This document shows, piece after piece, positions 1-64,000 of a DNA stretch of 64,000 nucleotides. The stretch is from positions 868,001-932,000 of the forward strand of contig NZ_JAIWJA010000001.1 in assembly GCF_020515695.1 (NCBI RefSeq), read 5' to 3'. This DNA is from Pseudomonas sp. MWU16-30317 (GTDB lineage Bacteria; Pseudomonadota; Gammaproteobacteria; Pseudomonadales; Pseudomonadaceae). A model generated the notes under the pieces. The model was given only the letters and a program-made list of their open reading frames with translations, was not told the DNA's origin and did no database searches. The position numbers and the translations under genes were made by a program. Each line of letters starts with the position of its first letter. The first letter of the stretch is position 1.

Positions 1-731
1 TGGGCCTCTTCGAAGGTCTCAGGGCTGGCGAAAATGGCATCGGCATTCTGCGCGGCGAAGTTACGCCCGTCTTCAGACACCCCAGCCTGGAAGATCAGCG
101 GCTGGCCCTGACGCGAACGCGCAATGTTCAGTGGGCCCTTGACCTTGAAGAACTCGCCCTGGTGATTGAGGGTGTGCAGCTTGTCAGGGCTGAAGAACTC
201 GCCGCTGGCCTTGTTGCGCACAAAGGCGTCGTCTTCCCACGAATCCCATAGGCCCTTGACCACCTGCACGTGCTCGCGGGCGATGCGATAGCGCTGCGCG
301 TGGGGCGGATGCTCGGCCTTGCCGAAGTTGTCGGCGGTGCCGGAAAGCCACGAGGTCACCACATTCCAGCCGGCGCGACCGCCGCTGATGTGGTCCAGCG
401 ACGAGAGCTGCCGGGCCACCTGGAAGGGCTCGGTGTAGCTGACGGTAATGGTCGCCACCAGGCCGATGTGTTCCGTCACCGCCGCCAGCGCCGAAAGAAT
501 GGTCAGCGGCTCGAACCGATTGAGGTAATGCGGGCTGGACTTGGCGTGAATATGCAGGCTGTCGGCGATAAAGGCGAAGTCGAAGAAGGCGGCCTCTGCG
601 GTTTGTGCCTCCTGCTTGTAGAACGCGAAATTGGTGCTGGCATCGGCCAGTGCATCGGGATGGCGCCATTCGCCCCAGCCGTGACCGACGCCGTGAATCA
701 TCGCGCCCAGGTGCAGTTGTCGTGTGCTCAT
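1..731 (-). CDS. FMN-dependent monooxygenase, NtaA/SnaA/DszA type (3' end outside window)
   Basis: The N-terminal part (about 243 residues) of a luciferase-like flavin monooxygenase; the rest lies beyond base 1. It starts [11 protein letters not shown] and contains [25 protein letters not shown], the RFEPLT segment and [11 protein letters not shown], all hallmarks of the NtaA/SnaA/DszA branch. These enzymes use reduced FMN from a partner reductase to oxidise xenobiotic or organosulfur substrates in the cytoplasm. The ATG overlaps the stop of the ABC ATPase gene (ATGA), so it is the last visible gene of the importer operon. That suggests it acts on the imported compound. The substrate is inferred, not visible. 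Confidence 0.9.
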
Positions 732-2389
732 GCGGGGACTCCTTGTTTGAGTGGGGTGGCGGCCTGCGGTGGGCGGCGCCCGGGGATCGCGTCCAGCAGT
801 TCGCGGGTATAGGGGTGTTGCGGGGTGTCGAGCACCTCACTGGCAGCGCCGCGCTCGACCACCTGGCCCTGGCGCAACACCACTACCTGGTGAGCGAGGC
901 TGGCGACCACGGCCAGGTCGTGGGACACCAGCACGTAGGCGATGCCCAGGTCGGCTTGCAGGCTGCGCAACAAGTCGAGGATTTGCGCTTGCACCGAGAC
1001 GTCCAATGCCGAAACCGGCTCGTCGAGCAATAGCAGCTCGGGCTGCAGCGCCAGCGCACGGGCGATGGCGACCCGCTGGCGTTGACCGCCGGACAGCTCG
1101 CGGGGCAAGCGATCCAGGTAGCTGGCCGGTAACTGCACCTGATCCATCAATTTGCGTGCCGCCTGGTACAACGCCTCGCCTTTGACCAGTCCGAAGGACT
1201 GCAGCGGCTCGACCACGCTCTGGAAAATCGTGAAACGCGGATCCAGGGCGGCGAAGGGGTTCTGCTGCACCAGCTGCATGCGCTGGCGGACGGGCCGGAA
1301 CTGCTTCCAGCTCAAGTCGGTGACGTCCTGGCCATCGAAGCGCACCCGGCCCGCGCTCGGCGCCTCGAGGCCCAGGGCGATACGCAGACTGGTGCTTTTG
1401 CCCGAGCCAGACTCGCCGACGATGGCCAGGGTTTGTCCGGGGAACACTTCCAGGCTGAGGCCTTGCAGCGCATTAAAGCTTTGCGCCTGGCCTTTACGGG
1501 CGGGCAACCGGTAGTGCTTGCTGATGTTCTCCAGGCTCAACAGCGGCTGGCGACTGGTGTTGCCGACCGGCACTGGGCGTGGCCGGTTGCCGAACGCCGG
1601 TGCGGCGGCCAGCAGTTCACGGGTATAGGGTTGACGCGGGTTGGAGAGCACCTGGCGGGCCGGCCCCTGCTCGACCAATTCACCGCTCTTCATCACCAAC
1701 ACGCGGTCGGCCCGATCGGCCGCCACGCCCAGGTCATGGGTAATGATCAACAACGAGATACCGCGGGCCTGTACCAGTTGCTCGAGGTGATCGAGGATGC
1801 GCCGCTGCACGGTCACGTCCAGCGCACTGGTGGGCTCGTCGGCGATGATCACTTGCGGGTTGCCGGCCAGCGCGATAGCGATCAACACCCGCTGGCGCAT
1901 GCCCCCCGACAATTCGTGCGGATACTGCCGCGCGCGCAGCTCGGGGTTGTCCAGGCCCACCTGTTCAAGCAGTTGCAGCACGTCGGCGTCCAGCGCCGGA
2001 TAACGGCGGCCGTGGGCCTGGATCAGGCTCTCGCCAATCTGCCGGCCGATGCTCAGGGTCGGGTTAAGGCTGACCATCGGGTCCTGGGGCACCAGCCCGA
2101 TTACCCGGCCGCGCAACTGGCGCTTGAGCTTGTCGTTGGCATGGCTGATATCGTGCCCGGCGACGCGCAAGCTGCCGCCATCGACGCGCGCGCTTGCCGG
2201 CAGCAGGCCCATCAGCGCGCTGGCCAGGGTGGTCTTGCCCGAACCGGACTCGCCGACGATGGCCAGGGTTTCGCCGGCCACCAAGTTGAAGGACAGGTTG
2301 CGCACCGCGGCAGTCACGCGCCCGCCGCTGTGGTAGCTGACGCTGAGGTTGTCGACGTCGATCAAAGGGTGTGTCGTCGAGGTGCTCAT
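728..2389 (-). CDS. Peptide/nickel-type ABC transporter, fused double ATPase subunit
   Basis: About 553 residues with two ABC ATPase domains in tandem, equivalent to DppD plus DppF in one chain (GsiA/YejF layout). Each half shows a Walker A (GESGSGKTT, then GESGSGKST), an LSGG signature (ELSGGMRQR, then ELSGGQRQR) and a Walker B ([11 protein letters not shown], then [11 protein letters not shown]). It energises import through the two downstream-listed permeases. The start [12 protein letters not shown] at 2389 is preferred because it overlaps the stop of the preceding permease gene; a longer reading frame runs into that permease. The stop overlaps the monooxygenase start. Confidence 0.93.
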
Positions 2390-3288
2390 CGTTCCAGCTC
2401 CTCGAAAGTACGGGCGATGTGGTTGAGGCTGAACACCACCAGCACCACATACAACCCGGGCAACAACGACACCCAGGGCGCGGTGATCAGGAACTGCCGG
2501 CCGTTGGCGATCAGAGTGCCCCATTCGGCCGCCGGTGGTTCGGCGCCGAAGCCGAGGAAACTCAAGCCGGCAGTCGCGAGGATGGCCGCGCCGAAGTCCA
2601 GGGTGGCGAGCACCGCCACTGGGCCCCAGGCGTTGGGCAGTACGTGCCGCAGCAGCGTGCGCCCCCAGCTGGCCCCGCCCAGGCGCGCGGCCTCGACGTA
2701 GGGCAGGGTCTTGACCCGCAGCACTTCAGCGCGGGTGGTACGGGCGAAACCGGGGATGATGCCCACGCCGACCGCAATCGCCACCGGCAGCGTACCGAAA
2801 CCGATGGCCGTTACGATCGCCAGCGCCAGCAGCAGGCCGGGGAGGGCCAGCATGACGTCGATGAAGCGCATGATCACCGCATCCACCCGCCCGCCGATAA
2901 AGCCCGACACGATACCCAGGCCCAGGCCGCTGATCAGCGCCAGGCCGACCGCCAGTAGCGCGGCCTCCACCGACAGCCGCGAGCCATACAGCACGCGGGT
3001 GTAGAGATCCCTGCCCAGTTCATCGGTACCGAACCAATGAGCAGCGCCAGGCGCCAACAGCTTGGCGGCGGGCGCAGTGGCGTAGGGATCGAGGCCGCTG
3101 AACAACCACGGCATCAGCCCTGCCAACAGGGTAAAGGCGATGAGCACTGCGGCCAGCACGAAGCCCGGACGGCGAAGCAGGGGCGCGGCTACATCAAGCA
3201 GGCGCTGCCAACGACGGCGCGGCTGCCACAGCGCTGACTCGGCAGGTTGGGTGTGGGCACGGCTGGATAATTGATCGAAGGCGGTCAT
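2386..3288 (-). CDS. ABC transporter permease, DppC-like
   Basis: 300 residues, a BPD-type inner-membrane permease of the DppC/OppC family. It has an N-terminal cytoplasmic stretch, a first membrane helix (LAAVLIAFTLLAGLMPWLF), the family's FGTDELGRDLYTRVLYGSR segment, and the EAA loop EAARLGGASWGRTLLRHVLPN that docks on the ATPase. It pairs with the DppB-like subunit, whose stop lies three bases upstream of this ATG. Its own stop overlaps the ATPase start. Length is normal for the family. Confidence 0.93.
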   Translation of the reverse strand: MTAFDQLSSRAHTQPAESALWQPRRRWQRLLDVAAPLLRRPGFVLAAVLIAFTLLAGLMPWLFSGLDPYATAPAAKLLAPGAAHWFGTDELGRDLYTRVLYGSRLSVEAALLAVGLALISGLGLGIVSGFIGGRVDAVIMRFIDVMLALPGLLLALAIVTAIGFGTLPVAIAVGVGIIPGFARTTRAEVLRVKTLPYVEAARLGGASWGRTLLRHVLPNAWGPVAVLATLDFGAAILATAGLSFLGFGAEPPAAEWGTLIANGRQFLITAPWVSLLPGLYVVLVVFSLNHIARTFEELER

Positions 3289-3291
3289 GGT

Positions 3292-4242
3292 TCAAGTCAC
3301 CTTGGGGGCGTGAGTGATACGCGGGTCGAGCACCGGATACAGCAGGTCGACCAGCAGATTGACCAGTACGAAGGCTGCGGCGGACACCGTCACGATCCCC
3401 AGTACCACCGGAATGTCCTGACGCATCACGGCTTCCTGGACCAGACGGCCGACACCGTTGCGAGCGAAGATGGTTTCGACCAGTACGGCGCCGGACACCG
3501 TGTTGCCGACCTGCAGGCCGATAAGGGTCAGCAGTGGCAATGCAGCGTTGCGCAGGCCGTGGCGTGCCTGCACTTGCGCGCGGCTCAGGCCTTTGGCGTA
3601 GGCGGTGACGATGTAGGGTTCACGCCACACATCGGCGAAGCCGCGCTGCAGCACTTGCGCATACACCGCGGCGCTGGGAATCGCCAGAGTCACGGCGGGG
3701 AGGACCAGGCTCGAAAAGCCGATGCTGCCCGTGGACGGGAACCAGCCCAGGCCGAAGGCGAATACCTGGATCAGCAACAAGCCCATCCAGAACACCGGCA
3801 CCGAAAAGCCCAAGGCCGGCAAGCGGGCAAGCGCGGTTTTCAACGGCTGCCAGCGCACATAGGCGGCCAGGTAGGCTAGGCCGATACCACCGAGCAACGA
3901 CAGGAGGATCGCGAAGCCGGCCAGCGACAGCGTCTGCGGCAGGCGTTCGGCGAGGATCGAGGTCACCGGCCGATTGAGCGTCAGCGATTGCCCCAGATCG
4001 CCGTGTAACACGCCCCAGAGCAAGTGCACATAGCGCTGGATCAATCCTTGGTCGAGGCCGTAATAGGCGCGAGCCTTGGCCAACTGCTCGGGCGACAGAG
4101 AGTCGACCTCCATCCCGGACGCACTGAGCATGATCGACAACGGATCGCCGGGCAGCAGGTACAGGATGAAATAGGTGACCGTATAGGCGCCCCACAGCAC
4201 CAGCCCGGCTTGGGCGATCCGACCGAGCAGGTAGCGCTTCAT
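3292..4242 (-). CDS. ABC transporter permease, DppB-like
   Basis: 316 residues, partner permease of the DppB/OppB family. The N terminus MKRYLLGRIAQAGLVLWGAYTV is a typical first membrane helix, followed by YLLPGDPLS, the long periplasmic loop with YGLDQGLIQRYVHLL, and the EAA-like loop AYAKGLSRAQVQARHGLRNA. The ATG overlaps the stop of the binding-protein gene (ATGA at 4239-4242), showing tight translational coupling. Substrate range cannot be read from the permease; neighbours point to sulfur-containing organics. Confidence 0.93.
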   Translation of the reverse strand: MKRYLLGRIAQAGLVLWGAYTVTYFILYLLPGDPLSIMLSASGMEVDSLSPEQLAKARAYYGLDQGLIQRYVHLLWGVLHGDLGQSLTLNRPVTSILAERLPQTLSLAGFAILLSLLGGIGLAYLAAYVRWQPLKTALARLPALGFSVPVFWMGLLLIQVFAFGLGWFPSTGSIGFSSLVLPAVTLAIPSAAVYAQVLQRGFADVWREPYIVTAYAKGLSRAQVQARHGLRNAALPLLTLIGLQVGNTVSGAVLVETIFARNGVGRLVQEAVMRQDIPVVLGIVTVSAAAFVLVNLLVDLLYPVLDPRITHAPKVT

Positions 4243-5903
4243 GGCTTGATCTCGATGTCGTTGAGGAACGCGAAGCCCTCGGCGCTCCAGTGGAAGTTCT
4301 GCACCCGCTTGGCGGTGGCAGCCTGCCAGACGCGTTCGTAGACCGGAATCGCCGAGCCTTGGTCGATCAACAGATCCTGCAAGCCGTCATAGGCCTGGGC
4401 ACGTTGTTCGGAGGTGGTCGCGGTGAGGCCGGCGTCGAACAATGCGGTCGCCTGGCTGAGGATCGCCGGTGGGTAGATGTTGGTGGCCACGGTTGCGCTG
4501 TAGGCGCTGCGTGGGTCGAGGATGGTTTGCAGGATGATTGGATCGGCGCGGGTCATGTAGGTGGACGTCAGGTCGTAGTTGCCTGAGGCGTTGGCCGCCG
4601 CCCATTCGGCTTTGGTCTGCACGCGCAGCTTGAGGTCGACGCCGATCTTGCGCAGCTGGTCCTGGATCAGCACGTCGCCTGGGGTCTCCTTGATGGCCAG
4701 GTTGTCGACCAGGGTCAAACGCTTGCCATCCTTGGCGCGGTAGCCGTCGGCACCTTTGAGCCAGCCGGCCTTGTCGAGCAGTTGTTCGGCGCCTTGCGGG
4801 TCGTAGCCGAGTTTGGCGCCTTGACTGCGGAAATACGGGGTGCTGACGTCGAACACGCCATCGACCACCGGGAAGTCCTGGCTGTACACGGTGCTGGCGT
4901 AGGTCTTGCGGTCGATGGCCTTGAGCAGCGCCAGGCGCACGTTGATGTCCGCCAGAATGCGCGTGCCGCTGGTGTTGGGGTACAGATTGAGCGCCGGGCC
5001 GGGCAGCGAACGGCTCTGGATGGTCGCGCCCTTGCTCTGGAACAACTTGAGATCGACCTCCGAAAACGGATCGCGCGGCCACAGAATGTCCACTTGGCCC
5101 TGTACGAACTGGCCGTTGCGTACGCTTTCTTCCGGTACATAGGTGACATCGACCGCGGCCAGGTGCGCTTCGCCCTGGTTCTGCACGTTGGCAGACGCCC
5201 AGGCGTAGCCTTTGCGCCGGGTCAGGCGCAGACCGGATTCGGGGGTGTAGTGGTCGAGGACGAACGGGCCAGTGCCGATGATCGCACCCAGCGAGCGCTC
5301 CTTGGCCGTCTTGCGATAGGACTCCGGGGCCAGGATCGCCAGGTTGGTGGTCGAGGTCGCCTGCAGGAATCCGGCGTTGGGCTTTGCCAGCACCAGCTTG
5401 ACGGTCAGCGGATCAATCACTTCAGCGTGGTCATAACCGGCCAGATAGGTGGCGCCAAAGGCGCTGGGCAGGGCGGCTGCGAAGGCTTTGTCGGTATCGA
5501 AGGCGGTTTTTACCGCTTGGGCATCGAAGGCTTCACCGTTACTGAACGTCACGCCCTTGCGCAGGTGGAAGGTGTATTCGCGCGCATCAGCGCTGATATC
5601 CCAGCGCTCGGCGAGCCAAGGAATGATCTTGCCCGTTTGCGGGTCCTGGTCGGTCAATGATTCGGCAATGTTGCGCAGTACGACGCGGTGCTCGAGCCAA
5701 TAGACCTGAAAGGGATCGAGGCTCACCAACTGGGTGTTGTCCGAGAAGAAGGCGATCTTCAAGGTACTGGCAGCCTGCGCATCGGCCTGCGAGGGCGAGC
5801 AGCCAGGCAAGGCCGCGGCACCCGCCAGCAGCATGGCCAGAGCCAGTGCAGTGCGGGGCGCGGTGGGGCAGGCCAGGGAACGGTGCAGGAAGGGGATGAG
5901 CAT
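4239..5903 (-). CDS. ABC transporter substrate-binding lipoprotein (SBP family 5)
   Basis: 554 residues. The N terminus carries a lipoprotein signal with a hydrophobic core and the lipobox LPGC at about residues 32-35, so the mature protein should be anchored to a membrane on the periplasmic side. The body matches DppA/OppA-like family 5 proteins: VLRNIAESLTDQDPQTG, the YTFHLRKGVTFSNG motif, and GAIIGTGPFVLDHY. It is the first gene of the five-gene minus-strand operon. No strong ribosome site precedes the ATG. Several Pseudomonas paralogues of this type sit beside flavin monooxygenases; that link is established for organosulfur use and inferred here. Confidence 0.92.
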   Translation of the reverse strand: MLIPFLHRSLACPTAPRTALALAMLLAGAAALPGCSPSQADAQAASTLKIAFFSDNTQLVSLDPFQVYWLEHRVVLRNIAESLTDQDPQTGKIIPWLAERWDISADAREYTFHLRKGVTFSNGEAFDAQAVKTAFDTDKAFAAALPSAFGATYLAGYDHAEVIDPLTVKLVLAKPNAGFLQATSTTNLAILAPESYRKTAKERSLGAIIGTGPFVLDHYTPESGLRLTRRKGYAWASANVQNQGEAHLAAVDVTYVPEESVRNGQFVQGQVDILWPRDPFSEVDLKLFQSKGATIQSRSLPGPALNLYPNTSGTRILADINVRLALLKAIDRKTYASTVYSQDFPVVDGVFDVSTPYFRSQGAKLGYDPQGAEQLLDKAGWLKGADGYRAKDGKRLTLVDNLAIKETPGDVLIQDQLRKIGVDLKLRVQTKAEWAAANASGNYDLTSTYMTRADPIILQTILDPRSAYSATVATNIYPPAILSQATALFDAGLTATTSEQRAQAYDGLQDLLIDQGSAIPVYERVWQAATAKRVQNFHWSAEGFAFLNDIEIKP

Positions 5904-6205
5904 AGCGAGCGTAGTCCATCGCGTCTGACGCTGGCCCGTGGAAGGGGTGCAGGTTCGATAGCGTTAAAGTGGGTTTGTAGGCGTGACGCGGTCGTCTGCG
6001 CTCGATGATATTTGCATAAAAGATGTCAGTGAAATTCTATTTAGAAATATGCATATTATTCTCTGTTCGCATCTATAGCCGACAAAACATGCAATTAACT
6101 GATTTCTAAACCCTCTGTGGCGAGAGGCTTGCTCCCGACCGTCGGTGCCTTCGCACCGACCAGGTCTTGATGCCTGTTTTCGGCACCGCACGCGCAGTAC
6201 CTGCG
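5904..6205. other. Intergenic region with AT-rich promoter and hairpin
   Basis: No gene. The part nearest the importer operon (about 6005-6080) is AT-rich with GATATTTGCATA and ATATGCATATT elements and probably holds the operon promoter. A similar AT-rich TTTGCATATT element occurs at about 7496-7508 between the next two genes, so both may answer to one regulator. The other half carries the 6141-6160 hairpin and a GTGGCGAGAGGCTTGCTCCCG segment of the type common between Pseudomonas genes. Confidence 0.5.
6141..6160. terminator. Hairpin downstream of the acyl-CoA dehydrogenase-like gene
   Basis: Perfect 8-bp stem GTCGGTGC/GCACCGAC with a CTTC loop, 46 bases past the stop at 6206. There is no T-run on either strand, so it may be a repeat-derived or Rho-linked end rather than a classical intrinsic terminator. 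Confidence 0.5.
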
Positions 6206-7366
6206 CTACTGGGTAAAAGCGCTGCGCCCCGCGGCAGCCAGCACCACATCGTCCTGCGGGGTATGCACCCGGCTACACAAGACATTGCGAAAGTGCCGTT
6301 CCAGCGGGTTTTTTCGCGACAGGCCAGGGTTGCCTGCGGCCTCGATGGCCAATTCCACCGCCTTGATCGCGTTGGTACTGACCAGTTGCTTGAGCTGGCC
6401 CGCGTGCCCCGAATCCATATGCCCGGCAGCGGCGCTGTCGAGCAAGTGGCGGTTGGTAAACAGCAGGGTATCGATACGCCCGACCACTTCCTGGAAGCGT
6501 GGCAGCGTCGACAGCGGCTTGCCGAGGTTGGTCGGCACCCGTTCTTGCAGGAACGACACCAGCCAGTCCCGGGCCGCATGGGCGACTGCGTCGTACAGGC
6601 TGCCCAGCAGCACCGACATCCACAGCAAGCCCTCGCCATCGAGGACCGCCTGCGGCGCACTGGCCGGATTGACTGACACCGCGTGATCGAGCGGCAGGAG
6701 TACCTCGTCGAACTCGACGCGGTGGCTGCAAGTGGCGCGCATGCCCAGGTGATCCCATTCGTCGATGATGCGTACGCCCGGGCTGTCTTTGTGCACCAGA
6801 AAACCACCCACCAGCGGATCGGCATCATCACTGCGCGCCCACACCAGGTACCAGGTCAAGCCATGGCTGCCAGTGCAATATTGTTTGCTGCCACTCAGGC
6901 GCCAGCCCTCGGTGGTGCGCCGCGCAATGGTGGCCGGCAAACCGCCTCGGGCAGGGGTACCGAGATCCGGCTCGACGCGGAACGCGTTGACCAGCGCGCC
7001 GTTCTCCACAGCATCGCGGCCCAGGCGCTGGCGCAGTGGCGCGGGCCAGCGCTGGTCATCCTGCAAACGCAGATGCTGCAGGTATTGCATGACCAGGATC
7101 AGCGCCGTCGAAGGCTCACCTTTGGCCACGGCAGCAATCACCTTGCGCGCTGTCGGCAAGTCGCTGCCCCTACCGCCCAAGGCTTTGGGCACGGTAAGGC
7201 TTAACAGGCCATGGCTGTGCAACAGGGCAAAGTTGGCGGCGGGGAACGTCCCCAGTCGATCCTGCTCGGCGGCAGTGGCGGCGAGTGTCTCGGTAACCGA
7301 TGCCAGCACGGCATCCAGGTCCAGTGATTGTGGCGCGGGGCTGAACAGGGCGGCGGAAAGGGTCAT
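6206..7366 (-). CDS. Acyl-CoA dehydrogenase-family flavoprotein (DszC/SfnB-like monooxygenase)
   Basis: About 386 residues with the acyl-CoA dehydrogenase fold: an N-terminal helical domain, GGRGSDLPTARKVIAAVAKGEPSTALILVMQY, a middle domain with SGSKQYCTGSHGLTWYLVWAR and a C-terminal helical domain. In Pseudomonas such proteins near sulfonate and peptide-type transporters belong to the SfnB/DszC group, which oxidise sulfur compounds with reduced flavin. That subgroup call is inference. The start MTLSAALFSP is chosen because GGAG lies eight bases upstream; an ATG further out lacks such a site. It is divergent from the sulfonate-type binding protein at 7615 and shares a 248-base AT-rich promoter region with it. 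Confidence 0.87.
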   Translation of the reverse strand: MTLSAALFSPAPQSLDLDAVLASVTETLAATAAEQDRLGTFPAANFALLHSHGLLSLTVPKALGGRGSDLPTARKVIAAVAKGEPSTALILVMQYLQHLRLQDDQRWPAPLRQRLGRDAVENGALVNAFRVEPDLGTPARGGLPATIARRTTEGWRLSGSKQYCTGSHGLTWYLVWARSDDADPLVGGFLVHKDSPGVRIIDEWDHLGMRATCSHRVEFDEVLLPLDHAVSVNPASAPQAVLDGEGLLWMSVLLGSLYDAVAHAARDWLVSFLQERVPTNLGKPLSTLPRFQEVVGRIDTLLFTNRHLLDSAAAGHMDSGHAGQLKQLVSTNAIKAVELAIEAAGNPGLSRKNPLERHFRNVLCSRVHTPQDDVVLAAAGRSAFTQ

Positions 7367-7614
7367 CGGGCACGTCTCCATGGGGCCAATCGGTAACAAG
7401 CGTTCACCGGCTCGTCCGTAAGGGTAGGGGCCATGACCCTATGCCTACCGGTGGGTCCGTGTGAAATGCTTTATGGATCTAAGCTAATGATCATATTTTG
7501 CATATTAGGATATGAATAAAATGCATTTCACCGATGTGTTAATTCCATTTACAGTATAAAAAACCAGATTAAGACGATTTAGTTCTAATTTCACTTCCTT
7601 GTAAGGACCTGCAC

Positions 7615-8574
7615 ATGCCTCCCTTTATACGATTCCTGGCGCTTGGCGCCGCTCTGCTGGTGGCTGACCAGGCCGCGGCGGCTGATCGGGTCGAACTGCG
7701 CATCGGCGACCAGAAAGGCAATATGCGCGCGCAACTCGAAGCCGCCGATGCATTGCGCGACTTACCCTATGACATTCGTTGGTCCGAGTTCCCTGCGGCG
7801 GCGCCACTGGCCGAAGCGCTGAATGCCGGCGCCGTGGACGCGGGCATCATCGGCGACGCGCCGCTGCTCTTCGCTCTGGCCGCCGGGGCGCAGGTCAAGG
7901 CGATCGCGGTGGACAAATCCGACGGCTACGGCACCGCCGTGCTGGTCGCGCCGGACTCACCACTCAAATCCGCGGCCGATCTCAAGGGCAAGCGCATCGC
8001 CACCGGACGCGGCTCGATCGGCCACTTCGTCGCCCTCAAGGCGCTCGCCAGCGTCGGCTTGAGTGAAAAGGACGTGGACTTCCGTTTCCTCGGCCCGGTG
8101 GACGCGAAGATGGCCCTGGCCAATGGCTCGGTGGACGCCTGGGCGACCTGGGAACCCTATACCGCGCTGTCGGAGCTGACCAAACAGGGCAGGGTGCTGG
8201 TCAATGGCAGCCAGCTGACCACCGGCAACAGCTTCCTGGCGGCGACCGACACGGCGCTGGCCGATCAAGCCAAGCGTGCCGCCTTGCAGGATTATCTGGC
8301 CAGGGTGGCAAAGGCGCAGGTATGGGCGTATGCAAACCTCGACAGCTATTCGCGCAGCCTGGCGAAGATCATCGGTTTCCCGGAAGACGCCGCGCGCTTG
8401 CAGTTCGAGCGACGCAAACTGCACTGGGAGAGCCTGGATGCCCACACCATCGACCAACAGCAGGAAACGGCGGATTTCTACCAGGCGCATGGGTTGATCA
8501 ACAAACCGCTTGATGCGAAATCAACCTTTGGCCAAGGGTTCAGCATCCCTACTGGCAACACTGCGGCAAAATAA
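7615..8574 (+). CDS. Aliphatic sulfonate-type ABC substrate-binding protein (SsuA-like)
   Basis: 319 residues. An N-terminal signal peptide (FIRFLALGAALLVADQAAAA) directs export to the periplasm. The mature part matches the SsuA/TauA/NMT1 fold: LRIGDQKGN near the start, FPAAAPLAEALNAGAVDAGIIGDAP, then LKGKRIATGRGSIGHF and VDAWATWEPY. These proteins deliver sulfonates to SsuBC-type transporters. No permease or ATPase of that class is adjacent, so it is an orphan here and may serve a transporter elsewhere. A TAAGGA-type ribosome site precedes the ATG. It is transcribed away from the flavoprotein at 6206. Confidence 0.92.
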   Translation: MPPFIRFLALGAALLVADQAAAADRVELRIGDQKGNMRAQLEAADALRDLPYDIRWSEFPAAAPLAEALNAGAVDAGIIGDAPLLFALAAGAQVKAIAVDKSDGYGTAVLVAPDSPLKSAADLKGKRIATGRGSIGHFVALKALASVGLSEKDVDFRFLGPVDAKMALANGSVDAWATWEPYTALSELTKQGRVLVNGSQLTTGNSFLAATDTALADQAKRAALQDYLARVAKAQVWAYANLDSYSRSLAKIIGFPEDAARLQFERRKLHWESLDAHTIDQQQETADFYQAHGLINKPLDAKSTFGQGFSIPTGNTAAK

Positions 8575-8769
8575 CCCTGAGAAAACCCTTTGGCGAGGCA
8601 GCTCGCCCCTGATGAGGGTCAGGCAGATAAGCGGTGTTGCTTGGTAGCAATCGGAAGCGAGCCGTCTCATCCCAGTGAACGACGCGCGATTAGTTTATTT
8701 TGTGCAACAGTGTTTTGCGAAGATGTAACAAGATTTGTCTTGATTAGGCTGGTTGTTTCATACGACCCT

Positions 8770-8864
8770 ACGCGGCAATTCGCCACACTGGGCTGCTGCC
8801 AGGAAACCTGGGCAGTGCAGGGCGGACATCAACCTGTCGGGATCCTCCCCCGGCAGGTTTTTTT
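8770..8864 (+). ncRNA. Candidate small RNA ending in an intrinsic terminator
   Basis: A promoter-like pair TTGTCT (8735-8740) and TCATAC (8758-8763), spaced 17, would start a transcript near 8770. The transcript would fold a first hairpin at 8793-8820 (CTGC/GCAG, TGCC/GGCA, AGG/CCT with small bulges) and then the terminator hairpin, giving an RNA of about 95 bases. I do not recognise the family. It could also be a leader of the downstream dehydrogenase operon. Confidence 0.35.
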
Positions 8865-8866
8865 AA
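8831..8866 (+). terminator. Rho-independent terminator
   Basis: Stem AACCTGTCGGG (8831-8841) pairs with CCCGGCAGGTT (8849-8859) with one G-U pair, followed by a run of T. This is the clearest intrinsic terminator in the window. Confidence 0.8.
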
Positions 8867-8952
8867 GACTCAGTATGAAACCGGTTTCAGTGCCTTTGAT
8901 CCTGCCGATAGAGCAGGGCGGCGTGCTGTTCAAAGCCCTTGACGAGATGAAC

Positions 8953-9552
8953 ATGAAACACACTCCCCCTCTGACGTGCGAACAGGCGACCAGCGCTCCG
9001 GCTGGCGCGTGGGCCGCGCCGATGCATCGCCGTACCGTGTTGCTGGGCATGACGGCCAGTGCGCTGAGCCTTGGCCTCGCCAGCCTGGCGGTCCCCGGGC
9101 TGAGCTTCGCCGCACAAGCGCCCGGCCTGAACGCCTCGCGTTTCCTCCAGGCTTCGCAAGTGTTGACCGGCTATGACAACCTCGATGCGCTGACCGCCCA
9201 GCGCATCAGCGCCGCCATGATCGCCCAACAGCCGGCGATGGCTGCGCAACTGACCGCCCTGGCTGATCTGGTGCAGGTCCCGGCCAACGTTTTCAATGCC
9301 GAGGCCTTGCTGGCCGCCGCCAAACAGGCTGGCGTCGGCGATGCCGCTTTGGCCGTGGTCGCCGCCTGGTTCAAAGGCACCGTGGGCCATGGCCAGACCG
9401 CTCAGTTGGTGGCCTACAAGGAAGCACTCATGTATCGCCCGGTGAGCGACGGTTTGATCGTGCCGACCTATTGCGGCAACGGCCCACTGTGGTGGACCGC
9501 ACCGATTCCAGATGCCAGTGCACCTGCCGCCGGACCGAGGACTGCCGTATGA
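8953..9552 (+). CDS. Polyol/sugar dehydrogenase small subunit (FAD-SLDH type), Tat-exported
   Basis: 199 residues. The N terminus has a Tat-like signal: HRRTVLLGM followed by a hydrophobic stretch ending SFAAQA. The remainder resembles the small subunit of membrane-bound FAD sorbitol/gluconate dehydrogenases: FLQASQVLTGYDNLDALTAQ early, a helical middle, and YRPVSDGLIVPTYCG near the end. The subunit escorts the folded FAD subunit to the periplasm and completes the three-subunit enzyme. The frame is open far upstream, but MKHTPP at 8953 is the start that leaves a compact signal; an ATG two codons earlier is also possible. The stop overlaps the next ATG. Confidence 0.85.
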   Translation: MKHTPPLTCEQATSAPAGAWAAPMHRRTVLLGMTASALSLGLASLAVPGLSFAAQAPGLNASRFLQASQVLTGYDNLDALTAQRISAAMIAQQPAMAAQLTALADLVQVPANVFNAEALLAAAKQAGVGDAALAVVAAWFKGTVGHGQTAQLVAYKEALMYRPVSDGLIVPTYCGNGPLWWTAPIPDASAPAAGPRTAV

Positions 9553-11201
9553 AAGCGCCCGTATTTGCAGAGAACGGCGATGTCAGCGCCGACGTCATCG
9601 TGGTCGGTTCCGGCGTAGCCGGCGCCTTGATCGCCAATCAGTTGGTCAGCGAAGGCTACTCGGTAGTCATCCTCGAAGCGGGCTTGCGCATTCAGCGCGC
9701 CCAGGCCGTCGAGAACTGGCGCAACATGCCGTTCGATAACCGCATCGGTTCGGACTTCCAGGGGCTGTACCCGCAGGCCGAACACGCGCCAGCGCCGCTG
9801 TATTTCCCGAAAAACAACTACGTGGGCCTCGACGGCCCGAGCGGCAGCAGCTTCCAGCAGGGTTACCTGCGCACCTTGGGCGGCACCACCTGGCACTGGG
9901 CGGCCTCGTGCTGGCGCCATCTGCCGGTGGACATGCGCATGCAGTCCGAATACGGCGTAGGCCGCGACTGGCCGATCAGCTATGACGAGCTCGAACCCTA
10001 TTACTGCCGCGCCGAAGAAGCCATGGGCGTCGCCGGCCCAAGCGACCCGCAGATGCAATCGCCGCCTGAGCGCAGCAAGCCGTACCCCATGGACATGGTG
10101 CCTTGGGCCTATGGCGACAAGCGTTTTGCCGAAGTGGTCAACGCCCACGGCTACAAGCACATCCCGATCCCTCAAGGGCGCAGCACGCGGCCGTGGAAAG
10201 GCCGTCCGACCTGCTGTGGCAACAACAACTGCCAGCCAATCTGCCCGATCGGTGCGATGTACAACGCCATCCACACCATCGAGGAAGCCGAGCGCCATGG
10301 CGCTGTGTGCATCACCGAAGCGGTGGTCTACAAGGTCGATACCGATGCGGCCAACCGCGTCAGCGCCGTGCACTGGCTACGCCCCGATGGCTCCTCGCGC
10401 AAAGCGACCGGCAAGGTCTTCGCTTTGGCCTGCAACGCGCTGGAAACCCCGCGCCTGCTGCTCATCGCGGCTAACGAGCAGAACCCCAATGGTATTGCCA
10501 ACTCGTCCGACCAGGTCGGGCGCAACATGATGGATCACTCGGGTTTCCACTGCTCGTTCATCGCCAACGAGCCGCTGTGGATCGGCCGCGGCCCGGCCCA
10601 GAGCAGCTGCATCGTCGGCCCGCGCGACGGCGATTTCCGCGGCCAGTACTCGGCCAACAAGATGATCCTCAACAACATCACCCAGGTCGGCAAGGCTACC
10701 GAGCAGGCTCTGGCCATGGGCCTGGTGGGCCAGGCCCTCGAAGCCGAAATCCGCCGCCGCGCCAGCCACGGCGTCGACCTGTCGATCAGCCTCGAGCCAC
10801 TGCCGGACCCGAACAACCGCCTGACCCTGAGCAAGACCCGCAAGGACCCGCACGGCCTGCCGTGCCCAGACATCTTCTACGACGTTGGTGACTACGTGCG
10901 CAAAGGCGCCGAAGCCGCGCACAAGCAACTGGAGCACATCGGCCAGCTGTTTGGCGCTACCGAGTTTGTCATCACCACCAGCCTCAACGCCAACAACCAC
11001 ATCATGGGCGGCACCATCATGGGCAGTAACCCCAAGGATTCGGTGGTCGATGGCGATTGCCGTGCCCACGACCACGCCAATCTATGGTTGCCCGGTGGCG
11101 GCGCGATGGCGTCGGCCAGCGTGGTCAACACCACCCTGACCATGGCCGCCCTGGCGATCAAGGCAGCCGACTCCATGAGTCAGGCCCTGGCGCGAGGATA
11201 A
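9549..11201 (+). CDS. GMC-family FAD dehydrogenase, large subunit of membrane sugar/polyol dehydrogenase
   Basis: 550 residues. The dinucleotide-binding motif VVGSGVAGALIANQL and VVILEAG lie near the N terminus. GGTTWHWAASCWR is the GMC FAD-contact region, and the C terminus has NNHIMGGTIMG and the catalytic-loop type SASVVNTTLT. A CCGNNNCQPICPIG segment supplies a cysteine cluster like those that bind an iron-sulfur centre in related FAD dehydrogenases. It oxidises a sugar, sugar acid or polyol in the periplasm and hands electrons to the tri-haem cytochrome encoded next. The ATG overlaps the small-subunit stop. The exact substrate (gluconate, sorbitol or other) cannot be told. Confidence 0.92.
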   Translation: MKAPVFAENGDVSADVIVVGSGVAGALIANQLVSEGYSVVILEAGLRIQRAQAVENWRNMPFDNRIGSDFQGLYPQAEHAPAPLYFPKNNYVGLDGPSGSSFQQGYLRTLGGTTWHWAASCWRHLPVDMRMQSEYGVGRDWPISYDELEPYYCRAEEAMGVAGPSDPQMQSPPERSKPYPMDMVPWAYGDKRFAEVVNAHGYKHIPIPQGRSTRPWKGRPTCCGNNNCQPICPIGAMYNAIHTIEEAERHGAVCITEAVVYKVDTDAANRVSAVHWLRPDGSSRKATGKVFALACNALETPRLLLIAANEQNPNGIANSSDQVGRNMMDHSGFHCSFIANEPLWIGRGPAQSSCIVGPRDGDFRGQYSANKMILNNITQVGKATEQALAMGLVGQALEAEIRRRASHGVDLSISLEPLPDPNNRLTLSKTRKDPHGLPCPDIFYDVGDYVRKGAEAAHKQLEHIGQLFGATEFVITTSLNANNHIMGGTIMGSNPKDSVVDGDCRAHDHANLWLPGGGAMASASVVNTTLTMAALAIKAADSMSQALARG

Positions 11202-11205
11202 GTCG

Positions 11206-12684
11206 ATGATCACCAGACATTTACGTGCTGCATCTCTCCAGGCAGCGCTAGGCCTGACGCTGCTCGGTGCAGGCTTGAGCCTGCCGGCCTACGCCCTGGA
11301 GTCCGTACCCGATGCCGCGACGACCCCGGTCGCGGCGGCGCCGACCCTGGAAGAGCAGGGCAGGCGCCTGGCAGTGGCCGGCGACTGCATGGCCTGCCAT
11401 ACCGTCCCCGACAGCGACAAACCCTTCGCCGGTGGTTATGCGATCAACTCGCCTTTTGGCGCGATCTACTCCACCAACATCACGCCGTCGAAAACCGCCG
11501 GCATTGGCAACTACACCGAGCAACAGTTCGCCGCCGCCGTGCGCGATGGCGTTCGCGCTGACGGCAGCCGCCTGTACCCGGCCATGCCGTACACCTCGTA
11601 CGTACACCTGACCGATCAGGACGTCGCCGCGCTGTATGCGTACTTCATGCATGCGGTCAAACCGGTGGATGTGCCTGCGCAGGTCACGGCGCTGAACTTC
11701 CCGTTCAACCTGCGTTTCTCGATGGTCGGCTGGAACCTGTTGTTTCTCGACAGCCGTGACACGTCCAGGACGGCGGCCAGTGTGGCGGCCAGCGACGCGC
11801 AGTTGCAGCGCGGCGAATACCTGACCAACACCCTGGAGCACTGTGGCGCCTGCCACACGCCGCGCGATCCCTTGATGGCCGAGATCAAGAGCAAGGCCCT
11901 CACCGGTGGCATGGTCGGCCCCTGGTACGCGCCCAACATCACCTCTGATCCGGTCAGCGGTATCGGCGCCTGGAGCGATGACGAACTGATCGAATACCTG
12001 GGCACCGGCCGCGCCAAAGGCAAGAACCAGGCAGCTGGCGGCATGGCGGAAGCGGTGCAGAATAGCTTGCAGTTCCTGCCGCGCGAGGACCTGGCCGCTA
12101 TCGTCGCCTACCTCAAGAGCACCAAACCGGTGAGGGAGCCGGGGGCCACAATCGCGGCGTTCAGCTACACCGGCAATGGCAACAGCCTGGCTGAAAGCAC
12201 GCTGCGCGGTGTCGGCAAATACAACGAGCACGACAGCCTGCACAGCGGCGAGGCGCTCTACAGCGGCCTGTGCGCCAGCTGCCACCAGCCGTCAGGCAAG
12301 GGCAGTGCCAATCAGGCCTATCCCTCGTTGCTGAACAACACGGCCACCGGCCTGAGCACGCCCGCCAACTTGATCTCGGCGATCCTGTACGGGGTCGATC
12401 GGCTGGACGGCGAGCATCATGTGCTGATGCCACGTTTTGACGGCACGTCCTATGTTCAGCCGTTGAACGACCAGCAAGTCGCTGACGTTGCCAACTTCGT
12501 GTTGCAGCACTACGGCAACGGTGCGGTCAGCGTGTCGGCCAAGGACGTGGCAGTCGCCCGTAATGGCGGTGAAGCGCCGTTGCTGGCGGTGGTCCAGCCG
12601 TACATCCTGCCAGCCATAGTGGTGGGCATCGTCGTGGTGATCGGCCTGCTTGCGCTGTGGCTGCGCCGCCGCAAACCCCACTGA
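11206..12684 (+). CDS. Tri-haem cytochrome c subunit of membrane dehydrogenase
   Basis: 492 residues. A signal peptide (LQAALGLTLLGAGLSLPAYA) is followed by three haem c sites, CMACH, CGACH and CASCH, and a C-terminal membrane helix (YILPAIVVGIVVVIGLLALW) with a basic tail. This is the arrangement of alcohol and gluconate dehydrogenase cytochrome subunits, which anchor the enzyme to the outer face of the inner membrane and pass electrons to ubiquinone. It begins four bases after the GMC gene, so all three subunits are co-transcribed. A strong hairpin follows at 12719. Confidence 0.95.
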   Translation: MITRHLRAASLQAALGLTLLGAGLSLPAYALESVPDAATTPVAAAPTLEEQGRRLAVAGDCMACHTVPDSDKPFAGGYAINSPFGAIYSTNITPSKTAGIGNYTEQQFAAAVRDGVRADGSRLYPAMPYTSYVHLTDQDVAALYAYFMHAVKPVDVPAQVTALNFPFNLRFSMVGWNLLFLDSRDTSRTAASVAASDAQLQRGEYLTNTLEHCGACHTPRDPLMAEIKSKALTGGMVGPWYAPNITSDPVSGIGAWSDDELIEYLGTGRAKGKNQAAGGMAEAVQNSLQFLPREDLAAIVAYLKSTKPVREPGATIAAFSYTGNGNSLAESTLRGVGKYNEHDSLHSGEALYSGLCASCHQPSGKGSANQAYPSLLNNTATGLSTPANLISAILYGVDRLDGEHHVLMPRFDGTSYVQPLNDQQVADVANFVLQHYGNGAVSVSAKDVAVARNGGEAPLLAVVQPYILPAIVVGIVVVIGLLALWLRRRKPH

Positions 12685-12718
12685 TATCCCGCCCTCTAGC
12701 GAGGCGGCTTGCCCCGAC

Positions 12719-12749
12719 AGGCCTGACGGGCTTCATACCCGTCAGGCCT
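12719..12749 (+). terminator. Terminator-like hairpin after the dehydrogenase operon
   Basis: Perfect 12-bp stem AGGCCTGACGGG/CCCGTCAGGCCT with a 7-base loop, 35 bases past the cytochrome stop. No T-run follows, so strength is uncertain. Confidence 0.6.
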
Positions 12750-12867
12750 AGCTTCACCCCCTCAGATCGCGTCACATCGCAACATATCGATAGAACATTT
12801 TCGTCGGTGTGCCTTGGGGCTTTTTCCGGTACTAATAGCGGCCACACCCGACCCCACAGGAGTGGCT

Positions 12868-13890
12868 ATGAGCACCCTCGAGTACCGCAACCTTGGCCGC
12901 AACGGCATCAAGGTTTCGCCTATTACCCTCGGCACCATGATGTTCGGCAGCCAGACCCCTGAAGACGTTGCCAAGCGCATCACCGACAAGGCTTTCGCCC
13001 AGGGCATCAATTTTATCGACACCGCCAACGGCTACAACGGCGGTGCCAGCGAAGAAGTGGTCGGCCGCCTGATCGCCGACCGACGCTCCCAGTGGGTGCT
13101 GGCGACCAAATTCGTCAACCCCAATCCTGGCGGCAGTGGCCCCAACAACAAAGGCGCTTCGCGCAACAACGTGATCCAGTCGGTGGACGCCAGCCTCAAG
13201 CGTCTGAATACCGACTACATCGACCTGTTCTATCTGCACCGCGAAGACAACGACACCCCCGTGGAAGAAACCCTGCGCGCGCTGTCGGACCTGATTCGCG
13301 CCGGCAAGATTCGCACCTACGGACTGTCCAATCACCGCGCCTGGAAGCTCGCCGAGTTCAGCCGTACCGCTGACCTGCTCGGCATCGAACGGCCATCGGC
13401 GTCCCAGCCGCTGTACAACCTCGCCAATCGCCAGATCGAGTCCGAGCACCTGCCGGCCGCCGAGTACTACGGCATTGGTGTGGTGCCTTACAGCCCGTTG
13501 GCTCGCGGCGTATTGACGGCCAAGTACGATCCATCCCAACCGCCGTCCCCAGAGTCCCGCGCCGGTCGCAGCGACCCCCGTCTGCAGCAGACCGAGTGGC
13601 GCCCGGAGTCGTTGAATATCGCTCAGCGGGTCAAGCAACACGCCGAGGCCCGTGGCATCACGCCGGGGCAGTTCGCCCTTGCCTGGGTGCTCAACAACGC
13701 CTTGGTCACCTCGGCGATCGCCGGACCACGTACCGAGGCGCAGTGGGACGATTACGTGCCGACGCTGGACTATGTGTTCACGGCTGAAGACGAAGCCTTC
13801 ATTGACGATCTGGTGGTTACCGGGCACTCGTCGACCCCTGGGTATAACGACCCCAGCCACCTGTTCGTAGGGCGCAAGCCGCGGCGCTGA
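12868..13890 (+). CDS. Aldo/keto reductase
   Basis: 340 residues with the AKR (beta/alpha)8 signature. The catalytic tetrad is visible as the Asp in FIDTANGYNG, the Tyr in that same segment, the Lys in LATKFVN and the His in FYLHRED. NADPH-dependent reduction of aldehydes or ketones in the cytoplasm is expected; the substrate is unknown. The start MSTLEYRNLG has an ACAGGAG ribosome site. It stands alone between two hairpins, so it is probably monocistronic. Confidence 0.93.
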   Translation: MSTLEYRNLGRNGIKVSPITLGTMMFGSQTPEDVAKRITDKAFAQGINFIDTANGYNGGASEEVVGRLIADRRSQWVLATKFVNPNPGGSGPNNKGASRNNVIQSVDASLKRLNTDYIDLFYLHREDNDTPVEETLRALSDLIRAGKIRTYGLSNHRAWKLAEFSRTADLLGIERPSASQPLYNLANRQIESEHLPAAEYYGIGVVPYSPLARGVLTAKYDPSQPPSPESRAGRSDPRLQQTEWRPESLNIAQRVKQHAEARGITPGQFALAWVLNNALVTSAIAGPRTEAQWDDYVPTLDYVFTAEDEAFIDDLVVTGHSSTPGYNDPSHLFVGRKPRR

Positions 13891-13904
13891 ACCTGTAGCA
13901 CCGC

Positions 13905-13937
13905 GATTTTCAAGGCCTGTTACGGGCCTTGAAAATC
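13905..13937. terminator. Bidirectional terminator between convergent genes
   Basis: Perfect 13-bp stem GATTTTCAAGGCC/GGCCTTGAAAATC with a 7-base loop. It sits between the aldo/keto reductase stop (13890) and the oxidoreductase stop (13941), and its arms supply T-rich ends on both strands. Confidence 0.75.
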
Positions 13938-13940
13938 CTG

Positions 13941-14993
13941 CTACTGCGCTTCGATTTCGATCACGCGCCCGCTCTTCGCGGCCTCGGCGATGGCCTCGGT
14001 CACTCGCAGATTGGCCAGCCCATCCTGCACGCTCACCAGAGGCTCGACCTCACCACGCACGACCGCTCCAAAATGCTCCATCTGGTGCACGAGCGGGTCC
14101 TGCCGGATCATGCCCACCACACCGACTTCAAAGGGTTTCCACCATGAGCGATCTTGCGCGCTAGGGTAGGTTTTCAGGCGCATGGTGGGGACCGACAGAC
14201 TGCCGTTGGTGCCTGCGATCACATAACAGTCCTCATCGTCGTAGCTCGCATAGGCCTTGTTCTCTTGAGAGCTCTGCTCCCAACTGCGCGGCGAGGCGGC
14301 GCTGTCCGAGAGCATGAAGCTGCCCAGCGCGCCGCTGGCGAAGCGCAGGTTGATCGCCACCGTGTCCTCGACCTGGAAGTTACGCACGGCATTGGACGCA
14401 AACGCCTGCACAGCGACCACCTCACCCGCAAGCATTCGCAGATTGTGGACCTCGTGGATCATGTTCAGCAGTATCGGCCCCGCGCCTGGCTGGCTGCGCC
14501 ACGGAGCAGCGCTGAAATACTGATCGGGCTTGAAGAACACCGCGCTGCCCATCACCGATACCAGGCGCCCCAAAGCGCCGCTGTGCACGACCTCGCAAGC
14601 CTTGGCCATGATCGGACTGTGGGCACGGTGATGGCCGATCAAGATGCGGGCGTTGTGTTCCTCGGCCTGGCGGGCGAGGGCGCGACCTTCGGCAACGGTC
14701 GATGCCACGGGCTTTTCCAGCAGCATCGGCAGCCCTGCAGCCATGCACAAGAGCGCGTGGGGCACATGAAACTGATTAGGCGTGGCAAGCACCACGCCGT
14801 CCGGGCGGTCCTTGTCGAGCAACTCCTCCAGGGATTTATAGAGCGGCACACCGGCTTTGGCGGCCAGGGCCGGAGCCTGCGGGGAGGGGTCGACTACCGC
14901 CGACAGCTCGCAGGTAGAGCTTTGCAGCAGGACATCAATGTGGGCCTGGCCGATATAGCCAGCACCGGCGATGGCAATGCGGGTCTTGGTCAT
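13941..14993 (-). CDS. Gfo/Idh/MocA-family oxidoreductase
   Basis: 350 residues. The N-terminal Rossmann motif is IAGAGYIGQAHI, followed by DGVVLATPNQFH and the family's LLEKPVAST segment containing the conserved EKP. The C-terminal half is the Gfo/Idh/MocA substrate domain, with DQYFSAAPWRSQPGAGPILLNMIHE split by its catalytic region. Members oxidise or reduce sugars and inositol-like compounds with NAD(P). It is transcribed alone toward the shared terminator. A perfect 46-base palindrome lies about 90 bases upstream of its ATG and could be its operator. Confidence 0.93.
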   Translation of the reverse strand: MTKTRIAIAGAGYIGQAHIDVLLQSSTCELSAVVDPSPQAPALAAKAGVPLYKSLEELLDKDRPDGVVLATPNQFHVPHALLCMAAGLPMLLEKPVASTVAEGRALARQAEEHNARILIGHHRAHSPIMAKACEVVHSGALGRLVSVMGSAVFFKPDQYFSAAPWRSQPGAGPILLNMIHEVHNLRMLAGEVVAVQAFASNAVRNFQVEDTVAINLRFASGALGSFMLSDSAASPRSWEQSSQENKAYASYDDEDCYVIAGTNGSLSVPTMRLKTYPSAQDRSWWKPFEVGVVGMIRQDPLVHQMEHFGAVVRGEVEPLVSVQDGLANLRVTEAIAEAAKSGRVIEIEAQ

Positions 14994-15082
14994 GGCTGTG
15001 GATACTCGGTGATGGGTATCGGAGATGAGCGGGTCATAAGGTTAGCCTCTGTTGTAGTTGTTCAGGCTGTGTGAACGACTGA

Positions 15083-15128
15083 AATTATATAACTCAACTA
15101 AATAGACATTTAGTTGAGTTATATAATT
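15083..15128. repeat. Perfect 46-base palindrome, possible operator
   Basis: Two perfect 21-base arms (15083-15103 and 15108-15128) around a 4-base AGAC centre. The arms are AT-rich, with a TATATAACTCAACT core. It lies between the oxidoreductase ATG and the HxlR remnant, and its right arm supplies that remnant's stop codon. It could bind a dimeric repressor or act as a cruciform or terminator. No family-specific operator is recognised. Confidence 0.85.
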
Positions 15129-15282
15129 ATCGTATATCAAGCGGGGCGAGGGCGGTCATGCGCCGCTCATTGACTCGCTCGACGGTACGCATGTGACAGA
15201 TGATACAAAACCGCGGCTTCCATTTCCCGCCGATCACCGCCAAGGCCGCATAGAGCCCGCAATTACAGGGAGTGTTAGCCAT
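15127..15282 (-). pseudogene. Truncated HxlR-family regulator remnant
   Basis: A 51-codon frame starting MANTPCNCGLYAALAVIGGKW. The Cys-containing start and the VIGGKWKP motif are the N terminus of HxlR winged-helix regulators. After KWKP the expected ILYHL and RFNELRR segments are disturbed: VLYHLSHAY appears in another frame, while VERVNERRMTAL resumes in the first. The rest of the domain is missing, and the frame ends inside the 46-base palindrome. HxlR genes are usually about 110-130 codons and often diverge from an oxidoreductase gene, as here with the SDR gene. It is probably non-functional. Confidence 0.6.
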
Positions 15283-15300
15283 TATGATGCTCGCAGAGGG

Positions 15301-15340
15301 GTACTTACCTAAAGGTGCATACTATTCAAATAGAATGCAC
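15301..15340. promoter_or_regulatory. Candidate HxlR operator and SDR promoter region
   Basis: GTACTTACCT followed by GGTGCATAC resembles the GTAC-containing interrupted dyads bound by HxlR proteins. It overlaps a second inverted repeat, GTGCAT/ATGCAC enclosing CTATT/AATAG (15315-15340). Both lie 41-80 bases before the SDR start, where a repressor would act. Confidence 0.5.
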
Positions 15341-15380
15341 AGCTCTACAGTTGGTTCTCAACTTTCTACGGGAAACGCTC

Positions 15381-16130
15381 ATGAGCAGGCTCAACGGTAA
15401 AATCGCAGTGATCACCGGTGGCAACAGCGGCATCGGCCTTGCCAGCGCCATACGCTTTGCGGCAGAAGGCGCACGCGTGGTGATCATCGGTCGCCGCCAG
15501 GATGAATTGGACAAAGCCTTGGTGCTGATCGGCGCTGACGCAGTCGCGATCCAGGGCGACATCTCCAACCTGAAAGATCTGGACCGGATCTTCACAGACA
15601 TCAAAGCTACCCAAGGCAGGATCGACGTTTTGTTCGCTAACGCCGGGCTGGGAGAGTTTCAGCCGCTCGGATCGATCACCGAAGCATCATTTGACCTCAC
15701 GTTTGGCATCAACGTGAAAGGCACGCTGTTCACTGTGCAAAAAGCATTGCCACTGATGGGCGATGGCGGCTCGATAATCCTCACCGGGTCGACGACGGGC
15801 ACTATGGGCACGCCGGCGTTCAGCGTGTACAGCGCCACCAAGGCCGCGTTGCGTAACTTTGCCAGGAGCTGGGCGCTTGATCTGAAAGGCACCGGTATTC
15901 GCGTCAATGTGCTTTCACCTGGACCGATCTCGACCCCGGGCCTTGACCTCGCGCTTTCAAGCCTGGGCCAAACGGACGTGCTTATCGAGGGCATGGCCAC
16001 GCAGGTGCCACTGGGACGTATTGGCCAACCGGAAGAAGTCGCGGCGGCGGCGTTGTTCCTGGCGTCGGATGAGAGCAGCTTCATGACCGGCAGTGAGATG
16101 TTCGTTGATGGAGGGGCTGCTCAGGTTTGA
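15381..16130 (+). CDS. SDR-family oxidoreductase
   Basis: 249 residues, a classical short-chain dehydrogenase. TGGNSGIG is the cofactor motif, followed by FANAG in place of NNAG, the Ser in [11 protein letters not shown], and the YSATKAAL Tyr-Lys pair. The [10 protein letters not shown] and [20 protein letters not shown] segments are also typical. MSRLNG at 15381 is preferred because GGGAA lies just upstream and the operator-like dyads lie before it. It probably belonged to an HxlR-controlled pair; the regulator is now decayed. Substrate unknown. Confidence 0.93.
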
Positions 16131-16143
16131 GGGCCGTCTTTGG

Positions 16144-16188
16144 GTCAGGGGTTGTGTGGGTTGAAATGTGGCTGAGACTGCCCCTGAC
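16144..16188 (+). terminator. Long-loop hairpin after the SDR gene
   Basis: GTCAGGGG (16144-16151) pairs with CCCCTGAC (16181-16188) across a 29-base loop, directly before the dif site. It is a weak terminator candidate. Confidence 0.35.
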
Positions 16189-16201
16189 TTGAGGTAGTGA
16201 G

Positions 16202-16229
16202 ACTACGCATAATGTATATTATGTTAAAT
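16202..16229. other. dif: Chromosome dimer resolution site dif
   Basis: 28 bases in the 11-6-11 layout of XerCD sites. The XerC arm is ACTACGCATAA, the centre TGTATA and the XerD arm TTATGTTAAAT. The last 23 bases, from GCGCATAA or its equivalent onward, agree with the E. coli dif consensus that I know, apart from the variable outer XerC bases. XerC and XerD resolve chromosome dimers here under FtsK control. It marks the replication terminus and is also a known landing site for Xer-dependent mobile elements. Accessory genes start immediately to its right. Confidence 0.9.
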
Positions 16230-16699
16230 CGCGTATTTGGGTGTGGGCTGTGGTGCTGTTGTCACCAGTGAGTAAAAACCGTGGTTTGCCTCGAATTACC
16301 AGAATCCAACCAAATCAACGAGTTCCTCGCCCTACCTCCTGTGCCTTCGAGATTTTCCTTGGCTCTCGTCAGCGATTCCTCAGATTTGAAAACAAGACTT
16401 CTAATCCTCACCTCAAAGGCACCAACTATTTCCGCTTAAGCCTCGCCTGACACTCGCCAATGCGATCTTTGTCGTCCTGAACACTTGAGTGTAGGCTTTC
16501 TATGAGGAACTGGCTGACCGTTCAGCGCCCACTCCGTCATGAGTCCCAACGATGAATCCCCGTGACGTTTTTAGGCCCGCTGCACTGACCCGGTTGACCT
16601 GGTTGCCATGACTTGGTTACTTGGCTAACCCAGCAGACCCGGTTGCTCAGTTCCCGCTTACCTCAAGCGGTCAACGTGTTCGCATAGGACTTGTAATCC
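16230..16699. other. Gene-free stretch between dif and the accessory genes
   Basis: 470 bases with no supported protein. The only notable structure is the cluster of short repeats at 16587-16645. The composition shifts to lower GC immediately after dif, consistent with a junction of acquired DNA. Confidence 0.5.
16587..16645 (+). repeat. Cluster of GACYYGGTTR short direct repeats
   Basis: GACCCGGTTG occurs at 16587 and 16636, with variants GACCTGGTTG (16596), GACTTGGTTA (16610) and ACTTGGCTA (16619) between. This is an iteron-like array just ahead of the recombinase-like gene at 16700, so it may bind that protein or regulate it. Confidence 0.6.
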
Positions 16700-18028
16700 A
16701 TGGCTGAGCCCACAGTTCCTTATCCTCTGTTCCCACCCTTGGGTTTACTCAACGACCATGCCCACGTTGAGCAGCCCATAAACCTGGAAGTTCGGCGCCG
16801 CTTGGAGTTAGTTCCCGAGCATCTGAATGCGCTGAAAGCCTGGCAAACTGGCATGGGCTTTCTTATGAAGCAATCTCGACGGTCTGGATTCCAAGACCGT
16901 CACTACAAGATGCTTTGCCCGATCATAGAGTCGATGATGCACTGGAGTTGGTCAATCCGAGGGATAGCCTTGGCTGATTGGGACAGCGCCGACGCAAGAG
17001 CTTTTATAGAGTTCATCATGAGACCGCCGATTGCTTGGGTCACGACACCGGGCTGTAGTCGGTACTCTAAAAAGACCCGGGGGAATTTTGCAAACAAGCC
17101 TCTTGATCCGCTATGGCGTCCGATCATCCGACAGACTCTCTCTGGCGATGATCCAGGGCTGAGCTCTAAACACCATCGGAACTGGTTCCTTACGCATGGA
17201 CGGGAATATTTCGCTTTTACTGATTCGCTGCTCACTGACGCCGGTATCGGGACTGGAAATCCTTTTCGGGACTTATCACCTAAAGACTTCGAAGCCCGCA
17301 CAGAAAATCGCCGGACAATACTCACGTCGGAGCAACTCTCCGACCTAATGGAGATTACTGAGTCGCTTGCAAACTACAGTGAGAAATCGGAACCGTTTTT
17401 GTTCATCGTCGCAGCGGCCGTCCACTCGGACATTCCTATGCGGGCGCTCACTGCCACACAGACCATCAAGCCCACTTTCTCTTACTTCAAACCCCGAGAC
17501 TTCCAAGTATCCGATCCAGTCCAAAGCCAGCCAAAAACTGAATTTGCCAGCTCTTACTTGGCGTCACGGCTGGCATTTGCCAAGGGCCCAGGCTTCTTCG
17601 AGAGTCCGCTTTACCTTGGTCGCCGGTTCCACCTTTCTGCTCCATTCCAGCCCTACTTCCAGCGCTATGCGCAATTCAGACACCAGCATGATCCATTGCT
17701 GAGTGCGCATAGCTACCTGCTTCCTTTGATGCACGGCATTGATGCTTATGGCTACGGCAGCCTCATCGAAAAGTTCAGCGAGTTTACCGCCAGCATCTTA
17801 CAAGACCTCCGCGCTAGGCCTGCATCAGCTAGGATGCACTGGAAAGGTTCGGACAAGCTTGACCCCAGTGCTTCACTGACATTTGCCGAGCTGCGTGAAT
17901 CGGCAAAGCGCGCAGGCCTCATTCCCAAGGGCTTCGTCTCGCAGGATGTCGGGGCTAACGACAATGTTTGGCCAGATATTGGAATTCGCCAAGACATATC
18001 AAAATCCCACTGGTTTCAGACTCACTGA
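16700..18028 (+). CDS. Recombinase-like protein lacking a catalytic domain, adjacent to dif
   Basis: 442 residues, not firmly recognised. The N-terminal half (about 40-110) resembles the SAM-like core-binding domain of tyrosine recombinases, with LNALKAWQTGMGFLMKQS and WDSADARAFIEFIM. The C-terminal half has the general layout of such proteins (IPMRALTATQ, SYLLPLMHG, YGYGSLIEKF), but I see no Arg/His-x-x-Arg/Tyr catalytic set. It could be a degenerate integrase, a Xer-cofactor or an unrelated protein. Its position 470 bases from dif supports a role in element integration. The length and intact frame argue against recent decay. Confidence 0.55.
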   Translation: MAEPTVPYPLFPPLGLLNDHAHVEQPINLEVRRRLELVPEHLNALKAWQTGMGFLMKQSRRSGFQDRHYKMLCPIIESMMHWSWSIRGIALADWDSADARAFIEFIMRPPIAWVTTPGCSRYSKKTRGNFANKPLDPLWRPIIRQTLSGDDPGLSSKHHRNWFLTHGREYFAFTDSLLTDAGIGTGNPFRDLSPKDFEARTENRRTILTSEQLSDLMEITESLANYSEKSEPFLFIVAAAVHSDIPMRALTATQTIKPTFSYFKPRDFQVSDPVQSQPKTEFASSYLASRLAFAKGPGFFESPLYLGRRFHLSAPFQPYFQRYAQFRHQHDPLLSAHSYLLPLMHGIDAYGYGSLIEKFSEFTASILQDLRARPASARMHWKGSDKLDPSASLTFAELRESAKRAGLIPKGFVSQDVGANDNVWPDIGIRQDISKSHWFQTH

Positions 18029-18227
18029 GGTGTACAGGGTAAATTGTCAAAGCTTGGTAACCGAAGCGACTGGTTCACCTCCTAGCCTGCTTTCCGAGCT
18101 TTGGCCTAGCCCCCTCCTCTACGTCGGCCGTAATGACGGATCATTGAGGCGCGCGCCCACAGGGTCGCTGGCGTGCACGTAGCTTTTGATTGGCGTCTCA
18201 GAACGCACAACCAAAACCATTCGCGGA

Positions 18228-19205
18228 TCACAACCGCTTCAGCAGCGAATCCAGCTTCCTCTTAACCCCAATCTTTGGGTTCAAGCGCAGAGCTTCCTCA
18301 TAACACCGGATAGCCTCGCGACCTTGACCAAGCGCCTCATGGGCCAACCCTTGCACCTTCAACGCTGTCGGCTTCCAAGCTGGATTATCGTCCGCCCCCA
18401 AAACTCGAGATCCAATCACCGCGGCCAGAATCCTCTCCAATTCAGACGTGGAGCATCCAACCTTCAGCATGGCCTCGGCAGTTAGAATGACGTCCGTATA
18501 GTTGGTCGAGCTCAGCACGGCTTCATCTGCGGCGTCCTCATCCACCAGAGCCCCGTCAGCCCCGTAACGGTACTCGCCTCCGCCTGAGACCTTGACCACC
18601 AGTTGCCGCGACTTCTCATCAAACCCGATGTGCTCGCCGGCACGCTGCGGCGTGACCGCGAAAAGCTCCACGCCTTCTTTGAGGTCATACAAAGCGAGCT
18701 TACGCCCATCCTCAGTCGGGCTGTTTGCGGTGAGGCAGTACGCCAGGAGGCCATTGCGAGAAATTCCGCTCTGCAGAATATTTGCGCTCAGCACCTTGGT
18801 GATTATCGGTAGACCCTGAGAAGTGAAGACGTGAAATGTGCCGGACAGCGCGCTCCCGAAGTGCCAGTCTTCCAGGCAGAAGCTGCCGTTGTCCGCGACT
18901 GCGCCGTTGTTCGGACGGGGCATTCTGGCATCGACCAAAACAGCATTGTTGGCGACATCAATAAGGACATACCTGCCCTCACCTTCCTCGCGGTGCCCGC
19001 CACGCCGTCCATCCGGCGTCGAATCCTTCCAGGAGATCGCCCACGCCTTCTTAGGTGAGTATTTATAGAGCCCGTAGTAATCGCGGGCTGGCACGGTAAG
19101 CAGTCCACCTTCGAATTCAAAGCTGTCGCGGCCGCCTGGATTCTTCGGCGGGGATTCAACGCGTACAGCTTTACGCTTCCCAAACAACCAGTCCAACATG
19201 CCCAT
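18228..19205 (-). CDS. Uncharacterised protein with C-terminal TPR-like helices
   Basis: About 325 residues. The N-terminal two thirds looks like repeated beta-strands: FEGGLLTVPARDYYGLYKYSP, GRYVLIDVANNAVLVDARM and NGSFCLEDWHFGS. A propeller-like or WD-like fold is possible but not shown. The last 70 residues contain a TPR-like pair ending LGQGREAIRCYEEALRLNPK. The start MGMLDWLFGKRK is chosen because AAGGGGAG lies about ten bases upstream; an upstream ATG has no such site. It is divergent from the Lamassu operon and monocistronic. No function is assigned. Confidence 0.75.
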   Translation of the reverse strand: MGMLDWLFGKRKAVRVESPPKNPGGRDSFEFEGGLLTVPARDYYGLYKYSPKKAWAISWKDSTPDGRRGGHREEGEGRYVLIDVANNAVLVDARMPRPNNGAVADNGSFCLEDWHFGSALSGTFHVFTSQGLPIITKVLSANILQSGISRNGLLAYCLTANSPTEDGRKLALYDLKEGVELFAVTPQRAGEHIGFDEKSRQLVVKVSGGGEYRYGADGALVDEDAADEAVLSSTNYTDVILTAEAMLKVGCSTSELERILAAVIGSRVLGADDNPAWKPTALKVQGLAHEALGQGREAIRCYEEALRLNPKIGVKRKLDSLLKRL

Positions 19206-19420
19206 CGCTGCCCGCTCCCCTTGGCAATGGCCTGAATACAATGTTCAGTAAACATAGCTTGCATGATGAAACAACCTCATGCCTGTACGGTGGGATAATC
19301 CGTGTCTGCCTCTTTGCCTAAGCGCGGCGCGCCAGTACGACCGCCAGCCGCCAAGTGTTAAGATGTGGCGAACTGCCAGCGGAGCTGGCCAACAAGATAA
19401 TGAAGTAAAGGGATGTCAGT

Positions 19421-21517
19421 ATGATCAGACGGTTTCGGCTGGAGCAGAAGTCGCTTTACGAGAAACTGGTCATTGCTCAGCGCTTGTCGGACATGTTGGA
19501 AAAATTCCTCGACGGGCGTCGGGCTCCGCTAGAAATTGGTGCTGAGCAAGGCGGTATCGAAGAGTGGGATGATGTTGTAATCGTCCATTCACGAGATTCA
19601 TTCGAGCACCTGCAAATCAAGCGCCAGAGCACGCCCTTCTGCACCAAAGACCCCGATATGCGGGTATATCTGGCCAAACTCGCAGAGAAGAGACTCGCCC
19701 GCGAAAAGAGCAAAGCCGCCAAAGCTGCTAAAGCCGCCAAGGGTGGCAAGGCTGCCTCCGTACCCCTCGTTACGGAAAAGCCTGTTACGGACAAGCCTAT
19801 TGCTACGGATGATGATATTGGTGCGGACGAAGCTGTTGCCACACTGGTTGCCGTAGACGATCCCGCAAATGCTGACGATGCTGCTGACGCGGCCAAGGAT
19901 AGCCTTTCCGTTCTTGATTCGGCCTTTTCAAGCTTAGCCAGGCACGCTCGCGCCGGCACATTTGCCCAATTGCCTGAACGTCGATTTCAGCTGACGCTTT
20001 TAGGGGCACACCTAAGCATCAAGGACAAGCTGACCGTTAACCATCTGGACGAGCTGTGTAAGCTGTGCCGCCAGATAGGACTCAATCCCGACGACTTGGC
20101 GAAGCGTGTCGACGGGCCGACAACCCGGGCTCATCTCTGGCTTACGACCTGGTGTGGCTTTGAAGATTGGACGCAGATCATCGACACCCTCAAGCGTGTC
20201 ACGGTCGTCTGCGTGGGGAACGACGCGACATTACAGCAGCGCTCAGTCGAATCCCTGGGCAGGCATTTCACCAATCCGGAACGCGCCCTCGAACAGCTTA
20301 TTTCGGTGATCACCGCCGAGGTCTCTGACGTTTCGGCCCTGGGGTGTCATGCGATTATCCATGAGCTCAGAGACGAGCTTCGCCCCGATATCGAAACTTG
20401 GGCTCAATACCTGCTAGGGGATGAAGTCCAACCTTCCGGCAAGACCTGGTCGTTTTCTGGCACCCATGATCTCGGTGCGCTCTCCCCCCGAACAGCCCAG
20501 GGTGTCGTGAATCACCTTTGGGGCAGTGCACCAGGGAATCGGAAGCTTAGGGTGTATGCACCGTACTCGCCTCCCATAGGAGCGAACCTTACGCTTCCAT
20601 CCGCAATATTGAGAATGGCGCTGCATCTGCCACACGGCAGTCAAAGCCTGATGCAGGGCGCGCAAACCTGGCGCACCAATGTTGGCCATGAAGTCGGGCA
20701 CACCCTCGGTTGCGCCGAGAGCGACCTTAAAGATCTCTCGTGGATGGATAACACTGAGGCGCTCGTGAGCTCCCTGGATCATGAGTTCAAGACCCTGAGT
20801 GCTGCTCGAGCGGAAGCTGTAGCGCTCGCAAGTGCCATGGACGACTTGGTGTGGCAACGGCTAACTCAAAGTGTTTCTGCAAAGCTAAACGCCGTAAAAG
20901 ATTCTGACCTTGCTGATGCCATGGAAGCGATTTGGCTAGAGTGGTTGGACGGATTCACGAAGAATCCGGAGAGCCGTCGTCAATTTCTGGAGCAGCTTCT
21001 ATACCCGGAGACGGAAGGGAAAAATGCTACCCACGCACTTCGCCTTGGCCCTCGCACCGTAGACCTGCTGGTTAGCGCCGTCGAACTGCTTTTGCTGGTC
21101 GCCGTAGGGGTTGGAGGTGCAGGCACCGCTTGGAAGCATTTCCCGGAGTTTGGGGAGGTTCTGAGTATTGCCCTCAAGTACTGGTCTGGCCCGGCAACTG
21201 TAGCTCCTGAAGTCCGTGAGATATCCGACGATCTGTTGATCAACGTTATCGGCCCGTCCCCTGCCCCAGTCGTGATCCTGTCTGGCGTCAGCACTCCCCC
21301 TTCAGAACTCTTGAATACAGGTATGGCTGACGATGCAGAGTCGGCCACCAGCATGGCTGCAGAACGCCGACCACATCTGCTCGTGACCCGCTCTGGCGTA
21401 TTCAACCAGTTGCGCTTCGGCACGCTGGCCACAGTGCGGCAACACTTTAGTAAACAATTGCAAGATCGACTGGTGGCGCGCCAGTCCGCCATCGACACGA
21501 ACACGAAAGGAATCTGA
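19421..21517 (+). CDS. lmuA: Lamassu-type effector with N-terminal Cap4-like nuclease (LmuA/DdmA)
   Basis: 698 residues. Residues 1-90 resemble the Cap4/DUF4297 nuclease head used in ABC-3C/Lamassu effectors: an early Glu (LEIGAE), the acidic pair WDDVVI at 49-54 and the HLQIKRQ strand at 63-69 form a PD-(D/E)XK-like set. Residues about 96-165 are an Ala/Lys-rich then acidic low-complexity linker (KAAKAAKAAKGGKAAS). The long C-terminal part is the helical region that contacts the SMC partner in known systems. The first of three tightly coupled genes. Upon sensing foreign DNA, known homologues cut DNA and cause abortive infection or plasmid loss. The three-gene layout supports the family call more than any single motif. 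Confidence 0.78.
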   Translation: MIRRFRLEQKSLYEKLVIAQRLSDMLEKFLDGRRAPLEIGAEQGGIEEWDDVVIVHSRDSFEHLQIKRQSTPFCTKDPDMRVYLAKLAEKRLAREKSKAAKAAKAAKGGKAASVPLVTEKPVTDKPIATDDDIGADEAVATLVAVDDPANADDAADAAKDSLSVLDSAFSSLARHARAGTFAQLPERRFQLTLLGAHLSIKDKLTVNHLDELCKLCRQIGLNPDDLAKRVDGPTTRAHLWLTTWCGFEDWTQIIDTLKRVTVVCVGNDATLQQRSVESLGRHFTNPERALEQLISVITAEVSDVSALGCHAIIHELRDELRPDIETWAQYLLGDEVQPSGKTWSFSGTHDLGALSPRTAQGVVNHLWGSAPGNRKLRVYAPYSPPIGANLTLPSAILRMALHLPHGSQSLMQGAQTWRTNVGHEVGHTLGCAESDLKDLSWMDNTEALVSSLDHEFKTLSAARAEAVALASAMDDLVWQRLTQSVSAKLNAVKDSDLADAMEAIWLEWLDGFTKNPESRRQFLEQLLYPETEGKNATHALRLGPRTVDLLVSAVELLLLVAVGVGGAGTAWKHFPEFGEVLSIALKYWSGPATVAPEVREISDDLLINVIGPSPAPVVILSGVSTPPSELLNTGMADDAESATSMAAERRPHLLVTRSGVFNQLRFGTLATVRQHFSKQLQDRLVARQSAIDTNTKGI

Positions 21518-21518
21518 C

Positions 21519-22118
21519 ATGCTAACAATCTCGGAGATGGTGGAAGCCATCTCGAACCGTGCCGAAGGTCGCTATGAGGTCGCCTATCCGGACTCGGTGG
21601 AACTGCCATCGCCGTTGGCTGAGATCGCGAGCGCAGGGATGCAGCTGAAACGGGTTAATCAGGAAGGTGCGGGCTGGCGGACTGTCTTGATCGCCGCCCT
21701 TCCCTACGACGTGTCTAAAATCCAGGGAGCGTTTCGGTGGGCGGCAGATGTCCGTGACATGCTCCCGGAGCCGCAAACTGCTGACCTCTACATGTTCATG
21801 CTCATTGAGGGTGTTGCGTCTGAGGACGCTGCTCGGCTCGAGACGGACGACCGCTTCTGCAGAAAGGTAGTCGTCAGAGAGGGCGAAGACGCCGGTTCCT
21901 TTCTCGACCGCAGCTTCCTTGCGACACTTTCGATTCCCGGTAGCTCCGACAGCATTAGTGACCCATTGTCAGCTTCCCTCAGCGCCCTCGTCCTGGCGCA
22001 TACGTGGGTCAAGCCGCATCGCGATGAATGGCGCGAGCTCCTGCTTTCCGGCAAATCGGGTGGCGAAATTGCTGAGGCCCTTAGGATCTCGGCGTTTGGC
22101 GAGGAGGACGAGAAATGA
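21519..22118 (+). CDS. lmuC: Lamassu-type middle subunit (LmuC/DdmB-like)
   Basis: 199 residues. It starts one base after the effector stop and its own stop overlaps the SMC start (ATGA), so all three proteins are translationally coupled. The sequence (LTISEMVEAISNRAEG at the start, WAADVRDMLPEPQTADLYMF in the middle, LLSGKSGGEIAEALR at the end) has no catalytic signature. The size and position match the small accessory subunit of Lamassu/DdmABC and ABC-3C middle components, which bridges the SMC ATPase and effector. Assignment rests on context. Confidence 0.75.
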   Translation: MLTISEMVEAISNRAEGRYEVAYPDSVELPSPLAEIASAGMQLKRVNQEGAGWRTVLIAALPYDVSKIQGAFRWAADVRDMLPEPQTADLYMFMLIEGVASEDAARLETDDRFCRKVVVREGEDAGSFLDRSFLATLSIPGSSDSISDPLSASLSALVLAHTWVKPHRDEWRELLLSGKSGGEIAEALRISAFGEEDEK

Positions 22119-25100
22119 ATCAATTAAAGTCCATAACGCTCTCGAACATCCGCCGGTTTGGCGCCGAAACGAAGATTGAGCTCAGCCGCGGGGCCACGAT
22201 CTTGCTCGCCCCCAATGGCACTGGGAAAACCGCGATCTTCGAAGCGGTTGAGTTCGCATTGACGGGCAAGATCTCTCGCCTCGACGGAAACCTCGTTCCA
22301 ATCATCCGAGACTCTCAATCCATGGCTCGAGTGAGCCTTGATTTCGGTGATCTGCAAGCCAGCGCTCAAGTCAACAAAAGTGGGGACGTTGAGACAACGG
22401 GTGATCTGAGCCTTCTATTCCCCTCGAAAGATCCTGCCGACATACCCTTTCTGCTCAGGCTCACCCACCTGCTTGATCAGCGCGAGGGTGAATGGCTGGT
22501 CAAGGCAGATCCAAAGGTCGCGGGCTCCCAGTTGGAACGGTTGCCGATTGGCAAGGACGGCAGCCAGGTAAGCTCTGCTCTCGCGAGCATCCGGCGGGCG
22601 CTCACAGAGCAGATCAAGCAAGCGAAAGCGTCGCTGGATTCGCTCGAAGCCGAGTTTGCAGAATGGCAAAGCCTGAGCCTTGACCGAGACCAGGCGGCTG
22701 TCCAAACCCAAGGGGCGCTGCGCAGCAGGGAAAGCATTGCTGAGTCGATATCGGACATTGCTCAACAGGCGCAAAGCCTCGACCAATTGCCCTCCGGGCT
22801 GCTCGTACCTCCATTGGGCCAAGATGGATTGGAGACGGTGCATGATGCACTGGAGCAACTGGTTCAAAACAAGCTCGAGCGACTTCGTGAACAGATCAAG
22901 GAATTGGCTGAGGTCGACGGGCTCATAGGCCGGTTTGTGTCTGAACAAGCTCGTTCAGAGCAGCTCAGTACCGAGTTCCTCTCCGCGACGCAGGAACTGA
23001 ACCAGAAGAGAGAACATCGCTCGGTGGCCGTGGCAGCTCTTGAGCAGCTACAACGAGAGTTGGTCGCTGCAGAAACTGAACGCGACACGATTGCTCAGCA
23101 ACTCAATCGGTACGTGAATGAGACCAACGCCAAGGAGACGGTTGAGCAACGCCAGCAGGTTCTGAAGACAACCGACGACGCCCTAACCATCGCTGAATCG
23201 CAAGCTTCTACGGCGCGCAGAATGCACGAAGGACACGAGCAGCTCGGTGTTCAACATGACCTGATCAATGGTCAGCGCAAGACGCTGCTGCAAATAGACT
23301 CCGACCTCCTCACAGCTCAAGAACTCCTGGATCGCTGGGAGCTGACTCTTCAGCGAGTTGCAGAAGTTACCGGCACCATCAGCGGCGAAGCAGCACATGA
23401 AGAGCTTCTCAGCGAACAGCTTCGTGTCGCGCTAGAGGCCAGAGCGACCGCTGAGGAAGAAGATCAGGCCGCCAAGGGCCATCATGAAAATCTGACATCT
23501 GCGGCTGACTCAATACGCCAAGCTGTTGCAGCCATCGCGGCCCATTTGCCTCCCGACCGCGGTGATTGCCCGCTGTGTGGCGAAGAACATGGCGCGGTCG
23601 GCTTACATGAGCGTGTCGCCAAGGCGCTAGCGGCTATCGACCCGAATATCGTCGAAGCCGAACGACGTGTAAAAAGGGCCGCGGATGTTCTCCGAGAATC
23701 TACTGAGGCAGTGACGAACGCTGAAGCAGAACTCAGAGCATGTCAGTACAGGATTATTGACCTAGAGTCGCAGCAGGGATACCTGACAGCCGATATCGTC
23801 GAGATCAGCTTGAACAATCTGCTCGGCGGCGACACGGTTCCCTTGGCGAAAGAGTCCATCCGGCTTCGCGTTGATGCCAATGCCGCTGCGAAGCTTCAAC
23901 TGGACGATAAACAGCGCAACCTCGCTCCGCGGGTAAGCTCAGAAGTCTTTGAGCAGACAAGGAATGAATACGACTCCGCTGTTCGCGCAGTGGACTCCGC
24001 GCGGCAGGCCCGTTCAGAGGCCAGTAGCCGGCTGGAGCAAGCGACTGCGGCGTTGGCAGCGATCACCGCAGACGCCCCGCCAGCTCAATCCTTGGAAGAT
24101 CTGTCTACCGCGCAGAACCAGACCGCCAATCAGCTCGTTGAGTTAGGTGCCAAGATAATTGCCGAACAGACTGCCTTGGATCGTCAGCAGGCCCAACTGA
24201 CCGATGCCACGATCGCTGCAGCTGGTTTGGAAACACAGCTGTCTGAAGCGCAAGCACGATTGGCTACCATCAGGGCGTCCTGGCGTCAGCTCTCATTCGC
24301 CGGCGATCCCACAGCCGCGGTTGCGAGCAGCCATGAGGCTCAGTTGCAGTCCACCAGCACTGAGCTAACTAGGCACTCGGAAACGCTTCAGACCATCAAG
24401 ATCGAGATCGGAGCGTGGAGCAAGATAGAGCAGGCCCGGCTCGCTCAGGGGCTTCTTGATCGCCGGCGCGGCGAGCGGTCGGAGGATGAGTTCTCGACCC
24501 ACCTGAATCAACAGGTCGAATCGAAGCGCACGGGCGTGCAGCGCCTATCGCAATTGTCTGCAGCGATGGAGTCGCTCAACCAGTCCCTTTCCTCCGAAAT
24601 CGCGAACGTCCAGAAAAACGTTCAGGCAGTGATGCCTCGGTGGCAAGCATTGCTCAAACGCGTGGTCAGGGAGCAAAGGTTTACCGGGACGAATCTGAGT
24701 TTCCGAAGCTCCTATCAAAAGGCACGTGCTGAGGTATCTGTGCCGCTCCACGGGGGGTTAGCCCCAGTACCCTCGATAGCCAGCGAGGCTCAACTGACGG
24801 ATCTGCAACTGACGTTCCTGCTTTCAATGGCCTTGGAACATCAGTGGTCTCCGTGGCGCGGGCTCCTCCTTGATGATCCCACACAGCATCACGATCTGGT
24901 GCATGCCGCGTCCGTCTTTGATGTGCTTCGCGACTACATCATTAATCATGATTTCCAAGTGGTCATCGCGACGCACGATGCCCTTCAGGCCCGCTACTTC
25001 ATGCGCAAACTGCAGAATGATGGAATCGACGCACGCATATGGTCACTTGTTCCGACCCCTGAGGGCGTAACCGCGGTGGAAACCCCTTGGCCGGGTAGAA

Positions 25101-25150
25101 GCCAGATCACGATTGACGAGCAGTCACCACCGGCGCTCGACGATGTGTGA
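22115..25150 (+). CDS. lmuB: Lamassu-type SMC/Rad50-like ATPase (LmuB/DdmC)
   Basis: 1011 residues with Rad50/SMC architecture. Walker A LLAPNGTGKT sits at about 30-39, then two long coiled-coil arms (roughly 165-470 and 500-800) flank a zinc hook with CPLC at about 484-487. The C-terminal lobe holds the Walker B GLLLDDPTQHHD (about 915) and the switch His in VVIATHD (about 950). The second acidic residue after Walker B is Asp-Pro rather than the more common Glu. In known systems this protein senses DNA ends or replication intermediates and activates the nuclease subunit. Last gene of the operon; a hairpin follows at 25183. Confidence 0.85.
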   Translation: MNQLKSITLSNIRRFGAETKIELSRGATILLAPNGTGKTAIFEAVEFALTGKISRLDGNLVPIIRDSQSMARVSLDFGDLQASAQVNKSGDVETTGDLSLLFPSKDPADIPFLLRLTHLLDQREGEWLVKADPKVAGSQLERLPIGKDGSQVSSALASIRRALTEQIKQAKASLDSLEAEFAEWQSLSLDRDQAAVQTQGALRSRESIAESISDIAQQAQSLDQLPSGLLVPPLGQDGLETVHDALEQLVQNKLERLREQIKELAEVDGLIGRFVSEQARSEQLSTEFLSATQELNQKREHRSVAVAALEQLQRELVAAETERDTIAQQLNRYVNETNAKETVEQRQQVLKTTDDALTIAESQASTARRMHEGHEQLGVQHDLINGQRKTLLQIDSDLLTAQELLDRWELTLQRVAEVTGTISGEAAHEELLSEQLRVALEARATAEEEDQAAKGHHENLTSAADSIRQAVAAIAAHLPPDRGDCPLCGEEHGAVGLHERVAKALAAIDPNIVEAERRVKRAADVLRESTEAVTNAEAELRACQYRIIDLESQQGYLTADIVEISLNNLLGGDTVPLAKESIRLRVDANAAAKLQLDDKQRNLAPRVSSEVFEQTRNEYDSAVRAVDSARQARSEASSRLEQATAALAAITADAPPAQSLEDLSTAQNQTANQLVELGAKIIAEQTALDRQQAQLTDATIAAAGLETQLSEAQARLATIRASWRQLSFAGDPTAAVASSHEAQLQSTSTELTRHSETLQTIKIEIGAWSKIEQARLAQGLLDRRRGERSEDEFSTHLNQQVESKRTGVQRLSQLSAAMESLNQSLSSEIANVQKNVQAVMPRWQALLKRVVREQRFTGTNLSFRSSYQKARAEVSVPLHGGLAPVPSIASEAQLTDLQLTFLLSMALEHQWSPWRGLLLDDPTQHHDLVHAASVFDVLRDYIINHDFQVVIATHDALQARYFMRKLQNDGIDARIWSLVPTPEGVTAVETPWPGRSQITIDEQSPPALDDV

Positions 25151-25619
25151 GTACTAGATAGGATCTGAAGGCTGCAGCGACTGTGCCGGGTGTTGATCCG
25201 GCACGGTCAAATAATAACGACGCTCTCTGCTGCAATTCGGGCTTGCCGCGACCCAACCATTGCCTCTTAGCCTCATAACTCACCATTCACAACAGCGCGA
25301 ACGGCTCGCTTTTCCTTGAATCAATAACCTTTTTAAATTGGTTGCTCCGGCTTTCGCTCCATAGGCATCATGGAATGAAACAACAATAAGACGCTATCCA
25401 TGTCCCAGCACCCGATCACATTCCTCATAGGCGATCGCAGTAAAGCGATTGGGGTAGCTGAGTAATGCCTCTGAACTAAGGATTGCTGATGAGATTTGCG
25501 GCTGGTGTTCAACGACCAGAAGCATTCAACAGCGCACTGGCTAGCATGGTCAACACTTGCGATGCGCTTCGCTCAATGGTTAACGTGTAAGAAAACAATA
25601 ACAAAAAGGATCGCGCGTA
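25151..25619. other. Gene-free stretch between Lamassu and a hypothetical gene
   Basis: 469 bases with one hairpin (25183-25204) and no convincing gene. A 33-codon frame at 25489-25590 has an AAGGA-like site but nothing else to support it. The final part probably holds the promoter of the gene at 25620. Confidence 0.4.
25183..25204 (+). terminator. Hairpin after the Lamassu operon
   Basis: GTGCCGG (25183-25189) pairs with CCGGCAC (25198-25204) across an 8-base loop, 33 bases past the SMC stop. There is no T-run; a short A-rich stretch follows. Confidence 0.5.
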
Positions 25620-26126
25620 ATGTCCCAGACAAGCTCTAGCTTCCGTACAGTCAAATCCAAAAAGGGCGATCATGAGGTGACTCGCCATGTCACCGACAAG
25701 GCGGAAAGCCGGCTGCTCAGTAAATTTCAGTCGCTTGGCTATCTCTTGTGCTGGGTAGATGACATAGCCAAGGATGAGTCTGACATCGGAGGATCAATCA
25801 CTGCCCTGTTTTCCTTCGATGCTGAGGTCGCTGCATTAGGTTTTGACCGGTACGACCCGGTGCACATATTGACGGCTCCCAGCTGGAAGATACGTATGTA
25901 CGCTGCCTGGTGTGTGCTGGGTGGCTTAGAACGCACCATTGCTGCGCAACTCGATTACACGGAGGTTCACAACTACTGGCCTAATGCTGATTTCTGTGAC
26001 CCTGCATGGGATGAGGAAGTGAGGCAGTGGGCGGCCACCGTCACGAGCTACGATGAGCCTTCTGAATTCAAAATCGGTGAGATAGCCGGATACCCTCCCC
26101 GACCGAAACTGGTATTCAAGGTCTGA
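25620..26126 (+). CDS. Hypothetical protein
   Basis: 168 residues, not recognised. It is mildly acidic with aromatic clusters (YLLCWVDDIAKDESDIGG, SWKIRMYAAWCVLGGLERTI, EVHNYWPNADFCD) and no signal peptide or membrane helix. An AAAAAGGA ribosome site precedes the ATG. It is convergent with the gene at 26372 and separated from it by a perfect terminator hairpin. Position in a defence-rich region is the only functional hint. Confidence 0.65.
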   Translation: MSQTSSSFRTVKSKKGDHEVTRHVTDKAESRLLSKFQSLGYLLCWVDDIAKDESDIGGSITALFSFDAEVAALGFDRYDPVHILTAPSWKIRMYAAWCVLGGLERTIAAQLDYTEVHNYWPNADFCDPAWDEEVRQWAATVTSYDEPSEFKIGEIAGYPPRPKLVFKV

Positions 26127-26221
26127 GGAAGACCAGCGGCGGCTGATTCAGCCTCCGGGGAGCAAAAACTGAGTCTTTGATGGTCAGGCAGTCTATTGGC
26201 CGCATCGATTAGCCGTATGCC

Positions 26222-26260
26222 CTGTGATTCCAGCTACTCAATCGATAGCTGGAATCACAG
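26222..26260. terminator. Bidirectional terminator
   Basis: Perfect 15-bp stem (CTGTGATTCCAGCTA and its complement) with a 9-base loop between two convergent genes. Confidence 0.75.
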
Positions 26261-26371
26261 CGACACTCCCGGGCGTCGCGCTGGCGGCGCACCGCCACTT
26301 CGTATTGTTTGATCACATCACGTTCGGGCCGCTCGGCTACCCCTGATGCATGCTCTAGAAGCCCGTGCCAA

Positions 26372-27388
26372 TCAACGAACATCTCGAACGTTATCAAACG
26401 ACCAGTCCGCCAGCCCCTCGCAGCCCGCTACCAGGTAATCCGATCTTATCCCCAAGGTCGGATCCGCCATGAATGCCATGAAGTCTAAAGCCTGGCTCTT
26501 CGCGACGGTATCTAGCGAGTCCCACCAGGAGATCCGGATTGCATGATTCTCGCAACACGCGAGCGAGAACCGCAGCAACATATCCTCAATTTTCCCAACG
26601 CCGCGCCCTGATTCAGCCAACGAATAAACGAATCGCTCGCAACTCAGATCGCTTGATTCATGCCACGCCAAAACGAAGGCCCAGCCGTATTCGGTGCGGG
26701 CTGTGAAGAAGACCAAGAGATCCAGATTTTTGGTTTCGGGGCTCAGATCCTGTAGCTGGCGGCCTTGAAAATCAAAATCGGGGAAGATCAGTCCCGAGGC
26801 CTGCAGCGAGCATCGAGATGTCGAACCAAAGATAATGAACTTCAGGCCGGTGAAATCACTGGCCGAGAGACAGTGATCGTAGATGAGCTTGTGACGCTTG
26901 AGGCGCTTAAAACCGAGGGACTGTCCATACGCAGCGCCAGCCAGCATCTGGCGTTGCTCAACTCCGAGCCCTGGGTGTTTGAACATCTCAGTGAGGGACT
27001 TCGACGCGTTCTCTTTGACGAAATATTCTCGGCAGATACTGCGATATGCGTACAGCGCAACCTGGTGAGGATCGATCGACAGGGGCCGATCATCAATGGG
27101 TGAGAAGAGCTTGTTGTCGTGCTGCTTGCACATCCCTGGAAAGGTTGACGCGCGATTTACCCCAATTTTTTTGGGCAGTGGTTTGCCTCCCGTTTCCTTC
27201 AAGGTCGACAGGTCGGCATTGACCCGGTACACATGACCATCTTCAGCAATCAGGCCCAGTTGTCCCCGTTTCTGTATGGAGTGGGCCGAGATGATCTCGT
27301 TGCATTGCACGCCATCACTGAAGTGCAGGCAGCGCCCCCTCTTGCTCTGCAGTTTCATCGCTGCCTGATGTGCATTTGCGAACGACAT
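26372..27388 (-). CDS. Hypothetical protein with HNH-like zinc-binding N terminus
   Basis: 338 residues. The first 95 residues hold a possible treble-clef: Cys20 and Cys29 in GRCLHFSDGVQCNEIISAHS, His36, then Cys87 and His90 in TFPGMCKQHDNKLF. The AHSIQKRGQL segment recalls HNH nucleases that recognise ISAHSI. The C-terminal 240 residues are unrecognised. A nucleic-acid nuclease role is inference. It starts MSFANAHQAAM. Upstream on the same strand lies the 27549 gene, 160 bases away, so the two may be co-transcribed. Confidence 0.7.
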   Translation of the reverse strand: MSFANAHQAAMKLQSKRGRCLHFSDGVQCNEIISAHSIQKRGQLGLIAEDGHVYRVNADLSTLKETGGKPLPKKIGVNRASTFPGMCKQHDNKLFSPIDDRPLSIDPHQVALYAYRSICREYFVKENASKSLTEMFKHPGLGVEQRQMLAGAAYGQSLGFKRLKRHKLIYDHCLSASDFTGLKFIIFGSTSRCSLQASGLIFPDFDFQGRQLQDLSPETKNLDLLVFFTARTEYGWAFVLAWHESSDLSCERFVYSLAESGRGVGKIEDMLLRFSLACCENHAIRISWWDSLDTVAKSQALDFMAFMADPTLGIRSDYLVAGCEGLADWSFDNVRDVR

Positions 27389-27548
27389 ATCTGAATCCTA
27401 GGGTACGGGGTCACGGGATCGGGCTCGGCGCGGCGTCGCCGCAGCCCGTATAACAGGAATGGTCGGCTGTGCGGTGGCCCGATCAAGGTGCTGCGCTATA
27501 CGGCGCAACCTCCAAATCTGGCCATGCCGACTCGATGCGATTTCACCG

Positions 27549-28328
27549 TTATTTCTTCGCAGCTTCAACCCAGTTGGCATAGGTAGTTGCTGCAGCCTCA
27601 AGGCGATCCAGTGTCGGTTTAGTCTTCAGTCCGGCGATCTTTATCGCGAGTACCGCAAGCTCATCCGCTGCATCTGGCTTCCATCCATGAGCCACCGCCC
27701 ACGCCCTGATGTCATCTGCGTCCAGAGAGTGATTCTTCCGTCGCAAGATTTTGAGAGTCCGAACAGCATGCTCCTTGTCATTAGGATGTGAGAGCGGGTT
27801 GGACGGGTTCACACGGCGGGTGAGTGACTCCATGGCCTTGACTACTACCGGGTCATCTATCAGTTTCGCCCGCTGAGTTTGCCGCACGCCATCTACCATG
27901 GGCGACCAAGATTTAATCCACTCGGCCACGGCGTCTTCACCCCAAGGTAAGGCAATCACCGCGGCCACCTGACCTGCAGCATCGACCTTGTCCATGATGT
28001 CCTTGCTCGCGTACGGACAAATGACCAATGTACCTGGCGAAAAGTATGTCAGCGTCCTCTTTGTCATCAGCCGAGCGGGCTTTCCAACCACCGTAGTGCG
28101 CTCACCTTTTTCCAGTGCCTTGACGCGGGTCGCGCCCAGGAAGGCACCGATCGTGGTGCTCACCTTGATGTTGGCCATTGCCGGAACGAGAATCACGACT
28201 TCATTGATGGCGTGGCTCGGGTCGCTGCAAAGGTTCTCTGCGTATCGGAACGCTGCATCAAAGGCATCGTTGGTAAACACGACTCTGATAGGATCTGGCA
28301 CGGATAACTCCTTGTAAATTCGAGCCAA
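27549..28328 (-). CDS. Hypothetical protein
   Basis: 259 residues, no family recognised. The N-terminal half is alpha/beta in pattern (IRVVFTNDAFDAAFRYAENL, NEVVILVPAMANIKVS, GTLVICPYASKDIMDK), with strands ending in small residues as in a P-loop-less Rossmann-type or UspA-like fold. The C-terminal half is helical (TLKILRRKNHSLDADDIRAW). There is no nuclease or ATP motif. An AAGGAG ribosome site sits before the ATG, giving a good start. Confidence 0.65.
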   Translation of the reverse strand: MARIYKELSVPDPIRVVFTNDAFDAAFRYAENLCSDPSHAINEVVILVPAMANIKVSTTIGAFLGATRVKALEKGERTTVVGKPARLMTKRTLTYFSPGTLVICPYASKDIMDKVDAAGQVAAVIALPWGEDAVAEWIKSWSPMVDGVRQTQRAKLIDDPVVVKAMESLTRRVNPSNPLSHPNDKEHAVRTLKILRRKNHSLDADDIRAWAVAHGWKPDAADELAVLAIKIAGLKTKPTLDRLEAAATTYANWVEAAKK

Positions 28329-28487
28329 CCATACTCGGCAAAGTGCGCGGAAAAATCTACTCCTGGAGGGCCGATGCGCACGCGTCTGATCGCCGTTTGC
28401 AGACGCGAAAGCCTATGCGGATCACGCAACCGATCCCCTCGTTCGTATACCATTGCGTGAACTTAGATCGAGAAAGGTGCATCTGCT

Positions 28488-28802
28488 TTGTCCCCTACGC
28501 CCCTTACCGCCCGCGAGGCTTACCAGGTAATGCGCGACATCGCGCTGGGAGTTCGCACCATGCGGCGCTTAGGCATGCATTCCTGGGCTGAAATCTATAC
28601 GGGGCTGATGACTGTCGAGGTGGATAGCTGGGTGATCACCTTTTATAATGATTGCGATATGCTCGACTACTGCGACAGTTGCTACTGTGCTGATGGCCGC
28701 GCCTACAGATTTGATTCATTCCAGCGATTTGGTACCGACCCTGTTGAGCTGCTTAGCACTTGGGAACATGCCCAGCTGGAAAAGCTACTATCTGCTCTAT
28801 AA
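28488..28802 (+). CDS. Small hypothetical protein (DUF7693-like), TTG start
   Basis: 104 residues from a TTG codon with GAAAGG upstream. The pattern TAREAYQVMRDIALGVRTMRRLG followed by WVITFYNDCDMLDYCDSCYC matches a small Pseudomonas protein of unknown role that I recall as a DUF; that recollection is the only basis. Three closely spaced cysteines (CDSCYC with the earlier CD) could bind metal. It stands alone and diverges from the 27549 gene. Confidence 0.6.
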   Translation: MSPTPLTAREAYQVMRDIALGVRTMRRLGMHSWAEIYTGLMTVEVDSWVITFYNDCDMLDYCDSCYCADGRAYRFDSFQRFGTDPVELLSTWEHAQLEKLLSAL

Positions 28803-28929
28803 GCCATGGCGCATTAGATTGTCCCCGCGCCTAACCCGCTGACGGCCACGTTTCTAAACGAGCAGCCCGCCCAGCCTGGAGTACGTCCAGACAGGCCAGC
28901 AGTCCTCCAAATCACCCATGCATCGTCAC

Positions 28930-30315
28930 TCAGTCACCGGATGGTTCGGCATAACGATCCCTCGCGAAGAGCCAATCCTCGGGTATTTCCGACAACGATG
29001 GGTCACCTGCCATCATCGCCTCTGTCGGACGCTCGCTGCGCATGGCTTCGATTTGTTGTGCCAAATTATCGGCGAACCATTGAAGTGACTCGAACTGGGT
29101 CGCGACTCTCAAGAAATGCTGTTCGCTTAGCCTGAAAACACCGACTCGGTTTTCCCAGTCATCGGCAATTCCCTTTCCCTCAGAGTTGCCGCGCTCCTTG
29201 TTTACTCTTGGCGCGATCTGAATGGCGCTGATGCCATCCATGAGAATCACCGGTTCCAACGCCCGCTCATCCAACAGCTGCCTCACCACTGCCAAGTCAA
29301 TCAAGACGAGGCACGTAAACCGTTCCTGCATGAACAACACCGTATTGGCGGGAGACAGTGTGACGGTGAACGATTTGTGATGCTGCCAGGTGGGTTCAGG
29401 AGTTAGAGAAACGGTCAACGTGGTGGGCGTTTGATATTGCCCGTGTAGATCTAAAAAAGCCTCGGCCCTCCCAGCAACATTCCATCCGCACAGGTACGTC
29501 AGGCCAAGCTCAGGGGCCACAACCGCCGTCCCATGTTGCTGGGCCTTCGTCAGACACTCGTTGATCTGATCCTCGTAGCTGACGAGGGGAACAGAGACTT
29601 CAACGCGCTTGGCATTGGCCAGTCCTCGAAAATTCGGCGCGTAGTCATTTGCAAAGAACTCCTGCAGCACCCGAATTTGTTCCTGCTGCTTCTTCACGCG
29701 CATGTTGGTGTTCTTAGAGCTTTTGATCTCCCAAGGTAGTGGATCGGCAGCGCCCATCAAGCAGACGTCACCGTGGCGGATCACGTTCGTAAGGTCTGAC
29801 AGGATGGCAGGCACGTTCATGGCCAAAGCCCTGCGCAGAAAGCGATACTCGTTTATGAACCCAGTCTTGCCGAGCATAAAGCCCGGGTCGCTCTTCACCT
29901 CGTACTCCCCATCAAAATACAGGTGCTTGAGGCTGTAGGAGCTTTGATAGACACAAGCGATGCCATCACCAAAGCATTTCCACAAAAAGATCAAATGGTG
30001 GAGATCCTGGATCCGACTAGCAGCTTTTGACGCTAGGGCCTTGAGGATTGTTGATCTTTCCCTCGTTGAACCTTTGCGCTTCAAGGATTGCATGCGAGCT
30101 CTCGCCTTCTTGAGCCGCTTTACCCGATGCTCAGCTGTGATGATCTGTCGGAGCAGAAAGCGCTGGAGAGTCAGCACTGTGCTGAGGTCGTCAGGATCTT
30201 GCCGAATCTTAGAGAGCAGGAGCGCGGCCAGCCCGAGGTGTTGGATTTGTCTGGGAAACCTCATGACCATGGCCCTGCTTTTGGATGGAAGCCGCATGGT
30301 GGACGACGAGCCCAT
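28930..30315 (-). CDS. Putative PD-(D/E)XK-like nuclease of unknown family
   Basis: 461 residues. A basic, helical N terminus (HRVKRLKKARARMQSLKRKG) precedes a segment with Glu157 (NEYRFL), Asp183 (HGDVCLMG) and the strand PWEIKSSK with Glu196 and Lys198. This E...D...ExK order fits a PD-(D/E)XK nuclease core. The rest is a mixed alpha/beta domain ending in a helical tail. The true start could be a few codons downstream (MRLPSKS or MVMRF). It lies alone on the minus strand. A defence or restriction role is inference from motif and neighbourhood. Confidence 0.65.
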   Translation of the reverse strand: MGSSSTMRLPSKSRAMVMRFPRQIQHLGLAALLLSKIRQDPDDLSTVLTLQRFLLRQIITAEHRVKRLKKARARMQSLKRKGSTRERSTILKALASKAASRIQDLHHLIFLWKCFGDGIACVYQSSYSLKHLYFDGEYEVKSDPGFMLGKTGFINEYRFLRRALAMNVPAILSDLTNVIRHGDVCLMGAADPLPWEIKSSKNTNMRVKKQQEQIRVLQEFFANDYAPNFRGLANAKRVEVSVPLVSYEDQINECLTKAQQHGTAVVAPELGLTYLCGWNVAGRAEAFLDLHGQYQTPTTLTVSLTPEPTWQHHKSFTVTLSPANTVLFMQERFTCLVLIDLAVVRQLLDERALEPVILMDGISAIQIAPRVNKERGNSEGKGIADDWENRVGVFRLSEQHFLRVATQFESLQWFADNLAQQIEAMRSERPTEAMMAGDPSLSEIPEDWLFARDRYAEPSGD

Positions 30316-30391
30316 CGGTCATCAAGTCGCATGAACTGCTGGGGCTCGTGGGAAACACTTCCTGAGTGGCTTGGTCGGTGGACGTTAACCA

Positions 30392-31042
30392 TCAACCGGT
30401 GGCTGATTCCCGCCTCGACTCGATGACCAAGTGGGCGAACTGAACCAGATTCCGCACCCCTTCTCTACCCGCTCGATCTAGATGAAAGCCAAGCATCCCT
30501 ACGGCCCTGGGCCCATCTCTGTCGCACTTTATTGAGTCGCCGACCATTGCGATCTGCGAACTACGCTCGCCGAAGATTTCGCCAGGTGTAACCCCTAGAG
30601 CACTGCAGATGGACTGGTAGATCACGGCATCAGGCTTCATCGCGCCAACCTGATAGCTGAGGGCGTATGCATCAAGGTCAGGAAAGGCCTTAAGCACCGC
30701 GGCCCCATAGGGCTCGCAAAGATTCGAGCAGATGCCCACCCTGACGCCGTCTGCGCGCAGCATTGCTACGGCCTCAACCCCATCCTCAAAGGGGCTGATA
30801 GAGGCGATCTCGCGCTCCAGATCGCCTTGCAGAGCCTTTAGCCGAGTGGGCGAAATGCTGATACCCAGCTGACTTGCAGCCTCTTCCAGCGGCCATGGGT
30901 TGCTCATCAGCACCCGCACATCGTTTGGAGAGGGCGTGCGGCCATGAGCGATGCCATCCTTGAGCAATTGCCGGAAGGGATGAAGCTTGCTCCTAAGTTC
31001 GAGCACAGTGCCAAAGGCGTCGAAGACAACAGCTGTAATCAT
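30392..31042 (-). CDS. HAD-superfamily hydrolase
   Basis: 216 residues with all four HAD motifs: I, VVFDAFGTVL (the second Asp of DxD replaced by Ala-Phe, as DAFGT is common in this group); II, ICSNL; III, the Lys in GAMKPD; IV, MVGDSIKCD. It probably dephosphorylates a small metabolite. The start MITAVVFDAFG is chosen because GAGG lies upstream; longer frames start inside the intergenic region. Its presence in the accessory block may be incidental. Confidence 0.85.
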   Translation of the reverse strand: MITAVVFDAFGTVLELRSKLHPFRQLLKDGIAHGRTPSPNDVRVLMSNPWPLEEAASQLGISISPTRLKALQGDLEREIASISPFEDGVEAVAMLRADGVRVGICSNLCEPYGAAVLKAFPDLDAYALSYQVGAMKPDAVIYQSICSALGVTPGEIFGERSSQIAMVGDSIKCDRDGPRAVGMLGFHLDRAGREGVRNLVQFAHLVIESRRESATG

Positions 31043-31248
31043 TGGAGGTACCTCTTTGGCTCGCACAGCCTGACTTTCTTGGACACTCATCACAGAATTG
31101 CGAACGTATCACCCTGGCCGAATTTGTCTATCCCGGCGGCGGACGAGTGGACGACCGAGGATCAAGCGCACTTTTATGGAAGATCGAGTCGAAAATCCGG
31201 TTTGCCCTGCTGTCGTTCAAATGTGGCTGGTGACGATTTTACCGTGTA

Positions 31249-31264
31249 CTGTATATGCATCCAG
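31249..31264 (+). promoter_or_regulatory. LexA (SOS) box
   Basis: CTGTATATGCATCCAG fits the CTG-N10-CAG LexA consensus and lies 20 bases before the umuD-like start, exactly where SOS repression acts. Confidence 0.85.
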
Positions 31265-31283
31265 CACCACAAGAAATGCTCCT

Positions 31284-31648
31284 ATGAACCTCATTTCCCT
31301 ACGCCAAATCACTGAATCCGAGCTGCCTACCCTCCTCCAGGTTCTGTCAGGTCGCGCCTCGGGCGGCTTTCCCAGTCCAGCGGCCGATCACTACGAAGCC
31401 CGATCTCCCTGGACGACCTGGTAGACCTTAGAGCTCCACACGTCTGGCTCGGTGAAACGGAGGGGGACAGCATGTCGCCGGCGGGTATCTTGAACGGTAC
31501 CAAGCTTGTCATCGACAGGGCACGGACGCATCAGGTTGGCAATGTGGTGGTGGCATATATCGACAATCAGCCTGTGGTCAAACGTCTGGATCGACAGCTC
31601 AATGGTGGCTGGATGCTGAGCTCTGACAACCCCAAGTACAGATCATAA
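31284..31648 (+). pseudogene. umuD: umuD-like SOS mutagenesis protease, frameshifted
   Basis: The first frame gives 46 codons to a stop after FPSPAADHYEA. The family sequence then resumes in another frame as ISLDDLVDLRAPHVWLG, EGDSMSPAGI (catalytic Ser) and NVVVAYIDNQPVVKRL (catalytic Lys), ending NPKYRS. A single missing C in the CCC run near 31381 explains the break. The usual C-terminal strands after PKYR are also absent and no umuC follows. It is probably a decayed polymerase V accessory gene, though a sequencing error would give the same picture for the frameshift. Confidence 0.85.
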
Positions 31649-31763
31649 CACCGGCGTTGCACGCGCTGGCTTCGTCGGTCACGGCGTACCACGTTCAACA
31701 GCTGATTCCTGGCTACACGGTCTGCAAGCGCACACTCGCTGAGAGTGCGCGCTCAGAGACCCG

Positions 31764-34700
31764 TCATAGCGACAGCGCTTGCTCCTCGCCTTCAATCGTT
31801 AAAGTGTTCAGGACTTCAATGTCTTCATCCTCATCATCCTGGGAGGAAGCGACTGCGGGTGACCATTCGCGTAGCTCAACGACAGCTGGGAGTTTGTCCA
31901 AGGCGTGCGTTGGTTCGATACCGAGGTCGGCCAGGCGCTGGAGGAGCTCGGCGAAGATTTCTTCTTTATGCATGCTCCAGGATGAGGCGAAGCACCGCCA
32001 GAACGTCCACCCTGCACGCTCAAGGATACGCTGGCGGTTCATGTCCGCCTCCCATCGATCAGGGCCATGGAAGGCGTCGCCGTCACACTCAATGGCCAAG
32101 CGATTATCGTTGGCGCCCTCAACGACCATGTCGAGTCTGAATGCGCCGCTCTTCACCTGCGGGATCACACGGTATCCACGCTCAACCAATCGGGTGAACA
32201 CTTGCTGCTCAAAGCCTGACTCGCACAGCTTGATAAGGCCGTCCTGATCGACCTCCTCCTCAGTCAGCGGTTCGCTGAAGTACTCAAGGAGCGTTCGGCG
32301 CACGTCTTTTTGGGAGAGGTGATCAAGGGTAACCGATCGAATCAGGTACATCCTGTCGCGCGCACGGCTGGCTGCCACGTTGAACCGTTGCTCGGCAGCA
32401 TTGCCCGAGAGCGGGTGACAATTCTCCGGGTCAGCGACGAGGGAAATGAAGATGATATCGCGCTCGCTTCCCTGGAAGGTGCTGGCGTCGCCACAGGCAA
32501 ATTCGCGGGCATGGAGCTCTGCTGCAGGGCAGCGTTCGCGCACCAGTGAGTCGATGAATTTTGCTTGCTCCATGCCCCCCAGCAGCGTCACCACACCAAT
32601 CGAGCGACCCGCATATTTGTCGTTCTTGATGAGCGCCTGGATTTCCTCAGCGATAGCTTCAGCCTCAAGCTTGTTGCAGCCCTTCTTGTTCCGCACCCCG
32701 TCCTTGACGTAGATGTCCACCAGCGGTGGATCGAGACGTTCAGACGGGCGAGGGATTCGAAGGGGCTGGATCGCGCCACCGTAGAACTGGTTGGAGTAGG
32801 AAATGATGGGAGGGACGCAGCGGAAATGCTCACGCAGCATAACCATGTGGCCCGCGAAGACTCGGGACGCCAAATCGTACAGTGATTTATCCGGTGTCAT
32901 GTCCGCCCCATAGGGCTGGTCGTTCAGATACCGGTTGCGAAGTTCGCCAATCCGTTTACCCGATTTGAAACCACCATCGGGAGAGACCTGCTTGTCATCC
33001 CCTACTACCAGTACCTTCTTGGCTCTGACGATCGCGGGCAGAGCCCATAGATCTGACTGGCTCGCCTCATCGACAATCACCAGATCGAATGCGCCGATCT
33101 CTGCCGGCATGGATTCAGATATCTTGGCGTGACTCATGATCCAGCAAGGCACAGCGCCGGCGGCGTCCTGCATGCACTGCTGGGCGTCACGGCGGTAACG
33201 TTCCGCGTTCGGGCCTGTCCCTTGCCCAATCTTGCGTATGGCCGTCGAGTAGCCGGCGAGTGCTTGCAGCACCATAGGACTGGCATTGGCTTTGGTGGAA
33301 AGCCACGCTGCTCGGCTCACGACCTCCCGGTACATGCGAGCCAGGCCCGTTTCAAGTTTTACTCGTTTGCTATTGAGCTCAACGAGCTCGTGGCGCGCTT
33401 CAATGCTCTCAAGATGGGAGCGAATCCGCGCGTGTTGCCACGCCTCCTTCCAACTGCTTGGGAGGGCCAGGTCTTCAGCACCGTTCTCAACGGGGACAGT
33501 CAACAAGCGCTCGGACAGCTTTTGCGCCCCAGCCTTCATCACTTGGTGTGCGCCTTCGCGCACATGATTCAAATGTCCCCCCAGGGCTTTGATCCGCTGC
33601 AATTCTGTGAGCAGGTCTACGTACAGGGATACGATCCGATGCGAATCCTGATCCGGGCTGCCCAAACACTCCAGGACGAACGACCGGAGTCGGTGGGCAA
33701 CAGGGCTATCGCCCGCAACTTGGGCTTGCAGAATCGCGAGCGCGGCTGCAGCGAGACTGAGATCAAATCGCGCCAGGTTCTGGTTGAGCTGATCTCGTAG
33801 GCCACGTATTTCTGCGATTGTCAGGCGATGCATGCTATCCGGCGCATCCGCGAAGACGGCTTCGCAGAGCGGCTGCACCTTGTCAACGTAGTGTGCAGTG
33901 AGATCGACGGCTGCCTGGACTGCGATGATGGTCAGCTCCAGTTCCCGGAGATGAGCCATGCCCGATTGAAGTCGAGGGATCCCCAGAGTTTCAGCCAATG
34001 GGTTCCACCTTGCAGAGAAGGATCGCACGTCAGCGTGAAGCTTCAGATAGTCCAGGACAGTCTTCCACTGCTCAGAAGACTTTGGCGCCGAGCCATTGAT
34101 ACGGACGTGACTGATGTGTGCCTTGGCTTGAGAGGCTCCAAAGCTCATGAGGCCAAATGGCTTACCTGTGTCGGCAGCTCTTTCGACAGCCTCGGCCGTT
34201 TTCTCGCAATCCAAAGCCTCATCTGGGAACTCAACAAAGTTTTCCAGCATCACCTTACGGCGTTGTATCAAAGCCTGTGCCACCGGGAGCATGCCTACCA
34301 GGACAGAGAGTTCACTGTCGTAGCGGCGACCTGCGGCCTTGAGGCGCAGCTCCAGCGACCAAGGAATTTCGGACTCTCCGCCCTCGTGCAAGACCTCCAG
34401 TTTCTCTTCGCACAAACTCAGTTCTAGAACCAGCTCCCTGGCGGCTGCAATAACGATTTCGCTGTCGGACTTTAGAGGCTTCAGCTCACCCTGACCCAAG
34501 GCATGTTCAAGAGACTTCAGCTTGCAGAGTGAGCCGTGGAGTTTGCCAATGTCGGCCGCTGCCGGTAATTGCTCAACTTCCGGCAAGCTGGCGTCGACGT
34601 ACACAAGGTCATTTCCAAGCTCGCGGCGAGCTTGTCTCAAGTTCTTACCGACTTCACCATCAAAGGGCAGCGAATGTTCAGGGGATAATGACAGTACGTC

Positions 34701-36347
34701 GTCAAACCAGGCGTATTGGTCTGCGCCCTTCATGAGCAACTCGGCAAGCTCCTCCGCACGGTATTTCGCATCGCCGACCTGAATATCGGAGAGCTGAGTC
34801 AGCGCAATCTCATTGACGCGACGATCAAGTTTCACCAGCTCGGTATGAGCGAGGTCGATGGACTGGTGCAGGCGATCAATCTCTCCCCGAGCCAGGGATG
34901 GATTGATTTGCGAGACCTGATGTTGGATCGCCTCGATCGAGCCTTGGAATTGCCGAATACCCTCTCGGTCACTCGTCAGCAGTGCGACCGTGAGAGGCCT
35001 GACCTCAGCGGGTATCTTGGATTGGAGTACCTTCAAGGCTTGCTCGCCACGAGAGGTGACCAGAACGCGTTTACCCGTCGCGAGGTAATGGCAGATGATG
35101 TTCGCGATCGTATGGGTCTTGCCGGTACCGGGAGGGCCTTGAACCGTTACGCCGGGAGCGTGCTCGAGGCGTTGTACGATCGTGACCTGCTCATCGTTGT
35201 AAGGGAGCGGAAAATACAGCTCCTTCGGCTCAGCGGTCGATCCATCCATGCTTCTGCTGGATAGCCCACGGAAGTTTACGTGCTGGTAATCAAGGGCGAT
35301 CGTCGAGGCCGGGGTCACTAACGCAAGCGGGCCCGCGGGGAGTTCAAGACACTCCTTGAGCTTCTCCCGAATTTTGCGCAGATCATTGATCAACCAGTTG
35401 CTCGGTTTAGGCCGTGCGAACACAACCCAAGCATCGCTTACCTGCAGAGTTTCACTTGGCTCAGGGAACCGCTGGGCGCCGTCCCCCATTAGCTCGGCAT
35501 ATTTGCCTTTGCTGTCCAGGCTTCTTGCCGAGAGCTTTAGCACATCACCGAAAGTCGATGGCAGGAATGGGTTCAAGGGCGCGTCGGCGTGTCTGCCCAG
35601 GTGATCGCGGATGGCCCTTTCGCACTCGCTGGCGCCAGGAACATTTGCGTTTATCAACGCATCGAACTCGATCATCGGTTCGGTGGCTCGCGGGCGAACT
35701 TCGACCGCCATGCTCTGCTCGTTCAACGATATGTCGAGTGCCTGCGTGAGCAATGGATAATTGAAGCCCTGCTGCACATCGTTGATGGTTAGCGTCCAGG
35801 CGCTGACGCCTATGCCCCAGACCAGTTCACGAGCGGATTTTCCCGTCTCCATCTGCTGCATCAACGCGAACATGTCGCCATAAAAGCTTATTGTCCTGCG
35901 ACGGGGCTTCTCGTGCTCAGCCCATTCGTGCCACTGAACCAGATAGGTCGTCAGCGCAGCCAAAGCTTGCGCACGCACCTCAGACTCAATGACGGCAATG
36001 TCGCCTTCAGGGTCTTGATCCTGCTGTTCGCGAATACGCTGATGAAGCGCCTGTTCAGCTAGCACGGGTGGCTTGGCAGGGTTGTTGCTGACGGTGATGA
36101 GGGGGCTGTAGTCTCCGCCAACGGGGGTCGGAGCACGTGATTCCTCCAGTCGTTCGATCTGCAGCCAGACGTTGTCGCCCGGAAACTGGAGATCAAAGTG
36201 CAGCCCTGGAAGATCCAGAAGCGCCGCCGGCTGATACACATCATTGACAGAGCTTGTGAGCTGAAAGCGCGACGGATCAAGTTCCTTGAGGCTTTCCTCC
36301 GCATACTCGAACAGTCGGCTGAGGAGCTCATTAGGCGTCCGTTGCAT
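31764..36347 (-). CDS. SF1 (DNA2/NAM7-type) helicase fused to a C-terminal Vsr-like nuclease
   Basis: About 1527 residues. The Walker A TVQGPPGTGKT lies at about 395-405, followed by a long helical insertion, then the Walker B DLVIVDEASQSDLWALP at about 1085. SF1 motifs ALVVGDDKQVSP-like (KVLVVGDDKQVSP), LREHFRC, STFQGSERDIIFISL and NVAASRARDRMYLIR follow. The last 110 residues are a Vsr/DUF559-like nuclease, with RLDMVVEG, LAIECDGDAFH and WTFWRCFASSW. Single-protein helicase-nuclease fusions of this type occur in several phage-defence systems. The start MQRTPNELL is chosen since AAGGAG lies seven bases before it; an ATG two codons upstream is too close to that site. It is one of the largest genes in the window. 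Confidence 0.85.
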   Translation of the reverse strand: MQRTPNELLSRLFEYAEESLKELDPSRFQLTSSVNDVYQPAALLDLPGLHFDLQFPGDNVWLQIERLEESRAPTPVGGDYSPLITVSNNPAKPPVLAEQALHQRIREQQDQDPEGDIAVIESEVRAQALAALTTYLVQWHEWAEHEKPRRRTISFYGDMFALMQQMETGKSARELVWGIGVSAWTLTINDVQQGFNYPLLTQALDISLNEQSMAVEVRPRATEPMIEFDALINANVPGASECERAIRDHLGRHADAPLNPFLPSTFGDVLKLSARSLDSKGKYAELMGDGAQRFPEPSETLQVSDAWVVFARPKPSNWLINDLRKIREKLKECLELPAGPLALVTPASTIALDYQHVNFRGLSSRSMDGSTAEPKELYFPLPYNDEQVTIVQRLEHAPGVTVQGPPGTGKTHTIANIICHYLATGKRVLVTSRGEQALKVLQSKIPAEVRPLTVALLTSDREGIRQFQGSIEAIQHQVSQINPSLARGEIDRLHQSIDLAHTELVKLDRRVNEIALTQLSDIQVGDAKYRAEELAELLMKGADQYAWFDDVLSLSPEHSLPFDGEVGKNLRQARRELGNDLVYVDASLPEVEQLPAAADIGKLHGSLCKLKSLEHALGQGELKPLKSDSEIVIAAARELVLELSLCEEKLEVLHEGGESEIPWSLELRLKAAGRRYDSELSVLVGMLPVAQALIQRRKVMLENFVEFPDEALDCEKTAEAVERAADTGKPFGLMSFGASQAKAHISHVRINGSAPKSSEQWKTVLDYLKLHADVRSFSARWNPLAETLGIPRLQSGMAHLRELELTIIAVQAAVDLTAHYVDKVQPLCEAVFADAPDSMHRLTIAEIRGLRDQLNQNLARFDLSLAAAALAILQAQVAGDSPVAHRLRSFVLECLGSPDQDSHRIVSLYVDLLTELQRIKALGGHLNHVREGAHQVMKAGAQKLSERLLTVPVENGAEDLALPSSWKEAWQHARIRSHLESIEARHELVELNSKRVKLETGLARMYREVVSRAAWLSTKANASPMVLQALAGYSTAIRKIGQGTGPNAERYRRDAQQCMQDAAGAVPCWIMSHAKISESMPAEIGAFDLVIVDEASQSDLWALPAIVRAKKVLVVGDDKQVSPDGGFKSGKRIGELRNRYLNDQPYGADMTPDKSLYDLASRVFAGHMVMLREHFRCVPPIISYSNQFYGGAIQPLRIPRPSERLDPPLVDIYVKDGVRNKKGCNKLEAEAIAEEIQALIKNDKYAGRSIGVVTLLGGMEQAKFIDSLVRERCPAAELHAREFACGDASTFQGSERDIIFISLVADPENCHPLSGNAAEQRFNVAASRARDRMYLIRSVTLDHLSQKDVRRTLLEYFSEPLTEEEVDQDGLIKLCESGFEQQVFTRLVERGYRVIPQVKSGAFRLDMVVEGANDNRLAIECDGDAFHGPDRWEADMNRQRILERAGWTFWRCFASSWSMHKEEIFAELLQRLADLGIEPTHALDKLPAVVELREWSPAVASSQDDEDEDIEVLNTLTIEGEEQALSL

Positions 36348-36473
36348 GTTCATACTCCTTAACAATTCAGGGCGCGGTCACCGGTAAATATGGCGCCAAG
36401 GATGCCATATTGCTTGCCGCCATAGTTTCAAAATCGCTCGGTTCCGACGAGTGTCCGGGCGCCCTGCTCGGCT

Positions 36474-36671
36474 TCAGGCAGCTCCGTAAGCTGGGGGCGA
36501 CACTTGCGGCCGTTCAGAGCTTGCAATGATCGGATCAAGCTTCATGATCGGAGCCAATGGTGTGAATCGCTCAGCCCTGGCAATGAGCATCTGAGACAGG
36601 CGCTGATGAGCGAATGTCCAGGCTGAATTGCCTGCAACAAGTTGACGCGGATTTCCGGTGATCTGATCCAT
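36474..36671 (-). CDS. Small hypothetical protein after kfrA-like gene
   Basis: 65 residues (MDQITGNPRQLV start, proline-rich end). The ATG has GAGG thirteen bases upstream and lies three bases past the stop of the KfrA-like gene, which supports translation as the second gene of that operon. No motif recognised; it could be chance. Confidence 0.4.
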   Translation of the reverse strand: MDQITGNPRQLVAGNSAWTFAHQRLSQMLIARAERFTPLAPIMKLDPIIASSERPQVSPPAYGAA

Positions 36672-36674
36672 GCT

Positions 36675-37745
36675 TCATTTCCTCGGTCGTATCGAAGGCT
36701 TGTCGGGCCCGGCACTGTCCTGAACCTCTACCGCTGAGTGGGGATCGCCCCCCTCCCCCAGGCTCGGCCTAGCAAGCTCTGCCTGGCGTAATTGATCGTT
36801 CTCGCTTTGAAGCTGAGCCATCCGCGTCATGGCTTCTTGCTCACGTAGATTCGCTACAGCGGCGGACTTGTGGAGCGCCTTGGCCTCTTCACGCTGGGCC
36901 GAGAGCTGCTCCTTGAGATGCTCGCACACACCGGCGGACTTCGCCTGATCCTGGCGTAGCGCCTCAATTTGGGTACTTAGCGTTTGGACGAGGGCTTCCT
37001 GAGTATGCAGGGCCTTGGTTTGCTGCCTGGCTTCAGCCAGAAGACGTTCGTTGTCTCGGTTGAGCCTCGTTGACTCGTCCTGCTTTACCGCGATGGTTTC
37101 CCGCAGCTTGCGTTGTTCAACCTGCATCTCGTGCAGTTGAGATTCGTGCCTGCGTTGATCTTGATCACGCTGCTGCTTTGCCGCCTCTCGATAGTGCTCA
37201 AGCGCCCCGCGGGCCTGGACGTGCTTTTCCTCAAGCGAAAGGATGTGCTTGTCCTTCTCGGCAACAAAGACCTCCAGATCGGAACAACGCTGACTTAGCC
37301 CTGCATTCCGGTTCAATTCGGCCTGCAGTGAGGAGTGAGTGGTTGCGAGTTCTGCACTCTGTGTCTCTAGCGCGGCGGTTTGGGTTACGGAATGCCGCTG
37401 CGCCGCAGCCAATTCGGATCTAAGTACCTCGGCTTGGCCTTCAAGCGCCGAGCGTTGCAGCTCAAAAGCCGCAGTAGCTTCGGAGATGGCCTGCTGACCC
37501 TCTTCCATCAGTTGATCCAGGAGGGTTTGCACCATGCTGTTGAGCGAGTCACTCAGACGCTCGCGTGCTGCCGCTGGCTCGCGAGCTAAAGGGTCAAGCT
37601 CCTTCAGGTAGCGAGAAATGGTCGTTTTGGAGCCTGTATTCCCCAGTTCAACGCGCACCGCGTCAATGCTGGGGTTGGCTCCTCGGGCTAGGAGAGCCTG
37701 ACGTGCTTTTTGCACAGTAGCTTTGTTGATTCCGCCGCGGGCCAT
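36675..37745 (-). CDS. kfrA: KfrA-like DNA-binding protein with long coiled coil
   Basis: 356 residues. Residues 1-60 form the KfrA N-terminal DNA-binding domain: INKATVQKARQALLARG, SIDAVRVELGN and GSKTTISRYLKEL. Residues about 70-330 are a continuous coiled coil rich in Gln, Glu and Ala (YREAAKQQRDQDQRR). KfrA proteins are plasmid-encoded, autorepressing DNA-binding proteins linked to stable maintenance, and homologues occur beside recombinases on integrative elements. It is divergent from the tyrosine recombinase, and a palindrome between them is a likely operator. Confidence 0.85.
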   Translation of the reverse strand: MARGGINKATVQKARQALLARGANPSIDAVRVELGNTGSKTTISRYLKELDPLAREPAAARERLSDSLNSMVQTLLDQLMEEGQQAISEATAAFELQRSALEGQAEVLRSELAAAQRHSVTQTAALETQSAELATTHSSLQAELNRNAGLSQRCSDLEVFVAEKDKHILSLEEKHVQARGALEHYREAAKQQRDQDQRRHESQLHEMQVEQRKLRETIAVKQDESTRLNRDNERLLAEARQQTKALHTQEALVQTLSTQIEALRQDQAKSAGVCEHLKEQLSAQREEAKALHKSAAVANLREQEAMTRMAQLQSENDQLRQAELARPSLGEGGDPHSAVEVQDSAGPDKPSIRPRK

Positions 37746-37773
37746 AAGGCTCTCCTACGATTTCGTACTGTGT

Positions 37774-37786
37774 TACATGACATGTA
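37774..37786. promoter_or_regulatory. Candidate KfrA operator
   Basis: TACATGACATGTA is a perfect 13-base palindrome 29 bases upstream of the kfrA-like ATG, in the divergent promoter shared with the recombinase gene. A second partial GTA/TAC pair follows. KfrA autoregulation is established for plasmid members; this site is inferred. Confidence 0.5.
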
Positions 37787-37942
37787 TTTACGTATCACCA
37801 TTCATCAATATTACGCCCTTTGATCTCGCGTAGCTAGGAGACCATAATGGAGACTTATGGCTTCTTCACTGACGAAACGGTCTTTAGGCGCCGGTAAAAG
37901 TGTGGAAAGCTGGGATCACGCGGATTTTGAAGGCAAAGGGCG

Positions 37943-38920
37943 ATGGACAAGGCAAATCGGTACCTTGAGGCGGGCACCCGCGAGAACACCCGCAAGAGCT
38001 ATCGGGCTGCGATCGAGCACTTCGAAGTGACGTGGGGCGGCTACCTGCCCACGACGGGTGATGGGATTGTTCGCTACTTGGCCGAGTACGCCGACAAGCA
38101 CGCGATCAGCACACTCAAGCAACGGCTGGCAGCGCTGGCGCAGTGGCACATCTCCCAAGGATTTCCAGATCCCACCAAGACACCCGACGTGCGCCAGATG
38201 ATCAAGGGCATCCGAGTGGTGCATCCCGCCCAAGTGAAGCAAGCAGCCCCGCTCCTGCTCAAGCATCTGGAGCAATCCGTAAAGTGGCTGGAGTCTGAGG
38301 TTGCCGCCGCGCTGGATCGCGGTGACTTCAAGACCCTCCTGCGGCACAGACGCTCGATTGCAATGGTGCTGATTGGCTTCTGGCGTGGCTTCCGCGGAGA
38401 TGAGCTGGCCAGGCTCACGGTGGAGAACACAAAAGCCTATAGCGGTGAGGGCATCACGTTCTTCCTGGCTTACACCAAAGGTGATCGCCAGCACGAAGGG
38501 ACAACCTTCCAGACGCCAGCATTAACGATGCTATGCCCGGTTGAGGCCTATATCGACTGGATCACTGTCGCGGGAATCGCCGCAGGCCCCGTGTTCCGGC
38601 GTTTGGATCGATGGGGCAATCTGTCGGACAAGGCCATTCGCCCACACAGCCTGATCCCCATGTTACGCCGCATCTTCAAGGAAGCTGGGCTGCCTGAAGA
38701 GCTGTATAGCACCCACTCCATGCGACGAGGCTTTGCGACCTGGGCATCGGCCAATGGATGGGATATCAAAAGCTTGATGGGCTATGTCGGCTGGAAGGAC
38801 ATGAAGTCGGCGCTTCGATATGTCGACTCGGGCGTGTCGTTTGGCGGCCTGGCCGCAAAATCGGCGTCACGGGGGAATGTAAGCGTTGCCCAATTGGAGC
38901 AACGCCCAGAAGCCCGGTGA
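37943..38920 (+). CDS. Tyrosine recombinase (integrase)
   Basis: 325 residues with a complete catalytic set: Arg151 (GFRGDELARL), Lys180 (YTKG), His258 and Arg261 (THSMRRG), Trp284 in the usual His/Trp position (GYVGWKDM) and Tyr293 (LRYVDSG). The N-terminal 100 residues are the SAM-like core-binding domain. It likely integrates or excises the block it sits in, or an inner sub-element. It diverges from the KfrA-like gene. ATG 37943 with GGCAAAGGG upstream is used. Confidence 0.93.
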   Translation: MDKANRYLEAGTRENTRKSYRAAIEHFEVTWGGYLPTTGDGIVRYLAEYADKHAISTLKQRLAALAQWHISQGFPDPTKTPDVRQMIKGIRVVHPAQVKQAAPLLLKHLEQSVKWLESEVAAALDRGDFKTLLRHRRSIAMVLIGFWRGFRGDELARLTVENTKAYSGEGITFFLAYTKGDRQHEGTTFQTPALTMLCPVEAYIDWITVAGIAAGPVFRRLDRWGNLSDKAIRPHSLIPMLRRIFKEAGLPEELYSTHSMRRGFATWASANGWDIKSLMGYVGWKDMKSALRYVDSGVSFGGLAAKSASRGNVSVAQLEQRPEAR

Positions 38921-38957
38921 TTTGATGACTGTGATCTCCACCCGGCCATAGCAGCTC

Positions 38958-39818
38958 CTACAGCCCAAGCGTCGGCAGGTGAGGCTCCAAATGAAGCTTA
39001 ACGAGGGTGCGTGTGAAGGCAACGTAGGGTTCGCCAGAGTTCAACATGGCCATTAGATCGGTGAGATCCTCGCCAGGGTCAACACGATCCCCTAACGCAC
39101 GCTTGATGTGTCGTATGCAGCTCATTACGCTCCGGCCATGTCGTGCTCTAGCTTGCAGCAACTCCGCCCGAGCCAAGCCGAGGTAGTGAATGCTCGCCTC
39201 ACCCTTCTTGCAGACCACACCATTCACTTTTACGGGCTCGACAGCTCCGTTATCGCTAAAGACCAGGTGATCGTCTGGATCGTCCAAGCAGGGGTTCAGC
39301 AATAAGGGGACTTCGACCCTCAACGCACCTGCCCGCTGGGCTCGGGCGCTGTGTGCCGCAATTGGGAAGAAGTTTGACTTGCCGATCACTCGTTTCTGGT
39401 TGTCAAAGTCTTCTTGCTCTCTTGGGCGATTACAATCTGCGCAGGAGATCAGGAGGTTGCTCCACTCCGCAGCCAACCACCAGTAGCCATCGTGCACGGG
39501 CGCATTATTAATAGCCCCCCTCTTTGATCGTTTCGCTGGCTTGGGCTTGAAGGGCAGCTCGACATCTTTCGCGATTTTACCTTTGGGGCGGTAGTGCTCG
39601 ATGTCGCCGGGCTGAGTGCCGAGCAGGGATGATTCGCAAAAAACACATTTGCGACCAAATATCTCGGCAAGCCTTTGTCGCACTGATTTGGCTCTATACG
39701 CCTCAAAGCTCAACTCAACCCCGGCAGCTAGTGCCTTGCGGTTTGCTCTGCGCTCACGAAGGCCAGCTAACAGCAGACCATCAGGGATGCTTCCGTTGGG
39801 GCGTTCCAATTTGATCAT
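38958..39818 (-). CDS. ptuB: HNH endonuclease, Septu PtuB-like
   Basis: 286 residues. The zinc and catalytic set is intact: Cys58 and Cys61 in GRKCVFCES, the DIEHYRPKGK motif with His75, then the YWWLAAEWSNLL segment and Cys126/Cys129 in CADCNR. This is the HNH architecture of PtuB in Septu and of type I-A retrons. In Septu, PtuB cleaves DNA when activated by the PtuA ATPase. Its ATG overlaps the stop of the ATPase gene (ATGA at 39815-39818). Normal length for the family. Confidence 0.88.
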   Translation of the reverse strand: MIKLERPNGSIPDGLLLAGLRERRANRKALAAGVELSFEAYRAKSVRQRLAEIFGRKCVFCESSLLGTQPGDIEHYRPKGKIAKDVELPFKPKPAKRSKRGAINNAPVHDGYWWLAAEWSNLLISCADCNRPREQEDFDNQKRVIGKSNFFPIAAHSARAQRAGALRVEVPLLLNPCLDDPDDHLVFSDNGAVEPVKVNGVVCKKGEASIHYLGLARAELLQARARHGRSVMSCIRHIKRALGDRVDPGEDLTDLMAMLNSGEPYVAFTRTLVKLHLEPHLPTLGL

Positions 39819-41869
39819 CTCCCTTCCCCCTCATCAGCCGGAGTCGGTTTCGCCACCTTTGCCATCAAACTCTTAAGCCGCGCGACCGTGGCGTCAGAGA
39901 GCTCCCGAGCGCTCGTTGTGGTATGCGCAGGGGGCTCATCCTCTTGATCGGCATCAAGGAGCTGCAGCGCCAGTCGCTCGCGACGCGTGGAACCGAGGTA
40001 TCGGGCGTCCGTCAGACGCTCGATAAGGGAGTCAAGCTCGACCTGTTCTGACTTGGTTCGCTTGCGTTTCTTCATGAGGAGCTCGTAGCGCTGGATGATG
40101 AGATCCATCTGCGGATCAACCGTGCTGCGCAAACCGAAGTGCTCCGAGGCAAGTAGCTGATCCACCCGCAGGCCCGCAACGGAGGGCAGATCATCGAGAG
40201 CGTAGATCGCACCAGTCTTGTCGCGCTTCAAGACAGCCACCTCTCCGTCGTAGAGCCCTCTCAGGCACAGCGGATCGTGAGTGCTGTAGATGAATTGGGC
40301 CCTTGGAAAAGCTTGGCGTAAAGCGCTTAGGCACTGAAGTCGCCACGCTGGATGAAAATGATTTCCCAGTTCGTCGATTATGACGACGCCTTCGGCCGAT
40401 TCGATGGAGGTCTCCGAGCGGAATAGCACCTTCATGATCTCCACAGCCATGCCAAGCATCGATTGGTAACCATCACTCAGCTCCCCGATGAGCCTGGCTC
40501 GAGATCCTCCGATTGAGAGCCGAACGTCCCCTTCCTTTCCATCCTGTACGACCTGTACCTGGTGCTCCTGAGGCATCAGACTCGACAGCACCGTATTAAC
40601 CTCATCGAGACGGTGTGGGGACAACTGCTCCAACCACTCAGCCGGATGGCTCAAAGGAAGGAAAGGGTCAAATAGGTTATCGATTTTTGCGTGAGCTTTA
40701 CCTGCCTTGGGCTTATGACTTCCCCGCGGCAAGAGCCGCGTGGCCCCGTAGGCTAACACCAGAGACCTCGAACCCTTTTCACTGAACAGCAACGGCTTGT
40801 CGCGGCCCAGTGTTATCGACACGTCGTGCTCGGCGCCTACGATAGAAACAGACACGCCCCCTTGCAATGCGCCTTCTGAAAGGAGGTCGTTGCTCGACAG
40901 CCTCATGCGTCCTGCGTAACTCTTGCCAGCGAGACAGAGCGCCAGGGCGCGTAAAACAGTACTTTTTCCAACCCCATTTTCTCCGAGCAGCGCAAAGCAT
41001 GGCGCTCGAGGAGACTCGGAGCGGCTCAGGTCTAGATCGAGGTGCGCGATTGGCCCAAAATTCGTTATCTGGATCCGTGACACGTACTGCGCAAAATCCA
41101 GATAGGTGTCTATCCCTTCGCCCGTTTCCGTATTTACTAAAGGCACCTTCGAGAGAAGTCGATCCGTTTTCGCAGCAAAGTCGGAGGGGGCTTTATAGGT
41201 GTTGAGCAACTGACGCCAAACCGCGCGATGTGCGCCACCACCAGCGGCGCGCGACACACGCTCATCGTGTGTGGAAAAGCTGAAAAGCCTTGCTTGATCG
41301 GCACGTGCGCTGACCAGTTGCACCCGGTTGAGAGCAAACAATTTGATCGTCTGCTCGCCGACATGACTGAGAGGCATGACCATCCCAGCCGCTAGGAATC
41401 TGAGGTGTTCATCAGGATCATCTCGGCATGGGTCGATGATCAGAGGGCTCTCCAAATCCACGATCTCGTCATAGCTGAGGTTCGGCGGAGCATGCTCGCC
41501 GTCGACGGGGAACCGGTCAGCCTTGTAACGGTTGCAGGTCGGGCATGCCCAATACAAATTGCGCCAGTCGAACGCCAAGTGGGCATATGGCTGCTCGCTT
41601 GCGTAGGCTCCCCGTCCACCGATGCGCCTGGGACGGAAGCGCTCAATTTCCCCCTTGTCCGTAGCAGTCTCGCAATAGCAGCAGCTAGCGCGGAACGCTT
41701 TGCTTAGAAGATCCACAATTTCCCGACGATGACGATCCAATACGGCCGGCATCCCACGCCCGGACTTAGTCGACACCCCTTCGTATAGAGCCAAGAGCTC
41801 ATCCACCGGAGTGTCAGCTTGGTAGCGAAGCAGAAAATCCGGGCATGGTGATCGTTTGGTAGGGGTCAT
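39815..41869 (-). CDS. ptuA: Septu-like ATPase with fused, degenerate N-terminal HNH domain
   Basis: 684 residues in two parts. Residues 1-130 repeat the PtuB fold: CCYCE (63-67), EIERFRP (74-80), YAHLAFDWRNLYWACPTCNR (95-114). At the place of the catalytic His of the IEHYRP motif there is Arg77. Residues 260-600 are an OLD/ABC-like PtuA ATPase with Walker A GENGVGKS (296-303), an LSDGYQS-type signature, Walker B GVVIIDELGNHFHPAW and the STHDP switch. The ATG has GGAG six bases upstream. HNH and ATPase are usually separate genes in Septu, so this is a variant. Confidence 0.87.
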   Translation of the reverse strand: MTPTKRSPCPDFLLRYQADTPVDELLALYEGVSTKSGRGMPAVLDRHRREIVDLLSKAFRASCCYCETATDKGEIERFRPRRIGGRGAYASEQPYAHLAFDWRNLYWACPTCNRYKADRFPVDGEHAPPNLSYDEIVDLESPLIIDPCRDDPDEHLRFLAAGMVMPLSHVGEQTIKLFALNRVQLVSARADQARLFSFSTHDERVSRAAGGGAHRAVWRQLLNTYKAPSDFAAKTDRLLSKVPLVNTETGEGIDTYLDFAQYVSRIQITNFGPIAHLDLDLSRSESPRAPCFALLGENGVGKSTVLRALALCLAGKSYAGRMRLSSNDLLSEGALQGGVSVSIVGAEHDVSITLGRDKPLLFSEKGSRSLVLAYGATRLLPRGSHKPKAGKAHAKIDNLFDPFLPLSHPAEWLEQLSPHRLDEVNTVLSSLMPQEHQVQVVQDGKEGDVRLSIGGSRARLIGELSDGYQSMLGMAVEIMKVLFRSETSIESAEGVVIIDELGNHFHPAWRLQCLSALRQAFPRAQFIYSTHDPLCLRGLYDGEVAVLKRDKTGAIYALDDLPSVAGLRVDQLLASEHFGLRSTVDPQMDLIIQRYELLMKKRKRTKSEQVELDSLIERLTDARYLGSTRRERLALQLLDADQEDEPPAHTTTSARELSDATVARLKSLMAKVAKPTPADEGEGR

Positions 41870-42015
41870 CCTTGGCTCCGCGGGCAATTTTGTAAAAGTC
41901 GTCTATTCAGCCGCACTTCTCAGCGGGCCGCAACTTGAAGGTTGCTTATCGCCACTACTGTCGCCTGCGTCCGCTCCACGGCTGTGGGCAGCCAAGGCTC
42001 GATCTTGACGTCGCG

Positions 42016-42396
42016 CTATAGCTGACCGGCTAAGGCTTGCCGAACTTTTTCAGAGTGCTGCATCCGTAGCTTGGTCGCTGTAACCGTCTGGGTGGTTGTC
42101 GCGACCTCAACCCTCAACGCATACCTACCTGCGTAATTTCGCGCTGAAAAGACACGATCGACGTGGGCTGCAAACTGTTGCGCCAGCGCAACGTCCTCCA
42201 GGTAAAGGGTGTTGAACGTCAGCCGACCTGTAGGCGATACGTACAAACCCGGGACGATGTCCTCGTCGTCATAGTGAGGATTTTTGAGATTTGCGGGCAG
42301 GAGCCAATGCGCGAGGTCAACCAGGATGGTCGCGTACTCTACGGTGCGCTTATTTGGAAAATCGCCCTGAGAGCGAAGCCTTCCGTGCTGCGTCAT
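42016..42396 (-). CDS. Hypothetical protein
   Basis: 126 residues from an ATG with AAGGAG seven bases upstream (MTQHGRLRSQ). The sequence is a mixed alpha/beta globular pattern (VEYATILVDLAHWLLPANL, FNTLYLEDVALAQQFAAHVD, RYALRVEVATTTQTV). No motif or membrane segment. It is divergent from the pPIWI-RE operon and not obviously linked to the Septu-like pair 147 bases away. Confidence 0.65.
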   Translation of the reverse strand: MTQHGRLRSQGDFPNKRTVEYATILVDLAHWLLPANLKNPHYDDEDIVPGLYVSPTGRLTFNTLYLEDVALAQQFAAHVDRVFSARNYAGRYALRVEVATTTQTVTATKLRMQHSEKVRQALAGQL

Positions 42397-42557
42397 TATC
42401 TTGCTCCTTGCTGACATATGGCCGATTTCAAGGCTCCGTTAGGCGGAGCAACTTGCATTATCACAAATATTGAACCAGCCTCAACGTCGGCATTTTCACG
42501 GTGTTTTTTTGAAGCGCATGGCCCACTGGCGTTGTGTGCGCGCATTTCGGAGGGCCT

Positions 42558-43592
42558 ATGGTTCCGATGGAAAGCGACGCTCAGCGGTTGTTGAGTGTAT
42601 TGGCAGCGGCCACAAAGCTTGACCCCACGCTAACCTGCGAGCGAACCGCCCTGCTCCGTCAGGGAAGCGCAATTCTGTGGTGGGCCAACCCCGGCCAACC
42701 TGCGTTGAGCATTCCGACACTCAATCGCTACCTCAGCCTTCCCATCGAAAAGTGGATCGCCGCCTCGCTGCGCCAAGGCTTCGAGGGCTGCTTGCAGGTC
42801 GACAACGAGCCCAGCGTTCTGTGTGATGACATTGCGCTTGAGTACGACCCGAACGAAGGCCTTGAGCGTGTACAACAGATCGTAAAGGATGTCCGCGACC
42901 GATGCCGGCACCGGCCTCGCGGCGACGTCGAGTATCGCGCCTTTCGCCTGACCCTCTGCGAACAGCCTCACATCCATACCGCCCAAACACTCGACTTCTT
43001 GATCGAGTTGGGTGTGCAGTTCAAAGCGCTGTTCGAAGATATCCCGGCGCATCTCATAAGGGGCGGGAAGTTTTACCCTTGCCCCTGCTGCGGTTGGCCG
43101 ATGCAGATCCATCGTGCAGAGGTGTGCTGTGGCGCTCAGTGGTGCGAAAAAACTGTGGGTGCGTGTCTCTGGACGAATGGTGAGCTCTTCAGCGTCCAGA
43201 CCGGCAGGCCCATCTCGGGCCAAAGCGCAGAAAACCGGTATCGCCTCAATACAGCTCTTTGGAAATTTACTCTGATCCCCGGTGTTCTGGAGCGCAGACT
43301 GCGCGACCGGCTCGCCAAGCTGGGGCTCAAGCCGACGCTGTGGCCCGACGTAGACCGTGGGGATGTAAAGGTCGAAGTCGCTGATCAGGAAATCTGGTTG
43401 GATGCGAAGGTGTGGCGTTCTCCGGCACTTCTGGGGCATCAGCTGGCGAGCAGCGAGTCAAATGGCACCTGGATCGTCATTCCCGATTACCAGAAGGATT
43501 ACGTGAGCTCCCTACGCGAGCAATGTGAGTCGCGGATCATTCTCACCGAGTCCCAGTGCATCAGCCGGATTACCCGCCTATGCCGACGCTAA
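42558..43592 (+). CDS. pPIWI-RE-associated restriction endonuclease-like protein
   Basis: 344 residues, first gene of a pPIWI-RE locus. A four-Cys zinc ribbon (CPCCG at about 178-182 and the CCGAQWC that follows) precedes a C-terminal nuclease core with DRGDVKVEV, EIWLDAKVW (the D...D-x-K set) and a final strand TWIVIPDY. Such REase-fold proteins are one of three core members of pPIWI-RE islands. ATG 42558 follows GGAGGGCCT; a second ATG three codons later is weaker. The end overlaps the helicase start by 13 bases. Confidence 0.8.
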   Translation: MVPMESDAQRLLSVLAAATKLDPTLTCERTALLRQGSAILWWANPGQPALSIPTLNRYLSLPIEKWIAASLRQGFEGCLQVDNEPSVLCDDIALEYDPNEGLERVQQIVKDVRDRCRHRPRGDVEYRAFRLTLCEQPHIHTAQTLDFLIELGVQFKALFEDIPAHLIRGGKFYPCPCCGWPMQIHRAEVCCGAQWCEKTVGACLWTNGELFSVQTGRPISGQSAENRYRLNTALWKFTLIPGVLERRLRDRLAKLGLKPTLWPDVDRGDVKVEVADQEIWLDAKVWRSPALLGHQLASSESNGTWIVIPDYQKDYVSSLREQCESRIILTESQCISRITRLCRR

Positions 43593-46500
43593 CTGAAAAT
43601 GCGACCAGCTTAGCGCTGGCGCTCGCCGTCAAACACATCAGCAAGGAGCCAATGCTGGCTGATGCGGAAGCCCTGCTTACCGGTCGCCCGCATTTGTGGC
43701 TAGGTTGGGAAACGGCGACACCAATCGCTCGCCGGCAAATAATGCAGCTGATCAAATTCCGCCCTTATGACCTAAATTTCAGCGGAAACTTCATCGATCA
43801 GGCGAGCAAGCTCCTGCAGTCGCCGAAATGCCCGTTTCGTGTAGCTGAGGTTCTGCAGTCCACTGACGACCTGGTTGCGGCCAAGCTGAAGGAGAGAGAC
43901 TTCTATTGCCTCAAACCCGGCTTTGATCTGGACGGGATGATCGAGGAGCTGCTCGGAGCCGTCAAACAGGAGCCCGTAGCATCCCCTTCGACCGTACTGC
44001 CGCCAGAGGGCCCGTTGAAGCTACGCGAGCACACCTCGGACGGGTATCGCACCTTCGTGATTCCAGAGGGCTTGCGTGAGCGCCTGGACGCCCCTGGAAC
44101 TCAGCTTGCTCTACGCCACGCGTCGTATACGCCGTCCCTTCGCTGGGATTGGCAGACGCTGCACGATAGCGCTGCCCAGTTGGATGCTGCAGCCGCCGAC
44201 CCTGGATCAAAATTGCATTCGAGCCACAGGACGTCGCTGGCTAACATCGTGGGCAAAGACCACTGTGTCGAGGCCAGTGCCGGCGAATTTTATCGGGTTA
44301 ACGCACCCACCGGCTCAGGCAAGAGCGTGGCGATGAACCTCATCGCCTTAGCAAGCGCAATGGCCGGCCACCGGGTAGTGATTGCGGTTCCCACGCTTGC
44401 GGATGTCCGCAATACCGTGGAAACGCTGAAGCTTGAGGCGGGCGTTGTTGCCGGCTGTTTGCAGATTGCCCCGCTCCACTCACAGCGCAAAATTGCCAAG
44501 GCTGGAGCGCATTACGAGGCCTTGGGGCGGGACGATCATCCCTACGATTACCGCTGTTTGCTGGACTATTGCGCCACTGATGGATCAGTTAGCAAGGCGG
44601 ACGACGAGCCCTGCTTCAATTTACAGATAACCAGTCATGATGCCGGGCCGGAATCCGTCAAGAGGCTGCGTAGCTGCCCGCTGCTTTCGCAATGCGGTAA
44701 GCGCCAGATGCTTGAGCAGGCCCTGGCGGCAGATATCGTCGTGGTGAACCACCATGCCCTGATTTCCAGCACGACTCGGATTCCCGTTGAGGGTGACGGC
44801 GCAGCGACTCGAAGCATCCTGGAGCTGCTGCTTCGCTCCTCCCCGCTGTTTCTGGTGGATGAAATCGATGGCCTGTTGCAGAGCGCTATCGATACCAGCA
44901 AATTTGAACTGCCGTTGAGCAACCATAGCGAGCACAGCAGCCTTGCTGAACTCTATCTGGCCATCTTTGGGAAGGACAGCATTCCCGACTTGGACGACAG
45001 GGTGCTGTTCCGAGTCCAGCGGGCCTGTCCGGCGGTCATCATGAATACGACGCGCCTGTTGAGCCTGGCTCGCAAGCCGCTGCAGTGGCCGAATAGAGAA
45101 ACGGTCTGGGAGCGTGCAGATGACCTCTTCATCAGTGAAAGCTTGGGCGTGCCTGCAGACGATCTGGATGCCGTCTGTGGCTTCAACGAGAACCCCATCG
45201 CGCCGCACTTGCTAGAGCTGCAAGCCCTGCTCAGGACTTTCTCTCGCAACAACCCGCAACCCAGTCCAGATGAGATTTACCTGAATATTGGCTCAGTACT
45301 GGATCATCTGGGCACAGCCAAGAAACTGGGCAGACATCTGAACGAAGACAAGCTCAAACGCCTGAAGGCCGCACTGATCCTGCGAGCCAGCCTGCATTAC
45401 ATCGAAGAGAGCCTGCGGACGTTGTATGCCGATATTCCGGCGATGGTGCGAGCCAAGGTGCCCGCTGCCCTCAAGGTTCAACAGGATCTGGCGGGCTCTG
45501 CTCCGTTTAGCCCGACTCCGTTGGGCCCCTTGCAACGGGTCGTGTATGGGTTCAAGCGCAAACGCACTAGCCGGGACACCTGGTCGCTGCAGGTCGTAGC
45601 GATGTGTGGGGATCCCCATCGTACGCTGCAATTTTTGCCTAATCTGACCTCTCAGATTTACGCAGGTGTTGATCGCACCTTCATCGGATTCAGCGCCACA
45701 GCATTCTTCCCAGGTGCCAGCAGCTTTGATCTAAGAGCCAAGACCTTGGTGGATGTTCCTGACGTCAAGGGCAATATTCGCTTTGAGAACGTTCAGGTAA
45801 GTGTCCACATTTCGGGTACCGACATCGAGAACCGCCTTGAGAGTGTGCGGTACCTGGGGCAGGAGATATGGCCGTGGCTGAACGCGAAGCTTGCAGCTCT
45901 AAGCCTGTGCGAGACGACTCGGGAACGGGCACGCCTGCTGCTCGTGACAGGAAGTGATGCCGAAGCGGAGGAATTGGCCTCGACGCTGTACGAGATCAGT
46001 GGCGGTGAAAGGAAGGTTGGGTGGATCAGGGGCGGAAAGAAGGCCGACCGCCAGGATCGTTTGCCACGCTCTCACAGGCTCACCTACGACGAGCTTGCCG
46101 ACTACGCCAACGGGGCCATTGCCGATGTGGAGCTCCTTGTCAGCTCCATATATCCAATGGCGAGGGGTCACAATATTGTGACGCCCGACGGTAAGTCAGC
46201 CTTGGGAGGAGTCGTTGTCTGCGTGCGGCCGATGCCCTCATCTGATCAACCTGGCAACAACTTGGCCCACCTGTGCTACATCGTTGGGGATCGTGTTCTG
46301 CCCAACGCCAGCCCCGGTCTAGCGCTGCTGGAAGAGCGGGCTATGGCAAACAGGACGCTCAACGATATCCGCACCTCACCGCCCTACTTCAGCCGTCAGC
46401 CTAAGGCGATCCGGCACTTCACGATCATGAACGTCTTGGTGACCCTTACGCAGTTGGTGGGCCGCGCACGCCGAGGGGGAACGCCGGTGACCTGCTACCT

Positions 46501-46702
46501 GGCGGATGCGGCGTTTTTTGACAGCCGGACGACATGGGCTCAATTACTTCAGTCCACCATCGGGACGTTGGAGGAGGCAGGCCAGTGGGGGGAGTTCTCT
46601 CGCCATCACGCCGGGCTCGTGGAAGCCATGAATCTGTACATAGAGCAGTCGCAACCTGACCTGACCCAGAGGTATCACGATGACCCTCCAACTGCGGACT
46701 AA
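43580..46702 (+). CDS. DinG-like helicase of the pPIWI-RE system (pPIWI_RE_Z type)
   Basis: About 1040 residues, SF2 helicase of the DinG/XPD type. Walker A APTGSGKS at about 242-249, motif II FLVDEID at about 423, and the late motif QLVGRARRGG at about 955. Between motifs I and II are Cys residues (RCLLDYC, EPCFN, CPLLSQCGK) placed like the iron-sulfur or zinc cluster of XPD-family helicases. It would unwind or translocate on nucleic acid for the complex. ATG 43580 (MPTLTENATS) is used; a GTG 24 bases earlier is possible. The stop overlaps the pPIWI gene start by 23 bases. Confidence 0.83.
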   Translation: MPTLTENATSLALALAVKHISKEPMLADAEALLTGRPHLWLGWETATPIARRQIMQLIKFRPYDLNFSGNFIDQASKLLQSPKCPFRVAEVLQSTDDLVAAKLKERDFYCLKPGFDLDGMIEELLGAVKQEPVASPSTVLPPEGPLKLREHTSDGYRTFVIPEGLRERLDAPGTQLALRHASYTPSLRWDWQTLHDSAAQLDAAAADPGSKLHSSHRTSLANIVGKDHCVEASAGEFYRVNAPTGSGKSVAMNLIALASAMAGHRVVIAVPTLADVRNTVETLKLEAGVVAGCLQIAPLHSQRKIAKAGAHYEALGRDDHPYDYRCLLDYCATDGSVSKADDEPCFNLQITSHDAGPESVKRLRSCPLLSQCGKRQMLEQALAADIVVVNHHALISSTTRIPVEGDGAATRSILELLLRSSPLFLVDEIDGLLQSAIDTSKFELPLSNHSEHSSLAELYLAIFGKDSIPDLDDRVLFRVQRACPAVIMNTTRLLSLARKPLQWPNRETVWERADDLFISESLGVPADDLDAVCGFNENPIAPHLLELQALLRTFSRNNPQPSPDEIYLNIGSVLDHLGTAKKLGRHLNEDKLKRLKAALILRASLHYIEESLRTLYADIPAMVRAKVPAALKVQQDLAGSAPFSPTPLGPLQRVVYGFKRKRTSRDTWSLQVVAMCGDPHRTLQFLPNLTSQIYAGVDRTFIGFSATAFFPGASSFDLRAKTLVDVPDVKGNIRFENVQVSVHISGTDIENRLESVRYLGQEIWPWLNAKLAALSLCETTRERARLLLVTGSDAEAEELASTLYEISGGERKVGWIRGGKKADRQDRLPRSHRLTYDELADYANGAIADVELLVSSIYPMARGHNIVTPDGKSALGGVVVCVRPMPSSDQPGNNLAHLCYIVGDRVLPNASPGLALLEERAMANRTLNDIRTSPPYFSRQPKAIRHFTIMNVLVTLTQLVGRARRGGTPVTCYLADAAFFDSRTTWAQLLQSTIGTLEEAGQWGEFSRHHAGLVEAMNLYIEQSQPDLTQRYHDDPPTAD

Positions 46703-48305
46703 CCTTTTCCAGTTCGATCCTGAGGAGCTAATGCCGGTCTATCAGTTTGCGGCGACCGATGAGTACTGCCACGGGTGGAAGCAACTCACGAAACTGTTCG
46801 ACAAGCCAAATCTGCCGACCGCAGGACTTGAGGAGATATTGAGTGCGGTTTCTGGCGGGCCAGTGTGGGTCAACTATCGACCTGACCCGAAGGGCCATGT
46901 GCCTGCCATTGCCTCAGCCAATGCCCTTTCGTACGACCAGCTGTGCAATGCGATCAGCTTCTGGGCTCAAGAGACGGCAGAGGGTGGCGAGGAGTTGGCG
47001 CACTACCTTCGGCCTGGCGACGCCCAGCCCCTCCATGCGTCGACCCTGTTTGCGGATCCCAAGCAGTCAGAGTCAATGTACAAGGTCGTGCCTTGGATGT
47101 TGTCCAGTCGGATGACCGAGCAACCCATGGAGTCATCCAAGCCGTTAACGCTCAGCCTGTGCAGCGATGCTACCTTGCTTGCATGGGATCACCCACTGAC
47201 CTACGCCAATGAAGGACGTCGAGCGATCGCGATGCATGCGATCACGACTCAGCTGGTCTTGGTGCACCGTCGCGAGCTGCCCTACGCGGCAGTCGGAGTG
47301 CACTTAAGCCATATATTGCCGCAGTGGCGGCACGCTACGAACAAGGTCTGGTTCAACACCGGTCGCGGGATTTCTAAGTTTGCAATCCATATCCCGCCGA
47401 TGACGGACGGGAAGTTCACCACCCAGTACACCACGGTAGCTCACAAGGTGCTCAAACAGCTGGGCTCCCTTGAGCTGCCCAAACTCGGTGACGGCGATCT
47501 AGAAATGGCCGGTAATTTGCGCCCTATCCATGCACATCTACCGCCGTTTTGGCCGGTCGGAAACGGTGCCGGCCCACTGTTTCTAGATCAGGCCAGCTTC
47601 CACTTCCAGAGGTCTGTGACGAGTGCCAAACCTATGCTGGCGCGGCGTGTCGGCAAGATGATTGCCGTTCGCAAGCAGACTGACGACATCCCAGTGGCGC
47701 CGATCAAGGTAGCGGTGATCACCGCTCACACCGATATCATGGCGAGGATCGCCGAGGTCGGCGAGCACCTGGATGACCTCACACCGGTATTTCTTGAAGG
47801 GCGCAAGCCTGTTCTGACCCTGCAACAGGTACAACGCCCTGGGGCGCTTCAGGCGCTCACCACGCAGACATCCTACGCTCACGTCAAACAATGGTTTGAG
47901 AGTGAGGTACTTCCCGTCGTACAGCCCATGGGTGCCGCGGTAGCGATTGTTGAGACCGTTCCCGCCGTTGCGAGTAAGACAGACACCGATCCTAAGCACA
48001 TCCTGCGCGCGCTGTTTGCAAAGCACGGCATAGCCACTCAATTTCTGATGCACATTCCCCCTACTCCAGCCTCAGGTACTGCCGACTCGACGGGCCCTGC
48101 GCCCGGGGCAATGGATAGAAAGATGGGCAATCGGATTCAGAAGCTGGTTGCTAAACGTCAAGCTGCTAGCGATGACATTGAGCCAAGTGTCGACTATCCA
48201 GCGATCAATGGTTTGCTTGATGCGATACGCAGCACTGGCTACACACCACAGCCCCTGCTGCAGGTGAAATGCAGGATTAAAGAGGCTCTATCCCGGTCTG
48301 AATGA
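46680..48305 (+). CDS. pPIWI-RE protein, N-terminal and MID part
   Basis: 541 residues matching the DUF3962-containing N half and MID-like half of pPIWI-RE proteins, a prokaryotic Argonaute-related clade. Segments such as LTLSLCSDATLLAWDHPLTY, RVGKMIAVRKQTDD and IKVAVITAHTD belong to the MID region. It ends abruptly at RIKEALSRSE while the following RNase H-like C terminus continues in another frame (next entry). The ATG has GAGG upstream. Either the gene is truncated or the two parts were one protein until recently. The system is known as a three-gene defence island with REase and helicase. Confidence 0.78.
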   Translation: MTLQLRTNLFQFDPEELMPVYQFAATDEYCHGWKQLTKLFDKPNLPTAGLEEILSAVSGGPVWVNYRPDPKGHVPAIASANALSYDQLCNAISFWAQETAEGGEELAHYLRPGDAQPLHASTLFADPKQSESMYKVVPWMLSSRMTEQPMESSKPLTLSLCSDATLLAWDHPLTYANEGRRAIAMHAITTQLVLVHRRELPYAAVGVHLSHILPQWRHATNKVWFNTGRGISKFAIHIPPMTDGKFTTQYTTVAHKVLKQLGSLELPKLGDGDLEMAGNLRPIHAHLPPFWPVGNGAGPLFLDQASFHFQRSVTSAKPMLARRVGKMIAVRKQTDDIPVAPIKVAVITAHTDIMARIAEVGEHLDDLTPVFLEGRKPVLTLQQVQRPGALQALTTQTSYAHVKQWFESEVLPVVQPMGAAVAIVETVPAVASKTDTDPKHILRALFAKHGIATQFLMHIPPTPASGTADSTGPAPGAMDRKMGNRIQKLVAKRQAASDDIEPSVDYPAINGLLDAIRSTGYTPQPLLQVKCRIKEALSRSE

Positions 48306-48330
48306 CGGAGCCGGCCTTGGCGTCCCCCCT

Positions 48331-48777
48331 TTGCCCAAGGGTGCCTGGGCTCTGCCTGTGCGATCAGATAACCAGACCGCGCAGATGACGGGCGTGCATA
48401 GCAAGTCTCCAACAGCGCCGGCTTACATAGGGTCTAAGATCGGTGTTCATCAAGCCGAACATCAACCCAGTGTCTATTACTTCACCTCCTACACGAAGCA
48501 CTACAGCCGCATGCTTTCTCAGCGGCAAAAGACTCGGTATGACGTGGTGCAGGCGCGCCTGCGCGATTCATGGCAACAGTTGGGCGTCACGGAGTTTGTG
48601 ATGATTCAATCGGGGGATTTCGCGCACTCCGATCAGATGGCTTTGCAGGTTGGACTCTGGTGCAAGTTTGCACCGCTGTGGGATGGGTTTCTGCGCCTAC
48701 CCTCGCCGCTCCATGCTGCCTGGCAGATCGCCGCGGATCATCCAATCATCGAGCGCCACCGCAAAAGCAGCTTTTGA
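48331..48777 (+). pseudogene. Detached C-terminal part of the pPIWI-RE protein
   Basis: Continues the pPIWI gene in another frame. From a TTG (48331) or ATG (48385) it runs IGSKIGVHQAEHQPS, YYFTSYTKHYSRML, FVMIQSGDF and LWDGFLRLPSPLH, the conserved end of the pPIWI-RE RNase H-like domain. The same frame is open further upstream (PGLNDGAGLGVPPL), overlapping the end of the N-terminal gene. The two parts total about 700 residues, less than the full-length members I know, so part of the RNase H-like domain may also be deleted. It is probably a decay product. Confidence 0.7.
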
Positions 48778-48856
48778 GCTGCGCGAAAGACGCACTATGT
48801 TGGGGGGCGCATACCCCGGCTATCACTGCCAAAGTGACTGAACGGTGCTGCGATCT

Positions 48857-49621
48857 TCACGCGCGCAGCAAAGTCCCGAGGTTACGAACAATCTGCGCAC
48901 CAACCGTGGCAGCGTCTAGGCCCCTGAGGGCTGCAATCCCTTGAACCGCGTCTTTGACGTCGAGCGGAGTCAAGGGCCGATCACCTGCTTGCACGAATGG
49001 GCCATCCGTCTCTGTGAGCAACCGCTCAAGAGGTAAGGATTCAACCAGGGCGCGGTGCTTGGTGGACTTCAGCATTTCCACGTTTACGGAAAAGTAACAC
49101 CCTAAATCCAATGCTCGCCTTGCTTCAGAGATGCTCCCCGTAAACCAATGCAACACCACTTTGCCTCTATCAGGAGGCAAGCAGCGCTCGATGTGCCCCA
49201 AGACCTTGGCTGCGGTGCGTACGCTATGAACGGTCAGAATCTTGCCCCCCTGCTCTGAGCAGGCGCTCAGAATCCGCTTGAAGACCCGCTCTTGAGCTTC
49301 AAAGCTGCTGTAGAACTTCGGCCCGGCGTCCAGACCGATCTCCCCGACATACTTGGCGTCGGCCAGCAGCCTTTCGAACAAGACAATCTCGGACTCTCGC
49401 TGTGCAACCAATTGCGGATGCAGGCCCAAGGCCACGCGTACATGCCGAGAGGTTTGAGTCAGCTCCCTGTTTCTCGCCCAGGCCTTTGGCGTAGTTGTAA
49501 CCGCCAGGGTAGCGACGGCTTCAGCATCACATTGGCCGATGAGCGCCTCATGCTCCTGATAGAGATCGAGGTGGCAATGAAAATCGACCCACCGGGGGCG
49601 CTCGCGGGGTTCGCTGCTCAT
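48857..49621 (-). CDS. qatD: Qat system TatD-like DNase
   Basis: 254 residues of the TatD metal-dependent hydrolase family: the HxH motif in VDFHCHLD (residues 12-19), YVGEIGLD, the His in LTVHSVR and LHWFTG, and the Asp in LLTETDGPF. It is a cytoplasmic DNase. It is the fourth gene of a qatABCD operon; its ATG overlaps the qatC stop (ATGA). QatD is required for the anti-phage activity of known Qat systems. Confidence 0.92.
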   Translation of the reverse strand: MSSEPRERPRWVDFHCHLDLYQEHEALIGQCDAEAVATLAVTTTPKAWARNRELTQTSRHVRVALGLHPQLVAQRESEIVLFERLLADAKYVGEIGLDAGPKFYSSFEAQERVFKRILSACSEQGGKILTVHSVRTAAKVLGHIERCLPPDRGKVVLHWFTGSISEARRALDLGCYFSVNVEMLKSTKHRALVESLPLERLLTETDGPFVQAGDRPLTPLDVKDAVQGIAALRGLDAATVGAQIVRNLGTLLRA

Positions 49622-50994
49622 AACGGTTTGGCTCTCACTCCCGTCAGGTATCTATCCACCTCGTTGAGCCCATCGATGTAGACCTGCTGGTATGAGGGCA
49701 GGTCATTGGGGTGATCGCTCAACGGGCCAGGCACGTGGATGTCAAATGTAGGGCTGCTAGGAACGTTCTGCATCCTGCGTATGGCCAACTGAAAAGATCG
49801 CACGTGCTCACCATCTGCCTTGTTCGTATCCAGGATTTCAGCATGCAGATCTGGAATTAGATAGGGCGTGATATCGTCACCACATCCATGGGCTATCGCA
49901 GCCCGCCTAATGATGCATGGTACGCAGTAGCCGCAGTGCTTTGGCTGCCGATTGGCAGGATCCCTGTGATACCTGGCTTTCCCTGCCGAGGAGCAGGACA
50001 TGGTCTTGTGAACGTTTTCTTGCAAGAACAGGCGGTCAGCGCACTCCTCGGCCATCTGGCCCTTCGTGCGATGTCCATACATGTTGTGCAGTCTCATTCC
50101 GAGACCAAGGCCTGCAAAGATTTCATTCATCCTTGCCATGTAATAGGGATGGGTAGTTCGCGTACTCAATGCCCCCAAACGCAGGGGGTCAAGGGGGACA
50201 TTCAATGAGATCAAGCCATTCTCAGGCACATGGATGATCATCTCTTCACCAATGGCATCCGCGGCAAGAGCGGCCAACGCAAAGAACAGAAACGACCTCC
50301 CTCGAAGCGTATCCTCCCCATCAGACACGGTCACAATGCCTTGCGGAAAACCGACCCGAGCCTGGACATGATTGATATCTGAATCGGGATAGCGCTGCTT
50401 CAGCGCGGCAAGACACTGGTCTTGGTAGGTACTTGTGCTGTTGGCATCCCAGTAATGGCTGACCAGCAGCGGGGACTCACCGCGGGCAAGCAGATCAATG
50501 GCACCTATGAAACTGTCCATGCCCCCAGAGAAGAGACAAACGCTGGTGGGGTTAGCCGACTGGAACAGGTCACAAGGCGGGGAAAGCTCCTCAAGCCCGC
50601 TAGGACGATCTCTGAAGAAAATACCCCACCGATCCCCGGTGAGAAAGTGCAATGTCGACTCGAGCAACGTAGTCAGAGAAGACCATAATGCAGGATCGGA
50701 AACGGGCACGTAGAGATCGATCTCGCGTGTCCATGCGTTTTGAGATTCTGACGCTCTCGAGACTCTCGTGTCTGCTGCGGTTAACGCACCTGCCACCAGC
50801 GCTAAATCAATAGCGAGCTCACCGGGCGACATCCCCATGGCCGATAGCTGGGCGACTGCCTGTCCGATGCCAAATCCCAGGCGCTGATGACCATCAATGA
50901 AGGAAATCTCGGTCTCATGACTACCGGGATGTTGGATATCGATCGTGTCTGTATCGGTACCGCCGAGACGGCAAATGATACTGTGATGTCTCAT
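49618..50994 (-). CDS. qatC: Qat system QueC-like protein
   Basis: 458 residues. The PP-loop SGGMDS at about 156-161 (within VCLFSGGMDSFIGAID) and the C-terminal cysteine set HCGYCVPCIIRR match QueC-like 7-deazapurine enzymes and their defence relatives. It may modify a nucleotide or a protein partner; the reaction in Qat is not established. ATG overlaps the qatB stop. The N-terminal 140 residues are an extra domain absent from housekeeping QueC. Confidence 0.9.
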   Translation of the reverse strand: MRHHSIICRLGGTDTDTIDIQHPGSHETEISFIDGHQRLGFGIGQAVAQLSAMGMSPGELAIDLALVAGALTAADTRVSRASESQNAWTREIDLYVPVSDPALWSSLTTLLESTLHFLTGDRWGIFFRDRPSGLEELSPPCDLFQSANPTSVCLFSGGMDSFIGAIDLLARGESPLLVSHYWDANSTSTYQDQCLAALKQRYPDSDINHVQARVGFPQGIVTVSDGEDTLRGRSFLFFALAALAADAIGEEMIIHVPENGLISLNVPLDPLRLGALSTRTTHPYYMARMNEIFAGLGLGMRLHNMYGHRTKGQMAEECADRLFLQENVHKTMSCSSAGKARYHRDPANRQPKHCGYCVPCIIRRAAIAHGCGDDITPYLIPDLHAEILDTNKADGEHVRSFQLAIRRMQNVPSSPTFDIHVPGPLSDHPNDLPSYQQVYIDGLNEVDRYLTGVRAKPL

Positions 50995-51854
50995 TGGGCG
51001 GCCTCCCCGGCTGCTGCGATGATTTCAAAGGCCGACTCATAGATCCTGCTGATAACCCCATGGATCTCCTGATCCGTCAACCGAGGCAGACCATCCAAAC
51101 GGTCTGATAATCGCCCGCGTGTTGCGCCAGTAATGAAGGAATGAAGGTCGCTCTGCATCTGCTCTACTGAGTCAACGTCCTCAGGAACAGTGATCCCCCG
51201 ATGACCAAGGTCGGCCATCACCATGCCTTCGATGGACTGCGATACGAAGTTCAGGAAAAACTCATTCATCATCTCTGGAGCCATGTCGGCAAAACTGGTC
51301 TCACCCGATTCCGCAAGCGCAATGACATTCTCAAGCATCGCCTGCCGGGCTACAGCTTCATCGATGGCGCCACCGGGTGGGCACACAAACTCTACAAGAG
51401 CGAGAAACACCTCAGAAGAGGGTCGACCCGCGAGGCCGTTCAGGTTCAGTTGGCGCAGTACTTCGGTTGCACCGAATCGCTGCACATCCCGAATCACACC
51501 GAGTAGTCGACCGGCTGCTGCGCGCGAGGCGCCCATACGTCGCGCTGCCCGAGCGGCCCCACCTGTCCCGCTCCTGACATAGGTTGACAGTGCCCTACCC
51601 AGAGCGCTTGAGCTGCCAGTTCTTGCGAAACGGGTGAACTGGGCACGAGACGGCCCTAGACCTGACGTTCCATTGTTGCTGACAGGCCCCTGAGCTGGCT
51701 GATTACTTTGGCCATTTCCGCCTGGACTTGCGCCTGTGCCATCTGAAGGAGCAGGACTGCCTGATTGAGTGGGGGCACTCGATGGCGCTACGTCATCGAC
51801 CCACGATGGAACCAACCCCGAAGCGGGCCCACCATATCCTTTTGAAGTTCCCAT
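50991..51854 (-). CDS. qatB: Qat system QatB
   Basis: 287 residues. A disordered Gly/Ser/Pro-rich N terminus (about 1-75, with GYGGPASGLVPSW near the start) leads into a helical domain with ARAARRMGASRAAAGRLLG and LAGRPSSEVFLALVEFVCP. QatB has no known enzyme motif and is defined by position between the ATPase and the QueC-like gene. It starts ten bases after the qatA stop. Confidence 0.88.
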   Translation of the reverse strand: MGTSKGYGGPASGLVPSWVDDVAPSSAPTQSGSPAPSDGTGASPGGNGQSNQPAQGPVSNNGTSGLGPSRAQFTRFARTGSSSALGRALSTYVRSGTGGAARAARRMGASRAAAGRLLGVIRDVQRFGATEVLRQLNLNGLAGRPSSEVFLALVEFVCPPGGAIDEAVARQAMLENVIALAESGETSFADMAPEMMNEFFLNFVSQSIEGMVMADLGHRGITVPEDVDSVEQMQSDLHSFITGATRGRLSDRLDGLPRLTDQEIHGVISRIYESAFEIIAAAGEAAQ

Positions 51855-51864
51855 GCTGCATTCC

Positions 51865-53826
51865 TTAGCCTTTTTGGCCTAGCTCCAACACCTGTTCTGC
51901 GACCACTTTGATCCGTTTGTTGTCTACCTGAGCGACCCACTCTTTTAGAACCGCATTGAATGCGGCCTTAGCGGTCGGTTCGACTAGGCACTCGCCCCAG
52001 CTAGAGGCGGCCCATCCGCCAAGCTTGTCGACTGGAAGTCCCCGAATAAACTCGACCAACCTGCTCTGAAGCCCAGGATGCTCTTTGACCATGCTGGTCA
52101 AGCCATCCAGACCTAGAGGTGGCTTGTCAAAGCTGTCGCCCTGCAATATGCGGTCACGAATAGCATCGAACACTTCTTCGGAGTCGGGGGCTGATAGCTC
52201 ACGCACTGCCGCAAGCACAGGAGCGCTCTTGATCTTGAGCCGTGGGCCCATCAGGGTTTCTACCAGAGCTTCCAGATGGCTGGTAGCGACGTACCCTGCG
52301 AGAGAACTACGTTTGTCCCGCGTGACGAAAACGTAAGGCCTTAGATCGACACCAGCAAGCGGTGGATCGATATTCGCCCAGTTGAGTGCCCAGTCGCTCT
52401 TCAGCCACTGCTGAAGCTCTGCGCCAATGGCAATAGCTGCCCTTGGCTTGCTTTTACGAGTTGGCTTGATTTCATCTTCATCATCTTCTAGATCCTTCGG
52501 AGCGGCCTTGGCCCGCGCCTCCAGCCCTGCTATCGCTTCTGGAATACCGTCAGGCGCAAGAGACGCAAGCCTTGCGATCTGCTCATAGAAGTCGCTGTAG
52601 AAACGTTCGGCCAACATGATTTTAGCCAACACAGGACGGCGTATGTCGCCACCGAAACCACGCTCTTCGGCGATCGCCTGACGCAACATCATGGAGTTCA
52701 GGAAGCGTTTGATCTGGCGCGGGTTGCCTCGCGTGCCCTCACTCAGGATCTTTGTCACATGAGCGCTGATGTCCAGGGCCTGGCTGACCTCATCAGGAAG
52801 TTTTCCTCCCATCGCAGCCTGCACGACACTGCGCTCAAGGCCCTTGCTCTTCCAAGGCTTCTTCATGTCTTCGCGAGCAATCGCTAGCAGCTTTTGAAAT
52901 TGGGGACTCGACGAGGTTAGGGCGTTCTCGATCTGTAGCAACGTGATGTACACCCGGGTCTCGGCCAAACCCAGAGCTGGAATGCGAAACGGAACCTGGA
53001 TCAGCTTCTCAAGGTAGTTGCGGGCATAGCTTGCGGGCCCGGAAGCTTGCGGAAGGTCTGGGAAGTGTTCCCTCACTGCGTATTCAATCATGGCTTCATC
53101 GGCGCCGATCACGAACGCGGTACGCTCAACGAACAGGAACAGACGGATCGCTTCGAGTGTTTCAATGGCTGTCTTGGGAAGGCAGCGGTCAAGGTCATCA
53201 ACGATGACTACCAATTGGTCAATGTCCGCGGCATCCAACAGATCCTTGAACTCTTCACGGAATTTGTGAATATGCTCAGGAAGCTGTTCTGAAACCTCCT
53301 TGCCCTCCTTCAGATACTCGCCGATCTTCTCTGCGGCGCCGGTTAGATCTTCCCTGCTGATGTGGTCTGATGGGTTGGTCACAACCGAGGTCACCAGGTC
53401 GTACACCCCCTTTAACTGGTCAACTGTAGGTATCCCGGTCATTGCCGTGAATGCGAATCCACCAGCCTTGCGGGCAACCTTCAGCCAATCAACCCGCTTG
53501 AGGACTTTCGCGGCCGCATCTGCAACTTTCTTCGAGCCAGGTCTTGCGCGCTTAAGCTCATCGACGATTGTTTCAATGACGACGGTTTTGGCGTCCTCGA
53601 ACCCCTCAAACGTCCAGCCATTGAACCAAATGCACAGGACGCGGCCATCTGATTCCAGCTCAGCCTGCGTCATACGCAGCACACTGGATTTTCCTGCCCC
53701 CCAATCACCGTGCACCCCGATGGTGATAGGGGTGTCGGGAGTGTCCTTGATAAGCCGTACTACAGTCTTGGAAATCGCGTTGTAGTACAGCAAATCAGTT
53801 GCGGTTTCCTGGTCGTTTAAAAACAC
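51865..53826 (-). CDS. qatA: Qat system KAP-type ATPase
   Basis: 653 residues from the GTG used here. KAP P-loop NTPase: Walker A HGDWGAGKSS near residues 39-48, the FNGWTFEGF segment, and Walker B QLVVIVDDLDRCLP near 210. Unlike many KAP proteins no clear membrane hairpin is visible. The GTG at 53826 has GAGGGA six bases upstream and gives the family-like start FLNDQETATDLLYY; an ATG at 53862 is in frame but lacks a ribosome site. First gene of the qatABCD operon, presumably the sensor or motor. Confidence 0.9.
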   Translation of the reverse strand: MFLNDQETATDLLYYNAISKTVVRLIKDTPDTPITIGVHGDWGAGKSSVLRMTQAELESDGRVLCIWFNGWTFEGFEDAKTVVIETIVDELKRARPGSKKVADAAAKVLKRVDWLKVARKAGGFAFTAMTGIPTVDQLKGVYDLVTSVVTNPSDHISREDLTGAAEKIGEYLKEGKEVSEQLPEHIHKFREEFKDLLDAADIDQLVVIVDDLDRCLPKTAIETLEAIRLFLFVERTAFVIGADEAMIEYAVREHFPDLPQASGPASYARNYLEKLIQVPFRIPALGLAETRVYITLLQIENALTSSSPQFQKLLAIAREDMKKPWKSKGLERSVVQAAMGGKLPDEVSQALDISAHVTKILSEGTRGNPRQIKRFLNSMMLRQAIAEERGFGGDIRRPVLAKIMLAERFYSDFYEQIARLASLAPDGIPEAIAGLEARAKAAPKDLEDDEDEIKPTRKSKPRAAIAIGAELQQWLKSDWALNWANIDPPLAGVDLRPYVFVTRDKRSSLAGYVATSHLEALVETLMGPRLKIKSAPVLAAVRELSAPDSEEVFDAIRDRILQGDSFDKPPLGLDGLTSMVKEHPGLQSRLVEFIRGLPVDKLGGWAASSWGECLVEPTAKAAFNAVLKEWVAQVDNKRIKVVAEQVLELGQKG

Positions 53827-53953
53827 TGCGCAATCCCTCGCATCTGGGTCATGAAGTACCATTTATACAGGCAATCAGCCACTAATGGCCAACCTATGAG
53901 CGTCATCAAGCCTCCGCACATGATCGATTCAAAGTCGGCAGTTGCTTAAGGGC

Positions 53954-54844
53954 TTATGGGCTTCTGAAACATTGCCTGACCCCAGGAGCACCTACCACGA
54001 CGCTAGGGATTGGCTGGTACATGATGGGGATCACCAGAGTCGAGCTTGGTTTCTGATTCACTGCCCCAAGGTTGCTTAGGCGAAAACGTATGCCTCTTCG
54101 GGAGCAGGAGCTCCAGCGCGCAATGCCGCTGCTCTGACGATGGAGGCAACGTTGTTTGTGGGCGAGTCCAGTTTCTCTAGTAGCGGCCCTGCGCATAGGA
54201 GCGCGCGTTCGCCACAACTCTTGGGCCTCTGCCCACCCTGCGGTCAGGGGCGTGTCGACCAAGCCAGGCGCCACAGCGTTGACGCGAACGTCTGGCCCAA
54301 GCGATGCCGCGAGCAAGCGGGTCATGTGATTAAGCGCAGCTTTGCTTACCGCATAGGGAATCGAGGCGCCCTTAGGACGGACACCCGCATGCGAACTGAT
54401 ATTTACGACGCAACCTGCTCGGCGGAGACGGGCGGCATCGCGCAATGCCGACTCGGCCAAAGCGACAAGGTGAAACGGCGCCACGACATTAACCTCATTA
54501 AGTTCGTGCCACACCTGCGAACTGGCAGAGGCAAGGTCGCCGTGCGGTATGACTCTGCTAATACCAGCATTATTGACCAATACGTCGAGCTGCCCCCAGG
54601 CGGCAATAGCCTCGTTAACAAGCCTGACCCTGTCAGCTTCGATAGCAAGATCCGCTTGCACGTAAATAGCCTGCTTCATTTCGGCAGCCATAGCGCGACC
54701 CGTATCCGCAGAATTTCGGGAATGGAGCACCACTGCATAGCCTGCCAGGCTGAGTACACGTGCAATGGCTGCGCCGATGCCGGAAGTCGATCCCGTAACC
54801 AACGCGACGCGTAACTCGTTATCGATTGTCGGATTGGATGTCAT
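53954..54844 (-). CDS. SDR-family oxidoreductase with altered C terminus
   Basis: The first 215 residues are a normal [20 protein letters not shown], the Ser in VVNISSHAG and Tyr-Lys in IPYAVSKAA, then [13 protein letters not shown]. After [10 protein letters not shown] the expected C-terminal strands and GG motif are missing. In place are about 70 residues of unrelated, low-similarity sequence, while another frame stays open for a further 35 codons (ending [10 protein letters not shown]). This looks like a recombination or frameshift junction, so activity is doubtful. It is not part of the qat operon. Confidence 0.7.
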
Positions 54845-55166
54845 ATGGATATCTCGAATGGGTTGCTAGAGAACCATACCGTAGCACCAAGCAGGCAACG
54901 TCGGCGTCAGACAGTCACGATTCGCAGGTATCCATTTGCGAACTCAGTTTGGCTCATGTTCTGTGGCCCGAAACTACGCTTGTGGTTGAGACTTGCGGCT
55001 GCGGGCAGATCAGCTGTTTGCTCCAAGACTACGGGAGTGTGGGTAAATCCAGCGGCTCGCATGGCTAGTTCGGTCATACACCTGGCCGGATGGGTGACCA
55101 CTAGCGAAATCCCGAATATGCTCGGTAGAGGGTCACCTCCTCCCAGCGAAACTCAAGGTCAATAAA
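54845..55166. other. Intergenic region upstream of the reverse transcriptase
   Basis: 322 bases with no protein on either strand that I accept. GGTGACC and GGTCACC (about 55093 and 55129) could pair across about 30 bases just before the gene. Defence reverse transcriptases often carry a structured non-coding RNA here, so this is the place to look for one; I cannot see a definite fold. Confidence 0.4.
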
Positions 55167-56705
55167 ATGCTGCTCACGGAAGATGCGCTTGAATTCGCCC
55201 GCCGGCACATCGGTGCCTACTACGACACCGACTTCTTCCCGAAGCCCTTCGAGTTTCTGGCTGTCTGGCACTGTTGGGATGAGGTCAAAGCCTACCTGCT
55301 CGCAACGCCTCTGAAAGATGTTTTGAGCAGTCAGCCCCGCGTCTTGCCGTGGCACAAGGCCCGGGGAGGCTGCCGAGTCGTCCATCAACTCGAGCCACTC
55401 GATGCGTTGATCTACACCGCCCTGGTTTCCCTGGTGGCCGAAAAGGTCGAGCGGGCGCGCATGGGGCCGGAGGTGTCCTGCGCCTACCGTATCGAGGTCA
55501 GTTCCAACAGTTTCTTCTCTCGGGGTTCGGGCTTTGACACCTACCGTGAAAACTGTGAGCGGCTCGCCAGCCAACATAGCTATGTGCTGTCCACGGACAT
55601 CAGCGATTTTTACAACCAGATTTACCTGCACCGCATCCGTAATGGACTGGAGGAAATCGGCGCCGGCCCTGCCCTGGCCAAGGAAATCGAGTCGTTCCTG
55701 ATGCGGCTCAATATCAAGTCCTCCCAAGGTCTGCCTGTTGGCCCTGCGGCCTCGATCATCCTGGCTGAAGCGGCGTTGATAGACGTCGATCAGTTCATTG
55801 CACACAGGGGACTGGAGCATGTTCGTTACGTGGATGATTACCGGATATTCAGCGACGACGAGGCTGAGCTGAAGGCCATCCTGGAAGACCTGGTGGTGTA
55901 CCTGCACCAGCAGCACAGGCTTGGCTTGGTCTCAGAAAAGACCAAGATTCAGGACTCTTCGACCTTCCTCCATGTGGAGCTAAGAAACGCCTACCAGCTG
56001 GAAAAACTCGACCTGATGCGCAGCATTGAGGCCGGCAATCAGTACGGTGAGTACCATGACGAAGAGGCAGAACAAGATGGGGATGAGGGCGAGGATCAGG
56101 ATGACGACGATGGCTCCAGCCTTGGGGAACGCCTCTCTGAAGCCCTCATGCGCGCCAAGGAATCAGGTGCGATCGACCTGGGTGTGATGCGAGCCATCAT
56201 CAGACGAGCCAAGAATGCCCGGGACTATACGATTGCCCCTCTCCTGACTGAAGATCTCGAGTTCTACCTGCCGGTGATCAATGACGTAGCGCTCTATTTC
56301 GATGCCTTATCTCCTGCTGATCATTTTGTGCTGGCGCCAGCTCTTACCCATGCATGTCGTCAGGGTCATCTGGAGAGCCAAAGCGCGAAGGTTTGGATGG
56401 GCTGGTACCTTGCAAGGCATGTGAGGGCGAACACGCCAGTGTTGAAGCAGTACGTCCAACGGTGCGGCACCGCCATTGCAACTGCTGCCGAGCTTTCCAG
56501 AGGAAACCGTGCGTGGTCAAAGGAGGCAAAGCAGCGGGTATCGGGTACAGCTTCGTGGGATCGTCGGGCCCTGATCCTGGCGCTCAGAGGGCTGTCTGAC
56601 GATGAGCGCAAGGTGAGCCTGCAGTTGCTGAAGAACAGTGTGTCCTTGACCAGGCTGGATGGCTGGGTCTGCAAATGGGTGCAGGACGGAGCACCGGGGT
56701 TCTGA
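55167..56705 (+). CDS. Reverse transcriptase of a probable defence (DRT/UG) type
   Basis: 512 residues. RT motifs are in order: PWHKARGGCRVVHQ (motif 1/2 region), LSTDISDFYNQI (motif A, Asp pair), SQGLPVGPAASIILAEA (motif B) and RYVDDYRIF (motif C, YVDD at 221-224), then a VSEKTKIQ segment. An acidic insert rich in Asp/Glu/Gln follows at about 292-315, and the C-terminal 190 residues are helical repeats, as in UG/Abi-type RTs. There is no maturase, group II intron or retron signature. The specific class is not assigned. AAGG lies nine bases before the ATG. Confidence 0.87.
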   Translation: MLLTEDALEFARRHIGAYYDTDFFPKPFEFLAVWHCWDEVKAYLLATPLKDVLSSQPRVLPWHKARGGCRVVHQLEPLDALIYTALVSLVAEKVERARMGPEVSCAYRIEVSSNSFFSRGSGFDTYRENCERLASQHSYVLSTDISDFYNQIYLHRIRNGLEEIGAGPALAKEIESFLMRLNIKSSQGLPVGPAASIILAEAALIDVDQFIAHRGLEHVRYVDDYRIFSDDEAELKAILEDLVVYLHQQHRLGLVSEKTKIQDSSTFLHVELRNAYQLEKLDLMRSIEAGNQYGEYHDEEAEQDGDEGEDQDDDDGSSLGERLSEALMRAKESGAIDLGVMRAIIRRAKNARDYTIAPLLTEDLEFYLPVINDVALYFDALSPADHFVLAPALTHACRQGHLESQSAKVWMGWYLARHVRANTPVLKQYVQRCGTAIATAAELSRGNRAWSKEAKQRVSGTASWDRRALILALRGLSDDERKVSLQLLKNSVSLTRLDGWVCKWVQDGAPGF

Positions 56706-56731
56706 GATTCGGCAATCGCTTCGGCCTTGAT

Positions 56732-56755
56732 GGTGATGTTCAACGCGACATCACC
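56732..56755. terminator. Hairpin between convergent genes
   Basis: GGTGATGT/ACATCACC stem with an 8-base loop between the RT stop (56705) and the nuclease-like gene stop (56837). Confidence 0.55.
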
Positions 56756-56836
56756 ACAGGCACTGAGTCAAGGAACGGTTGATGGCAGGCAAGTCAGCTT
56801 GGCGTCAACCACGTCCTAGTCCGGATTACGAGGCCC

Positions 56837-57874
56837 TCAGGTTTCGGCTTGCACCGTTTCCTCATCTGACTCGAGCTTTCTGGGTTTACCCGGTTGGAAG
56901 AGGTAACGCCCTTTGGCCAGCAATACCTTACCCACGAAATGCGGGATTGCCAGGCTCTGCAGATCGCGCTCGGGGGCGTCACCCGCCATGCGGTACTGCA
57001 CCAGATCGTTGTTGTAGAACTGCAAGGTTTTGGCGAAGGCCTGCGCCATCGAATCTGGTTTGGTGGAACGAGGATTTTTATACAACAGCGAAAATGACTC
57101 GCCAAACCACCAATGAGCGGTCAATTTGTCCTTCTCTTCCACTGCCTTATGGCGGTGGTAAAGGTTGGTCAGGACGACCATGTCGACGTTGGAGTACTCA
57201 TCCGTTGGGGCGTAGGATTGATCGGTGAACAGCCCTTGGGAGCCGATCAGATACCCCTCCCATTGCATGATGTCGAGCGGATCATCGCAGCCAACGACCA
57301 GTACGTTGTACTCACCCTCACGTGACGCATCCGGGAACTTGCCATGGGCGTCCATCAGATAGTCTTTCAGCTTATTGTCCATGTGCAGGCCCTTTAGCAG
57401 CTGATTACCACCGCTCGCAAAGACTTCCTGCAACATGGTGGCCGCGTCGCCATAGTCATCCATCCGCCCCACTGCTCGCATGATGAAGGCGCCGCTCTCG
57501 TCAATTTTCTGCTTTGCGGTGTAGTCGGCGCACTTCACTTCGACGTTGAACTTGTACCCTTCACTCTTGAAGGAGCAATCTACGTCCCGCGGCGGCATTA
57601 CCCTGTCTTCGTACACAAACCCTTCTGGGAAGAAGCGCGCGTAGTGGGTGCAAACTGTGAGCTCAACCGCAGCCTGCAGATACTGCTTTTCAGACGGTTC
57701 GGGATCTTCAAGCCGGAGCTTTTTTAGCACCAGGGCTTCAAAATCCGACTTACTCAGAAATGGCCCAATGCATTCCAAGGCCTCCACCACACCTTGGCGA
57801 TACTCGTTCGCCGGGATGTAGGGATTGCAGACCGTCACTGATAATGGCTCCCGATCCTCTGGTGTTTTTTGCAT
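56837..57874 (-). CDS. Putative restriction-endonuclease-like protein
   Basis: 345 residues. The core PPRDVDCSFKSEG with Asp97 and Asp99, followed by the strand FNVEVKCADY with Glu112 and Lys114, is a PD-(D/E)XK set with about 13 residues between acids and the ExK. Later segments are YNVLVVGCDDPLD and VDMVVLTNLYH. No methylase or helicase partner is adjacent, so it is not a classical restriction enzyme. AGGAC precedes the ATG by about ten bases. It is convergent with the reverse transcriptase and 270 bases from the SEC-C gene. Confidence 0.75.
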   Translation of the reverse strand: MQKTPEDREPLSVTVCNPYIPANEYRQGVVEALECIGPFLSKSDFEALVLKKLRLEDPEPSEKQYLQAAVELTVCTHYARFFPEGFVYEDRVMPPRDVDCSFKSEGYKFNVEVKCADYTAKQKIDESGAFIMRAVGRMDDYGDAATMLQEVFASGGNQLLKGLHMDNKLKDYLMDAHGKFPDASREGEYNVLVVGCDDPLDIMQWEGYLIGSQGLFTDQSYAPTDEYSNVDMVVLTNLYHRHKAVEEKDKLTAHWWFGESFSLLYKNPRSTKPDSMAQAFAKTLQFYNNDLVQYRMAGDAPERDLQSLAIPHFVGKVLLAKGRYLFQPGKPRKLESDEETVQAET

Positions 57875-58144
57875 GTGTCACGTGTCCTGAAATTGAGTGG
57901 TTCGTGTTGCCCAGCCCTTCCCCGGCTGGAGCTATGGGCAGATGGGTGGAATCAAGCTCGCGTGGTCATCATTTCGAAGCCATGCAGCTCTACCGAAGGG
58001 GGCCAGGGAAGGTGTTGGCACGACCTACCTGGCGTTCACATCCGTCGTTGTGAAAGCACGTGACCTCCACGGGGACTGCTCTCTGCAGTCGTCTCGATGG
58101 CAAAACACGGCGTAATTGCGGCAGCACCTAGGGGGCGCCATAGC

Positions 58145-59509
58145 TCAAACACCATGGCATTTTTTGTACTTTTTCCCCGACGAACATGGACACGGATCGT
58201 TACGACCAATATCCAACGACTTGTACTGTTCACGTTCCGCATTCAGATCCGCCAACATACTGAGCCCAATCATCTGGAAGTGCTTCTGGAAGCTGTCGTC
58301 GACGACCAAGTTGAGATACACACTTGCTCTCCTGATCCCCTGCTGCGCTGCGGCAGTCAGCAGTTGGCGCGCTCGTTTTTTATCCTGATCAATGAGCTCC
58401 CCTTCGTTAAGCACCACCCCGAGCTGAAACTTACAGTCAGCATCGTCTCGCGATACACCCTGCTCAAGGATTGCCACAGCACGCTCAGGGGAATAGCAGG
58501 GAGACTCTTGTGCGCTGTAGAGAAAAAAGAGACCAAGGTAGGCTTTCGACTGCTCTGACGTCGCGGCAAAGGTCAGCATTTCTTCAGCTTGGCCAAACTG
58601 CCCGATCTGCCGTAGATGGTCACCGTAGTAGACGCTCGCTTGTGGATGTTGACGCGTGGCGGCTTCCTTGAGCGCGTTCGTTGCGAGCCGCTCCATGTCC
58701 GTGGCCGGCTCGGTGGTGTAGGCCAGACTCCCGAAGCGATAAAGGGCCTCTGTATCTGCACGCTGCATCCACAAGGTCTCAGAGCCACCGTGGATCTGAA
58801 TGTACGCCATGGACAGTACGTCCAAACGTGCACTGATCTCGCATGCGCACCGATACATCTCAACAGCCATGGTTTTGAGCGATGTCGCATGTTCTGCGCT
58901 GACTCGAGTGGAAATCAGACCACCCCGGCCGCAAGCGCTTAGCCATTCAGCTTCGAGGACGAGCCCGGCTTGCATCTTTGCGTCAAAGGAATCCTCACTC
59001 GCAATGGCCTTGCCTACTACTTGCCCAGGTACGAGATCAGGTACCTCGGCAGGGACGATTATCAGCTTGGGCGCGTTGCCGATCAGCAGCCCGTGAAATT
59101 CGTAGAGCGCCGACATGAAGAGCTCTCGAGCCTTTCTAGCTTGCTCAATGTCGCCCGTTTGCGATGAGGGTTGCTCATTCTCCCGCAGCGGTGCCAGCGC
59201 CTGAGGTGACGCATGCACGGCCTGGTTCCCCCACAAACGAATGCTGTGACAATCGCGTTTGGTGGCGTGGCTTATCAGCTGGCAGTCGTGGAGATAGTTG
59301 ATACGCCAGCAAAGGTCTTGGTTCCCGAAAGGCAGGCTTAGCTTGTCGCCCACCAGTGAGACCATTAGCTCAAGAAGCTTACGAAACGTGGTCAACGCGT
59401 AATCTGGGTAAAGCGTCAGAACTTCGAGCGCAGTGCGGTAGGTACCACTGCTTTGCGCGGAAATTTTTGCCATCACTTCGAGGTCTGTGATGTGTTTGGT
59501 TACATCCAT
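58145..59509 (-). CDS. DUF4145-like / Sel1-repeat protein with C-terminal SEC-C zinc finger
   Basis: 454 residues in three parts. The N terminus (about 25-130) resembles DUF4145: [14 protein letters not shown] and the [12 protein letters not shown] helix end, a domain found in restriction and HEPN-linked proteins. The middle holds Sel1/TPR-like helices ([29 protein letters not shown]). The last 20 residues are a SEC-C motif, [17 protein letters not shown], a zinc-binding module also in SecA. It is the last gene of the four-gene minus-strand cluster, 65 bases after its neighbour. Function is unknown; domain content suggests a protein-binding or nucleic-acid adaptor. Confidence 0.8.
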
Positions 59510-59574
59510 GTCAAACTCCTTGGCAGCACGCGAGCAGCGCCAGGCTGCCCGTTAATCAGCAATCAACAGCGGGA

Positions 59575-59904
59575 TTAGTGGAGGGATTCAAGCGGGTCAA
59601 AAGCACCATTCTCCTGTTGCCGGTGCGCGATTACGTAAACCCCATCCATCGTAATGACCAACTCGTACTCCTCAACCCAAGCTCTATCCTGAACAGGAGA
59701 CGTACTGATCGCTACCCCGTCAGGTAGGCCTTGATCCTCACCGCAGAACAGCAAGCCGGTCACACCAATTCGCTGCTCCCTGGCACACAGCAAATACCCT
59801 GTGATCCCCTCTGGGGATACAGCCGATCGCGCCCGCTCGATGGCCTTCGGTAATCTATAAATCCGCAAGTTGCCCACTGCTGCGGTCATCGGTTTGTTGT
59901 CCAT
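59575..59904 (-). CDS. Small hypothetical protein in the HEPN cluster
   Basis: 109 residues from the ATG at 59904. A pattern of strands (GNLRIYRLPK, ITGYLLCAREQ, IGVTGLLFCG, YELVITMDGVYVIAH) suggests a compact beta-rich fold. It overlaps the end of the HEPN gene by 50 bases, which ties the two together translationally. No family is recognised. An ATG five codons later is also possible. Confidence 0.65.
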   Translation of the reverse strand: MDNKPMTAAVGNLRIYRLPKAIERARSAVSPEGITGYLLCAREQRIGVTGLLFCGEDQGLPDGVAISTSPVQDRAWVEEYELVITMDGVYVIAHRQQENGAFDPLESLH

Positions 59905-61297
59905 CACCACCGGCAAGCCGTACCCCCTTATCAAGCAGTTCAGCTAGCACCACATCGCGCGATAGACCGGATTCTCCCCCCAGCCTGACCAGAGCTGCAG
60001 CAGCCCTAGCTGCAAGCCTTCTGGCTTGGACACGTTGGTTGGTCGAGATCTTCTCCAAACCTCCGCGGCCATGAATAAATGCGCTTCTGAGTTCAAACAG
60101 CTCTTCATAGACTTCTGCTGCACCTGGATCATCCAGGGCCGCAGCCAAGCGAAGCGCCACCCTTTCGGTAGGCCCCTTATCAACGTGGTTTCCACGCTGT
60201 CTGCGTCTGTAGTCCGCTTGGAGTCCAAGGGCTGCCTCCACGACGGTGAGGTGTGCCATGAACTCATCGATACCGTTCGCCAAAAATGCACGCACCAGGA
60301 AATGAATCACCGGTGTGTCGAACAGGCTGGTGTCGGAGGCATATCTGAACTCCGACCAGTGCTCTTGGTTTCGACTCAACAATTGTTCACTCGCCTCATC
60401 TGTAAGCGTCAGCAACACAGGGCCCTCTGTTTCTTCGACCTCGCCCCATTCGTCGTGGCGAAACTTAGGCTCCCACGAGAGGGAGTCGGGGTTACGAGGC
60501 TCTGAAGGCGCAACAAACAAGTCATCATCGAGCTGGTAAATCCACGGAATCCGAAAGCCCCGCCAGTCCACCTCAGTCATGGATGACCAGTCCTCCCAAG
60601 GAGCCAAGAGCAGGAAGAACAAAGCATGCTCGACCGCCGTAGGGAAACGGCTTTCATGGGGGTCGATCTCGCCTAGATCACGACTCATCATCATCGAAAG
60701 ACCCGGGGTCGAGCGGCCTCCCACGCTCTCCACTACCGGGACGTCCTCCTCCACCACCAGCCAGTGAAATTGTGAGAAGCGGCTTGAGTCGAATGAAAGG
60801 TTTGGGTAGTACCTGGTGAGCCGTGGCTTATCGAACAACTCATCCAATTGCGCAGCCGTGAAGTAACCGGTTCTCGCGTCACCAAAATTTAACGTCGGAA
60901 TGTCTTCGGCCAGATCAAGAGGGCAAATGTATCTGCGCCGCGTGGTCGTTCGGGTGAAGGCCGCGTCCAGCAACGTGTAGGCCTGTTTCGAACTGATGGA
61001 GATGGTCTGAGAGCCACCTGAGGACAGACAAGGGAGCCCCAGAGATTTGAGCGCATGATCCAGCGCAAACGTAAGTCCAAACGTGACCCTGCCCTCTTGA
61101 TACCTTGCGGCGCAGGCCTTTTGTAGCTCGTCGAATTCAGGAGCTTTCCAAAGCCCCCCCACTGGCGTTGTGCCTACGGCCCAGATGGCGTCCATAGCTT
61201 CGCTAACTCTAGTATCCACATCCATGTCCAAATCATTGTCCCCATCTGTGCCGGGCAGCGCCTCCGCGGCTTGGCTTCCAAATTGACTCACGGGCAA
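59855..61297 (-). CDS. HEPN-domain protein, ApeA-like (TTG start)
   Basis: 480 residues. The C-terminal part (about 340-450) is helical and ends with the HEPN ribonuclease motif in FELRSAFIHGRG, Arg404 and His409 (Rx4H), as in ApeA-type HEPN RNases. The larger N-terminal region has no recognised domain; notable segments are GRVTFGLTFALDHALKSLG and HALFFLLLAPWEDWS. HEPN RNases typically cut tRNA or mRNA when triggered by infection. The start is a TTG at 61297, or a GTG two codons later; there is no ATG nearby. It overlaps the small gene below and starts 61 bases after the OST-HTH gene. Confidence 0.75.
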   Translation of the reverse strand: MPVSQFGSQAAEALPGTDGDNDLDMDVDTRVSEAMDAIWAVGTTPVGGLWKAPEFDELQKACAARYQEGRVTFGLTFALDHALKSLGLPCLSSGGSQTISISSKQAYTLLDAAFTRTTTRRRYICPLDLAEDIPTLNFGDARTGYFTAAQLDELFDKPRLTRYYPNLSFDSSRFSQFHWLVVEEDVPVVESVGGRSTPGLSMMMSRDLGEIDPHESRFPTAVEHALFFLLLAPWEDWSSMTEVDWRGFRIPWIYQLDDDLFVAPSEPRNPDSLSWEPKFRHDEWGEVEETEGPVLLTLTDEASEQLLSRNQEHWSEFRYASDTSLFDTPVIHFLVRAFLANGIDEFMAHLTVVEAALGLQADYRRRQRGNHVDKGPTERVALRLAAALDDPGAAEVYEELFELRSAFIHGRGGLEKISTNQRVQARRLAARAAAALVRLGGESGLSRDVVLAELLDKGVRLAGGDGQQTDDRSSGQLADL

Positions 61298-61358
61298 TTA
61301 CGCATGGTTATGTCGCACCAGACCTCGGTCGCACATGAGAGTCAGTTGGGATCTTAAC

Positions 61359-62309
61359 TCAATCGGGGATCCGCTTTGTCGTCCGCACTGCAGGCTCTGG
61401 CTCAAGACATTTACTGCTTGGCGCAACGACTTCGAGGGCCCCACGATACCAGACGACTGCAGGCTCACGTCCTGCTCGGTCTATACGTGTCTCGAATTGC
61501 TTTGACTCGTGGAGGATCTGTCGCCAACTGCTATAGCCATACCGTTTCGGAGTTTGTTCCGGGTAGCAACTGGCGATCCAGCGAATGGCACAACCCAGGT
61601 GAGTCCAACCGCCCTCGGCAAACTTCGCCTCAGCCTCTTTCAAGCAGGCGTATATGCCGTGATCTGAGCCATCCACCGATCCATGGATCGAGCCGGCATC
61701 GAATATCGCCTCAGCGGCTGGGCTTTGGAGCCACAAGGCCAAGGTCTCTTGAGCCTCATTCATGCCCTTGGCCCAGTCACGTAGGTTCAGGTAGTGCTGG
61801 TGAGTGATCTTATAGCTCTCCTCCAAGAACTCATCCGCTGCCGAGCAGCCATCCACTGACCAGAGATCGAACCGATCAATAAAGTGATGAACCAGCTGAT
61901 TGCGCAGACCCACCAGCTCCCGCAGGGCAACCTTCGTCATCTCGTAGTTTTCAGATGGCATCTGAAGCTCGTGCCGATAGCTGAACCAGGTCTGGTCGTC
62001 TGTTTCGACTTGCGTTGACTGCGGTCGATCACCAACCGTAGGCGAGGTCATATAGGTATCAGTCAGCATCCCCATCAGTGGGCCCAGGGTCTTCTGCTGG
62101 ACAGCATTCGCCATCTTCTCTCGGATAGCTTCCAGTTGATCTATCGGGCCATTCAACTCGTGACGGGAGACTATGGCTTTCAGCAGCTTTTCGTACTGCT
62201 GCAATTGCAGGAGGCAACGCCCAAGCTTGCGCTGTACCTCCGATTGAAGGCGGGACAAAATATCTGAAGGGGTGGCGGCGTCATCCATGAATAGCGACTC
62301 AATCATCAA
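61359..62309 (-). CDS. HEPN-like plus OST-HTH/LOTUS protein
   Basis: 316 residues. A helical N-terminal half has the HEPN-type motif LRNQLVHHF with Arg136 and His141 (Rx4H, R-N variant). The C-terminal part (about 230-295) is an OST-HTH (LOTUS) domain with GWTHLGCAIRWIASC, PKRYGYSSWRQIL and KQFETRI, an RNA- or G-quadruplex-binding fold. This pairing would target an RNase to bound RNA. It is the first gene of the cluster. The start may be MMIES at 62309 or MDDAATP at 62288; neither has a strong ribosome site. Confidence 0.78.
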   Translation of the reverse strand: MMIESLFMDDAATPSDILSRLQSEVQRKLGRCLLQLQQYEKLLKAIVSRHELNGPIDQLEAIREKMANAVQQKTLGPLMGMLTDTYMTSPTVGDRPQSTQVETDDQTWFSYRHELQMPSENYEMTKVALRELVGLRNQLVHHFIDRFDLWSVDGCSAADEFLEESYKITHQHYLNLRDWAKGMNEAQETLALWLQSPAAEAIFDAGSIHGSVDGSDHGIYACLKEAEAKFAEGGWTHLGCAIRWIASCYPEQTPKRYGYSSWRQILHESKQFETRIDRAGREPAVVWYRGALEVVAPSSKCLEPEPAVRTTKRIPD

Positions 62310-62436
62310 CAGTGGGCAGAACTGGTGCGGCGAGTCTGAATCATATTGGGGGGCTCATAAAGCTTGAATTGTTTCGTAGAGCATGCCCTTTCCAGCGATG
62401 CAGGGTTCGATCCTTCCCGCCCACTTTTGGCGCCCT

Positions 62437-62697
62437 CTAACGGCCCTTATGGCACGGATCAGATGCATAAGTGCCACCCATTAACGCCAACCAAGGTTTA
62501 AGCGCCTCCAAACCGCTATGCCTGTCGGCCGAGCTCCAGCAATTCACGTCCGATTTTCCACAGCACAACATCCCGCGATGAAGGCCGACGGCAAGTGCCC
62601 CCATACTGCGACGACTGGTCAAATGTTCAGCCTGCTCCAGCCATAAGGTTGGCGAGGCTGCAAGGAAAGCCGCGTGGACGTCAGACCAATTGGGCAT
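62437..62697 (-). CDS. Small hypothetical protein
   Basis: 86 residues (MPNWSDVHAAFLAASPTLW start) with RRSMGALAVGLHRGMLCCG in the middle. It is free of overlaps, and the amphipathic composition is protein-like, but there is no recognised motif and no strong ribosome site. It could be chance. Confidence 0.4.
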   Translation of the reverse strand: MPNWSDVHAAFLAASPTLWLEQAEHLTSRRSMGALAVGLHRGMLCCGKSDVNCWSSADRHSGLEALKPWLALMGGTYASDPCHKGR

Positions 62698-62822
62698 AGT
62701 CGAACTCCCAGCATAGCTCTACCCTCCGGGCCGGCGTTCCACTTCAAGCCGAGCGCGTGATGCGCATGTCGAGAACGTAGTGACCATTTTGGCTAGACAG
62801 CCACAAAGCGGGGGGAGACGAC

Positions 62823-63938
62823 ATGAGCGATCAGATGATCCAAGACAACACTGAAATAACGTACTTCATTGACGAATCTGGCAACACGGGGGATCTAATT
62901 CTAGGGGGCGAAACCCTGAGCTACGGCGGGCAGCCCTACTTTGGACTGGGATGCCTGGGCATCAAAGACCTAACGCAGTTCGAGGCTGACATCAGCGCAC
63001 TGAAGCTCAAGCATCGGATACAAAGCAATGATCTGAAATCGACGAAGATCTACAAACATAAGCCAGCCTTCATACTTGACCTAGTAAAGCTGATTGCGAA
63101 CGACAAAATTCCATTTTTCATCGAGCTGGTGGAGAAGAAATTCTTTGTCGCGACCAACCTAGCTCACTACCTTGTTTGGCCACCTTATTTTTCCGGCCCT
63201 GACAGCAAACAGACCGATTTCATCCGTACGGTATTCGCGCAGATACTGACCAAAGAGGCGCCAAACGAACTTTTCACCACGTATTTCAAAGCCTGCCAGA
63301 GCCAGAGCAAGGACGATCTACTTCGAGCCTTCGAATGTATTCTCGTATTCGCTCGCTCTGGGCCGACGCCCCAACACGCAGGAATGGTAGAGTCAGTCCT
63401 TGAAACAATGGATGACTTTCGGATCATGCTGGCTCAGGAGTCGACGGAAGAAAAGGCGGTGCGCCGTTTTTTACCTTTGCCTGATCCTGGAAAGAAAGGA
63501 AAGGAGGTATGGATACTGCCGAATTACTCCTCGCTCACCAATATGTACGCACGCATTAACCATGCTCATGATGGCCAAGTAAAGCGGGTAAAATTGGTTC
63601 ATGACGTTCAAACTCAGTTTGACGACATCTTATTTTCCGCCAAGAAAGCTGCTGAGGACGCGACTCCTAAGCGAGATGTCTCTCCCATCGCTAACTATCG
63701 TTTCCTGCAGCAAGCAGAGCTATCGATCGCGCGTTCTGAGGACTCCGTCGGCGTCCAAGCTGCAGATATTCTTACGGGGTTTATCGTGCGCTATGCCCAA
63801 GACCGGCTTGTTTACAACGTCGAACCAGCCCCAGAACTCTCCGCTGCTTTTCACATCATGGCCAATGCTGAGGATGAAACGAAGGGCTATGGGGTCAACT
63901 ATGTATGGTGCCATAACACGCTAGAGGCACCAGAGTAA
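62823..63938 (+). CDS. DUF3800-family protein (RNase H-like fold)
   Basis: 371 residues. The conserved DUF3800 features are present: YFIDESGNTGD (the DES/DEG motif) at about 14-24, the middle helices with RIQSNDLKSTKI, the VHDVQTQFDD segment and the C-terminal VQAADILTGFIVRYAQ (AD motif). The fold is RNase H-like and members occur in defence islands, but the activity is unknown. A GGGGGGAGA ribosome site stands before the ATG. It is on the opposite strand to the HEPN cluster. Confidence 0.85.
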   Translation: MSDQMIQDNTEITYFIDESGNTGDLILGGETLSYGGQPYFGLGCLGIKDLTQFEADISALKLKHRIQSNDLKSTKIYKHKPAFILDLVKLIANDKIPFFIELVEKKFFVATNLAHYLVWPPYFSGPDSKQTDFIRTVFAQILTKEAPNELFTTYFKACQSQSKDDLLRAFECILVFARSGPTPQHAGMVESVLETMDDFRIMLAQESTEEKAVRRFLPLPDPGKKGKEVWILPNYSSLTNMYARINHAHDGQVKRVKLVHDVQTQFDDILFSAKKAAEDATPKRDVSPIANYRFLQQAELSIARSEDSVGVQAADILTGFIVRYAQDRLVYNVEPAPELSAAFHIMANAEDETKGYGVNYVWCHNTLEAPE

Positions 63939-64000
63939 CGCTAGCTTGAGCCATCACTGCACATACCGCAGAAGCGGACGACGCTGGGCCTTGCTGCGTG

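Follow-up and report, generated by a model that had tools for sequence, protein, structure and literature searches.

The DNA to the right of the chromosomal dif site in Pseudomonas sp. MWU16-30317 is, with a probability of about 0.85, mainly one complete Tn7-like (heteromeric-transposase) transposon with antiphage cargo, which lies 30 bp past the XerD arm. At the sequence level, this reading is based on inverted ends, a target-site duplication (TSD), genes for TnsB, TnsC/TniB and TniQ at the far end, a near-fixed distance from dif, one orientation, and three more elements in other genomes.

The dif site and its neighbourhood

The 28-mer ACTACGCATAATGTATATTATGTTAAAT was read at 16202-16229 on the + strand of the window (the whole 64,000-nucleotide stretch of DNA that was analysed; positions beyond 64000 are counted in the same frame). 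The features at this edge are:

15315-16130, + strand: SDR oxidoreductase gene, conserved left neighbour of dif (Pfam; joint alignment with dif in 13 other genomes)
16202-16229, + strand: chromosomal dif (XerC arm 16202-16212, spacer 16213-16218, XerD arm 16219-16229)
16223-16249, + strand: last 7 bp of dif and flank, with a copy at 83302 (beyond the window), 25/27 identical
16230-16259, + strand: spacer of 30 bp that separates dif from the transposon and ends in the left TSD (16255-16259, GCTGT, 5 bp)

Arms and spacer are assigned by the XerC-6-XerD layout, and the differences from the E. coli dif are confined to XerC-arm positions 1, 2 and 4. The 24-bp core had its sole copy in the window at this position with up to 3 mismatches allowed (0 in 100 shuffles), and dif was single copy across the whole 6.58-Mb genome at the same tolerance. 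Within 416 kb of the contig, the next-best match showed 9 mismatches in 28 positions, and no further copy of the TTATGTTAAA core was found. One match to the dif pattern was present in 88 of 99 genus genomes (own included, up to 2 mismatches), and a looser core matched in 287 of 298 (own included), with two matches only in G218. The second match in G218 (C2:94802-94824, one mismatch) lies on another contig, possibly as the dif of a plasmid. Over the 216 kb left of dif, the KOPS-type motif GGGNAGGG was counted 37 times in forward and 2 times in reverse orientation; over the 200 kb right of it, the counts were 7 forward and 50 reverse. Its polarity thus switches at 16202-16229, indicating a working terminus dif. 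A 28-bp XerC-6-XerD sequence, present once and located at the KOPS polarity switch, this site is the functional terminus dif. No tRNA genes were found in the 64-kb window.

The SDR gene stops at 16130, with 71 bases between it and dif. When 298 genomes were searched at the DNA level, this gene and dif aligned together in 13 other genomes; two of the 13 alignments end one base before the end of dif, and all of them stop within 25 bp past it. To the right of dif, those relatives carry either a kinase gene directly or differing inserts. The kinase gene (thymidylate-kinase-like, named from its protein sequence only) ends 20, 20, 25, 36 and 120 bp past dif in G017, G090, G026, G048 and G005, respectively. 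Its distance from dif is about 7 kb in G020, 18 kb in G196 and 20 kb in G140, and the homologue in the own genome is located at 107369-107979, 91 kb away. The position of this gene, next to dif in five relatives and 91 kb off here, points to acquisition of the block right of dif. The conserved SDR gene on the left and the variable right side across relatives indicate a hot spot on the XerD side of dif in this lineage. In 10-kb bins, the GC content was about 0.59-0.65 over the 180 kb left of dif, 0.54-0.58 from 20 to 80 kb, and at least 0.59 past 80 kb.

A preliminary description of this DNA had identified dif at 16202-16229, and the uniqueness in the genome, the genus-wide pattern and the KOPS flip agree with it; no better dif exists elsewhere in the genome at up to 3 mismatches. 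It had also placed the edge of an acquired region at dif and proposed a cargo hot spot at the terminus. Both proposals were borne out by the relatives, which have the kinase gene 20-120 bp after dif or different inserts at this place, and not the same genes in conserved order. The statement that defence genes start right of dif was correct in that such genes are there, but the first gene (16700-18028) is recombinase-like.

The Tn7-like transposon

The element and its genes are listed below.

16260-64000, running on to 76234, no strand assigned: Tn7-like transposon, part within the window (ends, inverted repeat, TSD, genes)
16260-16370, + strand: transposon left end, TGTCACCAGTGAGTAAAAACCG... 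(nhmmer class; distance to dif 26-31 bp in 18 loci)
16700-18028, + strand: P0006, 442 aa, inactivated Xer-like tyrosine recombinase, proposed dif-reading target selector (family alignment, lost residues, profile)
19421-25150, + strand: cargo, three-gene ABC-3C / Lamassu-like defence operon
31764-36365, - strand: cargo, SF1 helicase with MTES_1575 nuclease, antiphage-like
36675-37745, - strand: P0002, KfrA_N coiled-coil protein, possible accessory factor of a cointegrate-resolution module
37943-38920, + strand: P0001, intact tyrosine recombinase, possible resolvase
38958-41887, - strand: cargo, Septu (PtuB, PtuA)
42534-48305, + strand: cargo, pPIWI-RE module (PprRE, PprDinG, PprPIWI)
48857-53862, - strand: cargo, Qat (QatD, C, B, A)
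55167-56705, + strand: cargo, defence reverse transcriptase DRT8
69739-72402, - strand: P0008, TniQ-domain protein, 887 aa (Pfam)
72411-73274, - strand: P0009, TniB/TnsC ATPase (VchTnsC, 2.4e-10)
73277-75184, - strand: P0010, TnsB/TniA transposase (PDB TnsB, E 1.8e-33)
75214-75924, - strand: P0011, 236 aa, unknown (no Pfam or PDB match)

The transposon is 59,975 bp long (16260-76234), and its ends are inverted and of the form TGT...ACA. The right end, TGTGACCAGCCCTTAAAAACCG, finishes at 76234 and has 17/22 inverted identity with the left end. It is followed by GCTGT at 76235-76239, which matches the 5-bp GCTGT on the left. TGT...ACA ends with a 5-bp duplication are the signature of Tn7. The duplication is likewise called a signature of Tn7-like transposition in the excerpted text of PMC10293859. 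The element combines such ends and duplication with TnsB/TniA, TnsC/TniB and TniQ/TnsD proteins. No TnsA endonuclease was recognised among the element genes tested; P0011, encoded beside tnsB, had no Pfam or PDB match. By sequence, the TniQ protein P0008 has a long N-terminal part resembling a second P-loop ATPase ahead of the TniQ domain. KOPS inside the element numbered 0 forward and 12 reverse, with 2.7 and 4.2 expected from 60 simulations. The own left end had no blastn match at E 1e-3 in the phage and plasmid record collections.

Several genes of unknown kind are interspersed among the cargo systems, and the intact recombinase P0001 is encoded divergently from the KfrA_N protein P0002. 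The same pair in the same layout was found 6-29 kb right of dif in G023, G053, G056, G064 and G303, and its copies were broken in G163. We also considered this pair as the integrase of the dif island and rejected it: P0001 had matches in 225 of 298 genus genomes, often tens to hundreds of kb from dif among the matches listed. P0001-type recombinases among those matches lay, by eye, mostly less than about 400 kb from dif, and the own genome has two copies of the KfrA_N/tyrosine recombinase pair, at 36675-38920 and C13:776012 (108 kb left of dif). The distribution of the pair suggests a widespread terminus module. It may parallel TnpS/TnpT of Tn4651. Since no TnsA was recognised and the element contains an intact tyrosine recombinase with a KfrA-like partner, it may move by replication followed by cointegrate resolution. 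The excerpted text of PMC8649781 describes Tn7-like branches that lack tnsA and have tyrosine resolvases, and the gene set of the own element fits these branches.

P0006 and its family

The gene for P0006 is the nearest to dif in the element, and its reading frame is intact. Neither Pfam nor NCBIfam gave a match to the protein. At E up to 1e-5, 46 of the 298 genus genomes, the own one among them, contain a homologue. Among the 51 matches, 35 shared a contig with a dif of known position; 33 of the 35 lay no more than 5 kb from dif, and every one of the 33 was transcribed away from it. The other 16 were unplaced, and in 2 of them the match and dif were on different contigs. For eight matches in six genomes (G271, three in G270, G170, G136, G049 and G193), dif was known only from the match locus, which favours near ones. 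Where dif was located independently, a P0006-family match lay within 5 kb of it in 25 of 27 genomes, again always transcribed away, with 17 on the right of dif and 8 on the left. The exceptions were G122 (16 kb) and G299 (108 kb). The chance of a match lying within 5 kb of dif is about 0.0017 each, and the odds for dif adjacency were unchanged after the six match-dependent genomes were dropped. The type is also found in PfAR1 (P. fluorescens) and JUb42 (Pseudomonas sp.), where the gene is about 500 bp right of dif and a TGTCACC end lies 27 and 30 bp off, respectively.

The R-K-H-R-H-Y residues were intact in family members left of dif in G020, G205, G026, G309, G223 and G291 and right of dif in G225, G242 and G032. 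Most of them are missing from P0006 and from the remaining right-side classes. The six catalytic Xer-like genes on the left lie 0.4-0.8 kb from dif and point away from it, and we noticed no second recombinase beside them. The catalytic family members scored best with the XerC model, yet far under its cut-off. A profile of four inactive proteins matched a profile of four catalytic proteins with a probability of 98.8 (E 8.5e-17) over residues 3-265, leaving the C-terminal part unaligned. Among the catalytic proteins compared, three came from copies not placed beside dif. P0006 is therefore like TnsF in being a tyrosine recombinase relative without catalytic residues, according to this profile and the residue check. 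Simple dN/dS values of 0.12-0.27 across seven inactive pairs (0.18 for own versus G271) indicate that the inactive genes are maintained by purifying selection. Judged from its sequence, P0006 is predicted to be a catalytically dead Xer-like tyrosine recombinase under purifying selection. An assignment of P0006 as GmtY of the gamma-mobile-trio was tried and rejected, the two having no meaningful similarity. The AlphaFold model of P0006 (pLDDT 35) was set aside.

Insertions beside dif in other genomes

TnsB was searched in 20 genomes with dif-side traces; 11 matched at 1e-10 and 9 had no match. It was located right of dif, 57-144 kb away, in the own genome, G271, G314, G056, G053 and G024, and elsewhere in the remaining ones (36 kb left of dif in G011, 3.3 Mb away in G170, and on other contigs in G156, G006 and G045). 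With TnsB absent or far in these searched genomes, many dif-side traces may be remnants or divergent elements. TnsB and TniQ showed the same order and strand in the own genome, G271, G314, G056 and G053.

An ACA end with a TSD was found beside TnsB in four of the five genomes tested, namely the own genome (TSD GCTGT, inverted-end identity 17/22), G271 (GCGCT, 19/22), G056 (GATCT, 19/22) and G053 (ACTCG, 17/22). From their coordinates, these complete elements measure 60.0, 72.6, 78.1 and 120.0 kb, respectively. Complete elements are thus present at dif in three further species, each with a different TSD. About 0.15 matches per locus are expected by chance for an ACA + TSD 8-mer before the end identity is required; two extra matches, in the own genome and G056, had end identities of 7/22 and 5/22. 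No right end with its TSD was found in G314, which has P0006, TnsB and TniQ. G024, with TnsB 144 kb right of dif, was left out of the ACA + TSD test; the pattern scan found no end there, and its left end does not begin with TGTC. The TnsB proteins of G056 and G053 have only 28% identity to the own TnsB, which suggests at least two transposon lineages at this place.

Profiles of three left-end classes gave 23 matches in about 2.0 Mb of dif-anchored, partly overlapping sequence, all on the + strand. Twenty of the 23 start 54-70 bp from the start of dif; 14 of these 20 had built the profiles, and the new ones were in G006, G062, G087, G163, PfAR1 and JUb42. The other three were at +2.8 kb in G045 and at +60.0 and +67.1 kb in the own genome. 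The TGTC start was 26-31 bp past the end of dif in 18 loci.

Prevalence was counted in 81 of the 87 dif-bearing genomes besides the own one (set with up to 2 mismatches); the counts are descriptive and not a test, as some flanks are short or one-sided and related genomes are non-independent samples. A P0006-family frame was present within 6 kb of dif in 19/81 genomes (25 frames, 25/25 pointing away from dif), a GInt-type leader at dif in 8/81, and a Tn7-like left end at dif in 11/81, two of them partial. Any of these three types of trace was found in 33/81 genomes, 29 on the XerD side and 4 on the left.

The stack at dif and GInt-type residents

The sequence beyond the transposon suggests that the block is a stack, with the complete Tn7-like element followed by a unit at 76240 and then by a second-class end further right. 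The unit at 76240-83301 (beyond the window) contains a Tn7-like left end at 76240, an M48 peptidase and an 1820-aa DUF4011 helicase/nuclease/WGR protein. It is 87% identical to a G017 segment right of the kinase gene and probably represents a defence unit with its own mobility. After the repeat at 83302, a Tn7-like left end of the second class is present at 83337. This direct repeat consists of GTTAAAT and 20 bp at 16223 and 83302; ten simulated sequences gave at best 7-9 mismatches.

GInt-type left-end sequence directly abuts dif in 16 loci examined, 11 of which built the profile. An intact copy in G209 (L243, 10140-15448) has four genes of 422, 506, 707 and 132 aa. By gene number, order and sizes, compared with the descriptions in the excerpted text of PMC5385486, this other class of element at dif is a ginABCD-type GInt. 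GInt-type right ends finish with the last 7 bp of dif, GTTAAAT, in G161 and G070 and with the variant GTTCAAT in G196 and G087. At about +8.98 to +9.10 kb from dif in G161 (L168), a GInt-type right end with GTTAAAT is followed immediately by an older left end, an arrangement that looks like tandem accretion at dif. The window element was also considered as a GInt and rejected; with the GInt recombinase P0004 as query, no relative was found in the own genome at E 1e-10.

In three records of P. aeruginosa megaplasmids, the GInt-type left end also occurs, next to a degenerate dif and ahead of a recombinase gene. In one megaplasmid (NZ_CP095921.1, L180, about 1657-4600), the degenerate dif is followed by a GInt-type leader and recombinase genes, a layout suggesting that megaplasmids too carry a dif-type site of this kind. 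The P. antarctica plasmid pP27494_1 (L181, 5001-5060) has a partial dif-like stretch and 36 bp of GInt-type leader, and gmtY lies about 1.3 kb from this stretch, transcribed away. Gamma-mobile-trio elements may use dif-like sites too.

Target selection and alternative explanations

By analogy with TnsF as presented in excerpts of PMC10293859, we consider it rather probable that the dead Xer-like recombinase P0006 binds to dif and acts together with TniQ to bring in TnsC and TnsB, which would place the insertion just outside dif. TnsB would then join the ends at a point 25 bp past the XerD arm, with a stagger of 5 bp. In this process dif would stay whole and single, and XerCD and FtsK could still work. 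With dif intact and single, XerCD would be unable to excise the element, and the host need not be harmed. The orientation of the element relative to dif is fixed, and this could explain why the own element has KOPS only in right-arm polarity, as dif fixes its orientation in the replichore. Against the selector role, the P0006 gene is at the end opposite tniQ. We lean slightly towards the wider proposal that an Xer-like recombinase was captured, its catalysis killed and its dif binding kept, making dif a near-universal Tn7 attachment site, with the fixed orientation giving right-polarity KOPS. GInts and catalytic solo recombinases would have converged on the same edges, and the terminus would be a stacked docking bay for defence cargo.

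The preliminary description had suggested a Xer-exploiting element (IMEX) put in at dif by the host XerCD, a suggestion that now appears very improbable. The block does begin near dif, and the repeat of its last 7 bp and flank at 83302 would fit a part of the stack having been added at the dif edge. However, this repeat is all that was found when a second dif copy was sought at the far end, and there is no second dif genome-wide at up to 3 mismatches (the best other match within 416 kb being the one with 9/28). The element has Tn7-like transposase genes of its own, inverted ends and a TSD outside dif, and it starts 30 bp from dif and not within the XerCD crossover spacer. Site-specific targeting might be absent altogether if the terminus tolerates insertions and those beside dif are noticed since dif is easily spotted. 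Terminus regions are indeed variable, ordinary metabolic segments (judged from protein sequences) are found right of dif in G196 and G140, and the left-end profiles were built from dif-side sequences. We nevertheless find this explanation hardly credible, given ends at 26-31 bp in 18 loci on one side and in one orientation, four different TSDs at that distance, and the nearness of P0006-family matches to dif (no more than 5 kb in 25 of the 27 placed independently, at a chance of about 0.0017 each).

Two other explanations are possible but somewhat unlikely. In one, the long TniQ alone recognises dif, and P0006 does another job, such as regulation, exclusion of rival dif-targeting elements or protection of dif. 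TnsD proteins with long C-terminal extensions are target readers according to excerpts of PMC10293859, and the TniQ here is 887 aa long, with a C-terminal part weakly shared with the TniQs of G056 and G053 (23%), that is, between two lineages. However, in several left-end classes no gene lies nearer to dif than that of the dead recombinase, which is under purifying selection and belongs to a family with catalytic members at dif as well. The other, to which we assign a similar low probability, is that a tyrosine recombinase, using the last 7 bp of dif in the manner of GInts, moved the 67-kb stack (16223-83301) as a whole, with the Tn7-like element as a passenger. The direct repeat at 16223 and 83302, 25/27 identical, would fit such a unit, as would the GInt-type right ends, which finish on these 7 bp in G161 and G070 and on the variant in G196 and G087, whereas the Tn7-like element has its own TSD inside the stack and the own genome lacks a P0004 relative at E 1e-10.

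Comparison with known systems

The comparisons in this section refer to excerpts of the cited papers. The closest parallel is Tn6022 with TnsF, together with Tsy (PMC10293859): a Tn7-like transposon whose target is selected by a separate protein, an inactivated tyrosine recombinase. Catalytic homologues are known there from another element, and catalytic relatives of P0006 likewise occur at the same site. Their target is comM and not dif. TnsF has N-terminal zinc fingers and is encoded in an operon with a short TniQ, in contrast to the P0006 gene, which is not beside tniQ; the two were likened by description only. Tn7 and Tn7-like elements in general (PMC8649781) share TnsB, TnsC, TniQ, insertion into safe sites and defence cargo with the own element, whose attachment site differs in being the chromosome-dimer resolution site.

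GInt islands with ginABCD (PMC5385486) have the same four-gene make-up and short imperfect repeats as the GInt-type class at dif. In the excerpts, that paper names ssb and the genes for an ABC transporter and a ribonucleotide reductase as sites, whereas the dif-side GInts, which are distinct from the window element, abut the XerD arm. IS1202-family elements at pdif and dif (PMC10132070) are similar in that they are non-Xer, lie in one orientation at a fixed 5 bp from dif and make a 5-bp TSD. However, they are 1.5-kb insertion sequences with one transposase, located on the XerC side in Acinetobacter. Dif is likewise the integration site of IMEX of the LME-1 type (PMC9765430), but LME-1 has a dif mimic of its own and enters dif through site-specific recombination, as opposed to the single dif and self-coded transposase here. 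The whole word "dif" does not occur in the texts of PMC10293859, PMC8649781 and PMC5385486. In the open-licence literature (main texts, in part), none of the matches listed describes a Tn7-like or GInt insertion at dif.

Significance

What appears to be new is the proposed homing of Tn7-like transposons on dif with a TnsF-like dead recombinase; Tn7-like transposons and TnsF were already known. Dif, matched in 287 of the 298 genus genomes, is not easily lost, and a dif-reading element would therefore have a safe, near-universal landing site. If the proposal is true, P0006 would be a second, independent dead tyrosine recombinase acting as a Tn7 target selector, and the idea of co-opted recombinases would become testable. 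A dif-reading protein could also compete with dimer resolution, with interference with XerCD and FtsK in question. Such a transposon is a possible tool for putting large cargo beside dif without disrupting it. For Pseudomonas, the proposal would help to explain the variable, here defence-rich, DNA beside dif.
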